Positions 1-64,000 of a DNA stretch of 64,000 bases are shown in pieces (position 1 is the stretch's first letter; every line of letters starts with the position of its first letter). Made by a program: the position numbers and the translations under genes. The stretch lies in NCBI GenBank assembly GCA_034231615.1, contig CM067315.1, positions 37,053,129 through 37,117,128 on the forward strand. The letters run 5' to 3'. The notes beneath the pieces are model-generated. The model saw only the letters and a list, made by a program, of their open reading frames with translations, did not search any database and was not told the DNA's origin. Source of the stretch: Meghimatium bilineatum. Lineage: Eukaryota > Mollusca > Gastropoda > Stylommatophora > Philomycidae.

Positions 1-1640
1 GTCTACTAGGCTATAATACCTGTGTACAGAAAATTTAAAACAACACCTCAAAGGCAGATTTTGAGTATTTCCGTGCATGTCGCTGGTCGGTCTTGCCAAT
101 TTTTAACATGGGACTCCAAGTATATAAATATTGACCAAGACAATAATCAGAAACATAGAATGAGGTCCTAATTAATTCTGTACAGAGGTCTTACTCTACA
201 TACTACGGTCTTGCACAAACACTCACATTTTTGACATCCAAAACTTTGCCGTTTAGGCGGTGTTGGAGGGAGTGGAATGGAGGAAATAAATCAATATTGA
301 AACTGTCTGAGCTGTGCCTCAGTTTATGTAACCGTATAAGGTAAACATACAGGTCAGACAAAGTTCAAACTCTTCTGTATCTTTTAAAAACAAACGTGAT
401 CTGGCATGTTTTTGTCTGGCCATTCATCTTTCCCGTTTACACGTACAGGAATAAAATCACAATGACAATAAAAATGTATGAACTGGAAGCTAAACTACTT
501 GTGCAGTATTCTTGGCTAGCTAAGTCAGCCGTATATTCTGTTAATTAGTCCAGCCCACTGAGGCCGCAGTTCCAAATCACAACACATCATAGGCATTTTG
601 TAGTAAAATTGCGCCGTAATTGATTCCCTCCCCCAACCACTGTACATTTAGTGGAAGATGAGATCAATTTCACAATCCTCTGTTATGTTTATTTTATTAC
701 CGTATTCTCCCCACACGGTAAACATAACCAGTTACAAAGTTCAAACTCTTTATCTTATAAAAACAAACATGATCTCGCTGTCTTGCCTTTCATCCTTTCA
801 TCGTTTCCCACTTAAACGTTTCCCACTTAAATGTCACTGTCAGAAGCCAGCTGGTGACATAATAGTTACATAGTAATTACTATTCACTAGCGCTGTTCCG
901 CGTCATAAGGCCCAGACACCCAACACAGACAATTCATTCAGGAAAAACTTTGTTCCCCAAAGTCTTGCCACCTCATAAACTGTCTATAGTCATGGATAGG
1001 GAAGTCAGCCTACCGGGTATTCATTATTTTCGGATATATTGTTCCAGAATACAGTAGCCACCAGGGTTTCATTCCTTGATTCATTCAAGTTACGTGAGTG
1101 AAGCAAATGAAAGGAATGCTATTTTCTTAGAGTTGCAAAAGTTTGTGTTAATTTCCATTTAGCATGTCGGTTCTTTCTTATGATGATGAAGTTCATTATT
1201 GCCGGCTTTGTTAAGTTGGGGATGTCGGTCTATAGTCGGACTTTCGACTTTCTCCACTTTTGGGAAGGGATAGTTAGGTTATCGGCCTACAATCGGATGG
1301 GTTTATATTCAGAATTTAACGGTAAGATAGCTCTGTGAGTGTAGGAGCAAGTGACAGACACACGCCACAAAAACAGTAACATGACACTTTAAATTTGATA
1401 GTGCCGATGCTTCAGTGACTGATTTGTTACATTGCTACTCTGGTGACAATAAGTGCCTTTCTCAGGAATAGCGATTAATTTTCCTTCTTGGTGTACTCCA
1501 ACCGCATGAAATGAACATAATTCACAGATTTGTTTAACTTGCTCCCTATATTATTTCAATTCACTTCCTCCTAATATCCTCAACTCTTGTATTTTACTTG
1601 ATTATGCAAATGACTGTACATTTTCATGGATAATTATTTG
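1..1640. other. AT-rich non-coding stretch with a diverged internal duplication
   Basis: No exon or transposon protein was recognised. Bases near 330-440 and 690-830 share a diverged block (both contain GTAAACATA, then CAAAGTTCAAACTCTT, then a run ending in AAAACAAAC), so part of the stretch is an old duplication. It is either upstream flank or a large 5' intron of SASS6, because the next downstream exon needs earlier coding exons. Confidence 0.4.
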
Positions 1641-1646
1641 TCTGTT

Positions 1647-1795
1647 AATCTTCGGCATTCATTCTCAAACTCCTGCTGGTTCTCTCTTGTAGCAGGACAA
1701 TGGTCCTACTAGATTTTCAGCAAGATGTAGTCTAGAGAGTGGAAATGCACAGTGTAGCCGTTTCATTTACCATAATGGTACGATATATTCGTCTT
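1647..1795 (-). repeat. GAA-tailed SINE family, truncated copy (long-hairpin form)
   Basis: The minus strand reads as the 3' part of the family whose full copies lie at 2715, 20948, 39088 and 61680. It keeps the conserved GAGTTTGAGAATGAATGC end and the CTCCTGCTGG arm. The loop between the arms is longer than in the full copies. The 5' half is missing. Confidence 0.6.
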
Positions 1796-1799
1796 CGCG

Positions 1800-2515
1800 A
1801 GGTCTGTTTAATCTAATTTTTGTATTTTACCTATTCTGTTTGTGATTTGAAGTATTCATTTAATCAGACTTGAGACTCATGACTCATTTTCTTGTGGTAT
1901 TCTGCTTACCTCATTTAATTTTTGTCTATCAATGGTGCGTAAGATTCACATGAGCCCCACTATTGCTTATAAAACTAAACATGATTGCACCTTTTTGTCT
2001 TAAGATACAATGAGATGCACTTTAAGATCTCACTGTATTGATCATATTGTATGTTTATTTTTAGTTTGTTGTTGTTTCTCGATAGAATGTCTCTTTTGGA
2101 CCATGGCGTTAAAAAATTCCTTGTTTTTTCTGTTATTTCTCATCGACATTACTTTATATTTATGCTATTTATAATTGGAAAAAATACAATAAAATCATTA
2201 AATCTCAGTATCTGCATTGAATCACTCCAATAACGGACAATGCCATATTGGAGTGACATTTATAATAAATAAGAAACATCACACTGAATAATACAGGTAC
2301 TGGTTCAGCAAAATTTTCCACAAAAACGGCGTATTCATAAATGACAAAAGTCATCTGTAGCAGTGATAGGGCTTGTGCTTCTGTGACTTTTGTCATCCTT
2401 GGCAGTGAAAGTGTTAAGTATTTATAACATATTGAAGATACCCTGCATCTGTATGCAACATATTCTTTCCATAACATGGTCTTCTTTATGGATACGTTGA
2501 ACTCCTCAGAATTAT
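1800..2515. other. Non-coding stretch, nothing recognised
   Basis: AT-rich sequence on both strands. Short open frames occur but none resembles a known protein or is bounded by convincing splice sites. Confidence 0.35.
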
Positions 2516-2519
2516 AGGG

Positions 2520-3763
2520 AGAGTTAACCTGCAGTGGTTAAGACTTAAAAACAAGATAGACACTGAGGTTGGTGAAGAACAATTCGGTTTTAGGAAAAAT
2601 AATGGAACCAAAGAAGCTATACTTAGTATCTGACTGTTGATAGATAAATATATAGAAGTTCAAAATGTATCTATATTTGTTTCATAGGCTACAGCAAGGC
2701 CTTTGATAAGAGTCTTCTTCTGCGTTCGTTCTCAAACTCCTGCAGATTAGCAGGATGTAGTCCGGAGAACGGAATTCCTTGTGTCATGGTTTACAGCATT
2801 GCTGCGATATCTGCTCCTTTTGGCCTGACACATCCTACTTCAGCATGGCTTTGGGTCACTGACCCTATATGAGATGGGACAGCCAATCCCATCCCATAAA
2901 CCTTAGTCGCCTTTTACGACATGCGTGGAAGGTAAACAGTGTTGCTATTCTTTGCTGCCCTTTCGGGCCCCGACAACACACAGGCGACAAGAGTCTAACA
3001 TGAAAAGTTAATCAAATGTCTTCAAGAAATAGGCATAGGTGGAAAAGACATCAGGCTGATTAGAAATATATATTGGGAACAAACTGCATCAATAAGGTGT
3101 GAAAACAGTTACTCAACATACATAGAAATAAGAAGAGGGTAAGACATGAATGTATTTTACCACCAAGCCTATTTAATATCTACACAGAGAATATCTTTAA
3201 AAATATAGAAGAAATACCAGGACTAAAGATCAATGGGAAAATAATGAACAACCTGAGATATGCAGATGACACTGTTCTTTTAGCAGAAAATGAACATGAA
3301 CTACAAAGACTAATAGATTAAGTCAATAAATCAAATAATGAATATGGACTAGATATAAATATCCAAAAACACAAATCATGATAATCAGCAAAGTCACAGA
3401 AGAACAGGTGTTAAACATAAACATACATTGAGAGAAACTGCAACAAGTAGAACATTACCAATATCTTGGGTGCATAATCACAAATGGCAGATGTGAAGCA
3501 GAAGTTAAAAGGAGAATAGGAATGGCTAAAAGTACTTTCAATGACATGAGGAAAATAGTACCATCTAAACAAATTACAAACAAGTTAAAAATGAGAATTA
3601 TAAAATGCTACATCTATTCCATATTAATTTATGGCTCAGAAACATGGACACTAAACAATTAGAAGACAGGACTGATGCTTTGAGATGTGGATATATAGAA
3701 GAATAGGGAGAACATCATGGAAAGAGAAGAAAACAAACAAAGAGGTTCTAACAGACACTTAGT
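2520..3763 (+). pseudogene. LINE reverse transcriptase, broken and interrupted by a SINE
   Basis: Conceptual translation in shifting frames gives non-LTR retrotransposon RT blocks in the expected order: GEEQFGFRKNNGTKEAI near 2570, a KAFDK-like block at 2700, PSLFNIYTENIF near 3160, the catalytic box NLRYADDTVLLAE near 3260, then YLGCIITNGRCEAEVKRR near 3460 and IYSILIYGSETWTL near 3620. Several stops and frameshifts show it is dead. A GAA-tailed SINE (2715-2985) sits exactly in the KAFD block. A closely similar copy lies on the minus strand at 58590-59645. The clade was not assigned. Confidence 0.85.
2705..2995 (-). mobile_element. GAA-tailed SINE, full-length copy with target duplications
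   Basis: The element occupies 2715-2985 and is flanked by GATAAGAGTC (2705-2714) and GACAAGAGTC (2986-2995), a 10-bp target duplication with one mismatch. On the minus strand it starts near GTTGTCGGGGCCCGAAAG and ends in GAACGCAGAAGAA. No A or B box was seen. The target is the coding sequence of a LINE RT. Confidence 0.8.
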
Positions 3764-3765
3764 AT

Positions 3766-4120
3766 GAGTTAACATTTTCAATATTCATCATCAGGTAGCA
3801 TATCCTGAACAGGATGTAGCAGTCATCACAACCCTTGGAAATATCTGTTGATCTTGAGTCAGTCTTCTTGCTTCTGTTGCTGTCATGTTCAGGTGGTCTT
3901 TGATATCTTGCCTTGATCTTCTTGGTCTCTCTTGTCAATCTACCTAGCATCATTCCCTCCATTATAATCTTCTCTAAGCTTCTCAATGTTCATAAAACTT
4001 CTATTCATTTTTTTGCTGCCCATTATCTTTTAAATCCTTCTGTAGCATCTTAAAAGACGCAATTCAGTTTGCCACAGTTTTATTAAGTGTCAATGTTCTA
4101 CAGCTGTAAATAGCAGCTGG
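3766..4120 (-). pseudogene. LINE C-terminal tail fragment
   Basis: The minus strand encodes a typical end of a LINE ORF2: a RSLEKIIMEGMMLGRLTR segment (the LI-x-EGKI-x-G-R-TRGR pattern), a degenerate middle, and an end resembling the TSCSG tail seen in related elements. It abuts the 3' break of the plus-strand LINE at 3763. Confidence 0.55.
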
Positions 4121-4166
4121 GATCATATGAGGATATGGTGGTAGTTAGAATAATTAATATATAATC

Positions 4167-4505
4167 TTTTTCTACATCTGTGTTCATTATCAAACTTGTG
4201 TAGATCAGCAGAATGTAGTCCAGAGAACTGAATGTGTTCATAGAATGTAGTCCAGAGAACTGAATGTGTACATAGAATGTAGTCCAGAGAACTGAATGTG
4301 TTCAATCTTGGTTTATAGCATAGTGTGATATCTGTGCCTTTTGGCCATACACATCTAATTTTAGCAAGACATAAGACCCTCTGTGGGATGAAACAGCCAG
4401 CTCAATCCCCCCCAAGCTTCTCTTTTCGCATCTTACAAACATGCCTGGCGGGCAGCATTAACACTATTCTTTGCTCCCCTTTCAGACTCCGGAAACATAA
4501 AGGCA
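4167..4505 (-). repeat. GAA-tailed SINE, diverged copy with an internal triplication
   Basis: It aligns along its length to the family (TGTTCATTATCAAACTTG at one end, TTTGCTCCCCTTTCAG at the other). A segment of about 29 bp beginning AGAATGTAGTCCAGAG is present three to four times in tandem at 4207-4305, whereas full copies have one. Confidence 0.65.
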
Positions 4506-4646
4506 GTTATACATTTCTGAGATTTATAAGCACATTTTCAGTTCAAATTATGTAAGCCTTAGTGTTAGTTTGCTGTTGTGATACACTATGTCAATAATGT
4601 TGTGTACAATATATATATATCTATCAATCACACTCTTACTTTTTAG

Positions 4647-4824
4647 ATTTGTCATCCATTTTATCAGTGGAGGAAAATCATTACTAGGGGAAGATGCACC
4701 TTATGTGTTAAACATAGTGGAAACTAACCCATTCAGACATCTGAATCATCTGTCGCTCAAATTTATGCCTGGCTCCAATGCAGATATAATATCACACCTT
4801 GCTAGCTGTCTCAAACAGATGACG
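4647..4824 (+). CDS. SASS6: SASS6 exon with PISA motif (first visible exon)
   Basis: Acceptor CTTTTTAG before 4647, donor GTATTT after 4824. The first base completes a codon begun in an unseen upstream exon, and the exon ends in phase 0. It encodes FVIHFISGG, then NIVETNPFRHLNHLSLKFMP, then IISHLASCLKQMT. This is the end of the SAS-6 head domain and the start of the coiled coil. Confidence 0.93.
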
Positions 4825-7800
4825 GTATTTTGCATTTACTTTTAACTGTAAATTATGTGTGTTTTGAGCTAATTGAGTGTAAATAATGTTATGCTACTGT
4901 TGTTTTTTTTTACAAATTTTGACCATAGGATTTCGCCATGAGCTTGAGAGCTTCTCTAACTGGCAGCAGTCAATAAATTGTCTACAGGACAATACCTGTG
5001 TATGGACCCTATGCTGAGATGTCCTATAAAATAGGGTTGTATTCCTCAAGTACAGAATCCTTTTTCTCTACGGGGTTAAGTTTCAGATAAGGATTCGTTT
5101 CCTCACTAGATTGTGACACTAGTTGCTTGTATCTGGTCGAATGAGGTGATCATTCACTGTGTGAGCAAGACTTGTGATCTAAAGTTTAAGTTTCAACTTT
5201 TCATATTGGGAGGGGGTTTACTTCCTTAGTCTATGACAACTTCTAATCTACCTGCAGGGCATCATCTTAGTATTGACTACTGGGACATGACACTGTTGTC
5301 TGTTTCAGATGCTAATCCATTTTCTATGGGAGGCGAAAGTATATATCTCTAAGTAGTCTACTTATAGTTGTTTAATACTAGTGCTCCCCAAGGTAGGACA
5401 TATGTCCTAGGGCAATTTGAAACTTTTTCCAGAGGCAAAAGTGCCTGTTTTATTTGAAATACATATTTATATTATGCTTTTCTCATAACTTGGTTAAAAT
5501 ATTATGCTTGGAAAAGGATACCAATATTTTCAAGGCCTTGAGGTGAAACATGAAATAAAAACGATTGAGAAGTGTTTTTAACGTGTATTTCAAAATATTT
5601 TTAGGTGCAATAAGGAATTAGCTCACATTCTTACTTTTTTAAATAGTACTCACAAAGAAAAATAATAAACGTAATATTTATGCAAACACTGCTTATCTAC
5701 CCTAATTTCATTCTGCTAAATCATTTATGGCTGATGGCTATATTTATAGTAAGTATATATTCATATACTTAATTCGTCTTTTAAACACCGTGTTTTTCGC
5801 TTTTACGCCCCTGCATCTACTTTGGTTCATGTTCGCTGCGTTCTGCCTTTCCTCTAGGCTATTGTCTTATCCTATTGTTCTTTCTTTCACGAGGTTGTTT
5901 TCCTTGCACTCCGGCACCATTTTATTGTGAGTAACTGCGTCATATCCGTGTTTTCCTAACTTGGCTTGCTTGCTGCAATGGTCTGAGCCATTTATCTGGC
6001 CTCTACTGTCCACTTTTGACTTTGTTGCCATACTGTGTGTGACCATTCATTTCCAGGAGCTCGGACCTGTCGCACTATGTTGGTAAATTTTTTGAAATTT
6101 TTTCAAATTAAAACATATTTCACAGCCCATCTATGTTCACTATGACAAATGCCTTTGTGAGGTCTACAAATGTTGTGACCTACATTCCTTTTGTTTTTGG
6201 ATTTCGTCTGGGAGTTAACAGGCAGCAAAGATCATGTCCACTGTTAGATAAAGAATCTATGAGAACTATCAGTAAAAGTAATTAGAATCAATAGTAATTC
6301 CATTAAACAAAACAGACACAGTGAAAGAATAATATGAAAATGTATGTTGATGGAATCTGAAATTTTTGCATGTATCAGTTTTTGTCAAGATTTCTGCATT
6401 TATCACCAGGAAATCAGAAACTTGATCCAGCACAAATTTGAACACATGGAAAAAGATTTGAGCAGCGAACTTCATGAAGTGAAAGAGGTCAGTTTGATTA
6501 AGAAGTAGTAGAACATTCTGTTTGTAAATAACAACACACTGTCAGATGTGTATCACATTAGATGCGTCGCACACATTAGATTTGATGAACATGTGAGTTT
6601 AGATACTACATCAGAATATGAAAACATTAAGAAGCTTTTTTGTGGTTGCAACATGGAAAGTTTTATAAAACAGAATTGCAGTTTCTATACTATCTTGATT
6701 GTGTGAGCGTCAAGTCAATGAAAGAGCAGATTCATTGGCAGGAAACTCTCAGGTCAGTAGCAAAGTACTGTGGAGAGATGTTCATTAATTCATTGTACAA
6801 GTGGTGGTAAATTCAGCCAGCACGCTGAAGAAATGCAGATGAGACACTACAATATTGGTTTTTACTGATGTCTGAGCGCATGCAACAAAACGTGCAAATA
6901 CAAAAAAAAGTGTGATGCATTTGAGAGACTATAGTGTTGGTCTGGATCTGTACTCACAAAGTTGTCTTTATAAGCAGCACAACTACTGCATAACCAGTGC
7001 ACAACATTATGCCTCAATGACAAAAGCTGAGTTTTTGTGGATAAACGAAGAGTCTTTGCATGGTTGCAGGAAGGTGTTACTGTCTGAAGTGTGGCTCAGA
7101 GGCTTGCAGTATCTCCTTCAGTTATTGTTAGACGGCAACAGCGCTTTGCCCAGACAGATATCGTCAAGGAATTGTAACACACAGATCATCCTAGAGTACT
7201 ACATTTCAAGAAGATTACTTAAGCTTCTCCACACCATTAGCATGAACATAAGCCCAATTCCAGTTGTACTCTGCTGGATGCTGTGGTAGCAGAATTTGGC
7301 CTAGCTAAGCAATTAACGACCATAAAAAGATTGAATTTGGCTTTTTTTCTTTCTAGGAAGAATGGAAACATTGCTAGGTCAAAGACTGGAATTATGGAAC
7401 AAGAAGACAATTTCAAAGTTCAAGTGAAGTCTGTTACGATCAACGAGAATTGAATTGAAATTAAACTATTTTTAGTGAAATTCTTTCTGATTGTTTTGCT
7501 AATAATTATGAGTTGTTGTAAATTACATTTATTTAAAAAAAACTGATTGAACATGTTAGTTTTGCTATGAAATTATAACGCATAATAATTAGGTATGAAG
7601 ATTGTGCATTGAATTTACATCACGTTGTTTGAATTTACATCATGAGTCGAGAAATGTTCTTAGACCTAGTCAAGATTGCATCATGGGTTAGTGACATCTA
7701 AGTGCTTTATTTTGGTCAGTTTGGTTATGAAATAACAAATTTAATTAGAATAAGATAGTTATAGTAATTTATTGAAAGAATAAATTGATTGGACAAGAAC

Positions 7801-10800
7801 ATGTGATTCAGCCATTTAAAAAATATATTTCAATGCATTTTTTCATCATTACACAATTTTTAAAAAACTATCGGGCATGCAGGAGGCAAGTTATATAATT
7901 TGTATTGAGCGTAGTAAATGTTAATTCAGAGGCAATCACTGCAACAGAGAACAAACTGTAAGCGAGAATGTTGTCAGTTCATCGGAGATGATAACAAAAC
8001 TATAGTTAGTGGTCAGACTATTTGGAATCTCCTTCATGATGGCTACTATAATGCTTATGGTTTAGCCATTCTGCCATGTTTGACTGCTGCCCACATAGCA
8101 GTTTGTTTATTATGGTGTATGTGTGTTTGTGCCTTGCACAGTGAGATAACATGTTCACGGATGAATCTCGATTTGTCTTGGAGCCTACATATCAACGAAT
8201 CAGAGTATGGAGAAGTCGTGGTGAACATTTCAGTGATGGTGAATTCCATTAATGTAAAACCGATAAGGTGAGAGATCAGTGATGATGTGGGGAAGGTATT
8301 AGTTTAGCAGAGCCTCTCTCTATCGTGTGATTTGGAATCGAACAAATGGTGATTGCAACATGACAAGATTCTACTGCTTCTTGCCATCCCATCATTTCAA
8401 GTTATTGGACACAATGCAGTCCTTCAAGTTGATAATTCAAGATCACACCATTCTCCTGCAACAGGCGGTCATTCTTAGAATGGATCAGCCAACAAACAGT
8501 CCTGATATGAATCCTATGTAACATCAGCCATCTTCTGCATGAACTGTTTCTGGTACTTCGGCATCAGTGGCAGACAGGGCACTAATGTTTCATTCAGAAG
8601 CTCATCATTTCCATGCGACTGGTGTCTTGAATGTATCACAAATAATAGAGGACAAACACGGTACTGAAAATGCTGACCATTGTTGCTGTGCTGTCATTGT
8701 CCACACATTAATGCTTTAATCATGAAATATAGTTTTCATTACTGAAATGCTTGCCATGTCATATTTTGAAATGCTGTTCTGTTATTTTTCTTTTCATTTG
8801 ACTTAGCTCCCTTCTAAACAGTGGTCCATAACTTTTTTTGAAAGGTAAAAAGTTAGTGAGAAATAACTGATTACAAATTTCTTTAAATGAGATCACACTT
8901 TTTTCTGTCATTCAGCAATTGTCATCCAGAACAACAGAACTGGAGTCTCTCAAACTAGAGTTTTCATCACGTGTTGCAGACATAACATCAAAATATAAAG
9001 AAGATATGGCTGTGGAGAAAGAGAAAACAATACAGGTTGTCTTAATAGCTACATGTTTTGCTTTTCATTTACAACTAGCTGATTAAACCTTTTTTGTTTC
9101 ATTTGTAAATTAACTGTATATTTTGTAATTACAGTGCAGTTCACTTTCTTCTCTCCTGGTATTTGCTCTTTTATTTCATCATTTTGATTAGTAATGTCAG
9201 TGTAATTCTTCAGTGGTTTTTGTTGTCCAGTTTGTTTGTTTTGTGTTCGCTCCATTGTAACCATCACGGATATCCGTGCGATTTCCGCCGGGAGCGTGAT
9301 TACGTTGTGCCACCGTTATGCACCTTGTAGGCCTAGCACATCCGATTTCGGCATGTGTTGTCCAGTAATTTTATATATTTCATTTTACAAGGCTATTGTA
9401 ATTTCCATTTACAATATGTATTTCCATTCTCTGAACTACATCATGCTGGAAATCTAGTAGAACCATGGTTCTTCTACAAGATAGATTCAGGGGGAGTTTG
9501 AGAATGAATGCTGAAGGAGAAGAATAGATGACAGAATGGTGTTCTTGTGTTTTAGACAGGACTTTTTGTCATTCAGATATACTTTGTCTGTCTATCTATC
9601 TATCAGATAGACTTTGTATAGTAACCAATTTTCAATTCATAGTTTCAGTCTAGTTTTCAAGTCAGAGTGGATAGAGAGCGTAAGGAGCTTATACAAGATA
9701 ATTATAAGCAACAGAAACAGTTGGAGGCCCGTCTTGAGGAATCTGAAAGCAAAAATAAGGTCAGTGATCTTAACATGGTCTGTCAGGATGATGTTGTATG
9801 TTTTATATTTTGAACTGTACATTAAACTATTTGCTGGCTAATGAACTGACTTCATGAAGTGAACCAAAAGCCACGCTAAAGCCAGATGTGCCAGACTGAA
9901 AGGCACAGATATCACATCTAGTCTGTAAACTATGACACAATTTATTCTTCTCTCCAGATTACATCTGAAGTTCTATCTATATCTATCTGTTGTTTGTTAT
10001 ATCTATATTATATCTATATCATCTGTTGTTTGTTACTATACCTGAAGTTCATCTGTTGTTTGTTACTACATCTGAAGTTCATCTGTTGATTGTTACTATA
10101 CCTGAAGTTCATCTGTTGTTTGTTACTATACCTGAAGTTCATCTGTTGTTTGTTACTATACCTGAAGTTCATCTGTTGTTTGTTACTATACCTGAAGTTC
10201 ATCTGTTGTTTGTTGCTACATCTGATACTTGGTGGGGGTAGATTGTACTTGCCCTGAAAGTTAGTTCACTATATATTCTATCGTTCTGTGTCATCTTTTA
10301 TTTGATAAAAGTATATTGTCTATATTTGTAAGTTTGTCACTTGTGTAAACTTCTCTGCTTTTGCAGTTCCTGTTTTTATTCTCAAATTTATAGTGTTTTT
10401 TTTACTTAGTCTTCTAGATCCTTCTTCGTCCTGCTTTATGGCAGCGTGGTACAGAGAGTGTCTATTACGGCCAGGGTATATGGCTTGAATCCTGCTGCAT
10501 GCAATTGTTCAGACCATACCAAAAGTAATGGCAAACTACGCAACATATTACATTACCTAGAAAATGACTACAACCAAAAAATATTCTGAATAGGATATGC
10601 TACCAATGTTTTTTTTCCTTAGTTTTTTTGCATATTATTATGTCCAACTAGAATTTATTCAGAAAGTAGTTTTGGCTGTAAAAAATATGAAATTGTAATT
10701 CCAGGAACTGACAGACCTAAAGTACAAGTTAGAATCTTGTATCAGAGATTACAAATCCAAGCTGACAACTTTAGAAGAAGAGAATACTAGGACAAAAGAA

Positions 10801-13800
10801 GAATTGATTTCTTTAAGAAAGGAGAATGCATCTCTTGACCGTATATGCCAGGACAAGGAAAAATCTGTCAGTCATCTGCAAACACGAGTTGCTGTGATGG
10901 AGCAGGAATTAAAGGACAAAGCAGAAGTACTAACTAAGTCAAATGACCTGTATGGCCTTGAGAAATCCAAACAGGTAACTTTTATATTTGTTTGTGTCAT
11001 GTAAATTTTTTTAAATTTTTTACTGTACACGGGTCATCATGATAATACAGATCTCAGGAAGTATTAGTTTGTCGCTCTTGGACAAGCAGCGGGATATGAC
11101 TATTAGTTTTATATCACGTTTCTCTGGTATTATTTTTTTATAGGCAGGGTTTCCAGATTTTTTGCAACTCCCATATAATAGTTCATTCTATGTGGATGTA
11201 GGCTGTAATGCCATTAGCAAAATTTCTTTTTCTACCATACATTCCATGATATAAGTAGAGATTCTTTTCCCCTGTTATTGATGTAGAGGGTTCAGCTCAT
11301 GTACTCGAGCAATGACAATTCAATCATTTCGGATGGAATATCTGACCACAATTCTATATACCACATGTACAGTAAAAATGACACATTATGTACATTCACA
11401 AAACCTTTATAAATGTATACTTTATAGAGAAAAAGTTCAATCTAGTTACTTTTCTAAAGGGCAAAAAAATAGTATCATAGCGACATGGAGAAATTCAAGT
11501 AGATCCAGAACTTTTTGATCAAACCAGTAGTTATGGAGAAAAATAATTATGAGTAACATGAATTATGGAACGAACTATAGGTAGTTAAAAGCACTCGATG
11601 CTAACGTTCTGTTTAACATGAATTATGGAACGAACTATAGGTAGTTGAAAGCACTGGATGTTAACGTTCTGTTTAACATGAATTATGGAACGAACTATAG
11701 GTAGTTGAAAGCACTGGATGTTAACGTTCTGTTTAACATGAATTATGGAACGAACTATAGATAGTTGAAAGCACTGGATGTTAACGTTCTGTTTAACATG
11801 AATTATGGAACGAACTATAGGTAGTTGAATGCACTGGATGCTAACGTTCTGTTTAACATGAATTATGGAACGAACTATAGGTAATTGAAAGCATTGGATG
11901 CTAACGTTCTGTTTAGAAATAAGAACTCTTACTGCTTAGGCTTTAAGAGAACTACATTTTAAAAAAAAAATACTCTCTAATTCCTGTTTGCTAGGGAAAA
12001 CTGCTGTAATTCACTCTTTTTTTGTAAAGCAACAGTGGAGGCATTATGGACCTACACTTTATGATATACTCCTCATTATCAGGTGCCATGCCGGCTGATG
12101 TAGGCGATCATGGCTCTCCACAGCTATCTCCAGTATTATGTATCAAGATCATTGTTGTTTCCCTGCCAATCGAGGATGTTAAACTGTTTAATATTTTCTC
12201 ACGTAGTTGCCCTCTGTCTCTGTTGCCTTCAATTTTGCCTGTTGTGACTGTTCTCCAAACCACCTTTTCTCATACAGTTGGCCAAAAATGAAGATTGTCT
12301 TTTTCTTATATTATTGATTAAAGTCAGTTTCGCATTTGATTCTTTCAATACCTGCACATTAGTTTTCCTGGCAGTCCATGGTATTCTCAGCATTCTTCTG
12401 TAGAGCCACATCTCTGTTGCCTCTAATTTCCCACTTTCCTGTTTGTTAATTGTTCAAGACCTGCATCCATATGTTAGTATAGATGTATATAGCACTACAG
12501 AATTCTCTTCCTCACCAAGAAGACAAAGTTATATTGCACAATATATTTTTCATGTTTCTGTATGTTTTTTTTGCCTGCCTAGTTCTGCTTCTTATTTCTG
12601 TTGAACTTCTTACATAATATTTTTGATATAATACCCAAAAATAATAACAAATTTTACTTGCTAATCACTATTTTTTTACAATTGACATTTTTGTTATTGT
12701 TATCTATTATAATTTGAAGCAGCATTTATGAAGTTACTTGTTACTGTTTTAGAAACATTTGGAGGCAGACTTAAACAGCAGAAATCAAGAAATCAACAAA
12801 TTGGAAACAAAAGTGAAAGCAATGGGAGAGGAATTGAAGAAAGGCAATGAAATCATAAAAAAATTTCAAGGTGAAATAAAGTCTTATTATGCAAAGGTAG
12901 GCAGGATGAAATACTCGATAAAATGAATCATTCTATTCGCTCAGACATGATAACTGAAGCATTCTATCCACTCAGACAAGATAACTGAACCATTTTATCC
13001 ACTCATTCACTAATACAGATAACTGAACCATTCTATTCAAGCTTTCACTCATTCACTATAACTGAACCATTCTGTACACTCAAATTAACGCAAATGAGAA
13101 AGCTATGGCAATGTAATAATGACACTAAAGTAAAACTTTTAAGTTCATGTGTTTTCCCAGTGGCAGCGTATGGATGCGAGACTTGGACTTTACAAAACAA
13201 TATCCAAAAGAATAAATTCATTTGAAATGAAGTGCTACAGAAAGATCTTACAAATATCATGGATAGAGAAAAAAAACATTGAAATTTTGAAATTACTGAA
13301 GCTAAATGAAGGGTGGCTTCTAAATACCATCATAAGAAGGAAGCTACATTATTTTTGACAGTTCCAGCGACATGATGGTATCAAAAGGCTGATTCTGGAG
13401 GACAGAGCACCAGGCGAAAGAAGAAAGGAAGACCAAGAAGATGATCCAGCGACATCAAAGAATGTCTGCACATGTCTCTGGCCAATGCAGGCTTGCTTGC
13501 CCGGGACAGAGAGGCGTTCAGAGTATCCATGATGAAGACAACGTTCTGGAAAGAATATGTCACTTGATATAATTCCTCAGACGAGACCAGCTGAACCAAC
13601 CTATTTTATGTATTGTCATATCTACATTATGGTTTTTTTCTAATTTTTTCTTCATTATCTATCTTGTTATTTATGTTTACAAGAAGATCTATGGCCCTTG
13701 TAGAATGAATATGGATGTTATATGTTTGTGTTACTGAGGATACTTCAATACTTGTATGGGATATTCGTTGTTGTAATAGTCCTTGTCTCAATTGGTCCAT

Positions 13801-16800
13801 TCTCAGTGACTTGAGTACACAGTTTGAATGTCTTGACAAAATCGCATCTTTTTTTGGAGATGCGGTTAGTCAAGTACGGAAAAACCAGGCGAGTACCCGA
13901 GTTGCCAGGCGATTTGGTGTCGTTGAACGGACTGGTTCAATTCCCGTTAGTCTCAAGAATTCTTTTTTATTATGAACTTTCAAATTGTTTGTCATTTTAT
14001 AATTCATTGCGCCTTCCAAATACAGTTTATTAATAGTTGTTTTACTGGTACTTTCTGGTTAAGAGTCATGCATTGATGAACAAATTGTAACATGAAACAA
14101 AATACAGTATGACCAAGGGGAAAAAGAGAACAATTAAGAATAATAAAAATAACAAGTGAAAGTAATCAATTCAGAACTATCCAAATTTTGTGTGTTGTAT
14201 TTATATAATACATCCACCCGAATTGTCAAGGCATGCCGAAATCGGATGTGCTAGGCCTACAAGGCGCATAACGGTGGCACAACGTAATCACGCTCCCGGC
14301 GGAAATCGCACGGATATCCGTGATGGTTACAATGGAGCGAACGCAAAACAAACAAACATATAATACTTCCTCAATAGATTCATCTCTTCCCTGTAGAAAA
14401 GATACTGCCTCCTTCTTTGTTAGTTGAATGTTGATAATATTCATTGTAACAACACTCATGGAAGCTATTGTTTTGTGAATGAAAAATGATGTCATGTTGA
14501 CCTGTGATGTATTTGCAAAAAAATAAATTTGTGTGCCCACTTAACAGTAATTACCAGTTTAGTTTTTCTTTTTATAAAAAGAAATGATAGTTATATATTA
14601 ATGCAATGTCTTGTAGGTGAAACTCCGTACTCAAATAGCAACAGAGCAAGAGAAGCTGCTACAAGAAAAAGATAATGAACTAGAAAAGCTTCGTCAAGAT
14701 CTTGTGACAACAAAAGATAAAATACGAGAGAGTGATGACCAGGTTGGTAACTTTTGAGAGATCTTTTCACTGTATAGTAATGTCCCAATATGATTTTATT
14801 TCTGCAAAACATGCCTTGTTATTTTGTAGCTAACATATTGGTCTTTAAATGTGTAAGCATAAATATTCTGCATTTTAACTGATACATATAACAAGGAAAG
14901 CTCAGATATTACAGCCATATTTCATAGCACACAGCTCTGATATTAGTTATATTTCATAGCACAAAACTCTGACATATTTCATAGCACAAATATTTCTTTT
15001 GTATTTTGTCTTATTTTGACAATGTTCTTTTGTCATTATTTTTTTTAATGTAATATATTGGTAATTTGACCAGTTGCAGTAATTTTTTGTTGGTTGAAGT
15101 AACGTTGTTGGCTGATTTAGTTGACTGGTTGCAGTAACGTTGTTGGTTGATTTACAGCAGAAGTGGGGCAACCTTTTTGTGTTTGCTAGACATATTTTAC
15201 TTTTTTGTGTGATATGGGGCCAAACAGCTTTCTTTAGTCTCTTGGAACTCCAGTCAATGTTTTCTGAACTCTGCGGCCAGTGCATATAGTTCTTCTAGAT
15301 CATCCTGGTGGGCCAGATTTTGCCCAGCGCAGATTTATATTTTGTTACCTTTTCTACTGTTCACATATAATTTCTAGTTTTATATTGGATTGTGCAATGT
15401 TGTTTGTTTTCCCTTTGATTTGTACCTATGTAGATCTCTCCAGATTTGAATCAAGTGAACATGTATATTATGTTGATGACTTCTGAGTCATCTGTGGACT
15501 CACAAACACTAAACCCAAGGAGGACTTTTCAAAATGCTGTTCTCATCTGTTCTTGCAGAGAATCAACATCATATTGGCTATATTTTACAATATACAGTAT
15601 ATTTCCAAATATGAGCTGAGAATGTGCATATTTTATCTGCTATTGATGTAGAGGTTTCAGCTTATGTATGCACAAAATCAAAAATTTTGTTTATAAATTA
15701 CCAGTAGAAACACAAAAATGATAAAGTTTGTACCATCTAAACTCTGAATAAGCACTGAATACTGTCAAATACCGGTAACTGGAAGAAAACATGGGAAAGT
15801 ACAAACAAAATGTCTTATACTTCTTTGTCTTCTTCAGTGTTCATTCTCAAACTCCCGCTGGTTCTCTCTTCTAGCAGGAAAATGTCCTACTAGATTTCCA
15901 GCAGGATGTAGTCCAGAGAATGGAAATGCATTGTGTTGCCATTTTAGTTGTCTAAATGGCCCGACAAATCTGTCTAGGTGGTATGTCTAAAAGTCTTAAA
16001 ATCCTTCGAAGTCACAATCTCAGGATGGATTTCATCAGTGTCTATCTCTCTGTCTAAAGATTGTTTTCACTGTCCTCAAAGATAGCGTCACTCTCATTTC
16101 CATCCATTAAATTACTGATGGAGCACATTTTTATCAGACACTCATTTCTGATGGAACATCTGACCATGATTCTTCGATCCACTTAGCGATTGCGATGATG
16201 TCAGCTTTGTTATGTGTTGCCACCCTTTGTCACGGTTAAGCAGGATGATGCCATCCATTCATTCTACTTTGCTCATAATCTGTCCTTAAATGATTTGTTA
16301 AGAGAGTCATCTAATGGCTTCAGGAAGGAGGTAAGGCGCCCAGAAATTACAGATAACGACAGCCACCATCTCATGTTATCATTTTCCACTTCTCAGTGAG
16401 ATGTGCCAGAAACAAGTCCCATACTAGCATGAATGTTCTTGTTTTTTTTTGTGTTAAATAAATACTCTTTCTCCCCTCTCCCACTTTATCCAGCCATTCC
16501 AGGGTGTGACTTTTGTCCATCAAATCTTTCATGTGTGCATGCACAAACACACCATTTGGGATTTTTGCCCCTATAGACAGTCTTGTGTTTAAAAATTATC
16601 AATGGAGGTGGGTGGGTGGCAAACATGCCTCTCTCTGCCATGCTACCTAAAACAACAGTGAAATTCATTTTCTCATGTCCAGTCATCTGTACAAAAACTG
16701 TCTTCACGCCTTTTCTTTCCACCCTGGAATTTGAGGGCAAATCAAAAGTGGGCAGGGGTCTCATCCATGTTAGGTGTATACAGGGAAATGCTATTTTGGG

Positions 16801-19800
16801 TACAATTGTACCAGATCTATGTACATAATACTGTGGACAGAGAGCTGTGGAGAGCCATGACCGCCTACGCCAGCCGGCATGGCACCTGATGATGATGATG
16901 TACCAGATCCACTTATAACTAGACTTGGTAAGACGGGGAAAAAATCTATTATGATGGCTCTTCACTGGTCAGTTTGGGAATGTGCTTTGAATGTCATATT
17001 GTTGCCATCATGATTACTGATGCCTTGTGAAAATTTGACCTGATCCATTCATTGACTAGGTTTTCAATTTACCCTAATGTCTTATGCTATCATTGCAGTC
17101 AACTTTTGTTATGGAGATAACTATCTTTGAAATAAATAAAATATGAGAAAATCATCAGTCAGCTCATAGAAATATGGGTTTTTACAAATATGCCCACGAA
17201 AATATTCAATGTATGCTGTTTATGAAAAACATTGCTGATGTTAAAGATGAATTCATGTTTCCTGTATTCACTGTTGTGTAGAATCACAAATTAAGCACAA
17301 ACCTAGAAACAGCAAATCAGAAACTGGAAGAGAGCAAGAAATTGCTGAAAACTAATGAAAACAGTAAGTTTCAAACAAGAATATTATTATATCTTAAGAT
17401 TCTTGATTCTTAATTAGAAACTAGCATCATAGCACATGGAAAATTCCCATAAGTGCTCCGCTGTCTGTTCCAGCAGCCGTACGAGTGTATGTAGACAAAG
17501 TCCCAGTCAGATGTTCATTGCGTGATCTTCGGATCTTTCCAAAAAGAGTACATCTTAAGATTCACTATTAACTTTTTTTTCATTGGAAAGCAGAGAAATG
17601 TGTGCTTTGAGATTATAATTTAAATATTGACCTTATTAACATTTGTTTTCTGCATTTGCTTCCGATCTCTTTCTCTGTGAAGTGTCCTTTTCAGAACGTT
17701 GTCATCACTGGCACTCTGTAAGCCTCTCGTTTCTGTGCAAGCTTCCCAGCTTCTTCCAGTGTCATGTTTAGAAGGTCTTCGATGCCATGTGTCCATTGTA
17801 GTCTTGGTCTGTCTCTTGTTCTCTTTCCTGGAATTTTGCCCTCTGTGATTAATCTTTCTAAACCAGGGGTGGGCAAACTTTTTGTGCAGAGGACCACATT
17901 GAAAATTGTAAAGCTATTGGAGGGCCACATATAATATGTATATTTTTGTTTAAAATTCTCATTAAGTAATCAATTAAATATTTTTATTGTAAAGAAAGGT
18001 AGTTTTACATAATGTAGATAACTTCTGAAATAAATTACATTTCTAACAGACTTACACTTTAACAGTATATTTTCTAATATGGATAAAAGGTTTTGCAAAT
18101 ATTTTGACAATATTTGAAAAATATTATGTTGCATACAGTTACAATATAGGTTCATATCAATAGTTTTAATGAAGATTTTAAAAAACACCATACACATTCA
18201 GTCACAACAGTTACAACTTTATTGATATTATTAATTTCTAATGAGATGTATGTAATTGCTTGTAAGATTTTATAATTCCTTTGAAATCTGGAACAAGTTT
18301 TCTTGTAGAAATTTGCATGACTGCATTTAAGTTGCAAACAGATAATAAAGACATGTTCTTAGATTTGTTGATTTTTAAGCAAGAAAATGCCTGTTCACAA
18401 ATTTATGTAGATCAAAATAATGACAAAAATTTAGCTGCAAAGTTTTTTAATTTTGGGAATGATTGTTCAGGCAAAGAACCATAAAAATCCAGCAGACATT
18501 CAGACTTAAATTTTTCCTTCACGTAATGATTGGCTTGTAATTCAAGCAACTCCAACTGTATGTACTCTGGGGCTTTATCAGCTTCTGCACTGAGAGAAGA
18601 ACTGATAACATTGAAGTGCTGCTCCAAAATCTTGGAATCTTCTTCTAAATTCTTCAACCAATACATCTAACTGAGATTTGAATTTTTTACTCATTTCATC
18701 AGAAATAGTTTCTTGTTTCAGCAAAGGGAAGTGACAAAACATGTTTTCACTTGCTTGTCTGGAAAACAGTGAGAGTTTGGCTTGAAATGATTTTATATGA
18801 ACATACATTTCATGTGCAAACAAACCATTGTCCTGAAGTTTAACATTCAGTTCATTTAACTTTTCCATTATTTCAATGGCAAATATAGTCAAGCTTCCAC
18901 TCTGTATCAACAATATTAGCATTGAAGTCACATTCTATGCCCTTCATCTCTAGAAACATTACTATTTCTTCTTTAAGATCCCATACTCTCCTTAAAACCT
19001 TTCCGAGACTCAACCATCGAACTGTACTGTGGTACAGGACATCAGAATGTTCAGTTTCTAGATCGTCTAGTAATGCTCTGAACTGCCTGTGATTGAGTCA
19101 TCTTGATCTGATGAGGTTTATAACACTGACAACTGGGTCAATAACATGCTTAATTTTTTTTAACAGATTTACACAAACTTTCCTGATGAATCACACAGTG
19201 AAGTGGTAATATTACTTGGTCAGCAATATTCTTACTTAATCCTATCATTGATCAACTTTATCAGTCCTATATTTTTTCCAGCTAAAGCACGAGCACCATC
19301 AGTTCTAATACTGGCCATCTTGTTCTACATTAATCCAGCTCTTTCAATACAGCATTGAATATATCGAGGCCAGTGGTAGTGTGTTTGATCGACTCAAAAC
19401 TCAGTAACTCTTCAAAGAGTTTAAAAGAATTGTTTATTCCACGTATAAAAACTAATAATTGAGCAGTATCATGTACATCAGTACTCTCGTCCAATGCAAG
19501 AGAGTACCACAAAAATGCTTACTTGCATCTTGAAGTTGAAGGGTCAAATCTTCACTTATCTTTTCAACATGTCTGACCACAGTTCTTCTGGATAATGTAA
19601 TACTGTCAAATTTGTTGTTTTGTTCTGGACACAGAATGTTCGTTGCATCTAGTAAACATTCCTTAATAAATTCACCATCAGAAAATGGCTTGTTGTATTT
19701 CAAAATTTTGTGTGACAACACCAAACTGGCCTCTGTTGCGGCATCTCGAATTGAAGACTGTTTTTGTAAACACAGTTTGTTGTTTCTCCAGACTTTTTAC

Positions 19801-22800
19801 CAACTCCATGTATTTTCTTTTCCTTTCTTCAGATGTTAGATTGTCTCCGAAATTGGGATGTTTTGTCTTGTAACATCTTTTTAAGCTATATTCTTTAAAA
19901 ACAGCCACTGATTCGTGACACAGCAAGCAAACAGATTTGTTGCCAACTTGCATAATACAATAATTGGTAATCCATTCGTCTTTGAAAACCCGACACTCGT
20001 CTTCAATCTTACGTTTTTTGGATGCACTCATTATAATAAAAATATCTAAAATGTTGCAAAATTAACTAAAAACAAATGTGCTTCCGGCAGTGCGAATATA
20101 ATTATTTAGATTTAGAAAACTCGGTTACAATATAAATACAGAAATTTATGAATGGAAACTACAAACGTGATGGTTATTAAAACACCCGGGAATTCCCCAG
20201 GCACTGCCCAGCTTAAATGATTGCAAAGCAAGTATTTGCGCATTCCATTCGTAATTGGGGGGGTTATTTCTCACGATACATTATTGTTGTAACGATGTAT
20301 TATTAATTATAACAGCTTTTAGCGATATTCTATTTTGTATGAAACATCTTTTTAATATAAACTAAACATACATCCCGACATAATGCTTAAAAATTAAAAA
20401 CAATTAATTATAATTTGAAAGGCAATTTTCAAATTTAAAAAATTTTTTTATCGGCCGAGTGCTTATAATCATTGAGAAACATTCAGCCAACCAAATTACG
20501 TCAATTCTAGTTTAGTAAATTACTCAATATTAAACACTCATATTAAACGTAGTAAAATTTAATTGGCGCTATATATATATATATATATATATATATTTAA
20601 ATGATGTCAAATTGGGAAATAAATATTGTATATTAAATATATAAGTAAGTCGAATTAAAATTCCAATTGATTTCTGCGTAATATTAATGGGGGAAAAAAA
20701 TTATTTGTGAAGGTCGTACGTTTATTTAAAAATATGTTTGAGGGCCGCAAAATATCCGATGGCAGGTCGCATGAGGCCCGCGAACCGTAGTTTGCCCACC
20801 CCTGTTCTAAACCATTGTCTCTTTATATGTTTGTTTGTATTTTGTTTTTGGTAGTTTTGAGGAGCCAATCTTATTTTATTTTCACACCTGTGTGGACATC
20901 TGTGTTAGTTCATCTTTCAGTCCATGATATTATAAGGACCTTTCTATTCTTCTTCTTCTGTGTTCGTTCTCAAACTCCTGCAGATTAGCAGGATGTAGTC
21001 CAGAGAAAGACATACGTTGTGTCATGGTTTACAGCATTGCTGCGATATCTGCGCCTTTTGGCCTGATACATCCGACTTCAGCATGGCTTTGGGTCACTGA
21101 CCCTATATGGGATGGGACAGCCAACTCCATCCCATAAACTCCTTAGTCGCCTTTTACGACATGCGTGGAAAGTAAACAGTGTTGCTATTCTTTGCTCCCC
21201 TTTCGGGCCCCAGCAACACATGTGCGCTGCAGGACCTTTCTATAGCATTTCATTTCGAATACCAATATTTTCTTTTTCCATAGTCCCACAATTCATATGC
21301 TGCAATTGGAAAGATATAGTGTTTTAATAGTTGTAACTTTCATTGTTGAAAGTTGGTGCTTTCATATTTGAACTTAAAAATATTCAATGAAAGAAGTTTT
21401 CAACAATTATCTGTTGAATTCTCCACAAAACTTTTGTCAGAGAAATGCTGGCAATTGCCAAATTGTATATTCCTCATATTTATAGTAATTTTTTTCAAAA
21501 TTCTGGCAGTCATTTTATATTGTTGCAGTCACATGTGTCAATTTATATTTTTAACTTGTTGAATAGATGACGCCTCAGGAATTTTTGTGTGTGTACTTGT
21601 GCACATATAAAAATCTCTTCTCATTCTCTTTCATACCTGTCTTAAGCAGAATTGAAGGGTTGTGTTGAATGTATATTCACTAATATTCTGCATTATAGCC
21701 ATAACATAAATATAGTAACGGCCACGTCCTGGTGCTCTTGTCTCCACTTGAGTGTATCCACAATTACCTGATTACTGACAGCTGCAGTTTCTTGTTAGTT
21801 GACAATCGTCCTTCTTAGCCCTACAGTAGTGCTAATTTCTGATAATGCCACATTAAAGCCCTGTTCCAGTAATCTGACATTGAAAAGGATTCATCGCCCT
21901 CGTTAATTTCATTTTTACATATTCTTTCATACAAGGAGTTCAAAATTTCTGCATAATCCATTGCTTCACCACCAGAAACATTAGCAGCGCAAGCCTGCCA
22001 ATCTGATCTCACATTGCTTAGAACACCCATGACCAGACACATGGATTGTTCAGAAAGCAATGGCAACCTACCAATAATAACTATTTTCTAGAAAATCAGT
22101 GGAGCCAAAAAATGCATTTTTATCATTACATTCTGAATAGATATGCTACCTTTAAAACATTAACAGTATTTAGCATTATAAGTATATAATGTGGAATTTA
22201 TATAGAGTTTGTTAGCTGATATTTTATATAGAGTTTTAGAGTTTGTTATCTGATATTTTAAATAGTTTTAGAGTTTGTTAACTGATATTTTATATATAGT
22301 TTGTTAACTGATATTTTATATAGAGTTTTAGAGTTTGTTAGCTGATATTTCATAAAGAGTTTTAGTTTGTTGATGATATTTTATATAGAGTTTTAGAATT
22401 TGTTAACTGATATTTTATCAAATTAAAATAAAATGTTATACTTATCACAATTTTATTTGTCATGATACAGTGATCCAGTGGTTGAACAAACAAATTAATG
22501 AACAAAAGGTCAGCCAGAATCACCTAGGAAACTTTGAGCTACCGTCTTCAGCATTATCTCAGCCACGACCTGCTGTTGTAAGTTATCAACGTATGCATGT
22601 ATTAATATGTTCATTAATAGATCTGAAATAGTGCATTCTTACATCTGATATAACTTGTCTCTATCATAGCTGATATAATATTGCTAAGGATAGGAAAAAA
22701 AATATTTTTACCTTGATTAAAAATCAAATAAGTAGAAATAATTCACTAGTCAACATCAAAATTGTATCAGTAATGAAAAAAGTTGATCTTAACTAATTTT

Positions 22801-22907
22801 TGGGTGCTGAAAACGAAATTGATATTTAAATTATGTTTATTTGCTCTAGTTTTTTAGATATATGCAACTTTTAAAAAAAATATGTCTATATGCCATATAT
22901 AAAAAAT

Positions 22908-22958
<51 letters not shown>

Positions 22959-25900
22959 CAACAGCTGTGGTAGACTGAATTATTTATTCTGACCAATAAA
23001 AACATAACTAGGAGCATATGATGCAATCTAGTATCTTGGTATTACATCAATTTTGTGTATAAATATCTTACAGCTGACGGGAATTGAACCAGGTCTGTTC
23101 TAGCAGCACCGAATCGCTTTGCAACACAAGGAAACAGGTTTTCCGTACTTGATCAACCACATCCCCATGAAAAGATGTGGCCCGGTCAAGACTTTCAGCC
23201 TGTGTACTCAAGTCACTGAAAACAGACCAATCGAAACAAGGACTGTTACAATGATTAAAGTGATTCAGTGCTGCTAGAACAGATCTGGTTCAATTCCCGT
23301 CAGCTGTAAGAATTATTTTCATTTATCTTCATGCTTCCTACTTTAATGTACTTGTATAAGATATTATTTAAAGCAACATTGTTCTGTCTCTATGTTATTT
23401 ATGTTTACAAGAAAGCCTTTAGGTCCTTGTGTACGAATATGCATGTTCTGTGTTTGTGTTCCTGAGGATACTTTAATACTTGTACAGGATGTTTGTTGAT
23501 GTTGTAACAGTCCTTGTTTCGATTGGTCTGTTCTCAGTGACTTGAGTACACAGGCTGAATATCTTGACCGGGCCACATCTAAAAATTCAATTCCCGTTAG
23601 TCTCAAGATATTAGTTTGAAGGTCTGCACCTTTCTTATTGTCTCCCAAGAAGCTGGGGATGGCTGAAAGTGCTGATATTAGCTTGAATGCCTGCACCTGT
23701 CTTATTGAATGTGAAGATGCATTTTATATAGCATTGATAAGTTATCTCCATTCTACTTTTAGCATAATTACAGTGGCTCAAGTCATGGTTCTGTTCTGTC
23801 ACAAGAGAACTTAAAGCTGCAGGTACAACGAGCTTCAACTTCAAATGGTCAGCCTCAACAGGTATGTACTTGTTTCATGTTCTATGCACCAGATATTTAG
23901 CTAGTTTCATTTCTGAACATTTTATTTGGTTCAAGTAAATTACTCATTTATTTTTATTAAAACAATAGTATGTTTGCTTCAGCATACAGATATTATATCT
24001 TTATTAAACTTTCTTCACTACTTCTTGGGGTGCAGTATTGAATTGCTTCCTGGGGTGGCAGTGTTGGGGGGGGGGGGGGAGGTACATCTTGAATTTATTC
24101 TCTCAAGATTAAACTCTCAATCTTCTAGAGTATGGATATTCATAGACGTAATCATCTTGTAGAGAATGAATGTTCATAGACATAATCATCTTGTAGAGGA
24201 TGAATGCTCATAGACATATGGATCAGAGTATATATATGGATGGGTATAGAATGCAGTGATGAATGGAGAAGCAGGCATATATATAGAGTACTCATACCGA
24301 AAATGGTTGTGCTCGGCCAGAAGGCGCAAAATAATGCAGCTCACCGTTGAAAATGGCAGCACAACGTGCTTAACGCTTCCTGGTGGAAATCATATGAACT
24401 CTCATGTTGGATATCACAGAACAAACGTAGATGAAGAAGGTAGATTACTCAAACAACGTTAGAGATACAATGACAGTACTGACTTCTTCTCAATAACCTT
24501 ATCCTTCTCAATAATCCATACGATACACCAATTTTCTACACAAGGAGATCTCGTAGTACCTTTATTCAAAATCTGGCATTCTGCACCCGAGAACTGAACT
24601 CTGTGGCAGTGATTATCATCCAGTCACCATCCAAATGAATAAAACACTAATTACAAAACAAACTTTCCAGGCAGAGATATCAATTAGACTTACGTAAAAC
24701 ACAGGTTTATATATCGTCTCAATGGGACACCATAGACTATATCTAAAACTAGTGGGTAATGATGGGCAATGATGAGCACACAAGAAATCATAAAAATTAC
24801 AATACACAAATCATATTCAACGTTTCAACCAAAAGGTCTTTATCAAGACACAAACAAAACATTAAAAGACGACGAATAGAAAAATTATCACAACGTCCAA
24901 CGGAAATATGGAAATGATATGCCGGAAGGTCAGAAACTACATAAAAATGTAAATATATGTGGAAACGAAACGAACAAAAAGATGAGTAAATGACGGTACA
25001 AAAAGAATAAAGACAAAGACCACACCAAACCAGTACTAGACATAAGAGTGGTCGGAATTGAGTCCAAAAGGCTTGAGTGTACCCATTTCGAAAATGAGAC
25101 GATTTTCTAGAGCATACCTAGATCTATCATCGGTGGTGCAAGATCTGATGGCGGTGACCTGAATATCCAAGGCACCATGATGACCATCGCCGTTGAAGTG
25201 TGTGGCCACAGGAGTGGGTGTTCTGTGCTTGATGGCATGAAGATGGTTACAAAAGCGATCGCTCAATCGTAGGCCGGTTTCCCCAATGTACTGTTTGCCA
25301 CAGCGTTTACATATGATCACGTAAATGACATTACGGGATTCACATGTAAAGGCCTCATCGATGGAGAAAGTGGCCTTGGGAAATGAAATGGAGCGCATCT
25401 GAACCACATAAGGACATGTAAAGCAACGGACACGTGAGCAACGAACAGTGCCAAAATGGTCAGGAACAGAAGACTTAAGGTGGCTATGAACCAAGATGTC
25501 CCTCAGATTTCTATCACGCCTATAAGCCACCAGAGGTAAGTCATGGAAAGCGTCACGGGTGTCAGGATCAGACTGGAGAAGAGAATAATGTTTGAGCATG
25601 ATGCGTCGAACAGAAGAGTTATGGGGATGAAAGGTAAGAACAAGTTTAACCCGATCAGAGGAGGAGGAAGAACCCTGAGAGTTAGTCAAGGTATCGAGGC
25701 GAGACAAATGGCGCACACGGAGCCAAGCGGAAGAAAGAATGCTGTCAGGGAACGATCGTCTACGGAAAAACTCAATCATCCAAAAATTGAGTTTTTTAAG
25801 TCTAATTGTTGTTACGTTTCACGCAGTTACCTTGTATTGATTGCAGAGATATCAACACATTTGCCATGGAGTTTAATAAGGAATACTTAAGACAACTAAG

Positions 25901-28900
25901 GAGACAATACCAAAATATTAATAACTAAGAAAAATTATGTACTATATTGGACCAACAAGTCCAAAAATTATAGGAAGAACTGGCTGAAGCACGTGATATG
26001 GCAGAGACACAACCATTCATATGTAATCACATCACACTGCAAAAGACCAAAGTGAAGTTCATTAAAGAAAAGATAGGAACACAAAGAAGCTGGAGGAGAA
26101 AAACTCAAAAATAAAACTTTGAAAAGGAAGGGAGAAAACTGTGGAAACCAACAAAGCAAATAAATGATGATAGCAACTCTTCAGCAACAAACAATTACAC
26201 TGGAAGGTACAGGTATACTCTACACTGGCAAGCAAGCAGCAGATATGCTTGCAGAATCCTATGGACAGGAAAGTACCATTACCATCAATGCATGCAGACA
26301 ACAAAATGTTCATCATGAAATAAACAACAGTAAGAACAAGACAGTCTAGATGTCACATCTAAACCATTTACGTTAGAAGAACTAAAAGTATCTATAAGGA
26401 AATTAAAGCATTGTTTGTGAATTCATTATGAGGAGAGGTGAAATAGATAACATTGTAGCAGCATGTAAAATTCCCAGAAGAGAGACAGAAAAGACTTGGT
26501 CAACTGACATGAAAGAACCCAGTAGTGGTGCTGATAGCCTACACTAGCAATAGGGGGCTGTGGAGATCCACCATTGTATGTGCCCAATGACATGAGACTT
26601 GTTGATGAGATTGTCTTTGCTTCCTGAACGCTTCGACTTGCCGAACTGCCTGAAACTGGTTTTGAACTCTGTATGAAAACCAGTATAAATGATAACGCTA
26701 CAATTGTCATGTTTGAAATAACTTAAAACTACTGTTATGTATTGCTGTTGTTGTGCTCTACAGGCTGAGAACCAGCCAGGACACCTTCCTGTCAGTGGCC
26801 AGCTCTTTGGGAATTCTGCTCATGGTGGTATTCGAAAAAGTTCTATTCCAATATCACAGGGTCAAGCAAATACTTCCCCAATATTTCAAAACTCCCTGAA
26901 CAACAGTAGTGAAAGTAAAGACAAGTAAGTAGCTATTACTGTTGATCACATGGGGTCTCTATTTTTGTTGATTACAAGGGGTCTCTATTATTGTTGATCA
27001 TAAGGGGTCTCTATTGTTGATCATAAGGGGTCTCTATTGTTGATCATAAGGGGTCTCTATTGTTGATCATAAGGGGTCTCTATTTTTGTTGATCACAAGG
27101 GGTCTCTATTTTTGTTGATCACAAGGGGTCTCTATTTTTGTTGATCACAAGGGGTCTCTATTTTTGTTGATCACAAGGGGTCTCTATTTTTGTTGATCAC
27201 AAGGGGTCTCTATTTTTGTTGATCACAAGGGGTCTCTATTTTTGTTGATCACAAGGGGTCTCTATTTTTGTTGATCATAAGGGTTCTCTATTTTTGTTGA
27301 TCACAAGGGGATCTCTGTTTTTGTTTTTCACACAGAGCCTTGTCATTTGCCTTATTTTCATAAGATCTAATGTTCAATTCTGTCTGTGATGTCTTTTTTT
27401 GTGCACCTTTGTGGAGTTCCCTAGGGAGTATCACTTGAAACTGTGAAGTTATTTGCCTTAAGGTACTCAGCAGGCTGAATATTGCTCTTTTGAGATGGAA
27501 TAAGAACATATAGGGAAACCTGAATACAATTAGGTTAATCTTCTATGCCTTTTTTTTTAGTTGACTAAAGATTACAATGTGATCAATAATCTGTTATTAC
27601 ACATTGAATTACTCTTTTATTTTGTGTCATTCTCAAACTCCTGCAGATGAATTGAGTCTGAAGATGCTTAGGTATACACATCAACAGTGAAACAACCAGA
27701 TAGATATACAACAAAAATATTGGTACATTTTTTTTTCATTACCGCATATCTCCCTCATGCTAAATATATCTTGATTGCATGTGTACATATTCTAAATATA
27801 GAGTTGAAACTTATGAAATTATGTCATTTTTGGTGCAATTTCTTTTAGTATCCTGTTATTGTTAAAGAAATATGTCTATCATTCACATTTGTGATAAGCA
27901 CAAATCTTAAATAACTGATATGCAACTTAATAAGAAATCAGATGTTAATTTACGACAAGAAAATGACATACATGTGAGACGGATGTGTTCACATGGACAT
28001 TTAATGTCCCTATCTCTAAAAAACAAAGCTTGACAAATGGAGGTGTTATACCTGCTGTTAGGACTTCACCATATCCCTACCAACTTCAAGAGTCTAGAGT
28101 AGTACGTTCTCATCATCATCAGGTGCCATGCCTGCTGGCGTAGGCGGTCATGGCTCTCCACAGCAGAGAAATTTGAGAATTTTTTTATGTTGCTGTTACC
28201 AGACAGAACTGTGAACACAATGATGTCAATATCATTACCAGGCAGATCTGTGAACATGTTGTCACCTTGTGCAAGAATTATTATAAACAACTAAATATAC
28301 TCCTTACATCAAACATCTATCACTCATATATTATCAGGCTGACAACAGAAACAGTACAATTGTAACCATCTAAAGGTAGGTCTCATAACAGCAACCTGCC
28401 GTCGAGGATGAAGATAACTCTTCATGTACTAGGCCTGAGAAAAGCTGCAAGAGTGACCAAATGCCCCCCAAAAAATAAAGAAATCAGAATAATCGTTGTA
28501 GGACCATGCACAGAATACACCAAGAAACAACAAATAATATGGTTTGAACACCTTATGAGAATGAACCATAACCAACTACTAATAAGAACATAAAAGATCA
28601 GAATAAAACAAGAATACCTAGGAAAAACTGGATACACTCCCAGTCACCACCCTTATGCTTAATGGCAAGTGTGAATATTCTGACCATCATCTACATGGGG
28701 ATAGACAATAGACAACTATTAGGTGTGGTGGTCACTTCCCATCCCTACTGTGTTTACCTTCCGCAACTCACGTGTCAGGGACCCATTTACAGCTGGGTCG
28801 ACTGACAAGCAAGTTCACTATCAGCTGGCTACTGCGCTCCTCACTAACCATCTATGCATATTCCAAAAAGTAAAGGACTGGCAGTAATGAAAGTTTTGGC

Positions 28901-30958
28901 TGCTGCCCAGTTTGGGCAGAGGTTACTTTTTCTTTTGTACCAGGGATTAGTGGTGGAGTATGCACTGGCAATTCTGACACAGCCAGATTCTCAGTCAGAC
29001 CCCCAACCATTGACTGTACAAAATACAGAATGCAGCTATATGGATTTTCTGAGATGCACAATGGACACATCGGTGCGGGCTATATGATACTTGCTAGACT
29101 GTCCAACGGCAGAACACAGAATACAGTGTTGCCATACAAGGGAGTACCTTTAAATAAATATGGATTAAGAACAACCTTTGCATCCCAAAATCTTTAACGT
29201 CAAAGGTAGTAGCCTGAAGAGAGGAAAATCGTGGATGGGACGGGCAGAGAATATCATACAAAGCATGTGTATGTTGCAGGATGTAGCTGCAGGTGCAAAA
29301 TTGATATGCCCGCCCATTAACTGCAAAACTTCTTTCAGGGTTATAACACTTGATAGGGCAAGGAAGGTATGGGGGCAAGTGGCGGTGAAGGCTGAGGTGC
29401 TCATTGGTCAATGAGAACTCCGGTAAAGGGGATGTGATTATATACACAGATGGATCGGTGGTTAGACATGTTCGTAATGCGTGGGCCTTCACAGCTCAGC
29501 ACGCAGGGAAAAGTGTTAAGGAAGAGAGTGGAGCATTGGAACAGTAATCGCAGAGCATACCGCCTACTACTTCCTGTTGACAATTTTTAAGAATTTTGCG
29601 CCCATAAAAGTTTTGATTGTTTTGGGATGCCACTGAACACCAAAAGGGGGTGGGAAATGTACTAGCATTAGATTTATTGTAAACACTATACCTAACCCTT
29701 CCCCCTTCCCTCCCAAGGTTCTAAAATATAGCAGTATCCTGCAGTTGTACTAACGTTCTGCAATTGACGCTATTACTTAGAACGTGCAAAAAAAATAAAA
29801 ACAATGCGCAAACTATCATATACTACCAATGAATATGTGCATTGAATTTTGTTTCGTTCACGTCCCGCTATAATAACGAAATATAGAGGTATGCTTTGCA
29901 ATTATAGAACCGGAGCTTTGGCTGTGACTATGAGTAGTATGAGTATGGAGATATGGCGGTGACTATGACATTAGAATGGGTCAGCTCACAGAGGGACCTG
30001 TATCCTGAGTGACTCGATGAGTATGTCTATAAAAGTACAAAAGGGTCTTGTTCATGAACAATGGACTGAGATAATGAGAGGGTCAAGGTTGGAGTTGGTG
30101 ACTTTTATTTTTGTGCTTTGTTATGTTGGCGCTTGGGGCAACGAGAGATCTGATTTGCTAGCATCATGTGCTGTTGTTACACCCCAGGGAGGAGCAATGG
30201 ATCAGGCAGATATGGTGAGATGTGGCACTTATTTCTGGCCCCCTTGAACCTTAAACATCATGTAGTTCCTCGTCACTAAATGAGTGGATAGCAATGGGAA
30301 ACTGGATCTGCTGACTGCTGTATATGGAAAGACATCTGTCTGCAATATTTTCCATGCTTCAGGTTAAACTAAAGTTGTAGGAGAAGATATTTGTAGTTGT
30401 AGTGTATTTACTGATCTGTAAACACAACAAATATGTGATCTGTAAGCACGTAATATATATTTGTAAATACAAAGTTCAGTGTTGCCATGTTGAGCCATCC
30501 ATATATCTATCTTGGGGTTATTTTGTAAATATAAAAGTTCAGTGTTGCCATGTTGAGCCAGCCATCCATATCTATCTTGGCTATTTTGCTCATGATACAT
30601 CTTGTAATATGTATTACTTACTATTTTCAGGAATCCTCCATTAGATCCAAAGTTTTTTATGAGAAAAGAGGATGCTATTCCTGTCCGACTCAACTATAAC
30701 AACAACTATATGAAGACTGCTGTTGTGCCTTCATTAGCTACATCTTCAAGTCAATCACCGCAATCAAATCTTCCAGCACCGATCGTAACATCATCATTCG
30801 GTCAACCTGTATCTTCTTCTTCCCTACCACATGTTTCAACATCAAAAACTGTCGGCAGTCATCACTTTGAAAATGGGAGTGTCAGACTAAGTCAACAAAT
30901 GATTGCACCAAAACAACAGCCTCCACTTATGTCAGCATACTTCCCGTCACATTCCTAG
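4647..30958 (+). CDS. SASS6: SASS6, spindle assembly abnormal protein 6 homolog (12 exons, 5' partial)
   Basis: SAS-6 dimers form the nine-fold cartwheel hub that templates new centrioles in the cytosol. Twelve exons join in frame: 4647-4824, 6410-6487, 8916-9035, 9649-9759, 10705-10974, 12753-12896, 14617-14742, 17282-17363, 22471-22577, 23763-23861, 26764-26924 and 30631-30958, giving about 600 residues. Seen directly: the PISA-type motif (NIVETNPFRHLNHLSLKF), then about 330 residues of heptad-rich coiled coil containing SHLQTRVAVMEQELKDK, GNEIIKKFQGE, QEKLLQEKD and IQWLNKQINE, then a Ser/Pro/Gln-rich tail ending SAYFPSHS. Order and motifs match vertebrate SASS6 (657 residues in human). Exons coding for most of the N-terminal globular head are absent and must lie upstream. 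The introns are swollen by mobile elements, but no exon is broken. The second exon (6410-6487) is the least certain. Confidence 0.93.
4825..6409 (+). other. SASS6 intron
   Basis: AT-rich intron with little identifiable content apart from an RT scrap at 6120-6240. Several T-runs and weak open frames are present. Confidence 0.5.
6120..6240 (-). pseudogene. LINE reverse transcriptase scrap
   Basis: The minus strand reads DMIFAACQLPDEIQKQK, then after a frameshift a TFVDLTKAFD-like block. These are the two adjacent RT motifs seen in many LINEs (QMIFAARQL, FVDLTKAFDTV). Only about 40 residues remain. Confidence 0.5.
6410..6487 (+). CDS. SASS6: SASS6 exon, start of coiled coil (probable)
   Basis: Acceptor ATCACCAG before 6410, donor GTCAGT after 6487, 78 bp, phase 0 at both ends. 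It encodes 26 charged residues (EIRNLIQHKFEHMEKDLSSE, then LHEVKE) with heptad character. It fills the gap between CLKQMT and QLSSRTTELESLK, where vertebrate SASS6 also has about 25-30 coiled-coil residues. Direct sequence similarity is weak, so placement rests mainly on phase, splice sites and position. Confidence 0.65.
6990..8740 (+). pseudogene. Tc1-like (IS630/mariner superfamily) transposase relic
   Basis: Broken frames keep the order of a Tc1-type transposase. A helix-turn-helix segment (SVAQRLAVSPSVIVRRQQRF) lies near 7090. A block of the TVRNRLREAGL type begins near 8010 (QTIWNLLHDGYYNAYGLA). The first catalytic Asp block TDESRFVLEPTYQRIRVWRS is near 8155, the second LQVDNSRSHH near 8425, and the last RMDQPTNSPDMNPM near 8475. 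About 600 bp of unrelated sequence (7290-7915) separates the DNA-binding and catalytic parts, so it carries its own insertion or rearrangement. Terminal inverted repeats were not identified. Confidence 0.8.
8916..9035 (+). CDS. SASS6: SASS6 coiled-coil exon
   Basis: Acceptor TCATTCAG, donor GTTGTC, 120 bp, phase 0. It encodes QLSSRTTELESLKLEFSSRV and then DITSKYKEDMAVEKEKTIQ, matching the vertebrate segment with KTQELDKLRNEW and NEKEKALQ. Confidence 0.92.
9221..9366 (-). mobile_element. Short SINE, variant B, with 11-bp target duplication
   Basis: The element at 9232-9355 (124 bp) is bordered by TGTTGTCCAGT on both sides (9221-9231 and 9356-9366). Sense is minus, starting CATGCCGAAATCGGATG and ending in a (AAAC)-type tail. 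It contains the perfect palindrome CACGGATATCCGTG. It is almost identical to the inverted copy at 14232-14357. Confidence 0.8.
9416..9525 (+). repeat. GAA-tailed SINE, 3' fragment
   Basis: It shares the family end (CCATTCTCTGAACTACATC, long-hairpin loop, GAGTTTGAGAATGAATGC, GAAGGAGAAGAA). The 5' part is missing. Confidence 0.6.
9649..9759 (+). CDS. SASS6: SASS6 coiled-coil exon
   Basis: Acceptor GTTTCAG, donor GTCAGT, 111 bp, phase 0. It encodes SSFQVRVDRERKELIQDN and then a Gln/Glu/Lys-rich heptad segment ending EESESKNK, the counterpart of QQKKDLEILHQQN and SELEAANK in vertebrates. Confidence 0.9.
10020..10227. repeat. Minisatellite, 30-bp unit, about 7 copies
   Basis: The unit begins ATCTGTTGTTTGTTACTATA and ends CCTGAAGTTC. 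Copies are nearly identical, differing mainly at ACTATACC versus ACTACATC. Because 30 is divisible by three, long open frames appear on both strands; they are by-products. Confidence 0.95.
10438..10610 (+). repeat. SINE family 2 (GTTCAGAAAG type), degraded copy
   Basis: It has a tRNA-like head with a weak B box (GGCTTGAATCCTGCTG), then the family body: GTTCAGACCATACC, AGTAATGGCAAACTA, CCTAGAAAATGACTACAACC and ATTCTGAATAGGATATGC. Other copies are at 22045, 41306 and 57332. Confidence 0.6.
10705..10974 (+). CDS. SASS6: SASS6 coiled-coil exon (largest)
   Basis: Acceptor AATTCCAG, donor GTAACT, 270 bp, phase 0. It encodes ELTDLKYKLESCIRDYKSKL, EELISLRKENASLD and SHLQTRVAVMEQELKDK. The last two match SLRRENSTLD and QLQTRVAVLEQEIKDKD of vertebrate SASS6, the strongest identification in the window. 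Confidence 0.97.
11554..11914. repeat. Minisatellite, exact 60-bp unit, 6 copies
   Basis: The unit begins TAACATGAATTATGGAACGA and ends ACGTTCTGTT. Spacing is exactly 60 bp over all copies, with a few substitutions (ACTGGATG/ACTCGATG, TGTTAACG/TGCTAACG). Confidence 0.95.
12077..12480 (-). pseudogene. LINE C-terminal tail fragment
   Basis: The minus strand encodes EMWLYRRMLRIPWTARKTN, then LINNIRKRQSSF, then a GKIEGNRDRGRQRE-like basic block, ending near 12077 with a short AYxSRHGT-type terminus. This is the classic end of a LINE ORF2, 5'-truncated. Confidence 0.8.
12753..12896 (+). CDS. SASS6: SASS6 coiled-coil exon
   Basis: Acceptor CTGTTTTAG, donor GTAGGC, 144 bp, phase 0. It encodes KHLEADLNSRNQEINKLETK and then KAMGEELKKGNEIIKKFQGE; KANEIIKKLQGD is the vertebrate counterpart. 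Confidence 0.95.
12925..13085. repeat. Imperfect short tandem repeat
   Basis: Repeats of ATAACTGAACCATTCTAT followed by variable CACTCA spacers, four to five degenerate copies, just after the 12753-12896 exon. Confidence 0.6.
13076..13575 (+). pseudogene. LINE C-terminal tail fragment
   Basis: Frameshifted translation gives LLSSCVFPVAAYGCETWTL near 13140, then a GGQSTRRKKEGRPRR-like basic block near 13400 and an end resembling LARDREAFRVSMMKTTFW near 13500. This is the post-RT region of a LINE. Confidence 0.75.
13660..13968 (+). repeat. tRNA-like repeat family 4
   Basis: It shares about 300 bp with 23395-23615 (TTATTTATGTTTACAAGAA at the left, CAGTGACTTGAGTACACAG in the middle). It ends in GGTTCAATTCCCGTTAG, a good pol III B box (T-arm like). 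Probably a tRNA-related SINE. Confidence 0.65.
14232..14357 (+). repeat. Short SINE, variant B
   Basis: Near-identical reverse complement of 9232-9355 (about two mismatches over some 120 bp by eye), with the same CACGGATATCCGTG palindrome and (AAAC) tail. It lies 5 kb away in another SASS6 intron. Confidence 0.8.
14617..14742 (+). CDS. SASS6: SASS6 coiled-coil exon
   Basis: Acceptor TCTTGTAG, donor GTTGGT, 126 bp, phase 0. It encodes VKLRTQIATEQEKLLQEKDN and then a Glu/Lys heptad run, matching TIQQEKLLAEKEEKLQ in vertebrates. Confidence 0.94.
14900..14992. repeat. Short tandem repeat, 3 imperfect copies
   Basis: CATATTTCATAGCACA recurs three times with spacers of differing length. Confidence 0.6.
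15821..15975 (-). repeat. GAA-tailed SINE, 3' fragment (long-hairpin form)
   Basis: The + strand reads CTTCTTCAGTGTTCATTCTC, then the CTCCCGCTGG arm, a long loop, and CAGCAGGATGTAGTCCAGAG, the conserved scaffold in reverse. Confidence 0.65.
16085..16960 (-). pseudogene. pogo/Tigger-like DDE transposase relic
   Basis: The minus strand near 16800-16500 gives DETPAHF, NSRVERKGVKTVFVQMTGHE, FTVVLGSMA and IIFKHKTV, the order seen in pogo/Tigger transposases (MDETP, KGAKTV, TGHEK, FTVVLGCMADG, FKRKT). Farther on, 16365-16090 gives LTSFLKPLDDSLNKSFKD and NEWMAS, the C-terminal block with the LQPLD motif. Frameshifts and a lost segment near 16400-16480 make it non-functional. A LINE 3' scrap lies inside its 5' side at 16838-16905. 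Confidence 0.8.
16838..16905 (+). repeat. LINE 3'-end scrap
   Basis: GAGCTGTGGAGAGCCATGAC begins the end of an ORF (ELWRAMTAYASRHGT then stop), followed by a (GAT)n tail. The same ending in reverse occurs at 12077 and 28110. Confidence 0.65.
17282..17363 (+). CDS. SASS6: SASS6 coiled-coil exon
   Basis: Acceptor GTTGTGTAG, donor GTAAGT. 82 bp, ending in phase 1. It encodes NHKLSTNLETANQKLEESKK and then LLKTNEN; the vertebrate match is ATVQKLEESKQLLKNNEK. Confidence 0.95.
17856..20812 (-). mobile_element. hAT transposon, near-complete, with 8-bp target duplication
   Basis: The element spans 17864-20804 (2.94 kb). Both ends carry the inverted repeat CAGGGGTGGGCAAACT (16 bp, identical). It is bounded by a perfect 8-bp duplication TTCTAAAC (17856-17863 and 20805-20812), the hallmark of hAT elements. 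It carries one degenerate transposase gene on the minus strand and an (AT)n tract near 20572-20596. Confidence 0.93.
18290..20031 (-). pseudogene. hAT transposase (ZBED5/GTF2IRD2-like), frameshifted
   Basis: The start at 20031 begins MSASKKRKIEDECRVFKDEW. A BED-like zinc-binding segment follows (CLLCHESVAVFKEYSLKRCY then KTKH); the position of the first His is Cys. Later blocks: FSDGEFIKECLLDATNILCP (about 19700), LALDESTDVHDTAQLLVFIR (about 19500), and the C-terminal dimerisation block near 18480-18380 (FPKLKNFAAKFLSLF, YICEQAFSCLK). At least three frameshifts separate these parts, so the gene is inactive. The order matches domesticated and free hAT proteins of the ZBED5/FAM200/GTF2IRD2 group. 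Confidence 0.88.
20935..21243 (-). mobile_element. GAA-tailed SINE, full-length copy with 13-bp target duplication
   Basis: The element at 20948-21230 is flanked by perfect AGGACCTTTCTAT copies (20935-20947 and 21231-21243). The + strand starts with the (TTC)n complement of the tail and ends near the GGGGCCCGAAAGGGGAGC head. It is inserted next to the LINE fragment that also holds the hAT element. Confidence 0.9.
21700..22066 (-). other. Open frame of possible transposon origin, unassigned
   Basis: The minus strand encodes about 80 residues (NVRSDWQACAANVSGGEAMD, then YAEILNSLYERICKNEINEG, then WNRALMWHYQKLALL). I do not recognise a domain with confidence. The charged helical style suggests the linker region of a LINE ORF2, but this is a guess. 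Confidence 0.3.
22045..22155 (+). repeat. SINE family 2, 3' part
   Basis: ATTGTTCAGAAAGCAATGGC, TTTTCTAGAAAATCAGTGG, then ACATTCTGAATAGATATGC match the body of the 41306 and 57332 copies. Confidence 0.65.
22192..22425. repeat. Imperfect tandem repeat, about 6 copies
   Basis: GAGTTTGTTAACTGATATTT followed by TATATAGAGTTTTA, with variable unit length (about 28-40 bp). It lies just before the acceptor of the 22471 exon. Confidence 0.75.
22471..22577 (+). CDS. SASS6: SASS6 exon, end of coiled coil
   Basis: Acceptor CATGATACAG, donor GTAAGT, 107 bp. The split codon A|TG gives Met, then IQWLNKQINEQKVSQNHLGN, matching ITWLNKELNENQ of vertebrates. A Pro/Ser-rich tail starts here (ALSQPRPAV). Confidence 0.95.
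22912..22954. repeat. (AT)n microsatellite
   Basis: About 21 AT dinucleotides flanked by the inverted pair GCCATATAT / ATATATGGC, so the whole tract can form a hairpin. Confidence 0.95.
23065..23320. repeat. Hairpin-forming tRNA-like repeat (inverted ends, about 43 bp)
   Basis: CTTACAGCTGACGGGAATTG at 23069 continues to GCAGCAC at 23111, and reappears in reverse complement at 23270-23312 (GTGCTGCTAGAACAGATCTG ending CAGCTGTAAG). The arm contains GGTTCAATTCCC, a B-box sequence. The interior carries the family-4 sequence in reverse. It may be a folded-back insertion of a tRNA-related SINE. Confidence 0.75.
23395..23615 (+). repeat. tRNA-like repeat family 4, second copy
   Basis: Same order as 13660-13968: TTATTTATGTTTACAAGAA, TCCTTGTTTCGATTGGTC, CAGTGACTTGAGTACACAG, and end AATTCCCGTTAGTCTCAAG. 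It lacks about 60 bp that are present in the first copy before the B box. Confidence 0.65.
23763..23861 (+). CDS. SASS6: SASS6 C-terminal tail exon
   Basis: Acceptor CTACTTTTAG, donor GTATGT, 99 bp, phase 0. It encodes HNYSGSSHGSVLSQENLKLQ and then VQRASTSNGQPQQ, a low-complexity Ser/Gln tail. Identity rests on splice sites and frame continuity, because the tail is poorly conserved in the family. Confidence 0.85.
24058..24078. repeat. Poly-G tract
   Basis: GTTG followed by 13 consecutive G; a typical replication or assembly slippage site. Confidence 0.8.
24125..24230. repeat. Tandem repeat, 3 imperfect copies of about 34 bp
   Basis: TAGAGAATGAATGTTCATAG, then ACATAATCATCTTG, recurs with small changes. 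Confidence 0.7.
24290..24445 (+). repeat. SINE variant B-like, diverged copy
   Basis: GTGCTCGGCCAGAAGGCGCA, CAGCACAACGTGCTTAACGC, CTTCCTGGTGGAAATCA and a GATGAAGAAG tail follow the same scaffold as 61325-61495 and 14232-14357. Confidence 0.55.
24818..25790 (-). mobile_element. Penelope-like retroelement, 5'-truncated
   Basis: It consists of the C-terminal GIY-YIG gene (25036-25779) plus about 200 bp of 3' sequence ending near 24818. On the minus strand that end contains CTTGATAAAGACCTTTTGG and then TTGAAACG, a hairpin-like motif found at two other places in the window. The RT domain expected upstream is missing beyond about 25790. Confidence 0.75.
25036..25779 (-). CDS. Penelope-type GIY-YIG endonuclease domain (partial, frame intact)
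   Basis: 247 uninterrupted residues. The N-terminal part (IEFFRRRSFPDSILSSAWLR) is the linker after the RT. Then comes a Cys pattern (CSRVRCFTCPYVV), FTCESRNVIYVIICKRCGKQ, and the nuclease core YIGETGLRLSDRFCNHL, with the H-x-n-R and final Glu (ENRLIFEMGTLKPFGLN) of GIY-YIG folds. Penelope-like elements use this nuclease for target nicking in retrotransposition. The open frame implies recent insertion. The ATG is internal to the original polyprotein, so this is not a true gene start. Confidence 0.85.
   Translation of the reverse strand: MIEFFRRRSFPDSILSSAWLRVRHLSRLDTLTNSQGSSSSSDRVKLVLTFHPHNSSVRRIMLKHYSLLQSDPDTRDAFHDLPLVAYRRDRNLRDILVHSHLKSSVPDHFGTVRCSRVRCFTCPYVVQMRSISFPKATFSIDEAFTCESRNVIYVIICKRCGKQYIGETGLRLSDRFCNHLHAIKHRTPTPVATHFNGDGHHGALDIQVTAIRSCTTDDRSRYALENRLIFEMGTLKPFGLNSDHSYV
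25880..26425 (+). pseudogene. LINE endonuclease-RT linker fragment
   Basis: Reading in two frames gives YLRQLRRQYQNINN, ELAEARDMAETQPF, KTKVKFIKEKIGTQRSWRR, then TGKQAADMLAESYGQES and a PFTLEELKVSIRKLKH-like end. This is the stretch just before the RT of a LINE ORF2, ending where the conserved N-K-x-PGPD block should start. Confidence 0.65.
26764..26924 (+). CDS. SASS6: SASS6 C-terminal tail exon
   Basis: Acceptor GTGCTCTACAG, donor GTAAGT, 161 bp, ends in phase 2. It encodes AENQPGHLPVSGQLFGNSAH and then a Ser/Gln/Asn-rich segment ending SSESKDK. The split Lys codon AA|G is completed at 30631. Confidence 0.88.
26941..27320. repeat. Minisatellite, about 26-bp unit, about 14-15 copies
   Basis: The unit is TTGATCACAAGGGGTCTCTA followed by TTTTTG; some copies are shortened to ATTG or ATTATTG. 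It starts 16 bp after the splice donor at 26924. Each unit holds the palindrome TGATCA in most copies. Confidence 0.95.
27420..27560 (+). repeat. Repeat family 5, fragment
   Basis: AGGGAAACCTGAATACAATT then AGGTTAATCTTCTATGCC is shared with 32045-32105 and 32775-32820. Function unknown; possibly a SINE 3' part. Confidence 0.45.
28095..28172 (-). repeat. LINE 3'-end scrap
   Basis: CATCATCATCAGGTGCCATG then CTGGCGTAGGCGGTCATGG is the reverse complement of the LINE ending also seen at 16838-16905 and 12077. Confidence 0.65.
28450..28705 (+). pseudogene. LINE C-terminal tail fragment (third tail type)
   Basis: Reads KQQIIWFEHLMRMNHNQLLI and then an RKNWIHSQ-like end. Closely related tails lie at 44040-44330 and 62105-62400, all finishing with the non-coding stretch ATGGCAAGTGTGAA and GGGGATAGACAATAG. 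Confidence 0.65.
28855..30250 (+). pseudogene. LINE RT C-terminus and RNase H, split by a MITE
   Basis: The first part reads YLLDCPTAEHR near 29090 and SLKRGKSWMGRAENIIQSMC near 29210, then the RNase H start DVIIYTDGSVVRHVRNAWAF near 29440, with the first catalytic Asp in YTDGS. After a MITE (about 29540-29911) the domain resumes with GALAVTMSSMSMEI, holding the conserved Glu, and WVSSQRDLYP, then LVTFIFVLCYVGAWGNERSD near 30090 and LLASCAVVTP, with the final Asp. The usual His of the PGHAG block is Tyr. Multiple stops. Confidence 0.78.
29530..29921. mobile_element. MITE inserted in the LINE RNase H domain
   Basis: Inverted ends TAATCGCAGAGCATACC (29545) and its near complement GGTATGCTTTGCAATTA (29888). 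Outside them GGAGCATTGG (29530-29539) and GGAGCTTTGG (29912-29921) look like a 10-bp target duplication with one mismatch. Alternatively the element runs 29547-29902 with TA duplications, as in mariner MITEs. About 350-370 bp, no coding potential. Confidence 0.75.
30475..30590. repeat. Tandem duplication, about 60-bp unit, 2 copies
   Basis: AAGTTCAGTGTTGCCATGTT then GAGCCATCCATA is repeated once about 60 bp later, 40 bp before the acceptor of the last SASS6 exon. Confidence 0.8.
30631..30958 (+). CDS. SASS6: SASS6 last coding exon with stop
   Basis: Acceptor CTATTTTCAG before 30631. After the split Lys it encodes NPPLDPKFFMRKEDAIPVRL, then NYNNNYMKTAVVPSLATSSS, and ends LMSAYFPSHS before TAG at 30956-30958. 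KKREDSIPLRGL and SAYFPGQLP are the vertebrate counterparts, so the C-terminus is conserved in two short motifs. Confidence 0.95.
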
Positions 30959-31150
30959 TGACTCATTCTATTTGCCAACCATGACAGTTTTCATAATGAT
31001 ATGAAGTCATTTGTTTGTGATCATTTCCAAAGTGGATCCAATTTGAGTTCCTGCATATTCAGGAAGTCATAAAAATACATATTAAATCTGCTATATATTT
31101 CATATCTCCTATTAAAGCATGGTTCAAATGTGTGCGTAAGAAATAAAATA
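30959..31150 (+). other. SASS6 3' UTR (start) with candidate poly(A) signal
   Basis: AT-rich untranslated sequence. AATAAA occurs at 31142-31147, with ATTAAA at 31110. The AATAAA sits at the edge of a LINE-derived segment (31130-31470) whose other copies carry the same hexamer. Confidence 0.45.
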
Positions 31151-31470
31151 GAGATGCATTAAGGTCCACAAAGAAGCATTGCTTTCAATAGTGAAACGAT
31201 GAAACTAACATGTATGCCGACATGATTCCTTGTAGAAAACAATACTGCAGGGAACTGTCAAAGGTGGGAAAAATAGAGACAGAAAACATCATGGACTGAA
31301 CAAGTCAAGTTTTATCCTTACTCATCCACATTGCTGAAGATAAAAATTGCTGGAGGACTGTGTGCTTAAGCATCCAATGTGGTACCCCTACGCTGGAGGA
31401 CTGTTCTGAATCATCCAATGTAGTGCCCCTACGACCCTGAGGTCTTATGGGATTATGGATAGATATTTCA
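31130..31470 (+). pseudogene. LINE C-terminal tail fragment (second tail type)
   Basis: Reads CRHDSL, KTILQGTVKGGKNRDRK, and ends with HPMWYPYAGG-like codons before ACCCTGAGGTCTTATGGGAT. Related copies: 38090-38400 (-), 46790-47135 (+), 47690-47965 (+), 48005-48270 (-). Confidence 0.7.
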
Positions 31471-31479
31471 GGTTCTGTT

Positions 31480-32270
31480 GTAGCTGGAATTATTCTGAAC
31501 TATTAATCTGTACAGTGGAATCCTGCTAATGTATGTAATAACAGAAATGAGCTATATACTGTACAAACGATATAGAATAAATATAATTGAATTGGAGATT
31601 TTTAAAAGGGTTATATAGGGGAAATTGCTATAAAAGAATGTGATACAGAGGGATTCTACAGTATAGTTATTGCTGCACAATGTGTTTCACTTGGAGAAGT
31701 TACTGCTTATACCAGTTGGCATTGGTTTGTGTACCAGACTTGAACACATAAACAAACAAATCATTGAAACATTATGCACTGGCTTCTCAACAGGATTATC
31801 ATTCAGCAATAATTCTCAGTTTTGTGGAAATTCTGGTACAAGCAGCTCTAGGCTCAACCTAGTCTCAGAAAAAAGAACCATAACAAATCTGGGAAAGTAA
31901 AGACATCCTGACAGTTTCAGTGGCCGAAGGGTTCATGAACCTTTCATGGTGTGTCCAGTGCAGTCAAACTTATGTTTGAGTGTTACAAGACATTGAATCT
32001 ATGGATGAATGCTGTGAATGGTTCCCTCAACAGGCATACTGCCTCATGAAAGTTGTGGAGTAAATATTGGGAAACCCAAGTACAATTAAGTCAATCCTCT
32101 ACACCTTTTGTAACAATAGCACACACAAAAAGACATACTTAGAATGAAACACAAGCACTTACAGCATTGCAAATAAAAAATCCTTCATCTGGATGACAAA
32201 CAATGGGCAACCAGCAATGAACCTAAGTAGGACTACATACAGTATAGTAAAATTAAAGTAACCCATAGCA
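31480..32270. other. Non-coding stretch with repeat family 5 fragment
   Basis: No protein recognised. Around 31990-32110 it shares GGGAAACCCAAGTACAATTA then AGTCAATCCTCTACACC with 27500 and 32780. Confidence 0.4.
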
Positions 32271-32275
32271 TTTAT

Positions 32276-32516
32276 TAATGCCGTAGGGGTGTGAGATGTT
32301 AGCGATCTCACATTTCACAGGCTCTGCAAATGAGGGCGGTAGCCATCTCCTCTCCCTCGCAGTCTTTACTTCCCGGATTAATCCGGTACCCATTTAAGGC
32401 TGGGTCGACCTGGGAGCCGTTGCGATCTGAAAACATTTCCGCCTCAGCTGGGGAATGAACCCAGGACCACTCATATGCGAAGCCAGTGCGCTAACCACTG
32501 CGCTAACGCGGCTCCC
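32276..32516 (-). mobile_element. tRNA-derived SINE
   Basis: On the minus strand the first 75 bases read like a tRNA: GGGAGCCGCGTTAGCGCAGT, then GGTTAGCGCACTGG, an anticodon-like CTTCGCATATGAG, and the B box GGTTCATTCCC. The body contains GGTCGACCCAGCC and ATTAATCCGG and ends near GATCGCTAACATCTCACACC. The A box (TTAGCGCAGTGG) and B box are intact enough for pol III. Confidence 0.85.
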
Positions 32517-32536
32517 TACATACAGTATATGGTAGG

Positions 32537-32825
32537 ATGAATAACAAACCGTTAGAGAAGAGGAGAAAGAAAATATATGCAGATCTCCCTGGCATAGCAG
32601 AAAAACCTTTCACTTATGCTCAAAGAGTTGTGGGTTCAAATCATACTCTTGTTTACAAAGTGTTTTTTCAAAAAAAAGATCTCTGGGGATTGTCACATGA
32701 AGCTATACAAAGTTATAATATGGGTTATTCTCTCTGCATGCAGAGTACTGCTTCTTTGAGAGAGATGAAGTGCATATGGGGTAAACTGAGTACAGTGAAG
32801 TTAATCCTCTATGCCTACTGAATCT
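32537..32825 (+). repeat. Repeat family 5, longer copy
   Basis: It contains a possible B box (GGGTTCAAATCATAC near 32630) and ends with GTACAGTGAAGTTAATCC then TCTATGCC, shared with 27540 and 32090. Possibly another SINE. Confidence 0.4.
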
Positions 32826-32829
32826 GTTC

Positions 32830-33720
32830 AAGGGTTCATGAGAGAAACTCTCAACTTAACTCTTATAATTTAGCTCTGGATTAACGTACAACGGAAGTCA
32901 AGTTGTTCATATGACACAGTTTTGCTATTCTTTGCTTCGATCACCACATTGGCCCCCTTCAACACATAGGATGACCACTGCTGTATTGATGTTGTCTCTG
33001 TCTATTTGATCATACATGTATTCTTATGTTTGCAGTTTGTCTTAGTCTTTTGTGTTTTGGTAGTTATTTTCTTGAAATTGTGCTTGTATTATAGTTTGGT
33101 TGTCTCCCTCTAGTGCTTTTGATGTAGATTTTGTTTTAGTCTATCATTACGATGTTGTATCTGCTGTGTTGATTGTTTCCCTTTCTGTCAACTCAATCTT
33201 TTATCTATAACTGACATGATGCCATATTCTCTTGTGTCTGTTGATAATTATCCTGATTTCATGTCTCAAGTCTTCATCTCTTCGTAGTGCACAATTTCAC
33301 TATGGTGCGCACACTGTTGTTCTTGAACATAAATTGTTAAATGGGTCAAGGGACATGAGCCCATGGCCACTGGATCAGCAACCAAATTGTTAAATTTCCA
33401 TCAGTCCTTTGCCAGTTTGCTACTCAGAGTGTTTTATATTTTTAAAAGGTGTTCTTAAATTCCTTTTTTTCTGTATTTGTTACTATTATTATTAGTATGT
33501 TTGTTCAGATGAAGATCTTTGATCAAAACATCAACTGTTTTTGTTCGTATTTATTTTATTATAATTGTTGTTATTAGTATTGGTTTTTTAAAACACATAT
33601 TAACTTATTGATTATGATCATATAGCACTGGTAGTTATTGAATGTATAGTTGGAGTTAACAATAGGAGAAGAGTAACATCATATACAGTGATTCTCACAA
33701 TTATTGTTCAATGCTGCCCA
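32830..33720. other. T-rich non-coding stretch with a Penelope-like end motif
   Basis: No coding features. CAGATGAAGATCTTTGATCA followed by AAACATC (33506-33532) resembles the hairpin motif at the Penelope end (24818-24850) and at 57223-57254. Confidence 0.35.
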
Positions 33721-33725
33721 CAAAC

Positions 33726-33959
33726 CTCTAATGGCTTCTGGTTTGGTACCATGTCTCCTTGTTTATTTTAGGATTAATTAATCAAAGTATTATATCAATA
33801 ATTAATTTAAATATTCATTTTTTAGGGCTATGGTTAGGGGTTAGTTGTTGTACATAACTAACTCTAAATAAATTTATATTTAAATTAATAAATGATAAAC
33901 ATAGCCAAGGGAAATAATCAAATAGGGGGACACCGGTTCCAAATCAGAACCCTCTAATG
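33726..33959. mobile_element. MITE with 8-bp target duplication
   Basis: The element at 33734-33951 (218 bp) is flanked by perfect CTCTAATG copies (33726-33733, 33952-33959). Ends are inverted: GCTTCTGGTTTGGTACCATG versus the complement of GGTTCCAAATCAGAACC. The AT-rich core contains GGGCTATGGTTAGGGGTTAG. An 8-bp duplication points to hAT-type mobilisation. Confidence 0.85.
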
Positions 33960-35218
33960 TTGCAGTCAGTAAAGAAAAATATTGGATGGGATATTTATCA
34001 GTAGTCGCTGTGGTGAAGTCATCATAAAACAATGGCCACTGCTAGTTTAATTTCCTTCTTGTTATTCATCTATTACATTTTGTGTGAATCTGAAGAGGGG
34101 TTTATCTGTGCGACACTTTTGTGTCGCATTATATTTTATCTAGGCAGTTGTAATTTTTCAGCTACCAATATAGTCTATTGTTAATCATTCTCTCAACCAG
34201 CTTGCCTACGAATGAGGAGAGGGATGTGGACTTAAAGCTTCTTGGTGTTCCTGTTGGTTTTCATGTTTTAAGAATGTGGTTAATGATTTTTGTGTCATTC
34301 TGATGGCAGCTGTCTCTCATTCCATGTTATATTAATAAACCATAGGAGTGTTTATTTTGTCTTTGGTGCCAACTTACATATCATTTCATTTTTAATTTGA
34401 TCTGGTCCTGGAGCTTTATTTCTGACCAGTTTCTTTAAAGTCATCATTTTTTGTATGCGGAATAGATTATCATTGAATGCAGCAATATTGTTCTTATCTT
34501 TGCTATGTGTTTTTTTTGGTACTTTGTCAAATTTCTTCCTTTATTGTTACTTGTTCACTTGCATAGAAATTATTGAATATATCTGATTTCTTACTACAAG
34601 ATGTTACTTCTTCACTACAATGGTCTGCTTTGGGTGTTGGATTGGTCTTTTTATTATTTCCTTTGAGATTATGCAAAAGTCTCCAAGCTTTATTCTTTTC
34701 TCTTTTTAGATATAGTTTGATACATTTTTCTTTCGAAGTCTTTCAATTGTTTTCCTTTGTGATATAACTTACTTTCTTACTTTTCTATCCAACTATTGTA
34801 TTCTGTTTTATTTAAGGTAGTAGAGTATTTTTCAATCTTCTTTCTGGGTTTTCTCCTCTCTTTAACTGCTTCAACTAATTCAGGTGTCCAGTAATGTTTA
34901 TATTTCTTGACCTTTTGCCTTTAGATACACTGTTTGACTGCTGCTAGAATTATGGTGCAGATTTTACTGTATGTTGTGTTCATGTTGGTTTTTCTGTTGA
35001 CTTCACTGAACCCAGAATCAGTTATGTGGTGCACCAGGTCCACTCAGCTTTCTTACAATTCCAAGATGGTTTTACCCATGTTATATGTCATCTGTAGTAT
35101 AGAAAATTGGATGGTGTTACTTCCTAGATCTTCTAAGGCTTTGATAACATTGTCTGCAAAGCCAACTGAAGCAAATTTCAGATCAGGTCAGCTTATTGAA
35201 CCGTGTGCCTTATGTAAA

Positions 35219-35555
35219 AGATCTTGGTGGAATCTCCAAGGTCTGTGAAAGGATTACGTTGAAACTATTGTACAAAGATTTGGTGAAATCTCCAAGGTCT
35301 GTGATAGGATTAAGTTGGAACTATTGTACAAGGATTTGGTGAAATCTCCAAGTTCTGTGATAGGATTAAGTTGTAACTATTGTACAAGGATTTGGTGAAA
35401 TCTCCAAGGTCTGTGATAGGATTAAGTTGGAAATATTGTACAAGGATTTGGTGAAATCTCCAAGGTCTGTGATAGGATTAAGTTGGAACTATTGTACAAG
35501 GATTTGGTGAAATCTCCAAGGTCTGTGATAGGATTAAGTTGAACTATTGTACAAG
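35219..35555. repeat. Minisatellite, 56-bp unit, 6 copies, inside LINE endonuclease
   Basis: The unit begins GATTTGGTGAAATCTCCAAG and ends ATTGTACAAG. The minus-strand translation of one unit (LILSQTLEISPNPCT) resembles the SPPTLLH stretch that follows the GDFNAH block in LINE endonucleases. Confidence 0.92.
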
Positions 35556-35778
35556 TCCTTAATCTCTACGCCCCTGTTGTTATATCATTCATATATGCAA
35601 GACCTGAAATGTGTGCATTAAATCACCAGCTTTGATGGGTTTTTAAAAATAAATTTGCACTCAAATTCTGCCACACTTCTGGATAATGTTTGCGAACAGT
35701 AAATATTGTGCAGTGTGTAGCTGGGTTATTTTGTCCCATGTCTTTACTGTTTGATGATCTATGCCTGCTTCAGGGTTA

Positions 35779-35983
35779 TTGGTTGATGTGTTGGTTGATG
35801 TGTTGGTTGATGTGTTGGTTGATGTGTTGGCTGATGTGTTGGCTGATGTGTTGGTTGATGTGGTGGTTGATGTGTTGGCTGATGTGTTGGTTGATGTGTT
35901 GGCTGATGTGTTGGTTGATGTGTTGGCTGATGTGGTGGTTGATGTGTTGGTTGATGTGTTGGCTGATGTGTTGGTTGATGTGG
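35779..35983. repeat. Minisatellite, 12-bp unit, about 17 copies, in frame with LINE endonuclease
   Basis: Units TTGATGTGTTGG and CTGATGTGTTGG. On the minus strand this gives a Thr-Ser/Ala-Asn repeat (TNTSANTS) inserted in one continuous frame between LIRNDV and IDHQTVK. Confidence 0.95.
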
Positions 35984-36587
35984 ATATTACATCATTTCTA
36001 ATTAATCTGATAATAACTTTAGACATTGACATATGTCCTGTCTGTAGCCCATGATGTTTGTATCTGTCAGTGGTAGTATTGTTTCCTGCAGCCTGCATGT
36101 ACATTGTATTAATGTAATATTTTTGTAGCTTCAGTGATCCTATTTTGTAATCCTGCTATGTTTAGTTGTAGAATATTTCGATTCCCCTTCCCTGAATTTT
36201 TACAAGGAGCAGGGGAGTGATTTCTCTTGCCTGGGGAGTGATTTATTTGTTGGGGGCTCTGTAAACAAGGCAGCAACACCAAAGCTTGTATGGAATTTTT
36301 CATTGATGGCATTGTAGTATTATTTGTTTGTAGTATTGTAGTATTATTTTCATTGTAGTATTATTTGTTTGCTGCAAGCGTCTACCTCTCACAGAATGAC
36401 ATGCAAATGTCTTCCTCTATGTGAAGTTGATTGTATAGTCATTTGCCCTCATGAAGTCGCCATGAGAAACTTGCTTTTTTTTGGGGGGGGGGGTAAGATG
36501 GGATTCACAGAGATGCATTCTTTGCTAGTAAAAAGAGGCAGGCCTTGATCCTTCATTCTGTAACTAAGAATTTTATGTAGCTGTGTC

Positions 36588-36690
36588 ATGTCCTACATCC
36601 TATGTCTTCATGTGTCCTACATCCTATGCCTTCATTCGTCCTACATAATATGCCTTCATGCGTCCTACATCCTATGCCTTCATGATTCTC
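36588..36690. repeat. Tandem repeat, about 23 bp, 4 copies
   Basis: GTCCTACATCCTATGCCTTC recurs four times with minor changes. Confidence 0.8.
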
Positions 36691-36927
36691 CCCTGCATTT
36701 AGTTTCTAGATCCCTCATGTGAGTTTCCTTGACTCTGTTTTCAATATCTCAAGAGTAGGACATGTTCTGACTGTGTGCAATGTCAGTAGCAAGACACTTG
36801 GTGCAGCATGGATATTGTACAGGGCCCAGATCATTCAAGGTTGAGATGTTTTCCATCACAATTTCAGGATTCTTGGAATGGTCATCTGGATCAGACAAGA
36901 CAGAAAAGCATAGTAGACAAGAGACTA

Positions 36928-37446
36928 TTATAAGCTGTCAGTTGTTAGAAAGTAACATGGAACTGTCAAGTGAAACATACCAAGCTGTTATAAGCTGTCA
37001 TTTGTTAGAAAGTGACATAAAACTGTCAAGTGAAACATACCAAGCTGTTATAAGCTGTCAGTAGTTAGAAAGTGACATGGAACTGTCATGTGAAACATAC
37101 CAAGCTGTTATAAGCTGTCATTTGTTAGAAAGTGACATAAAACTGTCAAGTGAAACATACCAAGCTGTTATAAGCTGTCAGTAGTTAGAAAGTGACATGG
37201 AACTGTCATGTGAAACATACCAAGCTGTTATAAGCTGTCAGTTGTTAGAAAGTGACATGAAACTGTCAAGTGAAACATAGCAAGCTGTTATAAGCTGTCA
37301 AGTGTTAGAAAGTAACATGTAACTGTCAAGTGAAACATACCAAGCTGTTATAAGCTGTCAGTAGTTAGAAAGTAACATGTAACTGTCAAGTGAAACATAC
37401 CAAGCTGTTATAAGCTGTCAGGTGTTAGAAAGTAACATGAAACTGA
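36928..37446. repeat. Minisatellite, 60-bp unit, 8-9 copies, with dimer structure
   Basis: The unit begins TTATAAGCTGTCAGTTGTTA and ends ACCAAGCTG. Copies 2 and 4 match each other (CATAAAACTGTCAAG) and copies 3 and 5 match each other (CATGGAACTGTCATG), so part of the array grew as a 120-bp dimer. Confidence 0.94.
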
Positions 37447-37530
37447 CATGGATTCTATATTTTTCATCTTGCTGTGTATCATCCCTAGATGCATATCATT
37501 ATAACAATGAGATGGATAAGTTGCTATCAA

Positions 37531-37700
37531 GTGACTCTAAGTGAAATAACTTGATCCAGACACTTTCACTTCACACATTATTTGGTAACTCTAAGTGAAA
37601 TAACTTGATCTAGACACTTTCACTTCACACATTATGTGAAGGAAGTGAAATAACTTGATCCAGACATTTTCACTTCACACATTATGTGGTAACTCTAAGT
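37531..37700. repeat. Tandem repeat, about 55 bp, 3 copies
   Basis: CTCTAAGTGAAATAACTTGA then TCCAGACACTTTCACTTC is repeated. Each unit holds AAGTGAAA and its complement TTTCACTT, so it can fold. Confidence 0.85.
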
Positions 37701-38089
37701 TCAATAAACTTTCTTCTCTGGAGAGTTGTAAACATTCCAGCAGCACAAATTATGTTGATGCATTCAGTTGATACAGTTTTGTTCCTGTAAGAGTCAACTT
37801 TATGACACAAAGTGTAAACATAAACTTCTTGAGCAGAGATATCCTGTAAGATATCTATATTTCCCCCCCCCCCATAATTCTGTGAGCAACAGCAGCTAAC
37901 ACTTGTTGTTATGTTTGTAATTGTTGGTTAGGTGTAACATTTGTATGTTATGAAAGAGAGAGAATGTTTATTTTGTCTAAATTTGTAATATTATCTATGA
38001 TAAGTTCTAGGATTAAATCATGTTCAACCTTTGCAACTAAGTTTTTATGTTTAATGTTACCTTGAAACCAGTACATCACAAAATCACAT

Positions 38090-38400
38090 TGGATGCTTAA
38101 GCACACTAGTCCTCCGGTAATTTCTTTCCTTAGCGATGCGGATGAGTGAGGAAAAATCTTGTCCAATCAATTCCTTAATGTTGTCTGTCCATGTCTTTAT
38201 TTGCCCTTCTCTTTCTCTCCCCCCCCCCCTTTCCTCCCGACGGTTATCTGTAGTATTATTTCTGACAAGGAATCATGACTGCATACATGTCCAAAACATG
38301 CTAATTTTCATCGTTTCACTATTGAAAGCAATAGTTCTTGTGCACCTGCATACATCTCTATTTTATTTCTTACGTACACGTTTGTCTTATTCACTGTATA
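38090..38400 (-). pseudogene. LINE C-terminal tail fragment (second tail type)
   Basis: Reverse complement of the family seen at 31130: CATGTCCAAAACATGCTA and TTTCACTATTGAAAGCAATA on the + strand match ATTGCTTTCAATAGTGAAAC at 31180. Confidence 0.65.
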
Positions 38401-39000
38401 GGAAATTCGTAGAATTCATCTGTAGCATTTGTACTTGAAAGCCTGTACTTAGCTGAACAATACTTTAATTCTAATTTCCATGTAACGTTTTCACTTAGCA
38501 ATGTCTTCTGGCAGTGTTGCTGTCTTCTCATTGTACTCAATATGTTATCCTTATGGTGACTAGCGCATTACAGTCGATTTTCAAGAGGACATCTATCCAT
38601 ATTGTGACATTTGCATTGGCCATCCGTGCAATGCATCTGCACTTCTGCCGCCCAAGCCAGAATGTCTTGCGTCGCTGTGTGTCGACAGTGGTGCTGTATG
38701 TGTTGGTACAGAGGTGTCAGAGATATTGCTATTATTTTTCCAGTCAATTTGCATTCCATATGTAGCCTCCACATTTGCTGACACGATCCCTATGTGTTGG
38801 CCAGAAACAACATGAGCCGCTGTATTTTTGTTTGAAGAGCGCACCACGAGGAAGTACTTTTAGAACCTTGGTTATCTACTAACCCTGGGTTCGCACGAGA
38901 GCAATGCTGTACCCGTAGCACCTCATCTAGTAACAATATCACATTAATATAGTATTTATCACTTCTTAATTTTTTTACTACTGCAATATCCACCTTGTCG
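38400..39000. other. Non-coding stretch, nothing recognised
   Basis: Moderate GC and several short frames on both strands (for example 38568-38774 minus) without recognisable domains. Confidence 0.35.
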
Positions 39001-39008
39001 GATATCCT

Positions 39009-39440
39009 TTAACAAGCTTTTCTTATTGGTTGTATGAGTAGAGAAATTTCCATCAGACCCAAATTAGAGTTAGTTTAACAAGCTTTTCCGCCCGTGTGTT
39101 GCCGGGGCCCAAATGGGGAGCAAAGAATAGCAACACTGTTTACCTTCCATGTAAGTCGTAAAAGGCGACTAAGGGGGTTATGGGATGGAGTTGGCTGTCC
39201 CATCCCATATAGGGTCAGTGACCCAAAAGCCATGCTGAAGTCGGATGTGTCAGGCTGAAAGGCGCAGATATCGCAGCAATGCTGTAAACCATGACACAAT
39301 GCATTCCGTTCTCCGGACTACATCCTGCTAATCTGCAGGAGTTTGAGAACGAACACAGAAGAAGAAGAAGACAAGCTTATCTTATTGGTTGTATGAGTAG
39401 AGAACTTTCCATCAGACCTAAATTAGAGTTAGACAAGAGT
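39009..39440 (+). mobile_element. GAA-tailed SINE, full-length, within a duplicated 70-bp flank
   Basis: The element at 39088-39370 lies between ACAAGCTTTT (39078) and ACAAGCTTAT (39371), a 10-bp near-perfect duplication. A larger block, starting ACAAGCTTTTCTTATTGG and ending AAATTAGAGTTAG, is present on both sides (39011-39076 and 39371-39434). So either the target was already duplicated or the duplication arose with the insertion. Sense is plus, ending in (GAA)n. Confidence 0.85.
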
Positions 39441-39638
39441 AATATTCTATCCTGATCTATTCTTTGTTTGAGAGACACTCAGTGAGCATGCCTCGGTGAG
39501 CATGCATGCAGCATTTCAAGTTGAGACATTATTAAGGCATTGATGTTGGTCAGTTCCATGTCTTGTATATACTTCTGCCATCTGACAGTAAATATCTCAA
39601 GTTTATTGCAGGTAAAGCAGTTGAGTTATCAGGCAGAG

Positions 39639-41227
39639 GATAGTCCACATTTCTGATAAGTGAAGATGACCAGGCATAGAACAGTCCACATTTCTGATAA
39701 ATGAAGATGACCAGACATAGAACAGTCCACATTTCTGATAAGTGAATATGACCAGACGTAGAACAGTCCACATTTCTGATAAGTGAAGATGACCAGGCAT
39801 TGGACAGTCCACATTTATGATAAGTGAAGATGACCAGACATAGAACAGTCCACATTTCTGATAAGTGAAGATGACCAGGCATTGGACAGTCCACATTTCT
39901 GATAAGTGAAGATGACCAGGCATTGGACAGTCCACATTTCTGATAAGTGAAGATGACCAGACATAAAACAGTCCACATTTATGAAGTGGGGATAACCAGG
40001 TATTGACAGTCCACATTTCTGATAAGTGAAGATGACCAGACATAGAACAGTCCACATTTATGAAGTGGGGATAACCAGGTATTGACAGTCCACATTTCTG
40101 ATAAGTGAAGATGACCAGACATAAAACAGTCCACATTTATGAAGTGGGGATAACCAGGTATTGACAGTCCACATTTCTGATAAGTGAAGATGACCAGACA
40201 TAGAACAGTCCACATTTCTGATAAGTGAAGATGACCAGACATAAAACAGTCCACATTTATGAAGTGGGGATAACCAGGTATTGACAGTCCACATTTCTGA
40301 TAAGTGAAGATGACCAGACATAGAACAGTCCACATTTATGAAGTGGGGATAACCAGGTATTGACAGTCCACATTTCTGATAAGTGAAGATGACCAGACAT
40401 AGAACAGTCCACATTTCTGATAAGTGAAGATGACCAGACATAGAACAGTCCACATTTATGAAGTGGGGATAACCAGGTATTGACAGTCCACATTTCTGAT
40501 AAGTGAAGATGACCAGACATAGAACAGTCCACATTTCTGATAAGTGAAGATGACCAGACATAGAACAGTCCACATTTCTGATAAGTGAAGATGACCAGAC
40601 ATAGAACAGTCCACATTTATGAAGTGGGGATAACCAGGTATTGACAGTCCACATTTCTGATAAGTGAAGATGACCAGACATAGAACAGTCCACATTTCTG
40701 ATAAGTGAAGATGACCAGACATAGAACAGTCCACATTTCTGATAAGTGAAGATGACCAGACATAGAACAGTCCACATTTATGAAGTGGGGATAACCAGGT
40801 ATTGACAGTCCACATTTCTGATAAGTGAAGATGACCAGACATAGAACAGTCCACATTTCTGATAAGTGAAGATGACCAGACATAGAACAGTCCACATTTC
40901 TGATAAGTGAAGATGACCAGACGTAGAACAGTCCACATTTCTGATAAGTGAAGATGACCAGACATAGAACAGTCCACATTTATGAAGTGGGGATAACCAG
41001 GTATTGACAGTCCACATTTATGAAGTGGGGATAACCAGGTATTGACAGTCCACATTTATGAAGTGGGGATAACCAGGTATTGACAGTCCACATTTATGAA
41101 GTGGGGATAACCAGGTATTGACAGTCCACATTTATGAAGTGGGGATAACCAGGTATTGACAGTCCACATTTATGAAGTGGGGATAACCAGGTATTGACAG
41201 TCCACATTTCTGATAAGCGAAGACGAC
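39639..41227. repeat. Two-unit minisatellite, 41-bp (A) and 38-bp (B), about 40 units
   Basis: Both units begin CAGTCCACATTT. A continues CTGATAAGTGAAGATGACCA and ends GACATAGAA. B continues ATGAAGTGGGGATAACCAGG and ends TATTGA. Left end: eight A units. Middle: A and B mixed as AB, AAB, AAAB and longer runs. Right end: about six B units in a row. No stop codon occurs on the minus strand in any phase for long stretches, so overlapping open frames up to 239 codons appear; they have no gene-like features. Confidence 0.95.
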
Positions 41228-41305
41228 TGCTTGGAAGTTTTTCAATTTTGTTTCGCTTAGATTATACTGAATGTTTTTATTAGCCTGTATTCTAAGATGT
41301 GGACA

Positions 41306-41500
41306 ACGTGATACAGGGCGTATCTGTGACAGTCAAATTACTGGGTTCCAATCCCGCCACAGGCAAATGTGCATTAGGACTGTTCAGAAAGCAGTGGAAG
41401 ACAGCTGAATATATTTATATTTTCTAGAAAATCACTACAGCCAAAAAAATATGATGTGATGATGGCTACATCCTGAATATTATATACAATCAATTTTAAA
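41306..41500 (+). repeat. SINE family 2, good copy with B box
   Basis: The tRNA-like head ends with GGGTTCCAATCCCGCCACAG. The body is GGACTGTTCAGAAAGCAGTG, TTTCTAGAAAATCACTACAG, then GGCTACATCCTGAATAT. Confidence 0.75.
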
Positions 41501-41929
41501 TCAAAGATCACACTTAAACAGACATGATTGCTGAAATAAAATCTGGCAAGATTTGATACTAACTTTTGCTGATGTCATCCTATCTATAGAAGTGGTTCAG
41601 GCACGTAAGAAGACATTATCTAGAGTTATCGTGAGACAGTGCGTGACATCACATATTTGGTATCAAGATTAGCTCCAACATCAATCCTGACTGCATACAT
41701 TTGCTTGTTGTGTTGCTCTGTGAACATGTGAATGTTGACATACCAATGATTACCTTTGATAGGCAGGATGTTGATTACTGTGTCCGTGTGATATTTCTTG
41801 TGATAACCTTGAGCTCTGTCTTTCTTACAAACACAATGTTAAACAAACGATGCCGCCCCATTAGTGAGTAATTTCCTCAAACTCTGCCTTCATGTGTTAT
41901 CTGTTATATTCCGGAAGAGGGGGGGGGTT

Positions 41930-42430
41930 TAGATGGAACGATTGACCCTTTTCAAACAAGATCTGGTGTAAGACTAGGCTGCGTGCTTTCACCCCTACCT
42001 TTCAACATATACAGGGGGGGAAATAATAAAAGAAGCACACATGAACAAAGAGAAAAACGTTGCAAATAAATCTGATTGGGAATTTAATAATGAAATTAAC
42101 TACTATTTGCCGACGATCAAAGTCTAATATACAAGTATTAGGACAATTTTCAGAACACATTAAAACATTGTATAAAGTACAAAATGAAAATTAACGTTAA
42201 AAAACACTAAGTTATAAAAATTAACAAGTTTGCAACACCGATAGATAACACCAAAGTGAAACAATCCAAAGAATTTATTTAAAAATCTAAGCAGCATTTG
42301 TTTCTGAAAATGGAAGACAAGACAGAAATAGAAACAAGATATCAGAAAGCAAACACTGAGTTACCATTACTTATCTACCCAAAGATCAGAATGAAAATCA
42401 TAAGATAGATAGTAGCTACAATTTTTTGGG
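41930..42430 (+). pseudogene. LINE RT fragment, heavily decayed
   Basis: TRSGVRLGCVLSPLPFNIY near 41960 is the RQGCVLSPLLFNIY block of non-LTR RTs. Downstream codons resemble the post-YADD region but are full of stops. Confidence 0.6.
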
Positions 42431-42439
42431 TGCAAAGGG

Positions 42440-43740
42440 TCTCACATTGCTCTTGTGCATACCCAGGGTTATCAGATAACCAAGATCCTAAAAGTATCGC
42501 CTCGTGGTGACCATGGAAAGAGAAATACAGCTGCTCTTGCTGTATTCCTGGATAAAACTTTTAGGCCCGCGGATGTTGATGCTGTAAATGGAATGAGATT
42601 TGCCTGTAGAGAGACAGGAAATATCGTCGAAACCTCTACGCCATTACATCCAACATCACTGTCAGCACACAGTGATGCAAGATACCTATGCATTTCCACT
42701 AGGCCGACTTAAAAAGCAAAAACATTGGAGGGGCGGTCAATGTCTCTAACATAGTGGGAAACGTAGCGTAGTGTGAATCAATACAGTGACAACGAAGCTA
42801 CAATACTTCAGCACGAGACCGACTGAAGTCCTGTTCATGTTCAAGAACACACAGAAGCCCACATGTCCCAACACAACTGACTCCATTCAAACAATGAGTC
42901 ATGACTCAAGTATTGGATACGCCAACTTGAACATGCACTCCTGGGTATGGAAAAAAGATTTGAATACAGCTCCCTATTGTACACAGAACAGGCATGGAAT
43001 AAATGTCTGACCGAAGCAGTGTTGAGACTCGAACTATGGGCAACGTAGAGGGGGGACGCAAGTATCTAATAGCACTGCAAACCAAGCCCAACTCGACTGT
43101 CGGACATTACCCAACGCTTCTCATACAGAGAGAATTGGGTTCAGTACCCAAGGACCCACTGAGATACTCCTTTTCCGAGATTCGTATTTTACCTACGTCT
43201 CTGGGTAACACACGCAAGGACGAAGAGTCCAAATACATCTGACCATGCCTGGCGATGGATTGGAAGGCCATCTCAAGCGGACGAGGCGAGTGCGTGAAAA
43301 ATGCACAGGTCAGACCCCCGACGTGTTTGGCAAAGCAGCACTTCATTTAGGCAGGTGTATCAACCCTGAATCTAATTCGACCATCGCCGTTACCCAACAC
43401 AGCTCATACTGAAGAAATTAGGCCTGGGAACTAAGGACACAAAGGGTGTAATGGAATGATCTTCCTACTCGAGGAACAGCTCGCTGGCTTAGAAACGCCC
43501 CGTCGGAGCAAAGACAAGCAATTGGTGACCCAGGCAAACTATCAACTCGTCTCGTGACATATACCCATCTGAGTAGAATACTCCTTCAATAGGCATTTTC
43601 TAAGCCGAAAGCTGAAGTCTTTAGGGTATGAAAGAAAGCTCGGAGAAACATCCCCACTGCACATAGGAAGTAAGAGCTAATCGCTCGCAATTTCTGGGGT
43701 TCGAAAAAAATAAGCAGATCTACAATTTTTATATGAACAC
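42440..43740. other. Unassigned island of higher GC, partly repeated elsewhere
   Basis: This 1.3-kb stretch looks richer in GC than its surroundings. Minus-strand frames such as MYLDSSSLRVLPRDVGKIRI and MEMHRYLASLCADSDVGCNG do not match a family I know. Its right part (about 43590-43720: CAATAGGCATTTTCTAAGCC, ACATAGGAAGTAAGAGCTAA) has a diverged copy at 49983-50075 and 50250, so it is repetitive. Confidence 0.4.
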
Positions 43741-43758
43741 TCTGCTACCAATGTCAAA

Positions 43759-43934
43759 CATGGTCTTTTTTCCGCCGAAGACGGATGTGTCGGGCCATTG
43801 GCGCAAATAAAACGGCGACACAACGCATTTCCATTCTCTGGACTGCATCCTGCTGGAGATCTAGTAGTACTGCTACAGGAGAGATCCAGCAGGAGTTTGA
43901 GAATGAACGCTGAAAAAGAAGAACCATGGTCTTT
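43759..43934 (+). mobile_element. Short GAA-tailed SINE with 10-bp target duplication
   Basis: The element at 43769-43924 (156 bp) lies between perfect CATGGTCTTT copies (43759-43768, 43925-43934). It starts TTCCGCCGAAGACGGATGTG and ends GAATGCTGAAAAAGAAGAA-like. It lacks the first half of the 280-bp copies, so it is a natural short form and not a random truncation. Confidence 0.8.
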
Positions 43935-44039
43935 AACAGTCTCACAACAAAGAAAAATTGTTACATGTGAAATGGAGTGACTGAGAAAAACTGCAATGAT
44001 TACTACACTAGGTAAAGTAAAGAAATGAAGAAATTAGGA

Positions 44040-44330
44040 AAAGAGATTGTATAATAGCATGTATTGAGCACATCGAAAGACAGCAAATAAAATGGTTCGG
44101 TAATCTTATGAGAATGAACCCACACCAAATACCAATAACAGTAAATAACAAAAGAATATCCGGATATAGAACCAAGGGTAGAATAAGAAAGCCTTAGGGA
44201 AAAACATGGACTTAATGCAACCAATGTGACACATCTGGCCTTGGAACGACAAATAAGGTTTCCACCCATAACGGCAAGATTTGATACTATCAACTATCGT
44301 TCACCAAGGGAAAGACAATAAATATAAGTT
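44040..44330 (+). pseudogene. LINE C-terminal tail fragment (third tail type)
   Basis: Reads CIEHIERQQIKWFGNLMRMN, then PHQIPIT and NKRISGYRTKGRIRKP, ending in the stretch AACGGCAAGATTTG and GGGAAAGACAATAAAT. Compare 62105-62400. Confidence 0.7.
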
Positions 44331-44417
44331 TTTAACAATTGCCATTTGTAATTTATGTTGCTTGTGTTATATAGATATCAATTCTAAATTTGAAATTTTA
44401 GTATTTAATGCATCTAA

Positions 44418-44637
44418 GTCGTGATGTGTGGCTAACTGCAAGTAGTGATGTGTGGCTAACTGCAAGTAGTGATGTGTGGCTAACTGCAAGTAGTGATGTG
44501 TGGCTAACTGCAAGTAGTGATGTGTGGCTAACTGCAGGTAGTGATGTGTGGCTAACTGCAAGTAGTGATGTGTGGCTAACTGCAAGTAGTGATGTGTGGC
44601 TAACTGCAAGTAGTGATGTGTGGCTAACTGCAAGTTG
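44418..44637. repeat. Minisatellite, 24-bp unit, 9 copies
   Basis: The unit GTGATGTGTGGCTAACTGCA then AGTA is nearly invariant. It abuts a SINE fragment at 44640. Confidence 0.95.
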
Positions 44638-44639
44638 AA

Positions 44640-44805
44640 CTCTTCTTCTGCGTTCGTTCTCAAATTACTGCACATTAGCAGGATGTATTCCGGGTAACAG
44701 AATTCGCTGTGTCATTGTTTGCAGCTTTGATGCGGTACCTTTGCTGATAGAAATGACACATCTTATTTCTGGGTCACTTTAATGATCCTATATGGGACCG
44801 TGTTG
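44640..44805 (-). repeat. GAA-tailed SINE, truncated copy
   Basis: The + strand starts CTTCTTCTGCGTTCGTTCTC, then GCACATTAGCAGGATGTATT, TGTGTCATTGTTTGCAGC and GATCCTATATGGGACC, after which similarity stops. Confidence 0.75.
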
Positions 44806-45205
44806 CATCCAACGCAGTACCTTCTGATATTGGTGCATTATGTAATAATTGATATAGCTCTTACTTCCTATATGCAGTGGGATGTTTTTTTCTGAGATTT
44901 CTTTTATACACAGGAGACTCCAGCTTTCAGCTTAGTGCAATACTTACTGAAGGAGCCTTCTACTCAGAGGGGGGGGGGGTCTATTGATATAGATATAAAT
45001 TTCATATTGCATGAGGACTAAAAATGTTATTACTGAAACCAATTCGAGCTGCAATGATTCTCACAATATACAAATTTAGTTTCATAACCCGTTGTGACTT
45101 GTGACACAGTATCTTCTCAAGAACACAGTCTTTCTTCAAATTTACTGTTACTTTCTCCTTTTCTTTTTTCTATAGTCGCTCTTTCTTCTTCATACACCAA
45201 TCATC
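44806..45205. other. Non-coding stretch, nothing recognised
   Basis: It includes a poly-G tract near 44967. No coding signal. Confidence 0.35.
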
Positions 45206-45209
45206 CTGT

Positions 45210-45870
45210 CCCCATGACTCTATTTCATTGTGTGTTATCCTGAAAGAGATTATTCCCATTCATCCATCCTTGCAGCAAAGTGTAAGTCGGTCCTGAAATT
45301 TTACATCAAGTGTAAGTCTCAGTCTAAATTAACACTCGACGGTGATGTCATGCCAGAAATTACAACTCGCATTGTCCTAGCATCAAGTGCATTTAATAGA
45401 TTGTCTAATATCTGGAAGTCAAAGTCAATCAGCACACGCACGAAAATGCGCTTATTTAATTCCTGCGTTATTCCGGTGCTATCATATGGATGTGAGAGCT
45501 GGAAAAGCTCTTTATCTTCAGAAAAGAAATTACTGAGTTTCGAGAACAAATGTCTTCGTATGATAACTAACACCCATTGGAGTGAATTCAAATCGAATGA
45601 TAAAATCAGAGAAGAGACACATCAATATTTCATCACAGATGTTATCAGAAAACGCCGTTGGCCCTACATCGGGCATGTCCTACGCGCATACAAAGGTGTA
45701 GACCAAAAGAAACATTCAGAAGAACAATACAAGGAGAAAGTAAAACAACCAATATTCATACTATTCAAGAACTGCACAGAATAGCTTTGAACAGACAGAA
45801 TTGGAGAGATCTGACCTTTGCCCTATGCGCTAACTTCGGGAAAAAAGGAAAATGAATGAATGAAATAAGT
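45210..45870 (+). pseudogene. LINE C-terminal region with 3' end, one frameshift
   Basis: An open frame 45230-45784 contains LASSAFNRLSNIWKSKSIST, NSCVIPVLSYGCESWKSSL, ENKCLRMITNTHWSEF and a VIRKRRWPYIGHVLR block. Near 45700 the frame shifts, and the end continues ALNRQNWRDLTFALCANFGK before a stop. It finishes in (ATGA)n at 45853, the simple-repeat tail expected of a LINE 3' end. This is the best-preserved LINE tail here: one frameshift only. Confidence 0.85.
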
Positions 45871-46055
45871 CTCAGTAAAAGTAGTATTATGGTATTCTGT
45901 CACATGCCAAATATCGGCGTGTTCCAGCGATAGCAGAATCCGTAGACTAAGTATGGACAATATTTTGATAATATATATCTGTTGTAATCTCAGTGTTAGT
46001 ACAATAATAATAAGTATCAATACTATCAAAAATAGACTTTCTACTGACAATTTCC

Positions 46056-46143
46056 ATTATTATAACACAAACATTTACTATTATAACACAAACATTTACT
46101 ATTATAACACAAATATTTACTAAAATAGCACAAACATTTACAG
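46056..46143. repeat. Tandem repeat, 21 bp, 4 copies
   Basis: ATTATAACACAAACATTTAC recurs four times; the last copy is altered. Confidence 0.85.
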
Positions 46144-46149
46144 AAAACT

Positions 46150-46780
46150 CATAAAAATATAGAATATTTACTGATGTTTATCTATAGGATTGACCAGTTT
46201 CGTGACGTCACAAATCCCATGTCAAAGTCCTGTCTATCCAGAAACCGCCATGGACAAGACGGCACTGCAGTGTTTACAAAACCTGACAGCAAAAACATCG
46301 GTTGTGTCATCCTTCTTGGTTGATCCAACATATCCAAATTGTTCTCAGCTTTAACTTTGTGTATACATGTACTCTATGTCGCTCACCAATGGAAAAAGAC
46401 AAGGGAAAAATCAATAAGCAGCCAAATGGCATATGACCAGTTGTATGACCATAATAATCTGGGAAAACCCATGTTTGAGGTAAGATGTTCGTATTTCTGA
46501 ACAAGGTTTTAACCAGACAGGAGGTCGCATAAATTTGTATCACTATCATAACTATCAAAGTCTACATTTTAACTATCTATTAGTTTGTGTTTGTAGGCTA
46601 ATGTTTGACAGTATAAAATGATAAATCATTCATACGAACCACGTTTAAATGTCTCATGACCCCTGCTATTGATACTACTTTTGCTTAACTGTGATCACTT
46701 GGTAAATATAGCAGCCATCTCATTTTTGTGTGTGTGGACATTATTGGCAGTTGATAATGTAATCTTTCAATGTCATTCAA
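46150..46780. other. Non-coding stretch, nothing recognised
   Basis: No convincing exon or repeat seen on either strand. Confidence 0.35.
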
Positions 46781-46789
46781 TACTCATTA

Positions 46790-47135
46790 AGTATGTGTAA
46801 GAAGTAACATAGAGAAAGGCCTGTATACAAGACACGCAATAACAATTTTTTTCAATAGTGAAATTACGAAAACTAGCATTGTTCGGACATGTATGCCGAC
46901 ATGATTTCTTGTCAAAACAATACTGAAGGGAACCGTCGAAGATGGAAGAAGCAGAGGAGGACATATAAAAACATGGACTGGCAACATCAAGGAATGGACA
47001 CGACAAGAATGTTCCTCGCATGTCCTCATTGTTGAAGAAAAGAATCGCTGAAGCTTCAAATATGGAAATAAGCTTCAAATAAACTTTCAAATAAGGTTCA
47101 AAACCTGGACGGGTTTCGGGATTATATGACAAAAT
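46790..47135 (+). pseudogene. LINE C-terminal tail fragment (second tail type)
   Basis: GTGAAATTACGAAAACTAGC, then CATGTATGCCGACATGATTT, and frames reading TEGNRRRWKKQRRTYK-like and EWTRQECSSHVLIVEEKNR match the 31130 family. Confidence 0.65.
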
Positions 47136-47139
47136 ATAT

Positions 47140-47685
47140 GCTACTATATTGAGAACGTGTATTAATAAATATGACATAGAATTCGTTTTGTTTACATCGG
47201 TTCTAAAACAATTATTTCTCGTTTGTTAATCTGTTTTCTTCTAGATACCATGCCGTGTGTTCTCTGTGTGATTCATTCCTGATGACTTGCTCTTTTAGCA
47301 TTGGTTGATTCAAATGTGTTGCATTACCAGAGTTAGTTGGTCGATCTAACAAGGATAAAGTGCGCAACATGGTTTAAAGCTTTGATGCGATATTTGCGCT
47401 TTTCGATACTTATCAATAACCGAGCTCAATTCGTGGTACGATCGATTTCCATGTCAAGTAAGCTGATTAAAGGTTCTCAGAAAGAGTTTGCTGGAGCTTA
47501 GGAGTTGTTTACGTAGTTACGACATACCGGCAGTCTTTTCAGCTAAACATGGACTGAGAAGTGCTATTTGCGCGCAGAACTGAATCACCGTGAAAAAATC
47601 AAAAGAAACATCTACACATTAAGAATTAGTTAAATAGAACACAAGATAAATATATTCGTCCGGCAACAAACAAACAAACTTGCAG
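47140..47685. other. Mostly unassigned stretch with a SINE scrap
   Basis: Near 47368-47405, CAACATGGTTTAAAGCTTTG then ATGCGATATTTGCGC matches the central part of the GAA-tailed SINE. The rest is not recognised. Confidence 0.4.
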
Positions 47686-47689
47686 ATTA

Positions 47690-47965
47690 TCAAGAACCAC
47701 GTTTGACAGTGGTGAAACTACGTAGCCGTATTGGTTTGGATAACTACACAGACACGACTCACTTTCTAAAAATATTTTGCAAGAAATAGTCGAGGGAAGA
47801 TGGAGAAGAGGCGGTAAATAAAAACTTGGAATGATAACATCAAGAAATGATTTGGGCCTGATTTTTCTACTCCCCCAAATGGCTGAGGATATAGATGTTT
47901 GGAGAGTTGGTTTTTTTTTGCTGATGTATCCAGTGTGGCACCCGTGCAACCGTATAAGACTATGC
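47690..47965 (+). pseudogene. LINE C-terminal tail fragment (second tail type)
   Basis: Shifting frames give LKNILQEIVEGRWRRGG, KTWNDNIKK and VSSVAPVQPYKTMH, then (ATT)n at 47970-47995 as a likely tail. Confidence 0.7.
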
Positions 47966-48004
47966 ATCTTATTATTATTATTATTATTATTATATTATCT
48001 AGAA

Positions 48005-48270
48005 AACCAATCAATAAACCCGTAACCCTTCAGGATCGTAGGGGTACCACATTGGATGCCTCAGCACACAAAGTCCTCCAGCGAATTCTATCCTCAGCGA
48101 TGCGGATTGAGTGTGGAAATATCTTGCCCTGTCCATTCCTTGATTTTGTCTGTCCGTGCCTTTATTTTTCCCTCCTCTGATTCTTCCACCCTCGACAGTT
48201 CCCTGCAGTATTGTTTTTGACAAGTAATCGTGCCTGCATACATGTCCGAACCATGCTAGGTTACAGCATG
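48005..48270 (-). pseudogene. LINE C-terminal tail fragment (second tail type)
   Basis: The minus strand reads MSKTILQGTVEGGRIRGGKN, then DRARYFHTQSASLRIEFAGG and RHPMWYPYDPEGLRVY. It is tail-to-tail with the plus copy ending at 47965, sharing the (ATT)n junction. Confidence 0.78.
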
Positions 48271-48451
48271 CCAGATTCTAAATCACGTCCGGACAAAAGA
48301 AATATCCTGTTCGTGATTTCTCGATTGACACGACCGCTCCTCCAATCGACCAAGCTGTACATGAGTACCCGACGCATGAGTTAGGGGAAGTAAAGATATC
48401 AAGGAAAGTAACTAGTCATTTCATCTAATAATCGCAACGTCTTAGTACATG

Positions 48452-48490
48452 AAGAGTTATCTTCATCTCCGACGGCAGGTTGCTGCCAAG
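48452..48490. repeat. 38-bp dispersed repeat
   Basis: CATGAAGAGTTATCTTCATC then TCCGACGGCAGGTTGCTG is the reverse complement of 28390-28430. It contains a small hairpin (GAAGAGTTATCTTC). Confidence 0.6.
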
Positions 48491-48499
48491 GTTGCAAAG

Positions 48500-48910
48500 G
48501 TTGCTACCTTTTATATTGTTTAAATTAAAATCATTTCATATTTTTAATTTCTATCCAAAAAATGTTTTGTTCCTAATGTAGTGTGTAAAAAATATAACTT
48601 TTTACTATGCTTGTATCTCATTTTAGCTATTAAATTGTATTTGACCTTTCATTCCGCCAACTTCAGTTCACCCTCAGATAGAATGTTAATAATATTTAAT
48701 TAACTGAAATGTTAAGAAAATTACACGAATGTTAAATTATTGTTGCTGTTGAGGCGGTTCAAGAACTTGTGCCTCTAATAATGTCGATAGATGAAAATAA
48801 CAAATTCTTCATCCGATTAATTGTGAATGAACTGGTTATTGTTCAGAAGCCATCGTCATTGTATCATAGCGGATCTACATATGCTGTCTCTCACAACAGA
48901 TATCGAAAGT
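48500..48910. other. AT-rich non-coding stretch
   Basis: Nothing recognised. Confidence 0.35.
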
Positions 48911-48911
48911 T

Positions 48912-49330
48912 AGCACACTTACACTTCTGTAGCTCGATGACTCTCTACACACTTATACTTCATATAGCTCTATGACTCTCTACACACTTTTACTTCATAT
49001 AGCTTGATGACTATATACACACACTTCATATAGCTCAATGACTCTATACACACTTACACTTCATGTAGCTCAATAACGCTATACGCCCTTACACTTCATG
49101 TAGCTTGAAGACTCTATACGCACACTTCATGTAGCTCGATGACTCTATACACACTTGTACTTTTTGTAGCTCAATGACTCTATACGCACTTACACTTCAT
49201 GTAGCTCGATGACTCTATACACACTTACACTTCATGTAGCTTGATGACTCAATACACACTTACACTTCATGTAGCTTGATGACTCAATACACACTTACAC
49301 TTCATATAGCTCGATGACTATACACACACT
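48912..49330. repeat. Minisatellite, about 34-bp unit, about 12 copies
   Basis: The unit TAGCTCGATGACTCTATACA then CACTTACACTTCATG has many small substitutions and length changes, so it is an older array. Confidence 0.9.
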
Positions 49331-49790
49331 TAAATCTCCACAGTTGTTAAACATTTCCACTAGTACCACATTTAATTGCAAGTTCCCCCTAATCGCTGTT
49401 AGAAATGTCAGAAACCTCAATCGCCGTCTCAAACATACATTCTTGAAGCAGCTTCAACACGCCTCCTTGATTATAGATGCGACAATATGTTTCTGGTTAC
49501 CGCGTAGACATGTATATCAATAAAAATTATATATTCCCCGAAAAGTGGAAATTAGTTATAGATGACCTAATTCATATCGATATTGTTCATTTTAGATACT
49601 GCGAAGTGTAGATTGAGTCTGACTCAAGAAAACGATTTAGTAAATAAAGTCCCAGAGTGCTATTTTTAGGGTGAGTGTAACAATCTAAGACTCCATGCAG
49701 ATGACTAGTATGCTCCGCTAGACTTGTTAAACACTTATCAACAATTAATGAAATATTGACTGACTAACGTAATAATTTATTTTTTTAAAT

Positions 49791-50612
49791 TACAAGACAA
49801 AAACGCCCAGATTTTTGGAAACTAGTCCAAGGTCTGTGTTTTTCAATCAGACATGAGGAAAAAAACACAGGAGTGGAAACGCTGGTTCAACTGCAAGAGT
49901 CACTTGTACGACTGTAAAAGTCGCTGTTTCTACATCCTCATCCTATTCGACGAAAACTGTGAATGCTTGGAAAATTAAATTCAATAGGCATTGCACTAAG
50001 CCTAAAGCTAAAGTCTCCTGAGGATAAGAAAGAAAGCTAAGAAAAACCACCCCACTGTACATAGGAAGTAAGAACTTCCTAAGTTAAAAATTGTATTGTA
50101 ATTTGTATTCTTTCGTGTTTACATCTCATAACCCCTTAGTCTTAGTGATAGTCCGTCTGTTGTGCTCAAGTAAAACATAAAAAACCTGTATTCTACGTAA
50201 GTACTATTGTTGTTCCATTTCACTGCATTATTACCTTATAGTTTTATGAAGTAAGAGCCAATCGCTGGCAAATCCTGGGGTTCTCAAGCAAGCAAATATT
50301 TTGTCTTGCCAGCTAATGAAAAGTTGAGCGAAAAAAAAATCGAATATACCAAGATCAAAACTACATTCTTCTTCTTCTTTCTGTCCTCATATACCTTTCG
50401 GTGTTGAGGGGAGAGTGAGTGTTACAAGACAAAAACGCCCAGACTTTTTGAAAATAGCCCACGGTCTGTATTTTTACGATCAGACCTGAGAGGAAAAAGC
50501 ACAGGAGCGGTAACTCTGGTTACAACTGCAAGCTTCACTTGTACGGCTGTGAGCGCCGCTGTTACTACACCCTCATTCTATTGGACGAAAACTGTGAATG
50601 CTTGGAAAATTA
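49791..50612. repeat. Pair of 188-190 bp direct repeats
   Basis: 49791-49978 and 50423-50612 both start TACAAGACAAAAACGCCCAG and end AACTGTGAATGCTTGGAAAA. They differ by scattered substitutions (roughly 85% alike by eye). The 440 bp between them contains a block shared with 43590-43720. No tRNA primer site or LTR TG..CA ends were seen. Confidence 0.85.
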
Positions 50613-50619
50613 TATTCCC

Positions 50620-51420
50620 TGCTACTTTTCTTCCCGTGCCGTGCCATCTGTCATGGGTACACCATCAACGTCTGTTTACTTTCATTGTAGTCACAAGTGG
50701 AACGCATGGCTGTGGAGTTAGAACCCCGTTCTCATACTTGATGTCCCTGATTCAATCCACGGTTTGGACAGGTTTTTTCTTTCGGAGATACAATCAAAAT
50801 CCTTCCTTTACGTACATGTGGAGGCGCCTGCTATGACAAAGCGGTCTTTATTTCCAGAACCCATAGGAAATCTCCCTGCACTCCTTCACAGGAAAACATG
50901 CAGTAACGAAAGACAGTAGTCACACGTTTTTATATTGATCAACTATACTGAAATCTGATCGAGTTTACCATAACAATTCTCTTGTTTCTGTAGTTTTATT
51001 CCCAGAAAATGAGTGTTATATTCTAATGTCTTGTTTATAGCATATTAGTCTAAAAAATATCGGAACTGCTACTTTATGAAGGTTGTGTCTCTACAAACCA
51101 GCAAAATTGGTTTAATTTTTAGTAATTTATTTTTTGTTCTTAAATTCCCGTTGTACCTCTCGTGCACCAAGGCAATGTTTCTACAGTAACTCAGAAATTT
51201 GACGTCTAGTGTCGCAGTTTTGATTGCTCCAGCTACTTGACACGTCCGATTTCGAGGGAGTACAGGTTCTAATAATAAGACTATACAATGTTTAGAGAAT
51301 ATCTTGAACTTGTAAATAAAATAAAAAATATTCAAAGAAGGAGATGAAGATAGCAAGATATGTGCCAGACTATAAGCACACAGGAGAAGAGAATATTGCG
51401 AGTAGATCGAAGGGCCAGCA
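50620..51420. other. Unassigned stretch
   Basis: No recognisable protein or repeat apart from short frames. Confidence 0.35.
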
Positions 51421-51423
51421 ACT

Positions 51424-52065
51424 ATGCACAGACTAGAGAAGAAAGATGCAGCAACCATGCACAGAATAAAGAAGCAAGAAGCAGCAACTATGCACAGACT
51501 AGATAAGAAAGATGCAGAAACTATGCACAGACTAGATAAGAAAGATGCAGAAACTATGCACAGACTAGATAAGAAAGATGCAGAAACTATGCACAGACTA
51601 GATAAGAAAGATGCAGAAACTATGCACAGACTAGAGAAGGAATGGATATCAACTATGCACAGAATAGAGAAGAAAGATGCATCAACTATTCACAGAATAG
51701 AGGCAAGAGGCAGCCACTATTCACAGAATAGAGAAGAAAGATGCATCAACTATTCACAGAATAGAGGCAAGAGGCAGCAATTATGCACAAATAGAGAAGA
51801 AAGATGCATCAACTATGCGCAGAATAGAGAAGAAAGATGCATCAACTATTCACAGAATAGAGAAGAAAGATGCATCAACTATTCACAGAATAGAGAAGAA
51901 AGATGCATCAACTATTCACATAATAGAGAAGAAAGATGCATCAACTATTCACAGAATAGAGAAGAAAGATGCATCAACTATTCACAGAAAATAATCAAGA
52001 GGCAGCAATTATGCACAGAATAGAGAAGCAAGAGGCAGCAACTATACACAGACTAGAGATGGAAG
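51424..52065. repeat. Minisatellite, 33-bp unit, about 19 copies, open reading frame throughout
   Basis: The unit AGAAAGATGCAGAAACTATG then CACAGACTAGATA codes for an 11-residue repeat MHRLDKKDAET on the + strand from 51424. At about 51690 a length change moves the frame to NREERCINYSQ repeats, still without a stop until 52023. No splice site, promoter or homologue supports a gene. Confidence 0.92.
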
Positions 52066-52153
52066 AGACATTGATGATGAAGTCCCTCCTTCGCAAGCGA
52101 AGAAAGAAATGAATAGCATAGAACAGAACCATTTGAATAAGATTTGGTATTTG

Positions 52154-52793
52154 TGAGTTGTCATATGTCTAAAGTGTCCAATGTCTAAGTTGTCACATAT
52201 CTAAGTTGTCACATATCTAAGTTGTCACATATCTAAGTTGTCACATATCTAAGTTGTCACATATCTAAGTTGTCACATATCTAAGTTGTCACATATCTAA
52301 GTTGTCACATATCTAAGTTGTCACATATCTAAGTTGTCACATATCTAAGTTGTCACATATCTAAGTTGTCACACGCTTGAGTTGTGATATGTCTGAATTG
52401 TCACATGTCTGAGTTGTCACAAGTCTGAGTTGTCACAAGTCTGAGTTGTCACAAGTCTGAGTTGTCACGTGTCTGAGATGTCACGGATCTGAGTTATTTC
52501 ATATCTGAGTTATTTCATATCTGAGTTGTGACATGTCTGAGTTGTTACATGTCTGAGTTGTTACATGTCTGAGTTGTTACATGTCAGAGTTGTGACATGT
52601 CTGTGTTGTCACTAGTATCTGAGTTGTCACAAGTCTGAGTTGTTACATATCTTAGTTGTCATATATCTAAGTTGACACTCGCTTGAGTTGTGACATGTCT
52701 GAGTTGTCACAAGTCTGAGTTGTCACAAGTCTGAGTTGTCACAAGTCTGAGTTGTCACAAGTCTGAGTTGTCACAAGTCTGAGCTGTCACACC
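52154..52793. repeat. Minisatellite, 16-bp unit, about 38 copies
   Basis: The unit is CTAAGTTGTCACATAT in the left third, drifting to CTGAGTTGTCACAAGT and CTGAGTTGTTACATGT in blocks. Each block is internally uniform, showing repeated local re-amplification. Confidence 0.95.
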
Positions 52794-52799
52794 CCTGAA

Positions 52800-53565
52800 C
52801 TCCGATAACCCTGCTGCTGTGTAAATATGAATGAAAGTCACTTGATGAGCAGACTCACCTTTACTTTAGTTTTTGTCTTTTGCAAATTGCATGTAATATT
52901 ATATACTTCTCAATGCTTTTATCAGCCGCACTAATCTAATCCCACCAGGATGGACGGTCAAGGGATGCGATTTTCACGGGGCGTGTTGTGATATTGCCTT
53001 CTACAAATTCAAACTTCTAACATCTACTTCTTGCTTTCTGTTGCCTTTTATTCCTGTTTCATGTATCTTGAGGGGCATTAAGCACATATGTGAGCAGCCT
53101 CGGTGCAGAGATGGAGTATGGACGATACTTCTCACCATAGTTTGTGTGAAAATACCTTAGACCAGCATATTTTAAGTTTGCCTACTCAGACACAGCCATC
53201 CCATAATGAATCTGCCAGAGGTATTGCACGTTCGATAATGTGTGCATTGTGTCGGTCTGCACTAGTTTCCATCGAAATTTCCCCACCGCTCCTGATAAAA
53301 TCCCGACACACTGTCGGATGATAATTAGATGTGTTACATCACCGCGCGAAGTGGGTTGTAGTATAGTCGCACATTTGTGGGCTGGTATGTTGTTGAGAAT
53401 GTGAGGGGGGGAAATAAGTTTCCCCAGAACATAATTACGTCTAGCTAGATGGACATCTTCGATCGGTCGGGCTATCAGCTGATGGGACTGGTGAATATTT
53501 GTACTCACTCTCGGAATGAAGTTTATTCCGAACTTATCCTATGCATTTTATCGGGAATAGCCGAT
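52800..53565. other. Unassigned stretch
   Basis: Mixed composition; no exon, repeat or transposon protein recognised. Confidence 0.35.
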
Positions 53566-53569
53566 TTTT

Positions 53570-53985
53570 TTTTTCTGTGAATGTCAATCAATCAACTGCC
53601 ACGCCGAATGGCGTAGGCGATAATGTTTCTCCACGACTCTGTCTCTTGTGTTGTCAATAAGCTCGGTTGGTGGGCTTCTACCGTGCCACAATACTAGTCC
53701 ATCTAACAACTTTTATCTTTGTCGTCCCGTCTCTTCTCCCCTTGATCTTTCCAGTGGTTATTAAGTGTTCAATCTGTGTTCTTCTCAACACATGCCCTAG
53801 AAACTTCGACTGTCTGCCCCTAATATTTGATATGATTGATCTTTTTACGCTAGCATCAGTGAGAACCTCTGTATTAGTTTTCTTAGCTGTCCATGGTATT
53901 TTCATCATTATTCTTAGAATATTCTTAGTACATTCTTCTGTGAATGTACCATTAAATAAAGTCTTGTGTTCGGCTGAGGGGTAGT
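53570..53985 (-). pseudogene. LINE C-terminal tail fragment
   Basis: The minus strand reads MMKIPWTAKKTNTEVLTDAS, then IISNIRGRQSKFLGHVLRR and HLITTGKIKGRRDG, ending near 53595 with an ETLSPTPFGV-like terminus. Same tail type as 12077-12480. Confidence 0.82.
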
Positions 53986-53989
53986 TTCT

Positions 53990-54573
53990 TTGCTAAAGTA
54001 TATAGTACCTTTTATGGTGAGGTATGCCGCATTCAACCGCGGACGTTTAACCAATTTGGTTATATTAGAACTTTTAATCATTAAAAGATAGCGAAGGTCG
54101 CGACCTATATTAAGTAATTATGTGTGGTAAGTCACAGATTCTAGATTATATGTTCCTTAACGTATTTGAGCTACTCCCACTTTGCAAAACACACATGTTT
54201 AAACCCCCCCCCCACCCGCACCTAATTAGAACATTTTTTTCCACGTTCAAGCCGTTGGATATTTCCGACGTAAATAGCAACAAATGATACATTGCTAATT
54301 ATGTCGTTAAATTATTCAAAAACTAGTGGCCAATACGTACTTCATCTTGCACACAGTTATTGCTAAACCGATTTTGATTAAACATATCCCATATGTCAAG
54401 ATTGTAAAGTGTATGCCTGAATAACATTAAGCACAGTTTCATACAATGTTCTAAATATGAAAACTTGGAATATATATTCAGATATTGCATTACATTAGTA
54501 AGAATCGTATTGTAATAATTAAAAGAACATAAAATATTTTACAAAATATATCGCAAAATCACGAAAACAATTA

Positions 54574-54616
<43 letters not shown>

Positions 54617-55435
54617 TTTCTTCTATAAGGAGCTAGCGACCCATAAGTCACCTGAACGCACCCCCCTCCTAAATGGTTTTGGACCAATTATAACCCAACA
54701 CCCCCCCCCCCCCAGAAGGTTTCAGCGCACGACAGGGAACGGCCCACTTTGGAAACCTGTGCTCTGGGTGTACTTAGCACATGGGTTACTACAGAAACAG
54801 ATGACATGATTAAAGCCGAGATTAATCTTACAATATATACCAAGTCCTTCTCAGAACTAGTATGTTGATCTTACAAAGCGCCACTCAGTTAATGAGGCTG
54901 ATATTTATCTGCATATACATTGTCTGTGCGTGTGGTTGCGTCTGTGGGTCTCGCCAATGGCCCACTAGACAAACCATCCATGTAACTGTTCAATGCAAGA
55001 ATCAGTGGACAAATCACGTGACAACATAGCAACTTTTTAATTTCATATCATATGCTATTGCACTATCTTGGAAACTTAAAAAGTCGTAACTTAAAATACC
55101 GATCTAGCGATTTGCGCGTAATGAACTGGCCATCTACCTCCCACTCACTGTGCAGCGCGCATGTCGATTGGTCAAGGGCTCTCATCGCGCAACGTCTCGA
55201 ATATTGGATGAGTTCAAAATATACTGCAAGCGTCCCGCGGGCCGTCATTTGTACAGCTATGATCTATGCAGGGGAAGGCGCCTGTTTTTGGTCCGAGGGC
55301 GGTTACTGGTAGATATTTAACATTTTTAAGTACAGATACATTGATAAAAATTGATTAAAGTTATGTGGCCCTAGACCAGGTTAAAAATAAACACTGACTA
55401 TTTTTTTTTAGAAGCAGTGGCCATGAATCAACAGT
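53990..55435. other. Unassigned stretch with (AT)n at 54576-54613 and poly-C at 54698-54713
   Basis: No coding feature recognised. GC content rises after 54900. Confidence 0.35.
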
Positions 55436-55439
55436 TATA

Positions 55440-55519
55440 ATTTTTGTATACTGCGGGCTGGGTTTTAGGCTGGCGTGCCCTTTCCGGCCTGCGGGCCGTA
55501 GGTTGCTGAGTCCTGATTT
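55440..55519. mobile_element. hAT-type terminal fragment (one end only)
   Basis: GGCCTGCGGGCCGTAGGTTG then CTGAGTCCTG is a hAT-style end (complement starts CAGGACTCAGCAACC and is followed by a GGCCCGCAGGCC palindrome). The matching left end and an 8-bp duplication were not found. Confidence 0.5.
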
Positions 55520-56080
55520 ATTAAAAAGAAAGCCCTTTGTACAATTCTTGTTCCTAGTCTCTTGGTATCTTTTGTGAGCATCTGTTAGCTCCCAATTCTT
55601 GAAGGTTTAGCGAGGAACAATAAAAGTTCCATACAATTGTCATGGGGCGCGTGGCAAGGACAAAGAGTTATCTCCCTGTGTGCTAAATCATAAAACAGGT
55701 GGCAGCTGCCCGCTTAGAGTTACTGACCGCTCAGCTGACCCTGTCGGGGCAACAGTGGACTAGCGCCGAAAACGCGTGCCTTTGGAAATAAAACTTCAAA
55801 ATTTCAGTCAAGACATGTCAAGCGGTCCGGGTATCGAAATTACATTTCTGATACTGTTTGTTAGCACGCGCTCATTTTCAAGCCAATATCCAAGTAATTG
55901 AATCTTCCTCTTCCTCCTGTCAGAGTCGTGAGTTGTTATAGTAATTTGGTCCTCTTCTTCTTCTTCTATGTCCTCTCTTAATCGCTTTATCGCTTATTAA
56001 CGTGACGATTATAAGGTAGACTGCAATGAAAGTATGTTGCTAAACGGAAGATCCTGGTAGGTCAATCTTCACTGTACAAT
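55520..56080. other. Unassigned stretch
   Basis: Nothing recognised on either strand. Confidence 0.35.
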
Positions 56081-56084
56081 TGGT

Positions 56085-56815
56085 AATTGAGCATCATTGT
56101 ATTCCAGCTTTCACAGAGTTGACCCGGGAACGTGATTCCGTACACCAGGTCGATATGATATCTACTGTTTCCTGGATGTTTTGGGACATCTTCTCCTTGT
56201 GGGAGTTGTCTTGTAGGTAAGAATGTTATCAGCAAAAATCAACGTCCAGCCTTGTCCAAAGAGTTGAATATTGGCTAACTTTACTGCATAGATGGTGGAA
56301 AGCACATGTGATGTTGGACATAGATGGTGGACAGCACATGTGATGTTGGACATAGATGGTGGACAGCACATGTGATGGTGGACAGCACATGTGATGTTGG
56401 ACATAGATGGTGGACAGCACATGTGATGTGGGAGAGCCTTGTGGTAGTCCCGGGAATATTCGTGTATGGTCTAATTCCTACGCTCCCTAACGTAGTGTCA
56501 CGGTCCTCTCCAGTAGAGCAGCAGTAATCCAATTTACGATCCAGGGATTAACTTCACAGTTGTGCAGAGAGAGAAAGAGAGAGAGAGAGAGAGTTTTGAG
56601 AAGTCTACTTCATTATAAGCAACTTCTAAGTCTATTGCCAATGCAGCCGTCTCCTCTGACTGGAATCCCTCGTAAACATTATATACAATCGTAGCGATAT
56701 TATAACAAGTCCCGTTTCCTGGCCGATAGCTTCCAAGGGTATTAGGTAGGATGTGTTCAGTCTCCTTATGGTACGTTAAATTTCTGGCCACCATTCTGTT
56801 CAAATAACTTGCCAA
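56085..56815 (-). pseudogene. LINE RT fragment with an internal minisatellite
   Basis: Minus strand: LNRMVARNLTYHKETEHILP then GSYRPGNGTCYNIATIVYNV (56810-56690), ALAIDLEVAYNEVDF (RT block with the first Asp), after a short (GA)n tract the LPQGSP-equivalent followed by SHVLSTIY, then GWTLIFADNILTYKTT (56240-56200), the FADD box with the second Asp changed to Asn. The SHVLSTIY codons are amplified into a 32-bp repeat. Confidence 0.82.
56287..56430. repeat. Minisatellite, 32-bp unit, about 4.5 copies, inside LINE RT
   Basis: The unit CATAGATGGTGGACAGCACA then TGTGATGTTGGA; one copy is shortened. It corresponds on the minus strand to the codons after the PQGSP block. Confidence 0.92.
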
Positions 56816-57330
56816 ATACGTTTTTCAAGGGGATGATACGGAAACTGCTGATAAGTGGGATATTTGTCATATTTTTAGACTGGCTGAAAGTAGCTATGGA
56901 GCCAATCTTCTGGATTTACATCGTTCTGTATACTTGTATTGAACGCTTCTACAAAAGCATTTATACACACTTCATCAAGCTGCTGAATGGTGGTAATGCT
57001 GAACCCCATCTGAGCCAGGTGCAGGGCATTAAAGAAGAAGAAAGATGAAGTAAATGCTGACAGTAAGCAAATTAAAGAGCCAGAGATTTATTGCTTTTAT
57101 CTTTTGTTACTCTATTCTTATTTCCGATAGTCTCGTGTACACCACATAGTTCCATGTCATTCTGAGTTTATTGGTCCACGCGCGCATGCGTGTGTGAGTA
57201 TGTACGTGCGTGTCTCCCCCTATCTTGATAAAGACATTTTAGTCGAAACGTCCAATCGTTCTTTCTTGTTTTTATTCCTCAAAAAAAATATGTTATTTAA
57301 CCTCTTGTTTTTTTTTTAAATTTTATATGT
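56816..57330. other. Unassigned stretch with a Penelope-like end motif
   Basis: At 57223-57254, CTTGATAAAGACATTTTAGT then CGAAACGTC is a short hairpin flanked by conserved arms, like 24818-24850 (minus) and 33506-33532. Confidence 0.4.
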
Positions 57331-57331
57331 T

Positions 57332-57540
57332 TACCATATGTTCGGCTCTGTAGTTGCGAGGTACAAGGCACGCCTTTGGCAGCCAAGATATCGGGTTCAA
57401 ATCCCGTCACAGGTAACTCTGCAGCCGGACTATTCAGAAAGTAATGGCAAACTGATAACGTAACTAATTCCAGCAAAATAACTACAGCCACGAAATGCTA
57501 GATTGGTGGCTACATTCGAAATATGATATTCTAGCAATAT
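57332..57540 (+). repeat. SINE family 2, best copy (tRNA-like head)
   Basis: The head reads GGCTCTGTAGTTGCGAGGTA then AAGGCACGCC, with B box GGGTTCAAATCCCGTCACAG. The body is GGACTATTCAGAAAGTAATG, GCAAACTGATAACG, CAAAATAACTACAGCC and TGGCTACATTCGAAATATG. Confidence 0.78.
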
Positions 57541-57544
57541 TACC

Positions 57545-58040
57545 TTACTGTGCAGTTTCTACCGCAGTCTCCAACGTATAGCAATCAATTGATTTGTTTC
57601 TTGTACTGATGTTTTTACTGAATGATTTATACAATGAAAGTGCGGCGAACTTAGCACTTTGACCCCTGACTGACCTCACATGCATTTTGTTGAAAATTGT
57701 GCGGTTGCTGACCTGAACACTTTTGATTGAGGTCCACCTGTCACCGCACCACGCGGTCAGGATACCACTGAAGCCATCTTGTTTGTTATGATTCCGCGAA
57801 GGAAATTATTAATAATTATTAATCATGTTTCCGTTATTGTTCATTACTTTTGTGTTCCATTATTCTTGCCCACCCGCTCATATTGCCCTATTTTGTCATA
57901 CCCAAACTCTAGACCTTTTGCATTTGAAAACATCTGCACAGAATTAATTAGGTCTTCACTCGTTGCTTAAAAAATATTATTGTCGTGGTTTTTATTGGTC
58001 ACTATTTATATACTTAGAATCGGATGTCAAAAATAACCAA
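57545..58040. other. Non-coding stretch, nothing recognised
   Basis: No recognisable feature; ends in the (AT)n tract next to the hAT MITE. Confidence 0.35.
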
Positions 58041-58061
58041 GGCATATATATATATATATAT

Positions 58062-58497
58062 ATATAGGGCAGGGGTAGGGAACCTGTGGCTCACGAGCCA
58101 GATGTGGCTCTATTGATGGCTGCATCTGGCTCGCAGACAAATGTTCGTTTATTTAAAAAAAATGTTTCGTTAGACTCCTTTGATCTACATATTAATTGCA
58201 TTAATTACATAATATTTCATTCTACAAATGAGACAAAGTCTACTGCAGCTCAGCATCAGAAGTCGCATTAATGGTAAGAAATACTCATTATTGAATTAGC
58301 AACAGCATAACAATGTTATTAAAAAGAATTCAGAGACATAATTGTTGTACTTTTAGTGTTGAAATTACACAAAATGCACACATTTACTTGAATTTTTAGT
58401 TTTAAACATAATGTAAGGCTCTCACATAATTACTTTTCAAAATGTGTGGTGTCCATGGCTCTCTCAGACAAAATGGTTCCCGGCCCCTGATATAGGG
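58062..58497. mobile_element. Non-autonomous hAT element (MITE) with 8-bp target duplication
   Basis: The element at 58070-58489 (420 bp) has ends CAGGGGTAGGGAACC and the complement of GGTTCCCGGCCCCTG. It is flanked by perfect ATATAGGG copies (58062-58069, 58490-58497). Subterminal GTGGCTC repeats are typical of hAT. No coding region. Its ends differ from the 17864-20804 element, so another hAT must have moved it. Confidence 0.92.
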
Positions 58498-58589
58498 TCT
58501 ACGTATGATGTCCAGTATGTGCAGTATTTCTTCTGTGGTAAGCTATAATTATTAAAACAACCTTTACCGTTTTTGTTATTATTTCGTAT

Positions 58590-59645
58590 CATCATCATTA
58601 CGTGCCGTCTCCGCAACGAAGGTTGGTTGCAACGTATCTCCAACATCTCCTGTCTCTTGTCTTGGTGCTGCACTCTGCTAGACTGTAACCTGTCCATCGT
58701 GTGATGTTACTCTTCCACTTGTATCTCTGCCTACCTAATGCTCGCTTCCCTTTAACTTTACCCTCAAGTAAGGTCTTCAATAAGATGCAGGTCTTTTAAT
58801 GTGTCCAAAGTATTTTATTTGGCTGATCTGTATTTCTCTTAGTAGTTCTTTCTTCATATTAAATGTCTTTAGCACCTCTTTATTTGTTTTCTTCTCTTTC
58901 CATGATATTCTCCCTATTCTCTTCTATATACCCACATCTCAAAGACATAAATTTTGTCTTCTAATTGTTTATTTAGTGTCCATGTTTCTGAGCCATACAT
59001 TAATATAGAATAGATGTAGCATTTTATAATTTTCATTTTTAACTTGTTTGTAATTTGTTTAGATATGAATAATTTCCTCATGCCATTGAATGTACTTTTA
59101 ACCATTCCTATTCTCCTTTTAACTTCTGTTTCACATCTGCCATCATTTGTGACTATGTGTCCAAGATATTGATACTGTTTTACTTGTTGTAGTTTCTCTC
59201 CCTATATGTTTATGTTTACCTCATATTCTTCTATGTCTTTGCTGATTGTTTTTTGGATATTTATATCCAGTCCATATTCATTACTTGATTTATTGACTTG
59301 ATCTAGTAGTCTTTGTAGTTCATGTTTACTTATTGCCAAAAGAACAGTGTCATCTGCATATCTAAGGTTGATTATTATTTTCCCATTGATCTTGAGTCCT
59401 GGTATTTCTTCTATATTTTTGAAGATATTCTCTGTGTAGATATTAAATAGGCTTGGTGATAAAATGCATCCTTGTCTTACCCCTCTTCTTATTTCTATGT
59501 ATGGCGAGTAGCTGTTTTCACACCTTATTGGTGCATTTTGTTCCCAATATATATTTCTAATCAGTCTGATGTCTTTTCCATCTATGCCTATTTCTTGAAG
59601 ACATTTGAGTAATTTTTCATGTTGAACTCTGTCAAAGGCCTTGCT
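58590..59645 (-). pseudogene. LINE RT to 3' end, fairly well preserved
   Basis: Minus strand from 59645: KAFDRVQHEKLLKCLQEIGI, then RGVRQGCILSPSLFNIYTEN, the YADD box (INLRYADDTVLLA, about 59360), QYQYLGHIVTNDGRCETEVK, MVKSTFNGMRKLFISKQITN (59105), IYSILMYGSETWTLNKQLED, and a C-terminus with VKGKRALGRQRYKWKSN and DRRCWRYVATNLRCGDGT before the stop at 58598. The same family as 2520-3763. Only a few frameshifts. Confidence 0.88.
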
Positions 59646-59727
59646 TTCGTATTTCGTATAACAATCTTTGAATTATGTATTCTTGTGGAATTGTATCCAC
59701 TCTTCAGCATTCGTTAATGCTTTACGT

Positions 59728-60836
59728 ACCTGTCTAGCTTGGAGTAGTACTCTACTCACCTGTCTGGCTTGGAGTAGTGCTCTACTCACCTGTATAGCTT
59801 GGAGTAGTGCTCTACTCACCTGTCTGGCTTGGAGTAGTGCTCTACTCACCTGTCTGGCTTGGAGTAGTGCTCTACTCACCTGTCTGGCTTGGAGTAGTGC
59901 TCTACTCACCTGTCTGGCTTGGAGTAGTGCTCTACTCACCTGTCTGGCTTGGAGTAGTGCTCTACTCACCTGTCTAGCTTGGAGCAGTGCTCTACTCACC
60001 TGTCTAGCTTGGAGTAGTGCTCTACTCACCTGTCTAGCTTGGAGTAGTGCTCTACTCACCTGTCTATCTTGGAGTAGTGCTCTACTCACCTGTCTAGCTT
60101 GGAGTAGTGCTCTACTCACCTGTCTAGCTTGGAGTAGTGCTCTACTCACCTGTCTAGCTTGGAGTAGTGCTCTACTCACCTGTCTAGCTTGGAGTAGTGC
60201 TCGCTCTACTCACCTGTCTAGCTTGGAGTAGTGCTCGCTCTACTCACCTGTCTAGCGTGGAGTAGTGCTCTACTCACCTGTCTAGCTTGGAGTAGTGCTC
60301 TACTCACCTGTCTAGCTTGGAGTAGTGCTATACTCACCTGTCTAGCTTGCAGTAGTGCTCTACTCACCTGTCTAGCTTGGAGTAGTGCTATACTCACCTG
60401 TCTAGCTTGGAGTAGTGCTCGCTCTACTCACCTGTCTAGCTTGGAGTAGTGCTCGCTCTACTCACCTGTCTAGCTTGGAGTAGTGCTCTACTCACCTGTC
60501 TAGCTTGGAGTAGTTCTCTACTCACCTGTCTAGCTTGGAGTAGTGCTCTACTCACCTGTCTAGCTTGGAGTAGTGCTCTACTCACCTGTCTAGCTTGGAG
60601 TAGTGCTCTACTCACCTGTCTAGCTTGGAGTAGTGCTCTACTCACCTGTCTAGCTTGGAGTAGTGCTCGCTCTACTCACCTGTCTAGCTTGGAGTAGTGC
60701 TCTACTCACCTGTCTAGCTTGGAGTAGTGCTCTACTCACCTGTCTAGCTTGGAGTAGTGCTCTACTCACCTGTCTAGCTTGGAGTAGTGCTCTACTCACC
60801 TGTCTAGCTTGGAGTAGTGCTCTACTCACCTGTCTA
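59728..60836. repeat. Minisatellite, 30-bp unit, about 36 copies, splice-donor-like
   Basis: The + strand unit is ACCTGTCTAGCTTGGAGTAG then TGCTCTACTC; five units have an extra 6 bp (CGCTCT). On the minus strand every unit contains CAGGTGAGT, a near-perfect 5' splice site consensus, and AGTAG-AGCA-CTACT, a 5-bp stem hairpin. Uniform units imply recent expansion. Open frames on both strands follow from the unit length. Confidence 0.96.
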
Positions 60837-60904
60837 GTCTGTTTGCCTCTGTCGGTGATGAATTCATCACTTTCACTTATATATATATACAGTTACACAA
60901 GTAT

Positions 60905-61215
60905 CATCAGGGACCGTGCCGACAGGCGATCATGAATCTCCACAACACACTATTTCCAGTATCATTTATCAGAATCGTTGTGGACTCTGTGACATGCCAC
61001 AACGTCTGACTATATAATATTTTTTCACGTTGTATTCCTCGATCTCTCTTACCTTCTATATCGCCCGTTGTAACTATGTTCGCGTATACAAAAAATAAAC
61101 ATCGCTTTTTGTTTATATTAAGTAACCCTCGTCTCGCAGTTCACTCTCCCTGCTCGTCCTCGTTGATTTTAATAGCTGGCCATGATATGCTCATTGTTCT
61201 TGTATAGAACCCCCA
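60905..61215 (-). pseudogene. LINE C-terminal tail fragment
   Basis: The + strand shows the reverse of a LINE ending (CATCAGGGACCGTGCCGACA then GGCGATCATGAATCTCCAC), and upstream on the minus strand an RFYTRTMSISWPAIK-like block. Same tail type as 12077 and 53570. Confidence 0.6.
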
Positions 61216-61324
61216 TCGATGTTGCCACACATTTTCCACTATTTATTGTCCAAAACTCGAGTTCATATGTTATAATCGTGTTATTTAGCTCTGATAGGGA
61301 CCAAACCTGAAATAAAGGAATGAC

Positions 61325-61495
61325 GAAAACGGATGTGCTGGACCTCGGACGTCCTGACCACAAGTGGCCAACCGGGGTGCAAATAATCACAGTTCTACTG
61401 TGGAACTTGCAGCACAACGTACTTCACGCTCCCCGGCGGATATCACACGAAATATTCGTTGTGGTTATTTGAGAGCGAACGCTGAAGAAGAAGAA
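61325..61495 (+). repeat. SINE variant B-like copy with GAA tail
   Basis: CGGATGTGCTGGACCTCGGA, GCAGCACAACGTACTTCACG, CTCCCCGGCGGATATCACAC, then GAGAGCGAACGCTGAAGAAG with (GAA)n. It combines the variant-B middle with the GAA tail of the main family. Confidence 0.7.
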
Positions 61496-61663
61496 GATTT
61501 CGCTCTGATTAACTCTCTTCCTCGCTTCTATTCTACCTATTATCTTGTCTCTGCGTTTGTAGTCAAGTGAAACAGGATTGAATGCCGATCGGTTTCCGGA
61601 CTATGGCACGTTTTATCACTTGATATGAACTAATATTGTGACGCATCAGAACGTTGGTTACTA

Positions 61664-61976
61664 ATTCAATACATTTTATCGCCCGTGTATTGCCGGGGCC
61701 CGAAAGGGGAGCAAAGAATATCAACACTGTTTACCTTCCACGCACGTCGTAAAAGGCGACTAAGGAGGTTATGGGATGGAGTTGGCTGTACCATCCCATA
61801 TAGGGGCAGTGACACAAAGTCATGCTGAAGTCGGATGTGTCAGGCCGAAAGGCGCAGTTATAGCAGTAATGCTGTAAACCATGACACAACTCATTCCGTT
61901 CTCCGGACTACATCCTGCTAATCTGCAGGAGTTTGAGAACGAACGCAGAAGAAGAAGAAGATTCAATCCATTTTAT
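61664..61976 (+). mobile_element. GAA-tailed SINE, full-length copy with 16-bp target duplication
   Basis: The element at 61680-61960 is flanked by ATTCAATACATTTTAT (61664-61679) and ATTCAATCCATTTTAT (61961-61976), 15 of 16 matching. It starts CGCCCGTGTATTGCCGGGGC and ends GCAGAAGAAGAAGAAG. Confidence 0.9.
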
Positions 61977-62104
61977 TTTTGGACTACCTCTGCCGCTTGT
62001 TTCCATTTTCATGTTGTATCTTCTTGCATCTGGTCAACATTGATCCATTCTCATTAAGTGTTCGAATCATTTCAGTCTCAGTTTTTCAGTATATTGATAA
62101 TTAT

Positions 62105-62400
62105 GTATCGAACATATTGAGAGACAGCAAGTAAAATAGTTCGGTCACCTTATGAGAATGAAGTCAAACCACATACCAATAAGAACATATAACAAAAGAA
62201 TATCCGTGCGTAAAGACAAAGATAGACCAAGAAAATGATGGATAGAAAACATCAATATAACATTGATCAAAGATGAACTAAATGCAACCTCGGCGACACA
62301 TCTGGCCTTGGAATAACAGCTTCAGCTCCCACCCCTATGGTTAACGGCAAGTGTGAACCATCATTCACCTGGGGATAGAAAATAGACAATAGGTAAACCT
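62105..62400 (+). pseudogene. LINE C-terminal tail fragment (third tail type)
   Basis: Reads IEHIERQQVK, FGHLMRMKSNHIPIRTYNKR, then a DRPRKWIENINITLIKDELN-like block and ATHLALE, with the non-coding end AACGGCAAGTGTGAA and GGGGATAGAAAATAG. Confidence 0.75.
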
Positions 62401-62439
62401 GTGTTCTACGTAAGCACTATTTCTGTTACAACAGTACTG

Positions 62440-62993
62440 TAGCTACACATAACACCGAACTGAATGAATTAAGGGCAGTTCTAGTTCAGTTGTACAATAA
62501 TTTCCAAAGAGTAGTGATCCAGTGGATACCATCACACTGTAACATTGAAGGGAATGAAGTTGCAGATAGACTGACTAAAGAAGGAGGGAATTTACCTCAA
62601 GAAGACTATCTGGTCAGTTATGAAGAAGTGAAGACCATCATTAAAGGCAACTATAACAAAAAGTGGAAAGAAGACCACACCAAATATAATGCAGATGATG
62701 GGTATTACCAACTATCCAGAAGAGACCAGGTTATCGTGCTGCGCCTCAGAACTGGTCACAACAAAATAAGACATCACCTGTACACCAAATTCAAAATAGG
62801 TATACCTGTGTTTTGCCATTGCAGCCTTGCGAATATGACAGCAGAACATATCTTACAAGAATGGCCCCAGTATGCAGACCTGAGAAACAAGACATGGCCC
62901 ACCCCAATCAGCATCGAAGAGAAACTGTATGGCACAGTGGAAACTCTAAAACAGACATCAGCCTATACCATAGATTCCGGAGTCCAAACCTGA
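62440..62993 (+). pseudogene. LINE RNase H domain and C-terminal Cys/His tail, open frame
   Basis: An uninterrupted frame runs from about 62440 to a stop at 62991. It reads NTELNELRAVLVQLYNNFQR, VVIQWIPSHCNIEGNEVADR (RNase H His and Asp), LTKEGG, RLRTGHNKIRHHLYTKFKI, then a Cys/His pattern: C-x-C (FCHCSL) with TAEHILQEWPQYADLRNKTW; the usual second-half Cys is Trp. RNase H would remove RNA from the hybrid in LINE replication. The N-terminal catalytic Asp and Glu blocks are missing, so it is a fragment. Confidence 0.85.
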
Positions 62994-63162
62994 CAGAAAG
63001 ATGTCTTTATAATAGAATCCAGAGTCCAAACCTGACTGAGTGATGTTCGCCAAAGTAGAAATCGCAAAATTCCACATAAGATTTAAGAACAAATATTTGC
63101 TTGTAATTTTTTAGGAAAGGAACAACAGCATATACAAAGATAAAGGAGTGGAGTTGGGAGTT

Positions 63163-63186
63163 CAAACCCCCCCCCCCCCCCCCCCC
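63163..63186. repeat. Poly-C tract
   Basis: About 22 consecutive C. Confidence 0.9.
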
Positions 63187-63228
63187 GCAGTAAATTTGAA
63201 AATGACATTTAGTATTACCTCTATATAT

Positions 63229-63432
63229 AGGCCAAACGCTGTATAAACCCACTCCATTAAATAAAAAGAACTAAGCCAACGCTGAGTAAACCCACTCCCA
63301 TTTGGTATTAGGAACTAAGCCAAACGCTGAGTAAACCCACTCCCATGTGGTATTAGGAACTAAGTCAAACACTGAGTAAACACACTCCCATTTGGTATTA
63401 GGAACTAAGCCAAATGCTGAGTAAACCCACTA
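63229..63432. repeat. Minisatellite, about 60-bp unit, 3-4 copies
   Basis: AACCCACTCCCATTTGGTAT then TAGGAACTAAGCCAAACGCT and GAGTAA recurs with few changes. Confidence 0.88.
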
Positions 63433-63548
63433 CCCTTTAACAATTTTTTTGCAAATAAAATAATAAAACATCTAATAAAAAAGATGGAATCTTAGTGTAA
63501 ATAGACGAAGGGCCCCCCCCCGCCCCCACTGAATATGTATTTACTGAT

Positions 63549-63587
63549 CTGTGTGTGTGTGTGTGTGCGTGCGTGCGTGTGTGTGTT
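63549..63587. repeat. (GT)n microsatellite
   Basis: GT repeats with GC interruptions. Confidence 0.9.
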
Positions 63588-63589
63588 GT

Positions 63590-63765
63590 AACAACTAGCA
63601 GTTGAAGAACAAGAGCGGTAGGGGAAGACCAAGAAAGAAGATACTTGACAACTTAGCTGTGTGGCATGAGAGAACATCGGTACCGGGAATGATTGACATC
63701 ACACGAAATAGAAGACTGTGGAAAAACATGATAACGAACGCCACACGTCATGAGCCATAAGAAGA
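63590..63765 (+). pseudogene. LINE C-terminal tail fragment
   Basis: Reads LKNKSGRGRPRKKILDNLAV, WHERTSVPGMIDITRNRRLW and KNMITNATRHEP before a stop. The GRGRPR and R-x-x-W-x-x-MI-x-NA-x-RH pattern is the usual end of a LINE ORF2. Confidence 0.75.
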
Positions 63766-63799
63766 ATTATTAGCACTTTACTTTTCTGGGCCTATTTTT

Positions 63800-64000
63800 T
63801 TTGGTCTTCGAAACTCAGGTCTTTTCAAAATGTAGATTGGTAACGCTCTTGTAGGTGACGTCAGGTTTGTAATCACGGTGATAGCTGATTGGTACATCCG
63901 GTTGTTGCATGTTAGCACCTTCCTTGGCGAGTTGATCAGCTCTCTCATTTCCTGCTATTCCACAGTGTGATGGAATCCATTGCAGTATAACTCTACACCT
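63800..64000 (-). pseudogene. LINE RNase H domain C-terminal part (runs off the window)
   Basis: The minus strand from the right edge: CRVILQWIPSHCGIAGNERA, DQLAKEGANMQQPD, then SYHRDYKPDVTYK. The WIPSHCGIAGNERAD block carries the conserved His and Asp. The frame is open as far as seen; the rest lies beyond base 64000. Confidence 0.85.

Follow-up and report, generated by a model that had tools for sequence, protein, structure and literature searches.

The window considered here, a single stretch of 64 kb with 33-43% G+C in 4-kb steps, holds four full copies of a short element, together with degenerate copies, a fragment and a stretch that resembles its 5' part. These are listed below, with the two parts of the element given as they lie on copy 3.

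2716..2985, minus strand: full copy 1, between duplications at 2705-2715 and 2986-2996; found by BLAST and profile, with an empty-site paralogue
20948..21230, minus strand: full copy 2, with the 13-base duplication ATAGAAAGGTCCT; found by BLAST and profile
39089..39370, plus strand: full copy 3, with the 11-base duplication ACAAGCTTWTC; found by BLAST and profile
61680..61960, plus strand: full copy 4, with the 16-base duplication ATTCAATMCATTTTAT; found by BLAST and profile
39089..39185, plus strand: the head, about 95 bases; no tRNA, 5S or 7SL match, A and B boxes not above shuffles
39234..39364, plus strand: the 3' domain common to other short insertions, with closing stem TGTGTCA/TGACACA
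4171..4505, minus strand: degenerate copy that retains the head and is internally duplicated; profile search
44641..44820, minus strand: degenerate copy, consensus positions 95-276; profile search
9858..9965, plus strand: fragment, consensus positions 129-235; profile search
32914..32970, minus strand: stretch resembling the head, with no tail domain; E 1.6e-5 against the head profile

Elsewhere in the window, one LINE reverse-transcriptase region is present in two copies, at 2990-3750 (plus) and 58869-59630 (minus), which are 84-93% alike in pieces and both carry stops, and three degenerate copies at 28506, 44059 and 62103 (plus) resemble the C-terminal coding part of a LINE (CIEHIERQQIKWFGNLMRMN at 44059). 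Many tandem arrays, whose repeat units measure about 12 to 60 bases, lie at 39520-41251, 59629-60822, 52086-52758, 36805-37524 and 26887-27362, among others. An open frame at 25036-25818 (minus) encodes a GIY-YIG-like domain (Pfam E 6e-4, below the cut-off), which we take to be perhaps the remnant of a Penelope-like element. The one match in the window at an Rfam threshold is a tRNA-like sequence at 32440-32512 (minus; 32 bits, cut-off 29) that ARAGORN does not call; it lies about 400 bases from the head-like stretch and is possibly a tRNA-derived SINE.

An earlier note, made from the letters of this sequence, had described four full copies of 270-283 bp with target duplications and (GAA)n tails. 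Searching the window with BLAST and with a profile of the four copies recovers these four at nhmmer E-values of 2e-101 or lower each (matched ranges 2986-2713 and 21226-20951 on the minus strand, 39089-39365 and 61680-61955 on the plus strand), and no fifth intact copy is found in the 64 kb by either method. The copies are 91.2-93.1% identical in pairs, measure 270, 283, 282 and 281 bases between their duplications (copies 1-4), just as the note had it, and all terminate in an AGA/GAA tail, (GAA)n. The duplications are 11, 13, 11 and 16 bases long; that of copy 1, AGACTCTTRTC, overlaps the tail, so that the 3' limit of this copy can be placed only to within a few bases. Random segment pairs equalled the duplication scores of copies 1-4 in 9, 1, 9 and 0 of 300 draws, and under a stricter score 3, 0, 3 and 0 of 100 random draws were as good.

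The insertion of copy 1 can be read directly from a paralogue. This copy sits, on the minus strand, within a LINE reverse-transcriptase remnant, and a paralogous LINE copy at 59205-59669 (minus; RVT_1 E 1.6e-24) is without an insertion at the corresponding site. When copy 1 and one of its duplications are removed, the flanks align to 59505-59645 (minus), the only differences being point changes and one gap of one base. The segment 59505-59645 is thus the empty site of copy 1, and shows that a real insertion event took place. With the searches and the duplications, this confirms the four copies as described. At least one stop lies in every frame of the four copies on both strands, the longest stop-free run on the plus strand being 55 codons. 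A DNA transposon was also considered, and is disfavoured by the (GAA)n tail, the varying lengths of the duplications and the unlike ends of the element.

The earlier note had also called the 5' end conserved. All four full copies do start within five bases of one another (-4 to +1 relative to the profile start): copies 3 and 4 begin with CGCCCGTGTRTTGCCGGGG, copy 1 begins one base further in, and copy 2 is longer by four bases at an altered start. The common start therefore stands, but the string quoted for it is internal, with the true start some 12 bases earlier (11 in copy 1, 16 in copy 2 and 12 in copies 3 and 4). A 19-mer is identical across the four copies, which does not set it apart, because a longer invariant block of 40 bases is present in the 3' end.

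The last 130 or so bases of the element recur in seven short insertions that have no such head. By eye, they fall into about four diverged kinds, and their positions, with the number of random pairs that give as good a duplication, are as follows.

43772..43918, plus strand: tail-only relative g9; 13-base duplication with one mismatch (3/300)
15829..15980, minus strand: tail-only relative g8; weak duplication (29/300)
1649..1800, minus strand: tail-only relative I12a; weak duplication (44/300)
61318..61490, plus strand: tail-only relative t61, with a (GAA)n end; 13-base duplication with one mismatch (3/300)
24293..24439, plus strand: tail-only relative t24; 14-base duplication with two mismatches (2/300)
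14232..14353, plus strand: tail-only relative t14, with an AAAC-like repeat end; 13-base duplication with one mismatch (0/300)
9234..9355, minus strand: tail-only relative t9, with an AAAC-like repeat end; exact 11-base duplication (3/300)

For five of the seven, then, at most 3 of 300 random pairs match the duplication, while those of g8 and I12a are weak and their starts uncertain. The 3' domain was aligned in 13 rows comprising the four full copies, one degenerate copy, one fragment and the seven tail-only insertions; the copy at 4171-4505 was left out for its internal duplication and a stretch at 9412-9516 as incomplete, and the profile matches at 47405-47368, 51254-51206 and 27656-27623 were likewise omitted as weak (E 0.02 or more). 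Given no structure, RNAalifold returned for these rows a single stem of 7 pairs, three of which are kept despite changes on both sides, the changes observed being U-A to C-G, A-U to G-C and C-G to U-A. Pairing is found in 90.1% of the 91 cells against 82.9% in shuffles (0/500 as high), 10 cells are changed on both sides against 4.0 (0/500), and the covariation score is 0.319 against 0.178 (0/500), although these shuffles take no account of relatedness, and the 13 rows are related and form few groups, so that the changes represent few independent events. Two of the five measures were not above shuffles (both-side-changed pairs, 281/500; further pair types, 500/500). Structures slid along the alignment pair in 13-53% of cells (maximum 52.7%), and the slide of -3 reaches a covariation score of 0.275 against 0.319 for the stem itself.

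A co-varying stem of 7 bp fits a LINE 3' end that is recognised by its own reverse transcriptase. The reverse transcriptases of stringent LINEs are thought to need a 3' sequence, commonly one with a stem-loop, as described in PMC3747384 and PMC3414825; a conserved 3' stem and a short terminal repeat, by which a tail of the stringent type is known, are both found here. Because the 3' domain is shared and its stem is kept through changes on both sides, the element was probably mobilised in trans by a LINE of this type. The suggestion in the earlier note that the insertion marks are such as LINE machinery leaves is accordingly supported from several sides, namely the duplications, the tail, the empty site and the shared 3' domain.

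The starts of these insertions bear on whether the element is a separate entity at all. All seven tail-only insertions appear to begin within a span from 22 bases upstream to 5 bases downstream of the point where their aligned row begins, and the starts can be called clustered because the profile would find longer copies and, by the duplications, none of the seven is longer. Either the reverse transcriptase has a tendency to halt at the foot of the domain, or these insertions are short elements in their own right. Such preferred stops may occur, and could in principle account for the full copies as well: these would then be favoured 5'-truncated LINE copies, made when the enzyme halts at a strong RNA structure, with no separate short element involved. 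We consider this quite improbable, however, since the start common to the four full copies lies about 145 bases further upstream, with none extending beyond it as judged from the duplications, a relative of the head exists without the tail at 32914-32970, and no frame is open through the body of the element.

The nature of the head was approached by comparison with known small RNAs. The head contains TCGTAARAGGCGACTAAGG, which is exact in all four full copies. ARAGORN calls no tRNA anywhere in the window, and Rfam places no family on the element at threshold, whether tRNA, 5S, 7SL or other; a tRNA head is rejected on both grounds, and 5S, 7SL and other Rfam RNAs on the second. When E-values up to 10 are allowed, a Giardia snoRNA model matches copies 1-3 at 13.4, 19.4 and 19.2 bits (E 4.8, 0.053 and 0.068) against a cut-off of 100, is absent from copy 4, and covers the body rather than the head; two other weak matches (E 1.3 and 3) concern one copy each and lie on the strand opposite to the element. 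The best A and B boxes on both strands of the four copies score 11-12 of 18, a level equalled by 24 to 40 of 40 mononucleotide shuffles. The earlier note had seen no pol III promoter and no tRNA, 5S or 7SL head, and had proposed a comparison of the 5' end with structural RNAs; that comparison, made here with Rfam on the copies in the window, agrees with ARAGORN and the box shuffles in bearing it out.

Neither GTCGTAARAGGCGACTAAGG nor two other patterns from the element were found on looking further afield, the former in viral and prokaryotic contig collections, which say little in this case, and the latter in viral contigs. A 17-base pattern matched one viral contig, which by a rough estimate is chance at that length. 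A motif like GTCGTAARAGGCGACTAAGG presumably is common in lepidopteran LINE sequence, as it seems to us.

A profile of the head, made from the first 100 alignment columns of the full copies, was run over the window, where, besides the four copies, it matches the degenerate one at 4505-4425 (E 4e-8) and the head-like stretch on the minus strand, as well as two further places at chance level. No match to the 3'-domain profile, at E up to 1, lies beside the head-like stretch. A head that occurs without this tail is what would be expected of a module, and so lends something to the idea that the element is a SINE in the loose sense, in which a LINE-derived tail has acquired its head from a different RNA, be it another LINE or a small RNA that is undescribed or confined to the lineage, with a degenerate or unusual promoter. 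Joining of this general kind has a precedent in PMC3414825, where U12 snRNA and tRNA sequence are described as joined to the R2 5' end by template jumps. Against it stand the failure of any Rfam family to reach threshold and A and B boxes at the level of shuffles, and on this evidence we regard a loose-sense SINE as rather unlikely.

The fixed 5' end invites a different explanation for the head, namely that the element is a LINE derivative that begins with an HDV-like self-cleaving ribozyme, which would cut its RNA from a host transcript as in the R2 SIDEs and RIME/NARTc. The head of copy 3 does contain a 7-base complementary pair, GTGTTGC/GCAACAC, which is exact in copies 2 and 3 and includes one G-U pair in copy 1, but which is broken in copy 4. 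A strict descriptor of the HDV-like double pseudoknot, run with no positive control, finds no such fold in the four copies or their consensus and does find it in some shuffles, and no Rfam ribozyme matches at E up to 10. A head of this kind seems to us very improbable.

No full partner LINE was found within the 64-kb window, nor any LINE 5' end carrying the head, the head-like stretch at 32914-32970 being read as DNA only. For five of the seven tail-only insertions, the 245 to about 590 bases that lie upstream were inspected by eye in three frames, and no LINE coding sequence was recognised. An RNase H-like frame lies at 62397-62993 (E 1e-4, below the Pfam cut-off), and the start of t61 resembles its end to a degree equalled by 6 of 500 shuffles and 26 of 2000 window segments, a likeness that may be taken as a lead only.

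The strict SINE, as PMC3414825 and PMC6740152 define it, has a pol III head, and the head found here is not of that sort. The element is short and non-coding, with target duplications and a simple-repeat tail as in a SINE, and has neither a small-RNA head nor internal A and B boxes. SIDEs, by contrast, are described as LINE ends without the middle, and in PMC6740152 as rare. The element behaves like a SIDE and may be one: it has no small-RNA head and no pol III promoter, and it has in part what would be a LINE 3' end, in the form of a domain present in 13 insertions with a co-varying stem, although no adjoining LINE frame was recognised (five of the seven tail-only insertions). The earlier note had left the choice between an undescribed SINE class and a LINE-derived short element. 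The latter fits better and the former less well, because the 3' half of the element is a domain common to other retroposed insertions.

On balance, then, we favour a SIDE or something like one: a LINE derivative that neither codes for protein nor moves on its own, with about 275 bases ahead of its (GAA)n. According to this reading, the 3' 130-150 bases would be the 3' end of a stringent-type LINE, made up of an RNA domain closed by the 7-bp stem, a second hairpin (CCTGC...GCAGG), the block GAGTTTGAGAACGAACRC and the (GAA)n tail. A LINE reverse transcriptase acting in trans would bind this domain in the RNA of the element and copy the RNA into nicked DNA by target-primed reverse transcription, which would leave the duplications of 11-16 bases. 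The head would likewise come from a LINE, and the type of promoter is a matter of inference.

Such an arrangement has relatives among described elements. Persaeus of Lepidoptera, called a SIDE in PMC6740152 because it matches the CR1 LINE Zenon at both ends without a small-RNA head or pol III promoter, is of similar length (263-386 bases in table 1 of that paper), has no similarity to tRNA, 5S or 7SL, and is likewise a dispersed short insertion with a direct duplication. Persaeus as described there has a poly(A) end and both ends match its partner, however, whereas the element here ends in (GAA)n and a LINE origin of its 3' end is what we infer. The R2 and R2/R1 SIDEs of Drosophila are also short and non-autonomous, with a 3' end thought to be recognised by a stringent reverse transcriptase, but PMC3414825 places them in rDNA and reports an HDV-like ribozyme start tested in vitro, while the present element is dispersed and no such fold was found in it. 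RIME and NARTc of trypanosomes can be likened to it as truncated versions of an autonomous LINE that PMC4035085 terms SIDEs, although that source reports the Pr77 promoter/ribozyme at their 5' end, and no ribozyme fold is seen here. Finally, the SINEs with stringent LINE tails of PMC3747384 similarly combine a 3' stem tail common to other retroposons with a short terminal repeat, differing in the pol III head that belongs to a strict SINE (PMC3414825, PMC6740152) and was not found in this element.

The family to which the element belongs is presumably new, although its kind is known and rare, a judgement made apart from comparison with Repbase or Dfam; letter strings of the element, sought in the texts of papers rather than in figures or supplements, led to no relevant paper. 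Nothing in the window requires a new kind of element, and a head of unknown type is possible. A more far-reaching version of this last idea, which we hold to be unlikely, is that the head is an undescribed type of retroposon head, a compact 5' module of RNA and promoter, neither pol III nor HDV ribozyme, which is joined to a stringent LINE tail and also exists apart, and that tails of this kind also give rise to elements consisting of tail alone, about 120-200 bases long, with their 5' starts at the foot of the 3' RNA domain. If the tail-only elements are indeed self-standing, the recognised RNA domain alone would be enough for copying. On the favoured reading of a SIDE or SIDE-like LINE derivative, the clustered tail-only starts suggest where the enzyme of a stringent LINE may stop, and a further SIDE family with a (GAA)n tail and a 3' domain that co-varies across tail lineages would offer a natural data set on what a stringent LINE reverse transcriptase needs of its template.
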